Source: a virus | Virus record (IMG/VR): IMGVR_UViG_3300019759_000017 | Coordinates: 1-26,118 of that record | Direction: 5' to 3' (one strand) | Length of the DNA stretch: 26,118 nt | Part shown: piece by piece, positions 1 through 26,118 of the stretch | Layout: each line of letters opens with the position of its first letter | How positions within the stretch are numbered: the first letter of the stretch is position 1 | Notes under the pieces: model-generated | The model's input: only the letters and a program-made list of their open reading frames with translations | Databases searched by the model: none | Told to the model about the DNA's origin: nothing | Translations under genes and position numbers: made by a program

Positions 1-420
1 GAAGATTACTTTGAGAGTCAAGCAGCTGATGATTTACCAAAAGTAAAAGAAGAAATTGTAGATGAAGTTACTACTATAGATAGGTCAGGTAGAGAAACTG
101 CTAAGCAGAAGTTCGTTAGAGAGTCGAAAGAAAGACAAGCTAAGAGAATGAAGAAGAGAGTAGTTACTATTACAAGTAACGATAAGCGAGAGAATCACAT
201 GACCTCTACAGTGTACCTAAGTTGTGGAACTACTAGTAGAATCGTACCGTTAGATTACCCAGTTGAGTTAGAAGAGGCACTTACTATAGTAGCTGATACT
301 ACACCAATTACATTACATACTGATGAGATTGTTGAAGGCAAGAGAACAGGTAATAAAGTACCTAAGACTATTAAAAAGTTCAATATCTCATATGAAGATA
401 TGAAACCACAAAACGACTAG
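1..420 (+). CDS. Partial late (virion-block) protein, C-terminal 139 residues
   Basis: The frame is open from the first base of the window to the TAG ending at 420, so this is the 3' part of a longer gene; the ATG at 148 is probably internal. The first ~50 visible residues are charged (many Glu, Lys, Arg). The remainder looks like a compact beta-rich domain with the segment VPLDYPVELEEAL near its middle. I do not recognise the family with certainty. It is the first gene of a co-directional virion block that leads to the virion RNA polymerase. In N4-like phages the genes at this distance upstream of vRNAP include the major capsid protein and small head-associated proteins, so a virion or head role is inferred from position only. 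Confidence 0.7.
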   Translation, partial: EDYFESQAADDLPKVKEEIVDEVTTIDRSGRETAKQKFVRESKERQAKRMKKRVVTITSNDKRENHMTSTVYLSCGTTSRIVPLDYPVELEEALTIVADTTPITLHTDEIVEGKRTGNKVPKTIKKFNISYEDMKPQND

Positions 421-431
421 TACTTTTATAG

Positions 432-455
432 ACTCCTCACAGAGGGGTTTATTAA
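432..455 (+). terminator. Putative short intrinsic terminator
   Basis: Just after the stop of the first gene, ACTCCTC (432-438) pairs with GAGGGGT (442-448) around an ACA loop. This gives a 7-bp stem with one G-T pair, followed by TTATTAAAA. The hairpin is short and the T-run is interrupted, so termination may be partial. It lies in the 55-bp gap before the next gene and would lower expression of downstream tail or injection genes relative to the upstream gene. Confidence 0.45.
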
Positions 456-475
456 AAATATAAAGGATAGACATA

Positions 476-928
476 ATGATACCAATAGCAGACATAACAA
501 GTAACGTAGCTACCGATGCTGGCTACAATGTAACAGGTGACGGGGCGTTCGATAACCTAATGGAGACAGTTAATGCTCACATAAAGGCACAGTTCGATGC
601 TGATAGGATTAAAGAGTCTGACATCGCTAATATGTATGTAGGTATTATACCTGCTGTACTAGCCCAGAGTGTTAAACTAGCTCTTGAAGCTCCTGCTGCA
701 GCTAAAAACGAAGAGGTGCTTGAGGCGCAGAAGTTGCTGTATGATAGACAGCGGGAGGGATTTGATGATAACAAGAATCAGAAGCTATTTGAAACTCAGA
801 TGAATGCTTGGAGTTTGATGTTCTCTAGCGGTATTCTGCCTGAGAAACCAACAATTATCGAGGACCAAGAGGCGTCTAGGCTTTATAAACACCTTATTGC
901 CGACTTAAATCTACCTGACCCAGCGTAG
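476..928 (+). CDS. Conserved phage structural protein (N4 gp52-like / tail-assembly type), 150 aa
   Basis: The start ATG has an AAGGA ribosome site at 463-467. The pattern GDGAFDNLMETVNAHIKAQF, then 'DRI..SDIANMYVGIIPAVLAQSVKLAL', then a long amphipathic helix with AAAKNEEVLEAQ, is one I associate with small conserved virion or tail-assembly proteins in N4-like and some larger phages. That link is from memory, not from a search. The protein is helical, has no membrane segment and is about the usual size for such proteins. It ends in a TAGTG overlap with the next gene, so the two are probably translationally coupled. A role in the virion is likely; the exact role is unknown. Confidence 0.7.
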   Translation: MIPIADITSNVATDAGYNVTGDGAFDNLMETVNAHIKAQFDADRIKESDIANMYVGIIPAVLAQSVKLALEAPAAAKNEEVLEAQKLLYDRQREGFDDNKNQKLFETQMNAWSLMFSSGILPEKPTIIEDQEASRLYKHLIADLNLPDPA

Positions 929-1359
929 TGTACACTTTATCAGAGTTGCTAGTTGACGATATAGCAATATGTGTTAACTATGTAACAGATGAGTACTGTA
1001 AGCGTACAGGCAAAGCTACTGGTGATGTGGATATCATAAGTGCTAGTATAGAGCTGGCCGATAATAGGGTTAAGGTTACTGATAGTAGTGGTAAGGTAGT
1101 AGGGTTTATCTGCTGGGACTACGATAGAAAGGTGGTACGGCTGATTAGTTACTTCGTAGCAGAAGGGTACAGAAGAAGCGAAGTACTATACCTTATAAGT
1201 AAACAGATAGAAGGTGCAGTCAAAGACTGTAGTAAGGTAGTGTACAAAGAATTGTACCCTAATATGGTACTACCTAGAGTAGCCAAGCCAGGCGGTACTG
1301 TAGATAAAGATAAGTACTTAGCAAGATTAAAATTACTAGAAAGCAAATGGAGTAACTAA
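928..1359 (+). CDS. GNAT-like (acetyltransferase-fold) protein, 143 aa
   Basis: Translation probably starts at GTG 928, which overlaps the previous stop (TAGTG). There is no clear Shine-Dalgarno sequence, so the start depends on coupling. Residues ~48-95 alternate strands and a helix in a GNAT-like order: a strand ending DSSGKVVGFICWDY, then VVRLISYFVAEGYRRSEVLY, then a helix ending in EGAVKDC. This looks like the core of an N-acetyltransferase fold. Podoviral virion clusters often carry such a protein; T7 gp13 is an internal-core or assembly factor sometimes assigned to this fold. Whether it is catalytic cannot be judged, because the acetyl-CoA loop (Q/RxxGxG/A) is not convincing. Assembly factor is a fair alternative reading. 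Confidence 0.55.
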   Translation: MYTLSELLVDDIAICVNYVTDEYCKRTGKATGDVDIISASIELADNRVKVTDSSGKVVGFICWDYDRKVVRLISYFVAEGYRRSEVLYLISKQIEGAVKDCSKVVYKELYPNMVLPRVAKPGGTVDKDKYLARLKLLESKWSN

Positions 1360-3716
1360 TGGGTAGTAGTACAAGGACGTATACAAACTTACAGCTGCAA
1401 CCTTTAATGGACGATGATACAGCTGCATATGATGACGCAATGCTTAATGTGTATAAGCAGAATTTGGTCGGGTTCGATAAAACACTTAGTGTATACGGTA
1501 AGACAATTAGCAGTAATAAGTCACTATTTAATAGCGGGTTCTTAGATGCACTAGGGTTCGACCCTGCAGAGACCGCTACTAGGTACGTATTGGATAATGC
1601 TAAATTACTTGCTTGGGCAAAGACTAATGTGGATAGTAGTATTAGTAGTGTGAGAAGGTCATCGTATGCTCCCCTTACTAACAGACAGGCATCAGAGAAG
1701 TACCTAAGTGGTACATATAGTGACTATAGTTTTGACACTAAAAGGTTTACTCACACTGATGGCTCTGAGTATACCTACTATGGGGAAATACTTGTTAGTA
1801 TAGACATACTAGAGGTATCTGCATACAGGAACAGAGAAGATACAGTAGACGACTACGTAAGCGGCTTAAATAGTAATGCAGATGTAGATGAGTCGTATAC
1901 AGTAATAAGCTACGGAACTAGATCCGGAAACCCCCAAGCATGGAATACTGAATTAAGGCACACTTACGTAGTTACCACTCCTGCTACTGACCCTAATACT
2001 GAGCCTACTACCTCCGTTGTTACGGAAGTAATTAGTGAAAGGGTACCAGTAGACATACTAAGTATACAGATACCGACCACTGCAGCATCATTAGTACCCT
2101 ATGTAACGTCTACGTGGGAAAGTCGTAGGGAGACAATCACTGTGAGGAATTTATTTAATGACAATAGTATACGGTTTATCTATGACATGGTACCTACTGT
2201 AGTAGTTACAGGAGCTAGTTCGTTTACTGTAACAATCGATATGGATATAACTTATGTTGCACTATATGACGGGTTTGGTTACGAGGAGCGAGATCAGTCA
2301 GAGTACGAACAAGAAGCGGCGGCGTTCAAGGCTGAATTGGAAGCGGAGATTAAAGAGTACGTGAAGCAGGACGCGTCATATTTGTATTTTCAGTATACTA
2401 CTACTGGGAGTAGTAGTACAACGGCGTACGCAGACATTATTAGTAGTAGTACCTTTGAGACTATCTCATCAACTGAGATGCTTGAGTCATACCCTATAAT
2501 ACCAATAAAAAGGAGGAAAGTATTCTCCAGTGATTCTACCAAAAGGAAGGTACTACTTAATAAGTTAGGTATGCAAGGGAATGAGTTTGAGGAGTCATTG
2601 GCTGATAATGATATATATTCAGCTTACTTGGTATTCGGTATTGATATTAACGACACAACTACCTACGGACAACGTTACGTGTTTGAGGCACTGGATGTAT
2701 TAACTTCATCTCAGGTTGATAGTATGCAAATACAGTTTTCCGGCCTTAGTATCAGTACTGAGCTGTCCGCCACAAAAACAGTCAAAGTAAGTACTGAAGC
2801 TAGACCAGTAGGTACCTACTGGGACTTCACTTACACTACTGTAGAGACTAGGTACGAATTAGTAATAAGTAGCGGAGATGATGGCCCGAATTGGGGGTAT
2901 GTTGACTACGAGACACTACATAGAGTAAAATGTAAACAGATATCTACTAGTTCATATAAAGAGATTGACGTATATGCGTTCGGGACTACTTACAATGTGG
3001 ATGGTAAGATTAACGAGCCTGTTGACGACTCTGCTCTTATACCGATACTGTACGATGTAGTAGTACGACTACCATTTAAAGAGTTCATGTATGTACTAAG
3101 TAGGTCACTACAGCTGCTGGTACTTACTAGAGTGAAAGTAAAGACTAAGTGGTACCAATCAGGATTATTCAAATTCGTGATGCTCGGAGTTGCGGTAGTT
3201 GTATCAGTACTATCCTTCGGGACAGCTGCTGCAGGTTCTTTTGCAGCGTACGCTTCCGTGGTCTCCATGGTGGTAGCTGTAGCTTCGTACTTAGGACTAC
3301 TGCAGGGTACGCTAGGAACTGCTCTATCAGTAGTATCAGTAGCATATGGAGGTTATGCTGGATTAACATCTACAAGTACCAGTGTAGGTATACAGACATT
3401 ACAATTAGCGAATGTTACTGTACAAATAGCTTCTTTAGCTAACCAAGTACAGCTGTATGGTGTTGATGGGGCTGGCGGTAAGATAGGTGCTATTAGGGAG
3501 GAGGCAGAAAGTAAGCAGGAAGAATTAGAAGAAACTGAGAGGTTAGCGAAGGAGGTAGAAGATTCTACCTACAAAGCTATAATGATGCCGCAAATTACGC
3601 ACAAGTATGCAGATACCTACTACACGATGGCATTAGGTGAACTAGGTTACAACTACGACATACTGTATGATTACAGCACTGTATACAGTACGAGTACAGT
3701 ACCTGACCTCATGTAA
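1359..3716 (+). CDS. Large virion protein with long hydrophobic region, 785 aa
   Basis: The start overlaps the previous stop (TAATG) and has GGAG six bases upstream. Residues 1-600 are rich in Ser, Thr, Tyr and Val and look mostly beta-structured; I recognise no enzyme motif. Residues ~603-670 form a long Gly/Ala/Val-rich hydrophobic stretch broken into two or three possible membrane spans, containing VMLGVAVVVSVLSFG and AAYASVVSMVVAVASYL. A Glu-rich helix follows at ~708-740 (EEAESKQEELEETE), then a Tyr-rich tail. By position and size it matches the large virion protein upstream of vRNAP in N4-like phages (N4 gp53 region). A membrane-inserting ejection or channel component is an inference from the hydrophobic block. 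Confidence 0.65.
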   Translation: MGSSTRTYTNLQLQPLMDDDTAAYDDAMLNVYKQNLVGFDKTLSVYGKTISSNKSLFNSGFLDALGFDPAETATRYVLDNAKLLAWAKTNVDSSISSVRRSSYAPLTNRQASEKYLSGTYSDYSFDTKRFTHTDGSEYTYYGEILVSIDILEVSAYRNREDTVDDYVSGLNSNADVDESYTVISYGTRSGNPQAWNTELRHTYVVTTPATDPNTEPTTSVVTEVISERVPVDILSIQIPTTAASLVPYVTSTWESRRETITVRNLFNDNSIRFIYDMVPTVVVTGASSFTVTIDMDITYVALYDGFGYEERDQSEYEQEAAAFKAELEAEIKEYVKQDASYLYFQYTTTGSSSTTAYADIISSSTFETISSTEMLESYPIIPIKRRKVFSSDSTKRKVLLNKLGMQGNEFEESLADNDIYSAYLVFGIDINDTTTYGQRYVFEALDVLTSSQVDSMQIQFSGLSISTELSATKTVKVSTEARPVGTYWDFTYTTVETRYELVISSGDDGPNWGYVDYETLHRVKCKQISTSSYKEIDVYAFGTTYNVDGKINEPVDDSALIPILYDVVVRLPFKEFMYVLSRSLQLLVLTRVKVKTKWYQSGLFKFVMLGVAVVVSVLSFGTAAAGSFAAYASVVSMVVAVASYLGLLQGTLGTALSVVSVAYGGYAGLTSTSTSVGIQTLQLANVTVQIASLANQVQLYGVDGAGGKIGAIREEAESKQEELEETERLAKEVEDSTYKAIMMPQITHKYADTYYTMALGELGYNYDILYDYSTVYSTSTVPDLM
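3678..3689. repeat. 12-bp perfect palindrome near the 3' end of the 785-aa gene
   Basis: ACTGTATACAGT is perfectly self-complementary. It is flanked by further TACTGTA (3661-3667) and TACAGTAC copies within about 45 bases. All lie inside coding sequence, just ahead of the gap that holds the TATAAT box at 3740. It could be an operator-like site. The simpler explanation is the general excess of GTAC and TACTGTA-type words here combined with a Tyr/Ser/Thr/Val codon run. Confidence 0.3.
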
Positions 3717-3739
3717 GCTAGTAATAAGGTGACTACAGG

Positions 3740-3745
3740 TATAAT
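3740..3745 (+). promoter_or_regulatory. Possible -10 box (TATAAT) before the 177-aa gene
   Basis: A consensus TATAAT lies in the 62-bp gap between 3716 and 3779, about 33 bases before the start codon. No TTGACA-like -35 is present at 16-18 bp spacing and there is no TG extension (the context is CAGG). The same GGTATAAT octamer occurs in the gap before the vRNAP gene, which supports a shared signal. N4 late genes are read by host sigma70 polymerase with the phage SSB as activator at weak promoters, so a -35-less site would fit. Confidence 0.35.
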
Positions 3746-3778
3746 TGTAGTAAACATAATTAACAAAAGGAATTTAGT

Positions 3779-4312
3779 ATGATAGATCCATATAGTAATC
3801 AAACGATAGAGACGCCGGCTACAAATAATAGCATAAGTAGCCCACGGTACGACACGGGGTGGGTAAATAACTTTAAGAACTCATTGGCATCAGGTAACAA
3901 CCTTACACCAAACCAGGCACTAGCGAATAACGCGTATGAGGCGTTCAACCTTAAGTACCCACAAGGACCCAACGTGTTTAACCAATCAGCGTACAATGCT
4001 GACTTAAATACCCTTAATACAGGAGCAGCAAATGCAACTACGTCAGGAGCCTTCAACACTGTCGGTGATGAGGTAAAGGGGCTAGCAAGACCTAATAGCA
4101 CTGGCAGTATATTGGGAGGTCTATCTACAGGAGTGAGTATCATTGGAGGTATCAATGATATAATGAATAGCCGTAGGGCGATAAAGTCTGCAGAGAAGCA
4201 ACTCAGTAAAGATAATGCAAGAAAAGATGAGCTAATGGCTATGAATAGGGAGAAATACAATACCTACAAAGCTGATCGGGCTAGGTTAGCAGCAGAGTAT
4301 AAAGGAAGTTAA
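3779..4312 (+). CDS. Small virion protein, possibly ejected, 177 aa
   Basis: The start ATG has AAAGGAA at 3766-3772. The first ~95 residues are Asn/Ser/Thr/Ala-rich and probably extended. Residues ~108-130 are Gly-rich and apolar (SILGGLSTGVSIIGGINDIM), consistent with membrane association. The last ~45 residues form a basic/acidic helix (KSAEKQLSKDNARKDELMAM). This layout, Asn-rich then a Gly-rich hydrophobic patch then a charged helix, resembles small podoviral internal or ejection proteins such as T7 gp14-type proteins. No family is recognised with certainty. The stop overlaps the next start (TAATG), so the two products are probably made together. Confidence 0.55.
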   Translation: MIDPYSNQTIETPATNNSISSPRYDTGWVNNFKNSLASGNNLTPNQALANNAYEAFNLKYPQGPNVFNQSAYNADLNTLNTGAANATTSGAFNTVGDEVKGLARPNSTGSILGGLSTGVSIIGGINDIMNSRRAIKSAEKQLSKDNARKDELMAMNREKYNTYKADRARLAAEYKGS

Positions 4313-5514
4313 TGGCAAGTTTAATACCAAACACAAATGTACCTGGAGTACTAGGTGGTAATGCCATCGGCTCGCTCCTCAGTGCCTACCAAAATCAGGC
4401 GAATGCAGGTAGGCGCTTTGCTAAAGTCTTTACAGATGCTCGTGATAGGGACATTGCTGAGCAAGGTAGACAAGATAAGCTACTACAGCAAGAGGTAGCT
4501 AACCAGAGAGCTAATGATTTACTAAGTATACAACAAGCACAGAACGAGAGAGCACAAGCTACCGCACTTAGAAATAAAGAACAAGCAGGTAGGAACTTGT
4601 TAAAAGAGCAAAATACACAAAAAATGCAAGGCATAGTAATGAATGCTGTGGCAGGTAACCCAAACTTCAGTGATAAAGACTTAGCAGGTATACTAGAAGC
4701 TAATAAGGACATAGCACATAACGTAGACCCGAAAGCGATACTAGACTTAGTACCAAGCGCACCAAAAGCAGGTAAGTCAGAGTTGTTCTATGTACCAAAC
4801 AAAGAGGCTAAGTTAGGCTACTCACCTAGAATGCTTACTAGAGACGAGCTGCCTTCATACGGTGGTGCGATATCAGAAAGTACGTTCAATAAACAGTTCG
4901 GTAGTACTAAAGGTAAAGGTACCGGAGGAGGTAGTGGTGGACTATTATTCGATAATAAGAAGCAGACTACGTGGAAAGACTTCAAAACAGGAAGTACGCC
5001 AGATAAAATGCTAAAAGACATAGCAGGTAATGATGATTGGTGGTTCGGACTTGGAGCTACTAGTAAAGGTAACGCAGGAAAAGCTATGAGTGAAGGTATT
5101 AAAAAGCTAGAAGAAGCAGGCATTACGTACACACCAGAAGCAGTAACAGACTTGAAGGAAGCTATGTTCAACGCTACGTTAAAGGTAGAGGGCAATAAGA
5201 AAGTATTCAATCAAGGTGCATTCGATAAAAAACTAGATGCTACAATAGCTAGCTATAAAGCTAACCAAAAAAAGAATGCAGATGAAGCTAAGAAGATACT
5301 AGGTGGTGTGGTTAGTCAAGAACAAGTAGTACAACCGCAACAGGTACAGCGTGCTGGTGGTGTACTGAGCGCTGGTCAAGCTAATCAGATTAGAAACGAG
5401 ATAAGATCATTAGAGGAAGGTGGTATATTCTCTAGCGGAGTTACTTCAGTAGCGGCCAAAGAGAAGATCGATAGCAAGTACGGAGAAGGTACTTACGATA
5501 GACTAAAACAGTAA
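4312..5514 (+). CDS. Internal virion protein candidate with helical N-terminus, 400 aa
   Basis: The start overlaps the previous stop (TAATG). Residues ~25-110 form a Gln/Arg/Glu-rich helical region likely to be coiled coil (DKLLQQEVANQRANDLLSIQ). A short domain follows, then a Gly/Thr linker around residue 200 (KGKGTGGGSGG), a Trp-containing alpha domain (~220-320), and a Gln/Val linker (VVSQEQVVQPQQVQ) before a final helix pair that includes SAGQANQIRNEIRSLEEGG. I recognise no catalytic motif. The gene directly precedes vRNAP, which corresponds to the N4 gp51 position. A structural or vRNAP-packaging role is an inference from gene order. Confidence 0.55.
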   Translation: MASLIPNTNVPGVLGGNAIGSLLSAYQNQANAGRRFAKVFTDARDRDIAEQGRQDKLLQQEVANQRANDLLSIQQAQNERAQATALRNKEQAGRNLLKEQNTQKMQGIVMNAVAGNPNFSDKDLAGILEANKDIAHNVDPKAILDLVPSAPKAGKSELFYVPNKEAKLGYSPRMLTRDELPSYGGAISESTFNKQFGSTKGKGTGGGSGGLLFDNKKQTTWKDFKTGSTPDKMLKDIAGNDDWWFGLGATSKGNAGKAMSEGIKKLEEAGITYTPEAVTDLKEAMFNATLKVEGNKKVFNQGAFDKKLDATIASYKANQKKNADEAKKILGGVVSQEQVVQPQQVQRAGGVLSAGQANQIRNEIRSLEEGGIFSSGVTSVAAKEKIDSKYGEGTYDRLKQ

Positions 5515-5534
5515 ACCAGAATTAAGTATTCCTA

Positions 5535-5543
5535 TGGTATAAT
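5535..5543 (+). promoter_or_regulatory. Extended -10 promoter (TGGTATAAT) before vRNAP gene
   Basis: The 58-bp gap between 5514 and 5573 holds TGGTATAAT, an exact TGnTATAAT extended -10. Position and spacing predict an RNA start near 5550 and a leader of about 20 bases containing the AAGGA ribosome site at 5560-5564. There is no -35 match at 17 bp. This is the best host sigma70-type promoter candidate in the window and could give vRNAP and the following giant protein their own transcript. Confidence 0.5.
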
Positions 5544-5572
5544 GAAGGCATTAATACTAAAGGATACAGCTA

Positions 5573-8500
5573 ATGGGAATACTAGGCGATAAAATACAAG
5601 GGCTTAGAAGAGCCAAAGAAAATAAAATAAACTTGCTAAGCGGTGATGTCGCTTTAGCAGGTACTCACAAAGACCCAGCATACATAGAAGATAACGGAAC
5701 GTTATACAACGCAGGGAACAAAATAACTAACAACTTAACACCGGAAGACGTGCAGTACTTAGAAGGGTACATGGCTGCAGATAGACAGATACTACAAAAT
5801 GACGATGGTAGTCTATACAGAACAGATACACCAGCACAAGCATTCACAGGAGACACAGGCACACAGTACCAGTTCGGAGCTAATGAGGAAGGTGTGACTA
5901 AAGTAGGGAAATCACTAGGTTACTTACCAGATGCTCAAGGCAACATAACAAACGTACCAGCAGAGGCTAGGTACATACCAGGTACAGCTGATGGGTTACT
6001 AGGACGTACAATAGGAAGAGATGGCTACGGATGGAAAGCAGGGCCTGCAGGAGTTAACGTAGACGACAAACAGATGGGAATCAAGTACTCAAAAGCAGAT
6101 AACGACTTACTTGAAGGGGTGAAGCACTGGGCATACAGAGACTCAAGAACTAATCAAAGAGTAGATGGTAGTACGGCATTCGAACCAGGAGTAGAGGATA
6201 GCTACGGAAGTGGTAAATCAGAGTACTACAATGAAGGGTTCGCAGGAGATACATCAAAGTCAGAGTTAACAGCAGATGAAGCATACCAAAAAGGTAAATC
6301 GCTATATGATGAGTTGACTGGACAGAAATACGTACAAGAGGGATTAGATAGCCAAGTACACATACCAAATACAGCTAAAGAGGTAGCTGCAGAAATAGGG
6401 ATAGATCCACTAAAGCTAAAAGATGCAAGTAGTGAAGTGCTATACGAGCTAGTTAAGAATACAGACAACGAAGAGCTGAAAAGTAAGTTACACAGGTATG
6501 CAATAAAAGAAGCAATACCAAGTGACACAACTAGCGCAAGTGATCAAGGATGGTTAGAAGGTACTACTAAAGCGCTAGGTAGCGGATTCACTAAAGAGTT
6601 AGCAGTTGACTTCGTCGATTTCGTAGGGGATGCTACAGGGCTATACGACGTAGGTAACGAAGACGAAAAGACTGAAATGGTTAATGACTGGTTCAACTAT
6701 ACACCAACTACAAGTGAAGAGACTCATAAGAAGGTAGCAGTACTGAATAACGTAATATGGGATAGTAAAGCAGACACAACAGATAGGCTAGCAGCAGTAG
6801 CAGAGTCGATATACGAAGCAGCCAAAGATGGCGAGATGCTGGGTAGTAGCTTAGGTGTAATAGCTGCATGGTTCGTGCCAGGGGTTATACTTACTAAAGG
6901 AGATAAAGCAGTTAAGGCGTATAAGGCTATAGACAAGTTAGTAAATGCAGGTGAATTATCAGCTAAAGCAGGGGCTAAAAAGAAGCTTAGTATATTAGGT
7001 TCCAAAGAAGGCGTGAAAACAGCACTGAAGAAACAAACAGGGCAGATTACCGGAGCGCTAGGTAACGTTAACGACCAGTATGAGACATGGGTAGCTAATA
7101 ATAATGGTGTAGGGCTAGAAGGTATGGACAAAATGGTGCACTTAGGTGAGTCATTCGGTATACAAATGCTGAACCAGAACCTAGACGCAATTACTGCTGT
7201 TAGTGTTATAAAAGCACCAGGACTAATAAATGCAGCTAAGCAGTCAATACAAGGAATAAGTGACAAAGCATTCGGACAGCTGATTACAGGTATAGGCAAG
7301 GCAATAGGGTCAGCAGCGTTTGTACAGATGCCAAAAGAAGCCGGACAAGAGTATATACAGAAGATGATGGAGCTTGTTAACGAAAGATACGGATCAGAGA
7401 AGTTCAAAGACCTAGACAGCTTCGTAAAGTTCCTTACAGATGAAGGAGTAATGAAAGAAGGTACAGTTGATGCACTAATGGGTGCAGGTGGTTCAGTGCA
7501 GTTCCAGGCTATAGGAGCAGTACCAAACTTGGTTAAGTCAGCTAGAGATAAAGTAACTAAAGCTAGAGATACTAACACAGAAGATACATACGACGTAGAG
7601 AACGATCCAATAGTAACTAACGAGAAAGCTACAAGTAGACCGATATACGATGACATAATGGGATCAGCAACTAAAGAAGAAGCTGATGAAAAGTTCGCTA
7701 CATACATGGCTAAGAGTAAGAATGATGAGTTAGCACCAGAAGAACTACAGCAAGTAATAGAGGCATACAAAGAGTCAAGACAAGCTGAGGTAAAAAGAAA
7801 AGTAGAGTCAGGTGAGTCACTAGGAGCTACACCACAAGAAGAGCAAGACTTAGTTAATGCATACTTCATGATAGAAGATGAGACAGAAGCAGCTACATTC
7901 AGAGACAAAGCAGAAAAACTGAATCCGGAAATGAAGTCGAAGTTCGAAGTGGCTGGTACAGAAAGAGAGATGTATAAAGAGTTAGGTGGAGGTAGATACT
8001 CAGTTAGAGAGGAAGTAGTATCGAAAGGAATGGATGGTAATAGACTAGGATTCAGAGCATACTTCAGACAAGCAATAACAGCTGATACAGAAGAAGAAAG
8101 AATTGATGCAATTAATAGATTAGAGAAGTTCACAGATTCACAAAGAACTAAGATAACTAGATTAGATGCGATTAAGGAAGAGTCAGAGCAGAAAGTAGTT
8201 AATAAGATAAATAACTTAGCACGTAAGCTAGGTAAAAGCGTAACTGAAGAAGACGTGATGAAAGCAGCGCTAGTAGCTAATAATGTACTAGATGGAGCAC
8301 CAAAAGGTTACTACCAAACAATGGCTAAAGTGCTAGAAGCAATGGGACACAGTACAAAGACTAAAGACGGTAAGTTCAGATCATACGATGACGTGAAAGA
8401 GAACTTGTTCAAGTACTTAGAAATCAAGACTAAGACTGAAGGTAAGTACGCATCAGCTAAAGGTGCACGTAGAGCAGATGAATCAACACCAGGAGTATTC

Positions 8501-11500
8501 ACAGCAGAAGATAAGAAGTCACTAGTACACGTAGCTAGTAGATATGGATTGACACCAAAATTCGCTAAGGTATTCGTAGATGATAAAGGTAATGCGCAAT
8601 CACAAGTAACTAAGAGAATAGATGAGATAGCTAGAGAAGTTACATCAATGGAAAAGGCTAAGAACTTAGTAGCTAAAAGAGTAGCAAGAGAAGCTGGAGT
8701 AGTAGAAGAAGGTGAGGTAGAAGTAGAGCAAGAAACACCTACAGAGCAACCAACTACAGCAAGAGACTCGCTAGATGAAGGACCACAGAGCGATTACCAA
8801 AAAGTAAAGGGTGATGAGCTAGTACAACCAACTACAGAAGATAAGCCAGTAGAGCTGTCAGATGCAAGAAAGAAGTGGGTAAATGGCGCAATAGCTACTG
8901 GTAGAGATAGAGAGGCAATAAGAAGAGTAATTGATGCTAATAGTAAACTAACAGCGGATGAACGAATAGCTATGAGTAATTACCTGGATGAGCAGATGGG
9001 ACCAGTAGTTGAAGAGACAGTACAAGATACACCACCAGACATAGTAGGTGAAGAGATAAACGAGTATGCACAGACTATACAAGATACAGATACAGCTAGT
9101 ATGAGTGAAGAGGAATTAGTTGCATTCAGTAATAAGATAGATAACTGGAATACAAGTAAGTACGATGAAGCATCAGTTAAGGCAATACAAAGCAAGCGTG
9201 AGCAAGTTAAACAAGAGCTAGCTGACTACAAGAAGAAAAGACACGAGAAGGAAGCTAAGCGTAAAGATAAACTACAAGCTAAGATAGATGAGTTGACTGG
9301 AGTAAGAGACGCAGCAAGCAAGAAACTAGAGCAGGTAAAGGAGTCAGTAGCAGACATAAAAGAAGCTACAAAAGACATACAAGCTAAGTACGAAGAGAGA
9401 GCAGCAGTAAGAAACAAGCTAAAAGAAGCGATGAAAGAAGTAGACAAGGCTAACGAAGACGTAGAACTAGCTACTAATGAGATGAACGGAATACTGCAGA
9501 ATACAGATAGCCAGTTAAAAGGAATAACGATTGATGACATAGGGTTGATAGAGAAGTCAATAGCAGCAATCAAAAAAGTAAACAATACACTAGGTAGTGC
9601 AATGGAAGCATTCATAGCTAGAGTAAAAGAGTTACTAGGGATAGTTAGCAAGTACAGTGCAATGGCTAGATTACTGAAAGATGAAGAGAAGAAGCTATCA
9701 GATACGATAAGAGACATGGAAGCAGTAGTTACATACGAGCTAAATGACGAGCACTGGAAAGATAGAAGATCAAAGGCTAAGAAGGACAAAGCTGAGCAAG
9801 TAGCGATAGTAAAAGACAGTGATAGTAAAATAAAGAAGCTAAAGGAAGAGCTAAAAGGTACAGCATACACAGCTGAGATGATTAAAGATGGTAAGAAAGG
9901 TAGTAGAGCTAAAGTAAGACCAACTACAGCAGAAGTAGAAGTACCACTAGACATGAGTAGTGTACTAGTAGCTAGTAAAGCAAGTACTACGTTAGGTAAC
10001 CAAGAATTGACAGATGCAGAGTTAGCTGAGCTAGGAATAACAACTGCTGACATGCAAGATAAGATAGGTCAGTTAGGTGAGATAACAGATACAAAGCTAG
10101 CTAAATACACATACCTAATGATGCTACTGAATAAAGATAATACGATCAATAAGAATACACTAGCTGCAATGGTAGTAGCTACAGATAACTACATAGGAGA
10201 AAACTTAGGATCACTAGAACAGGTAACTAAGAAAGACATCGAATCAATGTACGGGATCAATGACTTAGCTACAGTAGAAAATGCAGGTAAGTACTATGCA
10301 GGTGGTATACCAAGAGACCAAGTAGTTAGAAGAATAGCAGGTGACATAATGAACATGCTAGGAGTAAACTACAAAGGAATAAAAGACGAAGATGGTAACA
10401 TAGTAGATACACAAGAAGAGTTGTACGAGAAGATAAGCGTAGGATTAGCTAATGCAGCAGTACAAGATGCAATTGACTCAGGTAAGTTACAAGTGGTGCC
10501 AGTAGATAAAGATGGAGATAAGAAGCCATGGATGACACTGAAGTTCACACAAGATACACTAGCTAATGAGAAGACAATAGCAGCTAATAAGATGGCAGTG
10601 ATTGATAGGTTGGATAAGTACGAAGCACTACTAGGATTAGAGAAACCGGCTAGAACAATAAAGACTGAAGCAGGTATAAGAACAGTAGAAGATGCGAAGG
10701 CAATCAAGAGAAATGATTACACAGAAGCAGCTACGATGTCAGCAGAAGCAATAGTAAAAGAAGAGCAGACAGCATGGAGACCGAATAGAGAAGTAATAGG
10801 TGGGCTAGTAGAGTTAGGTGAAGAGTCGCTGAAGAAGCTGCTAGGATACAAAGAGGTTAGCACAGCTGAGGCACTAGAAGAGCAGTTATCGACAAAAGGT
10901 AAGAATAGACAAATACAGGACGACATCGATAACTTGATGATACTATGGAATGCGATGGAAGATGGTACAGTAACAGATGAGATGTACTTCGATTGGTTCA
11001 TAAGTAAGAACGGTAGATTGATGATAGATGCAAAAGGAGGGTTCAACCCACAAGCAATCAAGTTACATAGGTACTCAGCGTACAAAGATGGAATGAAGGG
11101 TACAGTAGAGCCAGATGACGAAGCAGCTATGCAGATATACAAGTTAGGGATAGCTCAGTCAATGGGTTACGCAATAGACAAGAAAGACGTGAAAGACAGT
11201 ATAGCATATGCAGAAGTACTGCTAGAGACAGAAGGTGCACTAGATGAAGTACTGGAAGCAATGAAAAACCCACAAAGTATAGAACATAACTGGGTAGAAG
11301 CTAAACCAGGTAAGTGGCACATAGAAGTAGCTGGAGTAGAGATAGAAATAGAAGAGCCAGCTCATGCAATGCAAGCAATTACAGAAGGTAAGAAGTACAA
11401 GAAAGATGAAGCATTCGATACAGTAATGACACTGGAAGTAGATGGATTGACTAACGGATTCGCACATAAGATGCTACAGTACCTAATAACTAAAGGTAGT

Positions 11501-13195
11501 GCAACTAGTACAGAGATAACACCAGAGGCAATGATATGGCTAGAGAAAGTAGGAATACGAGTAAAAGAAGGTGAATCACTAGGTGACATATCAGCTAGAT
11601 TAGATCAGAAGCACGAGGAAGCGATAGTAGATGCATACTGGACACTAGGTGGTGAGCTGACTAAAGGTAAAGGTACACTAGCAGATAAGATAGTGAGTAG
11701 GTATAATGACGACGTAGAGAAGATAGGTGAAGAGAACGCACTAGGTAAAGCACTAAAAGGGTTCACAGGAGCTGCAACACTAGAAGATGCTAAGAAGTCA
11801 GCAAATGCACTACTAGCAGTTACAGAGAAGTTAACTGAAGTAGATGAGAATGGTGAGACAGTGATGACTAAAGCAGTAAGAAACCTGATGAAGTACCCAT
11901 TCATGACATGGGGATACCAAGCAGGATTCAAGTCAATAGCTAACACAATATCATCAGCACTAATAGGAGACGTAGCTAAGCAGATAGTAGAGTACGATGG
12001 AAGTAACAAAGAGATAGCTACACTCGTAGAAGGACTAGGAATAGGTAGCATACAGGAAGTACAGAAGAGGTTATTAACAGAGACATACGGACAAGTAGGT
12101 GCAGGTAGTGATAGAGGTTCATTCGAAAAGCAGTTCAGAGAACAGATAAAAGCAGTGTACGGAGATGCAATACAAGTAGTAATGGAAGATACATTCGGTG
12201 GTGTGATGGAGATTAATAACTCAGTAACACAATCGACTAAAGTGATGTTCGAACTATTCGATAGCATACTACAAGACCACATGAAAGATGGAGTACTGCC
12301 GAAAGACGAGCTAGTTAAGCTAGTTAAAGAAGAGCTGTGGGACGTATTCCCACTAATAGAAGGTCCGCTAAGTGATAGTGAGCAGAATTACATACCAGCA
12401 GTAACTGATAAGATGGCACCGGCAAGAGATAACAAGTACGGACCAATACAAGTATTCACAGGCAAAGAAGGTGAGGATAGCTACACTAGTACAACAAGAA
12501 AGACACTAGGTGAGCCAGGAGTAGGTATCGGAGTAGGGTTGACACATAATGAAGATGCGGCAGGTACAGTAATGAATATGCTAAGACACGATTTGCTACA
12601 AGTATTCGATGCATACGTAATCGGAGTAAACCAATCAGATGCGATAAGTGATGCCAATAAAGACTTCGCAGAAATGAACATGAGAGAAGACTGGTCACAA
12701 ATTAAAGCAGTAGAACAAGGATTACAGAGGGTAATTAGTAACTTAGAGAAGCTACTAGGTAAAGACGAAGCACAAAAGCGCATGAATGGGGTGCACAAGA
12801 AGCTAGAAGACGAAGCAATAGAAAGAGCAGAGCAGTTCGGTGAGCTGACAGGAAAGAGAGTACTGAAGATAAAAGAAGGCGTACTGACACCTGCACAACA
12901 ACTAGCTGAGATAGCTAACATCAGAAAAGCTAATGACGCAAGAAGAGGGCAACTAGCTGATAAAGAAGTAGACATACAGCAATTCGTGCATGATGAAGCG
13001 ACTGGATACGTACATGAAGGCGATACTAAGAAGGTAGGTGAGCAAGGTACAGTAGACAATGGTATGATAGGACAGATAGAGAGTAAGTACGAAGGTAAGT
13101 TCGAGAATAGCAAAGTAGGTAAAGAGTTAGTTAAAGAGATGACTAAGGACAAGTATGATACAATGCTGGAAGTAATAAAACAAGGATGTAAGTAA
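5573..13195 (+). CDS. Virion RNA polymerase (N4 vRNAP-like single-subunit RNAP), 2540 aa
   Basis: This should be a DNA-dependent RNA polymerase packaged in the virion and ejected to transcribe early genes. Four family motifs are visible. A TxxGR-type motif is S1811-KNG-R1815. Motif A is VDGLTNG with D1957. Motif B is RNLMKYPFMTWGYQAG with R2103, K2107 and Y2115, the same R-x3-K-x7-Y spacing as T7 R627/K631/Y639. Motif C is LQVFDAYVIG with D2346. Spacings of 142, 150 and 239 residues compare with roughly 135, 111 and 281 between the corresponding N4 residues, from memory. The first ~1390 residues form an N-terminal region with an apolar segment (~420-441), an acidic Pro/Thr/Glu linker (~1043-1190) and coiled coil (~1218-1310). 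The ATG has AAGGA at 5560-5564. The protein ends about 190 residues after motif C, close to where the N4 polymerase core ends, so the C-terminal third of N4 vRNAP is missing from this gene. Confidence 0.88.
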   Translation: MGILGDKIQGLRRAKENKINLLSGDVALAGTHKDPAYIEDNGTLYNAGNKITNNLTPEDVQYLEGYMAADRQILQNDDGSLYRTDTPAQAFTGDTGTQYQFGANEEGVTKVGKSLGYLPDAQGNITNVPAEARYIPGTADGLLGRTIGRDGYGWKAGPAGVNVDDKQMGIKYSKADNDLLEGVKHWAYRDSRTNQRVDGSTAFEPGVEDSYGSGKSEYYNEGFAGDTSKSELTADEAYQKGKSLYDELTGQKYVQEGLDSQVHIPNTAKEVAAEIGIDPLKLKDASSEVLYELVKNTDNEELKSKLHRYAIKEAIPSDTTSASDQGWLEGTTKALGSGFTKELAVDFVDFVGDATGLYDVGNEDEKTEMVNDWFNYTPTTSEETHKKVAVLNNVIWDSKADTTDRLAAVAESIYEAAKDGEMLGSSLGVIAAWFVPGVILTKGDKAVKAYKAIDKLVNAGELSAKAGAKKKLSILGSKEGVKTALKKQTGQITGALGNVNDQYETWVANNNGVGLEGMDKMVHLGESFGIQMLNQNLDAITAVSVIKAPGLINAAKQSIQGISDKAFGQLITGIGKAIGSAAFVQMPKEAGQEYIQKMMELVNERYGSEKFKDLDSFVKFLTDEGVMKEGTVDALMGAGGSVQFQAIGAVPNLVKSARDKVTKARDTNTEDTYDVENDPIVTNEKATSRPIYDDIMGSATKEEADEKFATYMAKSKNDELAPEELQQVIEAYKESRQAEVKRKVESGESLGATPQEEQDLVNAYFMIEDETEAATFRDKAEKLNPEMKSKFEVAGTEREMYKELGGGRYSVREEVVSKGMDGNRLGFRAYFRQAITADTEEERIDAINRLEKFTDSQRTKITRLDAIKEESEQKVVNKINNLARKLGKSVTEEDVMKAALVANNVLDGAPKGYYQTMAKVLEAMGHSTKTKDGKFRSYDDVKENLFKYLEIKTKTEGKYASAKGARRADESTPGVFTAEDKKSLVHVASRYGLTPKFAKVFVDDKGNAQSQVTKRIDEIAREVTSMEKAKNLVAKRVAREAGVVEEGEVEVEQETPTEQPTTARDSLDEGPQSDYQKVKGDELVQPTTEDKPVELSDARKKWVNGAIATGRDREAIRRVIDANSKLTADERIAMSNYLDEQMGPVVEETVQDTPPDIVGEEINEYAQTIQDTDTASMSEEELVAFSNKIDNWNTSKYDEASVKAIQSKREQVKQELADYKKKRHEKEAKRKDKLQAKIDELTGVRDAASKKLEQVKESVADIKEATKDIQAKYEERAAVRNKLKEAMKEVDKANEDVELATNEMNGILQNTDSQLKGITIDDIGLIEKSIAAIKKVNNTLGSAMEAFIARVKELLGIVSKYSAMARLLKDEEKKLSDTIRDMEAVVTYELNDEHWKDRRSKAKKDKAEQVAIVKDSDSKIKKLKEELKGTAYTAEMIKDGKKGSRAKVRPTTAEVEVPLDMSSVLVASKASTTLGNQELTDAELAELGITTADMQDKIGQLGEITDTKLAKYTYLMMLLNKDNTINKNTLAAMVVATDNYIGENLGSLEQVTKKDIESMYGINDLATVENAGKYYAGGIPRDQVVRRIAGDIMNMLGVNYKGIKDEDGNIVDTQEELYEKISVGLANAAVQDAIDSGKLQVVPVDKDGDKKPWMTLKFTQDTLANEKTIAANKMAVIDRLDKYEALLGLEKPARTIKTEAGIRTVEDAKAIKRNDYTEAATMSAEAIVKEEQTAWRPNREVIGGLVELGEESLKKLLGYKEVSTAEALEEQLSTKGKNRQIQDDIDNLMILWNAMEDGTVTDEMYFDWFISKNGRLMIDAKGGFNPQAIKLHRYSAYKDGMKGTVEPDDEAAMQIYKLGIAQSMGYAIDKKDVKDSIAYAEVLLETEGALDEVLEAMKNPQSIEHNWVEAKPGKWHIEVAGVEIEIEEPAHAMQAITEGKKYKKDEAFDTVMTLEVDGLTNGFAHKMLQYLITKGSATSTEITPEAMIWLEKVGIRVKEGESLGDISARLDQKHEEAIVDAYWTLGGELTKGKGTLADKIVSRYNDDVEKIGEENALGKALKGFTGAATLEDAKKSANALLAVTEKLTEVDENGETVMTKAVRNLMKYPFMTWGYQAGFKSIANTISSALIGDVAKQIVEYDGSNKEIATLVEGLGIGSIQEVQKRLLTETYGQVGAGSDRGSFEKQFREQIKAVYGDAIQVVMEDTFGGVMEINNSVTQSTKVMFELFDSILQDHMKDGVLPKDELVKLVKEELWDVFPLIEGPLSDSEQNYIPAVTDKMAPARDNKYGPIQVFTGKEGEDSYTSTTRKTLGEPGVGIGVGLTHNEDAAGTVMNMLRHDLLQVFDAYVIGVNQSDAISDANKDFAEMNMREDWSQIKAVEQGLQRVISNLEKLLGKDEAQKRMNGVHKKLEDEAIERAEQFGELTGKRVLKIKEGVLTPAQQLAEIANIRKANDARRGQLADKEVDIQQFVHDEATGYVHEGDTKKVGEQGTVDNGMIGQIESKYEGKFENSKVGKELVKEMTKDKYDTMLEVIKQGCK

Positions 13196-13196
13196 A

Positions 13197-16100
13197 ATGA
13201 AAAAATGTACACTAAAAGTATTAAGAGATGAGCATGGGTTCAAACCAGAAGACCTGAAAGCAGTAAGAAAATATGTGAAGAGTAAGGAGTACTGGGAGAA
13301 CAATAAGCTAATCACTGATAGTGTGCTAAGAGACTCAGGATTATTCATGAACGCAATGTACAGAGGTGATGATAAGGAGTTAGCTGCAATCAATGCAGCA
13401 GGACCAAGAATCGGTAATGCACCACTATACGTACACGGAGTAACAAAAGACATAGCAGTAGTTACATACCCAGATAACGCACAAGGATACAACTTCCCGC
13501 TAGATGACCTGACAGTAGATGGAATCAACATGAAGACATACCTGAGAGAAGGGTTACATAAAGAAGAACCAATACAGCAATTGACTAAAGAGCAACAGAA
13601 AGCAGCAGATGAGCGTAGCGCATACATGCAAGAGAGATTAGGGCAGGAAGACATAGTATCAGGTAGAGGTACATACAGAAATGATCCAGATACAGGTAAG
13701 ATAGAAAGAGGTGAAGTAGTACTAGATGGTAAGAACATAAACAGCTTCACAGCAATTAATGAACTAGCAGAGAAGCTAGATGAGATAGATGAGATTGGTA
13801 CAAGTGATGAGCACAAAGTAGCACTACAGAAAGTACTGAAGACGATGCTGGCAGGTACAGCTAAACCATTAAGAGAGATGAACGTATACCTAAATGATAA
13901 GGGTAGAGATAATGGTGGTACGATTGACGTTGATAAAGAAGTAGGGATTAACATAGCTAAGGGTAGTAGAAAGAAAGAGTTCGGTAATGACATGAGCTTA
14001 ATAGAGATACTAGTGCATGAGTTAGTACATGGTAGTAGTGGGTTCGGAATGGAGAATAGAGCACCAGAGATCACTAAACAGCTAGAACTACTGAAAGAGT
14101 TACAAGAAGCTACAATGAAAGAGTTGACAGTAGAGGACATGATGGGTGACATAACAATGAGCCCAGAAGTATCAAGACAGATAGCTGAGAGACGAATTAA
14201 GTACATGAACGATGACTTGCGAGAGTTCCTAGCATATGCACTAACACACGAGGGAGTAATTAATAAGCTAAAGACGATAACTATTAAGCAAGTGAAGGAT
14301 AAGTACGATAATAAAGAGATGAACGCATTCGAGAGAATACTAGCAGCAGTAAAGACGATGTTCGATGCAGCACTGAAAGCGTTCGGTAAAGAGGATAGAC
14401 GTACAGTTAGAGGTGATAAGCTAGCAATGAAGCTACTAAGTGACATAGCTAAAGTAAACCAGAGAGCAGAGCTAGAACAGAAGACAGGTACATGGACTAA
14501 GATAAATAATACGATAGATGACGTAGAAGCTAAGACAGTTGAGTGGTTAGATAAGAGTGAGACTAAAGCAGCTAAGAATGCGATGGACATATACAAGAAT
14601 AAAGGTAAGAAGAACCTGTGGGATATGATGAAGATAATGTGGTTGGCAGCAGCTACAGAAGAAGGTACACCAATCATGCAGAGTTGGCTGACAGGGATAG
14701 GAAGAAAGCCAGAAGGGTTCGTACAGACAGTAATCAGACACATGAAGAGACCAGATGCAACAGGCAACAGAAGACAAGAACTGACACTGATGGCAGCACA
14801 GATCGAGACTACAAGAAAAGCTACAATAGATGGACTGACTAAGTTAGTTAGTAAGGTATTCAAGAAGAAGCTGACTAATGGTGAGAAGGTAGCAGTATAC
14901 GCGTCAATGGAAGTAGCAGACGGATACAGACTAGTTAACGAGTTCGGTAAAGGTGCAGGCAAGTTATACGAGAATGAAGCAGAGCTAGATAAGGAGATAC
15001 ATAAGCTAGAGAAGGCGATAGGTAAGAATACGAGAGACGTACGAGATAGTAGATCAGTAATTAGCCAGACTAAAGGATTAGCTAAGTGGATGACTGAAGG
15101 AGTAGGATCGATAGTACAGAGAAGGAATGCGAAGCAGATAGTTAGATACGCGACTAAAGGTGAGAATAAAGAGCTAATAGAAGCAGTAGATACACTAGCA
15201 TCACTATACGCAATAAAAGAGCTAGACAAGTCAGTAAAATCTGGAATAGCTAAAGTAATGAGTAAAGAGTACGATGCGATAGAAAGAATGGCACAGTTGA
15301 ATAGAGGATTCCACGAGTACAAACAAGGTAGGATGACAGAGATGCAAAGAAATAACCTAGCTAAGAACTACCACAGAGAAGAGTACGACAGTATGGTTGA
15401 GACTAGAGTAGCTAAGATATCAGAAAGAACACAAATGAGAGAGTTAGGGTTCGAATTAGTTAAGAAGATAGAGAATAATGGGTTAGGTGGAAAAGGAAGT
15501 ACACTAGCACTATACAGAAGTACAACTAACATAAAAGAGGCATTCGATACAAGTTCGATAATATACGTAGGTGAGGATTCGCAAGGTAGATTGTTGAAAG
15601 AAGACATAATAGCAGCAGGTAACTTAGATACGCTACCACTAGTGATGAAGAAACAGATGGCAGTAGCAAGACAGAAGGAAGCTAGATACGAAGAAGCAGT
15701 ACGTAGAGGACAAGAGCCGGAGATTGATACGACAGTGATACCAGAAGTAGATGAGTACGGAGTAGTAGTAGACTACAGAGCGATAACTAGCATGAAGGAT
15801 AAGTTAGAGCACATGGGACTAGAACAGAATCCGATGAATACGATAGGTAGAAACTGGGCACATGAGAGTGACCTAGAAGAGTCAGATAAGCAGAATGAGA
15901 TAGTATGGGACGAGTTGATAGGTGACTTCGTAGATGAAGCACCAATGAATGGAACTAGAGGAATTAACAATGGAATGGACTACATAGAGGTAAGTAAAGA
16001 GAGTGGAGTGTTCGAAGTTAAGGATGCAGCTAGAATACTACCAAAGCAGCTACAACAGAAGCTAGTTAGAATAGAAGAGGCAAAGAAAGCGCTACTGGTA

Positions 16101-17399
16101 GCTAGAAGTATGTATAAGAGTGGAGAGTCAGATAAGGCAATACGCAAAGAGATGCACAAGATGAGAGGTGGTAGAGATGTGGAGTTCAATAGTAAGAAAG
16201 GGTTCTACCAAGTAACAGATGGAGCAGTAATTAGCGTAGTAGGTGAAAAGCACTGGAATAGGCTAAGACCAAGTAGAAAGGCAGCAATAAGAAGAAGGCT
16301 AGGTAGAGGTCACATAATGGTTAGAAGGGACATGATACTAGATACATTCGGAATTAGAGACTTGACAGCAGCGGAATTCGTTAATGGAAAGGTGATAGGT
16401 AAGAACAATGCAAAGGTAGTTAAGAAGTTGATACTAGAGATAGAGCACGTATGGAAAGATATAGTGCAGATATTCAAAGTGGATATGATTATTAGAATGC
16501 TGCCGGTAATAATGGGAAACATAGTGAGTAACATAATGTACTCAGTGCAGTACGGACACTTCCCATGGGAGATAGCTAAGAGACAGTTAGATGGAGTGAA
16601 AGCACTGAGAGATTACTTGAAGAGTAAAGAAAGATTGACTGAATTGATGGCTGAATTGTCGATAGACCCGGAAAATCAGCAGTTGAGAGATGAGCAAGCT
16701 AGAGTGATAGATGGGATGAAGACAAACCCAGCTATGCCGCTATTCGATGCGAACTTATACAGTCACATAGTAGAGGACGTAGGATTAACAGACTTCAAGT
16801 CGAATAGTAGATTGACTAGAATGATTGATGATAAGTTAGAGGGTGCACCACAGGCAGTTAGGACAGGAATAGACTGGATGTTCGTGAATGAGAAGACGAG
16901 CTTGTTCCAGATAGTAACAAAGGCTACTGCGTACAGTGACTTCGTAGCTAGATATGCACAGTATACGTTGAGTAAAGAAAAAGAGATGGCTAAGTTTGCC
17001 AGAGTTAACAATAGAATGATGAATGATGGTGAAGTTGAGAGATTGAGTAAGGAGTTAGTTACTCAGGTTAGGGATGCATACGTGAACTACGCGAAACCGG
17101 ATAGTAGAGTACTGCAGTACATGAATGACATGGGGATGGTAGCGTTCACTAAGTATGCGATAAGAATACAGAAAGCGCTAGGTGATATGGCTAGAGGTAG
17201 ACCAGTTAGGCTGGCATTGGCGATACTAGGACAGGAGTTATTCATAGCTAGTACAGGGATTAACTTCGAAGATCCACTAGAGAAGTCGTTCCTAAGTAGA
17301 AGCCCGGATAGTTGGTTGTATACGCCAGGAGTTAGCACGATACTAGGTAACATACTAGAGCCGCAGATGGTAGCTCATATGAGAGCATTGACAGATTAA
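13197..17399 (+). CDS. vRNAP C-terminal-domain-like giant virion protein with HExxH motif, 1400 aa
   Basis: It starts one base after the vRNAP stop, in another frame, with AAGGA at 13182-13186. Its length is close to the C-terminal domain of N4 vRNAP (about 1397 residues, needed for encapsidation), and it sits where that domain would continue. The last ~350 residues have a pattern I associate with C-termini of N4-type vRNAPs and other giant phage proteins: MLPVIMGNIVSNIMYSVQYG, then YSDFVARYAQYTLSKE, AYVNYAKPDSRVLQYMND and FTKYAIRIQKAL. Residues 274-278 are HELVH, with a possible third zinc ligand in REFLAYAL (E343), a gluzincin-like metallopeptidase site seen in large polyvalent phage proteins. 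Two stretches, ~1083-1110 and ~1350-1375, are apolar. I infer a packaged and ejected partner of vRNAP; a protease role is unproven. Confidence 0.75.
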   Translation: MKKCTLKVLRDEHGFKPEDLKAVRKYVKSKEYWENNKLITDSVLRDSGLFMNAMYRGDDKELAAINAAGPRIGNAPLYVHGVTKDIAVVTYPDNAQGYNFPLDDLTVDGINMKTYLREGLHKEEPIQQLTKEQQKAADERSAYMQERLGQEDIVSGRGTYRNDPDTGKIERGEVVLDGKNINSFTAINELAEKLDEIDEIGTSDEHKVALQKVLKTMLAGTAKPLREMNVYLNDKGRDNGGTIDVDKEVGINIAKGSRKKEFGNDMSLIEILVHELVHGSSGFGMENRAPEITKQLELLKELQEATMKELTVEDMMGDITMSPEVSRQIAERRIKYMNDDLREFLAYALTHEGVINKLKTITIKQVKDKYDNKEMNAFERILAAVKTMFDAALKAFGKEDRRTVRGDKLAMKLLSDIAKVNQRAELEQKTGTWTKINNTIDDVEAKTVEWLDKSETKAAKNAMDIYKNKGKKNLWDMMKIMWLAAATEEGTPIMQSWLTGIGRKPEGFVQTVIRHMKRPDATGNRRQELTLMAAQIETTRKATIDGLTKLVSKVFKKKLTNGEKVAVYASMEVADGYRLVNEFGKGAGKLYENEAELDKEIHKLEKAIGKNTRDVRDSRSVISQTKGLAKWMTEGVGSIVQRRNAKQIVRYATKGENKELIEAVDTLASLYAIKELDKSVKSGIAKVMSKEYDAIERMAQLNRGFHEYKQGRMTEMQRNNLAKNYHREEYDSMVETRVAKISERTQMRELGFELVKKIENNGLGGKGSTLALYRSTTNIKEAFDTSSIIYVGEDSQGRLLKEDIIAAGNLDTLPLVMKKQMAVARQKEARYEEAVRRGQEPEIDTTVIPEVDEYGVVVDYRAITSMKDKLEHMGLEQNPMNTIGRNWAHESDLEESDKQNEIVWDELIGDFVDEAPMNGTRGINNGMDYIEVSKESGVFEVKDAARILPKQLQQKLVRIEEAKKALLVARSMYKSGESDKAIRKEMHKMRGGRDVEFNSKKGFYQVTDGAVISVVGEKHWNRLRPSRKAAIRRRLGRGHIMVRRDMILDTFGIRDLTAAEFVNGKVIGKNNAKVVKKLILEIEHVWKDIVQIFKVDMIIRMLPVIMGNIVSNIMYSVQYGHFPWEIAKRQLDGVKALRDYLKSKERLTELMAELSIDPENQQLRDEQARVIDGMKTNPAMPLFDANLYSHIVEDVGLTDFKSNSRLTRMIDDKLEGAPQAVRTGIDWMFVNEKTSLFQIVTKATAYSDFVARYAQYTLSKEKEMAKFARVNNRMMNDGEVERLSKELVTQVRDAYVNYAKPDSRVLQYMNDMGMVAFTKYAIRIQKALGDMARGRPVRLALAILGQELFIASTGINFEDPLEKSFLSRSPDSWLYTPGVSTILGNILEPQMVAHMRALTD

Positions 17400-17410
17400 G
17401 TAGTATTAGC

Positions 17411-17431
17411 GAACCCACTTGATGTGGGCTC
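17411..17431. terminator. Imperfect hairpin between convergent gene blocks
   Basis: GAACCCAC (17411-17418) and GTGGGCTC (17424-17431) pair around a TTGAT loop. The stem is 8 bp with one A-C mismatch. It fills most of the 39-bp gap between the stop of the late block and the stop of the minus-strand block. Neither side has a strong T-run, so as an intrinsic terminator it is weak; blocking antisense read-through from both sides is its likely use. Confidence 0.45.
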
Positions 17432-17438
17432 TGTAAAG

Positions 17439-17960
17439 CTACCTCTCGTCGAGGATTGCTTGGAGTTTGGGTTCAGGAGCGAATAGTTCCTCCCACTGAT
17501 CAGGCTTGATAACCTTGTTTTGTGAGTCCTTCGTGCCACCCTTCATAAGGTTAGCATCGTGGACAACTTGAAGGCCGTCGACCATCTGTGATGGAGTAAT
17601 CCCTTGCATGTGCATGTTACCAATCTCAATGTATATAGCATCAAGACTAGAATCAAATGCTGCAACAGGAGCTACTTCCTCATTAGTAGTGCCATCAGTG
17701 TTATCACCAGTAGTTAACTGGACAATAGTACGAGCTAGTAGCTTAGGTGTATTGCCACAGTCGAGTTGATTAGCCAACTTGTCAGATAACGGCAGCTTCT
17801 CGAGTGCTTCCTCTATAACTAAGGCTGCTGCATTGCTAGCACTATAGCTGCCGTGAGGGTTATTCCATACGACGTCGTTAATGCGTGTGATGTCTTCGAA
17901 GAGATTCAGCAGTTGTTTCTTATGAACCACAGTTAAGTACCATGATGCGTAGTTGAGCAA
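17439..17960 (-). CDS. MazG/HisE-like nucleotide pyrophosphohydrolase, about 173 aa
   Basis: All-alpha NTP pyrophosphohydrolases hydrolyse nucleotides to monophosphates using Mg-binding acidic pairs. Here E50-E51-xx-E54 (LVIEEALEKL) provides the first pair, and FDSSLDAIYIEIGNMHMQG, around residues 102-120, the second acidic helix. The tail VVHDANLMKGG...NKVIKPDQWEE matches the usual phage form, in which an Asn-x-x-Lys segment is followed by a K-P-x-x-W/Y element. The start is uncertain: the frame opens at TTG 17960 and overlaps the upstream gene by 41 bases, GTG 17930 is an alternative, and neither has a good ribosome site, so coupling to the 113-aa gene is likely. It fits the dNTP-metabolism context as the last gene of its block. 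Confidence 0.65.
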   Translation of the reverse strand: MLNYASWYLTVVHKKQLLNLFEDITRINDVVWNNPHGSYSASNAAALVIEEALEKLPLSDKLANQLDCGNTPKLLARTIVQLTTGDNTDGTTNEEVAPVAAFDSSLDAIYIEIGNMHMQGITPSQMVDGLQVVHDANLMKGGTKDSQNKVIKPDQWEELFAPEPKLQAILDER

Positions 17961-18261
17961 GCTTCAACATAGTGTCTGCTTGAGACTTAGAGATTGGAGC
18001 TTTTTGCTTAAGTGTGTTGCCGATTACGTCAAGACACTGATTAGCTACTGCTTCAGGCTTCGATAATAGCAGTTGTTCAGGTTCAAGGTTAGGGATATCA
18101 GGGATAGCCTCGTCAAGTTCCTCTACAGTAGTTGGTTCGTTGAATGCTTCTATAGCTTCGTCGAATTCTGACTTTACTTTCGCGGCTTTGGCTTCGTCGA
18201 TAGCTTCATTAAAGCCGTCGATGATACCTTGCCAGATTTCTTCTAGTTCGTTTGTTTTCAT
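17920..18261 (-). CDS. Acidic hypothetical protein, 113 aa
   Basis: The start ATG has TAAGGAAT nine to ten bases upstream. The first ~60 residues are strongly acidic helices with short repeats (DEAKAAKVKSEFDEAIEAF, then VEELDEAIPDIPNLEP). The C-terminal part is a neutral helical domain (KSQADTMLKLAQLRIMVLN). There is no motif, membrane segment or known family that I recognise. It lies between thyX and the MazG-like gene and overlaps the latter by up to 41 bases, so it is co-expressed with nucleotide-metabolism genes. The acidity could suggest a nucleic-acid mimic or a binding partner, but that is speculation. Confidence 0.6.
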   Translation of the reverse strand: MKTNELEEIWQGIIDGFNEAIDEAKAAKVKSEFDEAIEAFNEPTTVEELDEAIPDIPNLEPEQLLLSKPEAVANQCLDVIGNTLKQKAPISKSQADTMLKLAQLRIMVLNCGS

Positions 18262-18293
18262 TTAATTATTCCTTAATGTTTTCATTGCGTGTA

Positions 18294-18986
18294 CTAGTTC
18301 GATGTACTGATACAGTGGTCAAATATGTACTTATACTCTTCGGGTAACGCGCCAAATACACAGTTAGCTAATTGCCTGATTTCCCATAGTGCTGACTTAG
18401 CAGTACGTAGTGCTAGAAAGTTTTGTAGTGATCTAGCATTGATGGTCCAAGCTAGAGATGTCTTGTAGGCCTCAGGCATGGCATATTTAGCTTTATCGTT
18501 AGGTACACCTTCTCGTAGTAAGCTCTGCAAGTTGCATAAAGCCCTGTAAGAGTGCATGTCAACTTCCTGTATACCAGTTCGTACTAAGTACTTATCAGAC
18601 ATTCCGTACTCTAAATCCTCGTCTTTCAGCTCCTTAAGGGTGTACCTAGTTGACTTAACAGATAGGCTGGCTATTCTATGTCGAGCTAGTTCCTGAAGTA
18701 GTGCACGACTTACACCTTCGATAGTAAAGTTACATGTGATATGCTCCAATGTGGATGCATGCTTGTACTTGTTACCGATACGATCGATTAGAGCTAGGTC
18801 ATTGGGTCCGCACTCAATAGCACCTGATGGTACTAATTCATATGAGTCAGACTTACCTTGTGATTGCCAACATTGTCGAATTGCATCACTACATATATGT
18901 AGCGGTGTTATATGTTCTAGATGTACTTGCATTTGAGTTGTTGCCTGGCTGAAATCAGATGGTACGTCTACGTGTGTAGTTGTCAT
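18294..18986 (-). CDS. thyX: Flavin-dependent thymidylate synthase ThyX, 230 aa
   Basis: ThyX makes dTMP from dUMP using FAD, NADPH and methylene-tetrahydrofolate. The signature RHR-x7-S is present as R102-H103-R104 to S112, within RHRIASLSVKSTRY. Supporting features are the upstream STLEHITCNF segment (H82), the dUMP/folate region with AYKTSLAWTINARSLQNFL, and the closing ALRTAKSALWEIR helix. Length is normal for phage ThyX (about 200-250 aa). The first ~20 residues are Thr/Gln-rich and may be disordered. The ATG has AAGGAA seven bases upstream, inside the short gap after phoH. With NrdAB it would supply dTTP for phage replication independently of host ThyA. Confidence 0.95.
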   Translation of the reverse strand: MTTTHVDVPSDFSQATTQMQVHLEHITPLHICSDAIRQCWQSQGKSDSYELVPSGAIECGPNDLALIDRIGNKYKHASTLEHITCNFTIEGVSRALLQELARHRIASLSVKSTRYTLKELKDEDLEYGMSDKYLVRTGIQEVDMHSYRALCNLQSLLREGVPNDKAKYAMPEAYKTSLAWTINARSLQNFLALRTAKSALWEIRQLANCVFGALPEEYKYIFDHCISTSN

Positions 18987-18995
18987 GTGTGTTCC

Positions 18996-20372
18996 TTATT
19001 TGGTGAATGCGGATTCGGCAAACTCAGCCATAGGTGACCTAATAACTCGAGAGAGCTTGATAGCGTAAAGGCTAATAAGGTCCTGAGGTTTGAGGCACTC
19101 GTTGAGTAGTACCGAAAGTCCGTTGTTGTATTTAGTTACGTAAGGTGAGTCGATCTGGTTATTGGAACCAGTTAGGATTAGCTTACAGTCCTTACCAACA
19201 CGGGTTAGCATCTTCTGAAGTGAGGCTTTAGATTGCCCTTGTACTTCGTCGATGATGATGATCTTGTTGGTAAATGTACGACCACGTAGGTTGAGTCCGG
19301 TCATTGCGGTGATATTGTAGTCAGACATTAGCTTGTCGACTTGCTGCTCGATGAATTCCTCGTATTCGAGGCCCTTGAGCTTGGATTGCTTACTGTTCGA
19401 GCGGGCAATGAACTCAAGTGAGTCACGTAATGGTAAGTAGAACCCAGCGAACTTCTCTTCGAGTCCTGGTAAGAAACCGACTTCCTCGATCTGCTCAACG
19501 TCATTAATAGAGGCTCGTATGTACAGAATTCCTTCGAATGGGTTGTTCTGCTTGATTAGCTTCATTGCGTTGGATAGGGCAGTGATTGTCTTACCAGAGC
19601 CGGCTTTACTGTCACAAACTATGATGTCGATAAACGGATCACAGATTGCCTTGGATAGTAAGAGTTGTTCGGAGTTGACTGGAGAGACGTCTTGACGACG
19701 TAACTCAGCTTCGGTTGTCTTGCCAATTACATCAATTAGGCCAGAACGAGAGACAGTAGCTAGCTTGTCATAGCCTAGTTCAGGGCAGTGGAAGCGGTAG
19801 TTAAAGTTCTCAGGTTGATGGTCAGGGTTGACTTCGTGGATTGGCGTGTTGTGCAGTGATGAGAAGATGTCGGAAGGTATATCCAGCTCCTTCAGGAACT
19901 CATAGGATGTCTTCTCAGTGATCTTCAAGTCAATTGCATTAAGACCTAATGAAAGAGCTGTAATGCGGCACATAACGTCGTTAGACATATAGGTTACTGA
20001 CTCGTAGTACTTGTTGTACTCCAGAGCTACATCGATGATCTTGCGGTCATTTAGAGTGCTAGGGTCAACAGAAGTAGTGTCGAATGAGTAGCTAGAAGCA
20101 GAAGTAATGTGGACATGAGTACCATCCTCCAGGATTACTGGAGTGATAACTAGGTTGTCTTGCTTGAAGACTTCCATGATGGTACCACGAGCTATTAGAC
20201 GACCAAATGAACGTGCCTGATAGCCAAGTTCACCGGGTACTGACTTCTTAGAGTCGAGTTCGTTGATTACGGTTTCAGGTAGAACGATAGTGGTTTCGTC
20301 GTTAGCTAGAATGGTGAGGTTGTTAGCATCCAAAAGGAGGATATTAGTATCCAAAATAAGGTACTTATTCAT
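18996..20372 (-). CDS. phoH: PIN domain-PhoH-type ATPase, 458 aa
   Basis: This is a PIN nuclease-like domain joined to a PhoH NTPase domain, the PhoH2 type, thought to be RNA helicases with ribonuclease activity. PIN acidic residues are visible at D8 (LILDTN), E38 (VINELD), D109/D114 (NDRKIIDVA) and D132. The ATPase has Walker A SKAGSGKT (K261) and Walker B IIIIDE (D374-E375), followed by KLILTGSNNQID, a sensor-like strand. Length is normal for the family. The start lies in the last codons of the upstream GIY-YIG gene, with AAAGGA seven bases before ATG. It is preceded in the same operon by a separate stub of a former phoH start (20980-21078), so the 5' end seems to have been rebuilt after endonuclease insertion. 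Confidence 0.92.
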   Translation of the reverse strand: MNKYLILDTNILLLDANNLTILANDETTIVLPETVINELDSKKSVPGELGYQARSFGRLIARGTIMEVFKQDNLVITPVILEDGTHVHITSASSYSFDTTSVDPSTLNDRKIIDVALEYNKYYESVTYMSNDVMCRITALSLGLNAIDLKITEKTSYEFLKELDIPSDIFSSLHNTPIHEVNPDHQPENFNYRFHCPELGYDKLATVSRSGLIDVIGKTTEAELRRQDVSPVNSEQLLLSKAICDPFIDIIVCDSKAGSGKTITALSNAMKLIKQNNPFEGILYIRASINDVEQIEEVGFLPGLEEKFAGFYLPLRDSLEFIARSNSKQSKLKGLEYEEFIEQQVDKLMSDYNITAMTGLNLRGRTFTNKIIIIDEVQGQSKASLQKMLTRVGKDCKLILTGSNNQIDSPYVTKYNNGLSVLLNECLKPQDLISLYAIKLSRVIRSPMAEFAESAFTK

Positions 20373-20979
20373 AAAGATCCTTTATAAGACCACCGATACA
20401 GCCTTTTAGTACACCTTTCTTGGCAGGGATGCCTGAGGAGTCTCTAACTCGGTACATTAAATTACCATAACTAAGGCCATTCTGTTTGGCGTATTCTTTT
20501 ATAGTGATATCATAAAACTCTGTAATTACTCCATCAGGAGAGGTTAGAAACCATGGGCTGAACTTATGACTTTTCGTCCCGCACTGAGCATCACTCATCT
20601 TTGCTTTAGCTTCTTCAGTAAATGTACGGCCTTTTTGGGCTTTGCTCATATTCTTTCGTGTTGCAGCGGAAGCTTTCCACCCTTTGTTAGTTTCGCCGCC
20701 TTCAGTAAGGTTGTACCCATCAGTATACGATGCTTCCATGGCTATACAGTTTATCTCTAAATCAGAGAGTAATTCAACAGGTACATTCTCCACTAGAGTG
20801 TCCCATTCAAAGTTTTCTTCACCGTACTTATTGATAGCACGATGAAAGTACATCGATGTCTTGTTACATCTAGCGTCACTTAAGTGTCCGTTTTTACGTT
20901 CACGTAAAGACCCAGTAGTCTTTCCTACATACGTTTTACCGTTTTTTACGTTAGTTGCTTTATATATTAATCCTGTCAT
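20365..20979 (-). CDS. GIY-YIG homing endonuclease with NUMOD3-type repeats, 204 aa
   Basis: The catalytic GIY-YIG domain starts at the chosen ATG: TGLIYKATN and KTYVGKT are the two signature strands, RERKNGHL holds the catalytic Arg, and the late Glu and Asn lie in LEINCIAMEASYTDGYNLTEGG. Two NUMOD3-like DNA-binding repeats follow (RKNMSKAQKGRTF and EEAKAKMSDAQCGT), then a C-terminal helical DNA-binding part. The frame is open a further 33 codons upstream to ATG 21078. I prefer ATG 20979 because AGGAG (20987-20991) stands seven bases before it and the domain begins exactly there; the upstream codons look like a phoH remnant. A fused 237-aa product is also possible. The gene overlaps phoH by 8 bases. 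It is probably a selfish element. Confidence 0.9.
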   Translation of the reverse strand: MTGLIYKATNVKNGKTYVGKTTGSLRERKNGHLSDARCNKTSMYFHRAINKYGEENFEWDTLVENVPVELLSDLEINCIAMEASYTDGYNLTEGGETNKGWKASAATRKNMSKAQKGRTFTEEAKAKMSDAQCGTKSHKFSPWFLTSPDGVITEFYDITIKEYAKQNGLSYGNLMYRVRDSSGIPAKKGVLKGCIGGLIKDLYE

Positions 20980-21078
20980 AACTTTACTCCTGTTATCAAG
21001 AAGTATACTGTATTTAAGCTTATATACACCTTTGTTGGTATCTAATACTAGGTATTTAGCTGTTTCTAGAGATTTCAT
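20980..21078 (-). pseudogene. Relic of the original phoH start, now in frame with the endonuclease
   Basis: Codons 8-15 of this 33-codon leader read KYLVLDTN, matching codons 3-10 of the intact phoH, KYLILDTN (20343-20366). At the DNA level 17 of 24 bases agree, and most differences are in third codon positions. The stub keeps the ATGA overlap with the NADAR gene and an AAGGGA ribosome site, as a real gene start would. After DTN the reading frame turns into unrelated sequence (KGVYKLKYS) before the endonuclease ATG. This is what remains if an endonuclease gene entered codon ~15 of phoH and a second, recoded 5' end was supplied downstream. Confidence 0.7.
20987..20991 (-). promoter_or_regulatory. 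Ribosome binding site deciding the endonuclease start
   Basis: AGGAG on the minus strand, seven bases before ATG 20979. It supports an independent start for the GIY-YIG protein rather than only the 237-codon fused reading frame. Confidence 0.7.
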
Positions 21079-21524
21079 AGTAGTCCCTTATAGTAGTTTC
21101 TTACTTCCATAAGAAGCGATCCTAAGTGATTACTACCCTTACCTTGGTAAGTTCCCCAGAACGTGTCATTCCAGTCGTTACGTTCTTCTAAGTACTCGTC
21201 ACCAGTGTCAAGAAGTTGTTTAACAAGTGACGTGTTTTGTGCAAATTTTGCCATAACACCTACTCTCATAACTCCTAATTTTATGTCATCCCAATCAGGT
21301 CTTATTTTATCTTTATTCTTATTAGCGATAGTTTTAGAGTTTAGTGGGGTACATTCCTGCAGTTCTGTAACAAGTTTATCACATACAGTAGCGAACTTCA
21401 TAGACATATAGTAGTTCTCTGGGCTAGGGTATGAAATGCCGTCTATGACTACTGTTACAGGAAACATATTAGATAGAAATCGCTTATCGTCTTTAAACTC
21501 GACGTTATCCCAATTTATACTCAT
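21075..21524 (-). CDS. NADAR (YbiA/DUF1768) family N-glycosidase-type protein, 149 aa
   Basis: NADAR proteins cleave N-glycosidic bonds of ADP-ribose-type substrates; members include YbiA/RibX and enzymes that remove ADP-ribose from guanine in DNA. Seen here are the FLSNMF motif (16-21), DGISYPSPENYYMSMKF with the conserved Glu E36, the helix MRVGVMAKFAQN, LLDTGDEYLEE, and the C-terminal signature DTFWGTYQGKGSNHLGSLLM with W123, G124 and N132. Length is typical of phage and bacterial single-domain members (150-180 aa). The ATG has AAGGAG seven bases upstream. It overlaps the next frame by ATGA, originally the phoH start. Counter-defence against ADP-ribosylating toxins (DarT-like) or NAD-linked host systems is a reasonable inference; a role in nucleotide salvage is possible. 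Confidence 0.88.
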   Translation of the reverse strand: MSINWDNVEFKDDKRFLSNMFPVTVVIDGISYPSPENYYMSMKFATVCDKLVTELQECTPLNSKTIANKNKDKIRPDWDDIKLGVMRVGVMAKFAQNTSLVKQLLDTGDEYLEERNDWNDTFWGTYQGKGSNHLGSLLMEVRNYYKGLL

Positions 21525-21545
21525 TACAAGCTCCTTGTAAAAATT

Positions 21546-22118
21546 TTAGATATTTGTTCTGTTGTTCCATCTTTCAAGTACCTCTCGGCTATTTAGCCAA
21601 ATATCGTGGTCATCTATGACATCAGAAATCTCTTCTTCAGACAGGAAGCCTTTGTAATAGTCTCTGAATGATTCGTTGATTTCGTTGTTAACAAAATCCA
21701 TTTGGTCCTTAGCTTCTTTACCTTTACCTGCAACACCACCACTGTAGTTGTGTATAAGGAATTCAGTATAAGGAGCTACTTCGATAGTATCACAAGCCAT
21801 AGTAAGCACTGTAGCAGCTGATGCAACTGTACCAGACAGTACACCATGGATAGTTGCTTTACACTTCTTCATAGCTGTATAGAGCATGTTAGCTGCTGAT
21901 AAGTAGCCTCCAGGGTTGTTAATATGTACAGTGATGCTGTCACCTACTTGAGCAGATATTAGCTTGAAGTATACTTCGTTGTAAGTAGATGGAGACTCGA
22001 TAGCATCTGTTAAGAAGATATGTACTTGTCTTCCATCTGGCGTTTGTACTACAGGACAGTAGTTGTCCCATACACTAGTTTTGTCTTTTGGTAACTCTAT
22101 TTCAAATAGTTGTTCCAT
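21546..22118 (-). CDS. ClpP-like serine protease, 190 aa
   Basis: ClpP/crotonase-fold serine protease. The strand INNPGG (66-71) corresponds to the INSPGG oxyanion region. The nucleophile lies in SGTVASAAT (S100), and the His in FLIHNYSGG (H123). The third residue is probably D172 in HDIWLNSREVLE. The ~20 residues before the fold (PKDKTSVWDNY) and the missing second handle helix differ from bacterial ClpP, but length is close to normal (about 195 aa). The ATG overlaps the previous stop (TAATG), with AAAGGA just upstream. It sits among metabolism genes rather than the head genes, so it may act on host or phage regulatory proteins, or with host ClpX/ClpA, instead of serving as a prohead protease. 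That distinction is inference. Confidence 0.88.
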   Translation of the reverse strand: MEQLFEIELPKDKTSVWDNYCPVVQTPDGRQVHIFLTDAIESPSTYNEVYFKLISAQVGDSITVHINNPGGYLSAANMLYTAMKKCKATIHGVLSGTVASAATVLTMACDTIEVAPYTEFLIHNYSGGVAGKGKEAKDQMDFVNNEINESFRDYYKGFLSEEEISDVIDDHDIWLNSREVLERWNNRTNI

Positions 22119-22414
22119 TAATTTCCTTTGAGTTGTTTAAGTAGTTTATTTATTGCCGTTACTTCGTACTTACTATTAAGTACTATGTGAGTCTTATAAT
22201 AGTCTTCATCACAACACTCACTAGAAGGATTTACTGTTGTAGCTACTACAGAGTACCCACCTAAGTAAGCTTCTACAGCAGTGAGTGTGGAGTTCCCTGT
22301 ACCACGAAGACCTCTAATAGGCATGTTATGCTGTTTTGATAATCCCAAACACTTAAATACATACTTTACTAATGGTTTTGGGTACTTATCTTTTAGATAC
22401 ACATACATTGTCAT
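22118..22414 (-). CDS. Hypothetical protein, 98 aa
   Basis: The ATG stands directly after the stop of the upstream gene, with AAGGGA as ribosome site inside that gene's last codons. The first half is basic and aromatic (YVYLKDKYPKPLVKYVFKCL). The middle has RGLRGTGNSTLTAVEAYLGG, which has a superficial P-loop look (GTGNST) but lacks the lysine. The C-terminal helix is EVTAINKLLKQLKGN. Three cysteines lie at ~23 and ~67-68. I do not recognise a family. Tight coupling on both sides makes it a real gene of the nrd-clpP operon. Confidence 0.6.
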   Translation of the reverse strand: MTMYVYLKDKYPKPLVKYVFKCLGLSKQHNMPIRGLRGTGNSTLTAVEAYLGGYSVVATTVNPSSECCDEDYYKTHIVLNSKYEVTAINKLLKQLKGN

Positions 22415-22915
22415 TTAGTTCCCTTTAATTCTATCTAATTCGCGTTGGGCGAAGTAGATGATTTTATTTAGCTCACGTTCGTAGCTAGTAGCATCATGAC
22501 GTCCTTGGTTGAAACAGAATGCTACTTTGAAGATGTTGCCTTGAGAGTAGTTCATGACTCTGTCTTCGATTACATCCTGAGCCATAGACCAAGAGTCATT
22601 GATTCGATAGTAGTCCGTTGAGCCACCATTGTTGTCAGATGAATCCTGTTCGACTATACCAAGAGCTTCCAGGACATCCTCATGAGTAGTAGGGACTTCG
22701 AATTGCTCCGATATTGACTGAGCAGCTGTTAGTGCTTCATCAGATATTACATAATCAGGAGTGATAAAAGGCTCGTCGTCTACTTGGATTCGTCTGCTAG
22801 ATGAACCTACTTGGCTCATGATTCGAGCTTTGTCGGCGTTACATGCAGGACAGTCGTCCACTTCACAGCAGCCACAAGTGTGGGCTGGTTGTTGTGCGTC
22901 TATATGATTACCCAT
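22415..22915 (-). CDS. DUF3310 (SaV-like) domain protein with Cys-rich N-terminus, 166 aa
   Basis: The C-terminal ~65 residues follow the DUF3310 pattern: a Tyr start, a helix with WSMAQDVIEDRVM, the core GNIFKVAFCFNQGRHD, then ERELNKIIYFAQREL. This domain is common in phages beside nucleotide-metabolism genes; its function is not established. N-terminal residues 14-25 contain CGCCEVDDCPAC, five cysteines that could bind zinc, and the linker is acidic. The frame is open to 22948, but I choose ATG 22915: it has GGAGGA six bases upstream, lies right after the nrdB stop (TAG-T-ATG), and avoids a 32-base overlap. It is therefore translationally coupled to nrdB. Confidence 0.75.
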   Translation of the reverse strand: MGNHIDAQQPAHTCGCCEVDDCPACNADKARIMSQVGSSSRRIQVDDEPFITPDYVISDEALTAAQSISEQFEVPTTHEDVLEALGIVEQDSSDNNGGSTDYYRINDSWSMAQDVIEDRVMNYSQGNIFKVAFCFNQGRHDATSYERELNKIIYFAQRELDRIKGN

Positions 22916-22916
22916 A

Positions 22917-23939
22917 CTAGTTCCTCCATGCGTCGTAAGAAATGTCACCCCAGTTACCTTGGACTTCCTTCGAGTACTCAGTTACAGTACCGGAGAAGAA
23001 GTCAGTATGAATCATACCAACTGCGTCGTCCATGTAAGGTAGAGGGTTAACAGTTACGTTGTAGTTAGGCTTCATACCTAGTTCCTTAAGGGCGTTATCT
23101 GCAGAGTATTCCACATAGCGCTTAAGTGATTCGTTAGACATGTGGGGTGGGCGTAGGTAGTCAATTAGAGCGAACTCATAGGAAACTACTTCACGGATAC
23201 CTTCGTAAATATCGAACTTGAGAGCGTCGTCCCAGATGTCCTGGTTCTCAGCGATGAAATCACGGAAAAGATGAGAGTTACCTACACAGTGCATAGTTTC
23301 CTCTTTAAGGGAAAACTCGACAATCTGACATAAGCCAGGGTACTTACCTTCGAATTGGTACTTCAGAAGTGCTGCGAATTGTGCTAATAGGGAGATGCCT
23401 TCGGTACCACCTGCATAGACGGCTAGCATACGAGCTACTGATCTGCGGAATTCCTTGTCAACTTCAGCGTCACTAAGGCCGACTTTCTTGTAGTCCTCAT
23501 ACTTGCGAACCTTGGCTTTGTCAAGGTACTCAGTCTTAGATGACATAACAGGTATATCAAGGAAGTCAGAATAGATTGAGCTAGGTAGACCAAGTGTCTC
23601 AGTGAATAGGGAGTAGTTCTCGATGTGAGTATACTCGCGAGCATTGAAGTTAGAAAGCATAGCTTGTACTTCGACAGGCTTGAAGATTCGTAACATAGTG
23701 TCGTAACCAGCGCCTACCAATACTTCGTTCTGAGTAAATGTCTTCATCACGTTTGTAATGTAAGTTTTCTCTTCGTCGGAAGCTTTTTGGAAGTCCTGTA
23801 CGTCTTTAGTTAGGTTGATCTCCTCTGCGGTCCAATGCATACGGTCATGCTGCTTGTAGTACTCCCAGAAGTGTGGGTACTTGAAGCCTGAGTTAGGCTT
23901 GAAGGTTAACATTCCGTTTTGCTTAATTAAATTGCTCAT
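22917..23939 (-). CDS. nrdB: Class I ribonucleotide reductase beta subunit NrdB, 340 aa
   Basis: This is the radical-generating subunit that works with NrdA to make dNDPs. Metal ligands by alignment to E. coli NrdB: E72 (FTQNEV, the D84 position), E102 and H105 (REYTHIENY), E180 (GGTEG), E214 and H217 (KEETMH). The spacing E180-E214 is 34 residues, as in E. coli. The radical tyrosine is Y109, four residues after H105. The C-terminal GNWGDISYDAW could be the alpha-binding tail. The frame opens at 23957, but ATG 23939 is preferred because it overlaps the nrdA stop (TAATG) and has AGGAT about eight bases upstream. Length is close to that of other phage and bacterial NrdB. It is translationally coupled to nrdA. 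Confidence 0.95.
   Translation of the reverse strand: MSNLIKQNGMLTFKPNSGFKYPHFWEYYKQHDRMHWTAEEINLTKDVQDFQKASDEEKTYITNVMKTFTQNEVLVGAGYDTMLRIFKPVEVQAMLSNFNAREYTHIENYSLFTETLGLPSSIYSDFLDIPVMSSKTEYLDKAKVRKYEDYKKVGLSDAEVDKEFRRSVARMLAVYAGGTEGISLLAQFAALLKYQFEGKYPGLCQIVEFSLKEETMHCVGNSHLFRDFIAENQDIWDDALKFDIYEGIREVVSYEFALIDYLRPPHMSNESLKRYVEYSADNALKELGMKPNYNVTVNPLPYMDDAVGMIHTDFFSGTVTEYSKEVQGNWGDISYDAWRN
22922..22927 (-). promoter_or_regulatory. Ribosome binding site inside nrdB 3' end
   Basis: GGAGGA encodes the last residues of NrdB (Trp-Arg-Asn) and stands six bases before ATG 22915. It decides the DUF3310 protein start and is the closest match to a full Shine-Dalgarno sequence that I found in this block. 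Confidence 0.7.
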
Positions 23940-25717
23940 TATGCACATCCTATACAAGCATCAGACATCATTGATTCCATCGATTCAGTAGATGATGTGA
24001 TTACTTTTCTTTCTTTTGATTCTGTCGATCCACGATTCACTGCACTAGATCGTAAGTAGTATAGTGACTTAACATTGCGTTTCCATGCTAGGATATGAAT
24101 GTCAGATATACGCTGTACGTGTGAGTTACCTGGGATGAACAGATTGAGTGATTGGGCTTGGTCGATCTTAGGTGCACGATCACCTGCGAAGTCGACTAGC
24201 CATGTTTGGTCGATTTCGAAGGCTGTTTTGAATACATCCTTAGTCCACTGGTCAAGGTAAGGTAAGTGCTGAACTGAGCCGTCGTTCTTCATAATGCTAG
24301 ACCACTGAGTAGCTACCCATGTACTGTCTAGGTTGTTAGAAGATGCGTAGTTGTCCAGTACTTGCCCTAGGAACTTATTACGAACAGGGAATGAACCTTG
24401 CTTCAGTTTCTTAGTAAAGGCATTAGTTACCCAAGGCTCGATACCGCCAGAAGCTAAGTTACATAGGTTGGAAATAGACATAGTTGGAGCAATAGCCGTT
24501 ACGTGGATATTACGCTTACGTGAACCAGTACGGATTGCCATAGGACAAGGATTGTTTACAGCGATGTTATGCGAGTCACAGCTAGATTTGATGTGAGTGA
24601 ATACTTCGTTGTTAAGTCCCTTGGCCATAGGAGTTTCCCATGGTAGATTACGCTTTTGTAGTAACGAGTGAAAGCCCATTACGCCAAGTCCGATAGATCG
24701 TTCGTCGATAGCTGAGTTACGTGCCTTGGCGAAACCAGGCTTGCCATCAGTCATGTCGATGAAAGACTGTAGTACGTTGTCAAGGTAGTCCTGACAGTCA
24801 GCTAAGAATAGAGGGTCGTCCTTCCACTCGTCGTAGTATTCAAGGTTTACAGATCCGAGGCAGCACACACCAGTGTTGTTATCATCAGTACGTAGAGTTA
24901 TCTCAGTACATAAGTTTGAAGTAGTAACTGAGATGTTGTCTGAGATGTACTCAGGTGGAGCTAATCGGTTCACCGTATCGATGAATAGCATGAATGGCTC
25001 ACCCTTTAGGGTAGTACGTACTTCAAGAATACGAGTCCACAATTCAGAGGCTGAAATAGTTTTGATTACTAAGCCGTCCTTAGGAGAGATTAAATCCCAA
25101 GGCTTGTTGTGAATAACTGCATGCATGAAGTCGTCAGTGATAGCTACACCATGATGTAACTCAGGTGCTCTACGTCCTTGGTCACCAGTAGGCTTACGGA
25201 TGTCCACAAATTCCTCGATTTCAGGGTGAGATACTATTAGGTAGTCTGCCTGAGAGAATCTACGGATACCACCTTGCGAGATTGCGTTGGTTAATGTACC
25301 GTCGACTTTCATGAAGGGGATAATACCAGATGATGAACCGCCGTATTGGCCTACTTTGTGGTTCATTTCACGTACTTGGTTCCAGTCCTTGCCAACTCCT
25401 CCACCGTGAGAGCCAAGCCAGCATGATTCAGTCCACGAGTCGAAGATACCTTCTTTCGTGTCCGGTACAGAGCCGGTGAAGCATGAGATTGGTAGTCCAC
25501 GTGTAGTTCCAGCGTTGGAGCTAATAGGAGTAGATGGGTGAAACCAGTAGTTGCTGATGTAGCTAGACATACGTTGTCCGTGCGCAGAGTCGTTCTGATA
25601 AGAACTAGTTACTCTGTGTAGCCAGCCAGCGTAGTCTTCATCAGGAAGGAAATAGGTTTCTTGGTACAAGGCTTTAGATATGTCAGGTAGGCCTGAGTAT
25701 CCTCTAGACTCAACCAC
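23939..25717 (-). CDS. nrdA: Class I ribonucleotide reductase alpha subunit NrdA, 592 aa
   Basis: This is the catalytic subunit of aerobic ribonucleotide reductase. The redox-active Cys pair is C79 (GLPISCF) and C286 (CCLGSVNL). The active-site trio is N268, C270, E272 in SNLCTEITL. The radical-transfer tyrosines are Y553-Y554 (SLYYLRS), and the C-terminal thioredoxin-reducible pair is C588/C591 (ACIGCA). All key residues are present. The protein lacks the ~95-residue N-terminal ATP-cone of E. coli NrdA (761 aa), so dATP feedback inhibition is probably absent, as is common in phages. The start is GTG 25717, with AGGAG (25724-25728) six bases upstream. It overlaps the end of a 38-aa membrane peptide by 8 bases. 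Confidence 0.95.
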   Translation of the reverse strand: MVESRGYSGLPDISKALYQETYFLPDEDYAGWLHRVTSSYQNDSAHGQRMSSYISNYWFHPSTPISSNAGTTRGLPISCFTGSVPDTKEGIFDSWTESCWLGSHGGGVGKDWNQVREMNHKVGQYGGSSSGIIPFMKVDGTLTNAISQGGIRRFSQADYLIVSHPEIEEFVDIRKPTGDQGRRAPELHHGVAITDDFMHAVIHNKPWDLISPKDGLVIKTISASELWTRILEVRTTLKGEPFMLFIDTVNRLAPPEYISDNISVTTSNLCTEITLRTDDNNTGVCCLGSVNLEYYDEWKDDPLFLADCQDYLDNVLQSFIDMTDGKPGFAKARNSAIDERSIGLGVMGFHSLLQKRNLPWETPMAKGLNNEVFTHIKSSCDSHNIAVNNPCPMAIRTGSRKRNIHVTAIAPTMSISNLCNLASGGIEPWVTNAFTKKLKQGSFPVRNKFLGQVLDNYASSNNLDSTWVATQWSSIMKNDGSVQHLPYLDQWTKDVFKTAFEIDQTWLVDFAGDRAPKIDQAQSLNLFIPGNSHVQRISDIHILAWKRNVKSLYYLRSSAVNRGSTESKERKVITSSTESMESMMSDACIGCA

Positions 25718-25826
25718 CTGTAGCTCCTGCCATAATAGCTACTATAAGGATAATTAGATGCGTTCCGAACCATTCGAAGTTAGTTGGAGTGTATGGTTCA
25801 TTTAGTTTCTTCAGTAGGTTTTTCAT
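25710..25826 (-). CDS. Small single-pass membrane protein, 38 aa
   Basis: ATG 25826 has AAAGGA seven to eight bases upstream. It overlaps the resolvase gene end by 29 bases and the nrdA start by 8 bases, which are normal operon junctions. Residues 1-20 are basic then polar (MKNLLKKLNEP... up to FEWF). Residues ~22-34 (THLIILIVAIMAG) form one short membrane helix, and the tail is Gly/Ala/Thr. If it is not translated, the stretch 25718-25797 has no gene, which would be unusual in so tightly packed an operon. The family is not recognised. Inner-membrane modulation of the host or a small lysis-type role are only possibilities. Confidence 0.55.
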   Translation of the reverse strand: MKNLLKKLNEPYTPTNFEWFGTHLIILIVAIMAGATGG

Positions 25827-26118
25827 TGAGGTCCTTTGGTATAAATGTTACGATTACTCGTGGGTTTTCTTTGTCTCTTTCGATTACGTTGTAAGATGAC
25901 GAGAGGTGATGCCTTACGTTGTCATCCTTGATATAACCTGCATGCTTGAGGGCGTCTAGTGAGACTTTCTCAATCATAGCGATTACGTTAGATGGATCAC
26001 AAGCTACTGACTTGTAGTAGAGGTCGTAATGCATAGAGAACGACTTGTGGAGAGCATCAGAGGTACCAACTTGGTTGAGTACTAGTTCTGTGAACTCCTG
26101 CTTGAAGTTGTTCTGGTC
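25798..26118 (-). CDS. RusA-like Holliday junction resolvase, C-terminal 106 residues (5' end outside window)
   Basis: The frame is open to the window edge, so the start lies beyond 26118 and the ATG at 26034 is probably internal. The visible part follows the RusA endonuclease pattern: a strand with SMHYDLYYKS, the acidic pair region ACDPSNVIAMIEKVSLDAL, then IKDDNVRH with the conserved Asp-Asp, and the closing strand PRVIVTFIP. RusA enzymes (about 120-150 aa) resolve Holliday junctions and branched replication intermediates before packaging. The C-terminal tail LNEKPTEETK is extra and overlaps the next small gene by 29 bases. Confidence 0.75.
   Translation of the reverse strand, partial: DQNNFKQEFTELVLNQVGTSDALHKSFSMHYDLYYKSVACDPSNVIAMIEKVSLDALKHAGYIKDDNVRHHLSSSYNVIERDKENPRVIVTFIPKDLNEKPTEETK

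Follow-up and report, generated by a model that had tools for sequence, protein, structure and literature searches.

The closest described system is the virion RNA polymerase (vRNAP) of Escherichia phage N4 (Schitoviridae), in which gp50 is one chain of 3500 aa made of an N-terminal domain (NTD), a single-subunit RNA polymerase (RNAP) and a C-terminal domain (CTD) with subdomains C1, which carries an HExxH motif, and C2. The N4 RNAP and CTD pack together in a tight complex, but the interface is reported as weak (deltaG near zero), the linker between them (residues 2102-2123) is disordered, and the CTD is reported to inhibit the polymerase (PMC12633501). Absence of cysteine is a described feature of N4-type vRNAPs (PMC3715699, PMC2784036, PMC3915230), and has been explained only as a need to avoid disulfides during passage through the tail. 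N4-like vRNAPs are also counted among the polyvalent proteins, large multidomain proteins thought to be injected with phage DNA, in which the domains sit in one polypeptide and release by an internal metallopeptidase was proposed (PMC5512222). More broadly, the ejection proteins of T7 (gp14, gp15 and gp16) and of N4 (gp50 to gp52) are packaged proteins that leave through the tail ahead of the DNA, and no end-to-end covalent coupling of such proteins was found in the papers searched. Finally, Alteromonas phages vB_AmaP_AD45-P1 to P4 (Efbeekayvirus) have a vRNAP in two open reading frames of 2495 and 1409 aa, annotated only as "potential frameshift," and the two adjacent frames have been put down to gene-calling mistakes or readthrough and were concatenated for analysis (PMC10654107).

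Here, we analyzed a window of 26,118 nucleotides, the whole stretch of DNA under study, from IMG/VR virus record IMGVR_UViG_3300019759_000017. The preliminary description of the window reported a polymerase gene of 2540 codons that stops about 190 residues after motif C, followed one base later and in another frame by a gene of 1400 codons, and that observation is confirmed. ORF1 starts with ATG and ends with TAA at 13193-13195, one base separates its stop from the ATG of ORF2, and the frame relation is +1. The last invariant Asp of the motif C region is D2346, 194 residues before the end of ORF1. The frame of ORF2 is open for only 6 codons upstream of its ATG. The similarity to vRNAP is far beyond chance, as the PHROG 2206 (vRNAP) profile matched ORF1 at 2.6e-65 and ORF2 at 5.5e-113 in successive parts of the profile. 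The features of the locus are collected in Table 1.

Table 1. Coordinates of the split polymerase locus and neighboring genes, numbered from the first letter of the window
Position	Strand	Feature	Basis
3779..4312	+	Cysteine-free 177-aa protein in the place of N4 gp52 (periplasmic tunnel)	Gene order only
4312..5514	+	Cysteine-free 400-aa protein in the place of N4 gp51 (outer-membrane ejection protein)	Gene order only, compared with N4
5573..13195	+	ORF1: vRNAP N-terminal domain plus RNA polymerase core (2540 aa); only cysteine at residue 2539	PHROG 2206 profile; predicted fold of residues 1485-2540 matches the N4 RNAP domain
10100..13132	+	RNA polymerase core region (residues 1510-2520)	PHROG 2206 match 1011-2002; PDB matches N4 mini-vRNAP 3c3l and 9pnq
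13182..13186	+	AAGGA, Shine-Dalgarno-like, 10 nt upstream of the ORF2 ATG, overlapping the end of ORF1 (inferred translational coupling)	Sequence reading
13187..13189	+	TGT codon of the C-terminal cap cysteine of ORF1 (...IKQGCK, then stop)	Sequence and comparison of joints
13197..17399	+	ORF2: free-standing vRNAP C-terminal domain (1400 aa); only cysteine at residue 4	PHROG 2206 profile; predicted fold of residues 201-1400 matches N4 vRNAP CTD, Foldseek 3.6e-17, VIA Z 25
13206..13208	+	TGT codon of the N-terminal cap cysteine of ORF2 (MKKC...)	Sequence and comparison of joints
14016..14030	+	HExxH motif (HELVH, residues 274-278) of the C1 subdomain	N4 C1 carries the same motif (PMC12633501)

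The two proteins together have the three domains of N4 gp50 in the same order, and they occupy the same gene place after the gp53/gp52/gp51 homologs. Sequence searches of either protein against PDB sequences found nothing, and profiles and folds were needed. The ten best PDB hits of the predicted RNAP model were N4 vRNAP, and the only significant PDB hits of the predicted CTD model were N4 vRNAP structures 9pnt and 9pnr. Foldseek TM-scores for the whole CTD model were low (0.26), probably because subdomain orientations differ; the VIA-align Z score was 25. Moreover, a tblastn search matched ORF2 to Vibrio vRNAPs over 89% of its length, whereas no DNA-level similarity to known phages was found. 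The cut maps to N4 residues about 2092 to 2126, the RNAP-CTD linker. The preliminary description had interpreted ORF2 as the N4 C-terminal domain made as a separate protein that must meet the polymerase noncovalently, and that interpretation is partly supported: the split and the identity of ORF2 hold, but the requirement for noncovalent association is not supported. Three outcomes had been named beforehand as evidence against a split, and none was found. ORF2 has the predicted fold of the N4 CTD, the relatives that show a fused frame form another clade apart from one re-fused member, and no relative has an unrelated protein in place of the CTD, although four lineages insert extra proteins beside it. 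The locus differs from N4 gp50 in being two genes instead of one continuous chain of about 3500 residues, and in carrying one cysteine at each cut end.

The split is not a sequencing error. Twenty-three other lineages share the cut (individual lineages and loci are denoted here by L numbers), and the AD45 phages are the only isolates among them. Across the joints the frame relations 0, 1 and 2 occurred 7, 7 and 15 times, and gaps mostly ran from -11 to +26 nt. The conserved frame relation and overlap expected of programmed frameshifting or readthrough were therefore absent. Moreover, whole genes lie between the pieces in L016, L008, L156, L157, L126, L049, L057 and L077. The 24 lineages share one ancestral RNAP|CTD split, however, and do not represent 24 independent origins.

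The main feature, missed in the preliminary description, is the placement of cysteine. Of 71 deduplicated loci with fused vRNAPs, 66 have no cysteine at all, and N4 gp50 has 0 in 3500 residues. The two window proteins have 2 in 3940 aa against about 46 expected, both at the cut ends. In 54 proteins of 24 split chains there were 61 cysteines in 85,223 residues, against about 936 expected, and 60 of the 61 lay within 6 residues of an end that faces another chain member, in the last 1 to 6 residues of the upstream protein or at residues 3 to 6 of the downstream one. Exactly the predicted set of cysteines was found in 53 of 54 proteins, and there were 0 at outer ends. Cysteine was present on both sides at 30 of 30 joints, while flanking columns showed 8 to 15 different residues. 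The AD45 proteins are about 22% identical to the window over ORF2 and are capped in the same way (...KHCKQ at the end of the upstream protein and MTIC... at the start of the downstream one). A DNA-level signal was rejected, as both TGT and TGC are used on both sides and genes lie between some pieces. Cysteines at termini are not a general property of these genomes, as only 1 of 116 ordinary adjacent same-strand gene pairs in the same loci had cysteine at both facing ends.

Inserted proteins are capped at both ends, in L016 (408 aa), L156 (875 aa), L157 (816 aa) and L008 (1293 and 987 aa). The other linker, NTD|RNAP, is cut in three other lineages, L049, L057 and L077, with several unrelated genes between, and is again capped on both sides; the RNAP tree needs three separate changes for these. 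In L126, both linkers are cut and capped. Finally, L015, a re-fused member inside the split clade (3141 aa), has 0 cysteines, and its linker with both caps is deleted.

We infer that separately made proteins are coupled end to end by a disulfide bond. The identity of both pieces, the conserved cut, and the single cysteine in each piece at the facing cut ends are shown by sequence and predicted structure, whereas the bond itself, its function, and packaging and ejection of the two proteins are inferred. In this view, an interchain disulfide would rebuild one continuous chain in the oxidizing surroundings of the free virion and the periplasm, such that the pieces would pass through the narrow tail as a string. 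After entry, the reducing cytoplasm would break the bond and set the CTD free, which would relieve the inhibition of the polymerase reported for N4. In relatives, the same coupling would serve to insert extra double-capped proteins into the train as cargo, namely a Dda/RecD-like helicase and a multidomain protein with DprA, NADAR and 2OG-oxygenase domains. We put the probability of the disulfide reading at roughly 0.7. No disulfide has been observed, however, and everything rests on sequence. Virions are assembled in a reducing cytoplasm, and thus the bond would have to form late, after lysis, or with help; AD45-P1 encodes a thioredoxin, but no sulfhydryl oxidase is annotated there. Moreover, two breaks at the NTD|RNAP linker lack caps, one in L106 and one in phage pSb-1, and while both look like frameshift errors, they could be real uncapped splits. 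Literature searches for a split vRNAP or for disulfide-linked ejection proteins found no report of the pattern, subscription papers not being covered.

Other explanations appear less likely. The end cysteines might be a functional, paired feature that does not make an interchain disulfide, for example by binding a metal or Fe-S center between the chains or by homodimerizing like ends across the 3 to 5 copies in the virion, with the pieces otherwise held together noncovalently. The pattern shows only that facing ends carry cysteine, and the RNAP and CTD of N4 do touch (PMC12633501), and thus this remains possible, though unlikely. One cysteine per end is few ligands for a metal site, however, and homodimers do not explain why both facing ends are always capped, why inserts are double capped while outer ends never are, or why a re-fused protein loses both. 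More doubtful still is that the halves interact purely noncovalently and that the cysteines are incidental or serve something unrelated. The N4 domains pack together, and the other N4 RNA polymerase, RNAPII, is a two-gene heterodimer of gp15 and gp16 (PMC4496689), but the weak N4 interface, the retention of cysteine while neighboring residues vary freely, and its recurrence at a second linker in other lineages argue against it. A frameshift artifact, or a product joined by programmed frameshifting or stop codon readthrough as assumed for AD45 and pSb-1 (PMC10654107), is very improbable: pSb-1, L057 and L085 do have breaks that look like frameshift errors, but natural breaks carry cysteine caps and the artifact-like breaks do not. 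Ligation by a peptide bond, for example by a split intein or by the HExxH metallopeptidase domain working in reverse, is equally improbable, for although cysteines at both junction ends are a feature of intein splicing and C1 has a zincin-like HExxH motif (PMC12633501), no intein family in Pfam matched either protein, the cysteine lies 0 to 5 residues from the very end of ORF1 and leaves no room for an intein, and AD45 and L056 have lost the first H of HExxH.

The split relatives look like the exception that explains the absence of cysteine in giant N4-type polymerases, as they keep only those cysteines that would rejoin the cut chain. If the reading is true, viral ejection proteins can be coupled by single, reducible bonds, the number and kind of injected proteins can change by adding a double-capped gene, and entry into the cytoplasm itself could be the switch that frees the polymerase from its inhibitory domain. 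We consider it more likely than not, though less certain than the coupling itself, that a clade of N4-related phages builds a redox-released train of polymerase, cargo and C-terminal domain from otherwise cysteine-free proteins, making the payload of the virion modular. The pattern also gives a direct test, in the cultured AD45 phages, of whether ejection proteins travel as one string, corrects public annotation in which the split is treated as a frameshift, and offers a sequence rule for recognizing injected cargo genes. We note that the L008 insert (DprA-like, DUF7831, NADAR and 2OG oxygenase) has the makeup of a polyvalent protein, except that separate proteins here seem to be coupled through end cysteines. 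Like N4 gp51 and gp52, their apparent counterparts in the window are cysteine free.

The three vRNAP open reading frames of pSb-1 have no caps and are broken in the NTD-RNAP linker and inside C1, and they were used as an uncapped contrast. Breaks inside C2 in L057 and L085 were set aside as probable frameshift errors. A scan of genome contigs gave one locus only, L161, in a contig labeled Sulfolobales that is probably misbinned phage DNA. Finally, PADLOC hits of the helicase insert were generic helicase matches.

ORF1 and ORF2 were as the preliminary description gave them: within the 26,118-base IMG/VR virus record, ORF1 ends in a TAA that is followed by one base and then by the ATG of ORF2 in another frame, with an AAGGA sequence 10 nt upstream. 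A profile of the virion RNA polymerase (vRNAP) family, PHROG 2206 (3406 positions), matched ORF1 at profile positions 1011-2002 and ORF2 in two stretches, the best being 3031-3396, and N4-like vRNAPs of Vibrio and other phages aligned to up to 89% of ORF2. Moreover, AlphaFold models were made from alignments of the window with fetched loci, giving a pLDDT of 79.4 and a pTM of 0.80 for the RNAP part (residues 1485-2540 of the ORF1 protein, P0001) and 79.0 and 0.74, respectively, for residues 201-1400 of ORF2. The ten best PDB hits of the first model were N4 vRNAP structures (E values down to 9.5e-25), and the only significant hits of the second were the N4 vRNAP complexes 9pnt and 9pnr (3.6e-17 and 9.2e-17), with a VIA-align Z of 25. 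We conclude that ORF2 is the N4 C-terminal domain (CTD) as a free protein, and this part of the preliminary interpretation, for which structural comparison with N4 had been set as a test, was supported. When aligned with N4, the four cuts first examined fell at N4 residues about 2092-2126, and the cryo-EM study of N4 (PMC12633501) finds a disordered linker at 2102-2123 between RNAP and CTD, a weak interface, a C1 subdomain bearing an HExxH motif, and a CTD that lowers polymerase activity. Thus, the natural cut is at a true domain boundary. The CTDs of AD45 and of a related locus, L056, have lost the first histidine of the HExxH motif, however, so a metallopeptidase activity is not conserved in this group.

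The split is conserved. Alteromonas phage AD45-P3 has proteins of 2495 and 1409 aa, annotated only as "potential frameshift," and an earlier study that saw the two AD45 ORFs suspected gene-calling mistakes or readthrough and joined them (PMC10654107). Two IMG/VR contigs showed 2112 plus 1375 aa and 2075 plus 1285 aa. Six scans of viral contigs and one of genome contigs, followed by classification by HMM, gave 71 fused vRNAP loci and 24 distinct lineages split at the RNAP|CTD linker (loci and lineages are designated here by L numbers). One AD45-like capped split vRNAP, L161 (CALIBI010000067.1), came from a contig labeled as a Sulfolobales MAG and is probably a mis-binned marine phage contig. 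On a C2-domain tree (LG+C20), the split lineages lie together behind a 100/100 branch, and two changes suffice, one fused/split event and one re-fusion, in the lineage L015; a larger quick tree agreed. The nearest relative of the window is L126 (45% identity over C2). Frame relations at the joints are 0, 1, and 2, and gaps run from -11 to +26 nt apart from one gap of 613 nt, so neither an error nor a conserved recoding site explains them.

Absence of cysteine from vRNAP is known and has been linked to passage through the tail and periplasm (PMC3715699, PMC2784036, PMC3915230), and indeed, 66 of the 71 fused loci have none. Split proteins instead have one each, at the facing ends: ORF1 of the window ends in ...IKQGCK and ORF2 begins MKKC..., the corresponding AD45 proteins end in ...KHCKQ and begin MTIC..., and so on. 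Over 54 proteins of 24 chains, there are 61 cysteines in 85,223 residues, whereas the background of neighboring ORFs (1.10%) predicts about 936. Sixty lie within 6 residues of an end that faces another chain member, and none are at the outer ends. All 30 joints are capped on both sides, while flanking columns hold 8 to 15 different residues and both cysteine codons are used. As a control, only 1 of 116 ordinary adjacent same-strand gene pairs in the same loci has cysteine at both facing ends.

Inserted proteins and a second joint show the same capping. In L016, L156, L157, and L008, one or two extra genes lie between RNAP and CTD, and each encodes a protein capped at both ends. The L156 and L157 inserts are Dda/RecD-like helicases with no other cysteine and are candidate injected helicases. 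One L008 insert joins DprA-like, DUF7831, NADAR, and 2OG-Fe(II) oxygenase domains, a makeup like that of the polyvalent proteins (PMC5512222), and it is a candidate injected multidomain effector; the other has no known family. The 408-aa L016 insert, of unknown function, weakly matches PHROG 2206 positions 2102-2250 over part of its length and so may be a copy of the linker/C1 region. In L049, L057, and L077, which lie outside the split clade, the N-terminal domain (NTD) is a separate gene several unrelated genes upstream; it ends in ...SCMKG, ...GCALK, or ...KCG, and the RNAP-CTD gene starts with MSYRKC, MALKDC, or MSTDAC. The upstream ORF of L077 is cut off by the contig end, and its identity as NTD is inferred from position. 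These three loci fall in three places on the RNAP tree. L126 is cut and capped at both linkers, and a cysteine-rich ORF (MCNTT...NERCNLKGAA) between its capped NTD and RNAP genes may be either an insertion or a further chain member. Finally, the re-fused L015 has no cysteine, and its linker, caps included, is deleted.

The 24 lineages share one RNAP|CTD event and are not independent. Further capping events are the NTD|RNAP cuts (L126, L049, L057, and L077) and the inserts (L016, L156/L157, and two in L008), or about nine in all. If each had the 1-in-116 chance seen in ordinary pairs, we infer that nine agreeing would have a probability near 1e-18, a rough figure. A log10 figure of -125 obtained with the cysteine count ignores relatedness and should not be taken as a probability of independent events. 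There are exceptions to the pattern. The 987-aa insert of L008 has one inner cysteine, and five fused loci have one or two cysteines, with inner ones in L043, L109, L128, and L049 and N-terminal caps in L049 and L077. L106 and pSb-1 have breaks at the NTD|RNAP linker with no caps, and pSb-1 has another break just after HExxH in C1. Their frames look like frameshift errors, but this is not proven, and L106 may be a real uncapped split. L057 and L085 have uncapped breaks inside C2.

Coordinates of the split vRNAP genes and of other features in the window and in related loci
Sequence	Coordinates	Strand	Feature
Window	5573-13195		ORF1, 2540 aa
Window	13197-17399		ORF2, 1400 aa
Window	17439-26118	-	Opposite-strand genes, including the five that follow and both ribonucleotide reductase subunits
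Window	18294-18986	-	ThyX
Window	18996-20372	-	PhoH with a PIN domain
Window	20365-21078	-	GIY-YIG/NUMOD3
Window	21075-21524	-	NADAR
Window	21546-22118	-	ClpP-like
L156	3370-5997		Helicase of the Dda/RecD type between the RNAP and CTD genes
L157	3370-5820		Helicase of the Dda/RecD type between the RNAP and CTD genes
L008	3002-6883		Double-capped insert with DprA-like, DUF7831, NADAR, and 2OG-Fe(II) oxygenase domains
L008	6893-9856		Double-capped insert of no known family
L016	8238-9464		Double-capped insert, 408 aa
L126	3278-3892		Cysteine-rich ORF, 204 aa
L019	1105-1107		In-frame stop inside the RNAP gene next to the motif C region (after ...VPIHFIDGA)
L106	3074-9503		NTD and RNAP in overlapping frames without caps
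L089 (pSb-1, NC_023589)	60193-70981		vRNAP in three ORFs without cysteine caps
L001 (AD45)	9059-13288		CTD lacking the first histidine of HExxH
L056	9296-13480		CTD lacking the first histidine of HExxH
AD45-P1 (KF005317)	72326-72571		Thioredoxin

How the pieces are held together is inferred from sequence. The simplest reading of cysteines that are found on facing ends only, doubled on inserts, absent at outer ends, and lost on re-fusion is end-to-end disulfide coupling. The bond would hold the string together in the virion and periplasm and would be reduced in the cytoplasm, where release of the CTD could relieve the inhibition seen in N4. The bond, its timing, and its effect are inference, however, and as the CTD of N4 is said to be needed for encapsidation (unpublished work cited in PMC4496689), the model leaves unexplained how RNAP would be packaged before the bond forms. 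The AD45 phages are culturable, and we note that AD45-P1 encodes a thioredoxin, which may serve ribonucleotide reductase but could bear on the redox idea.
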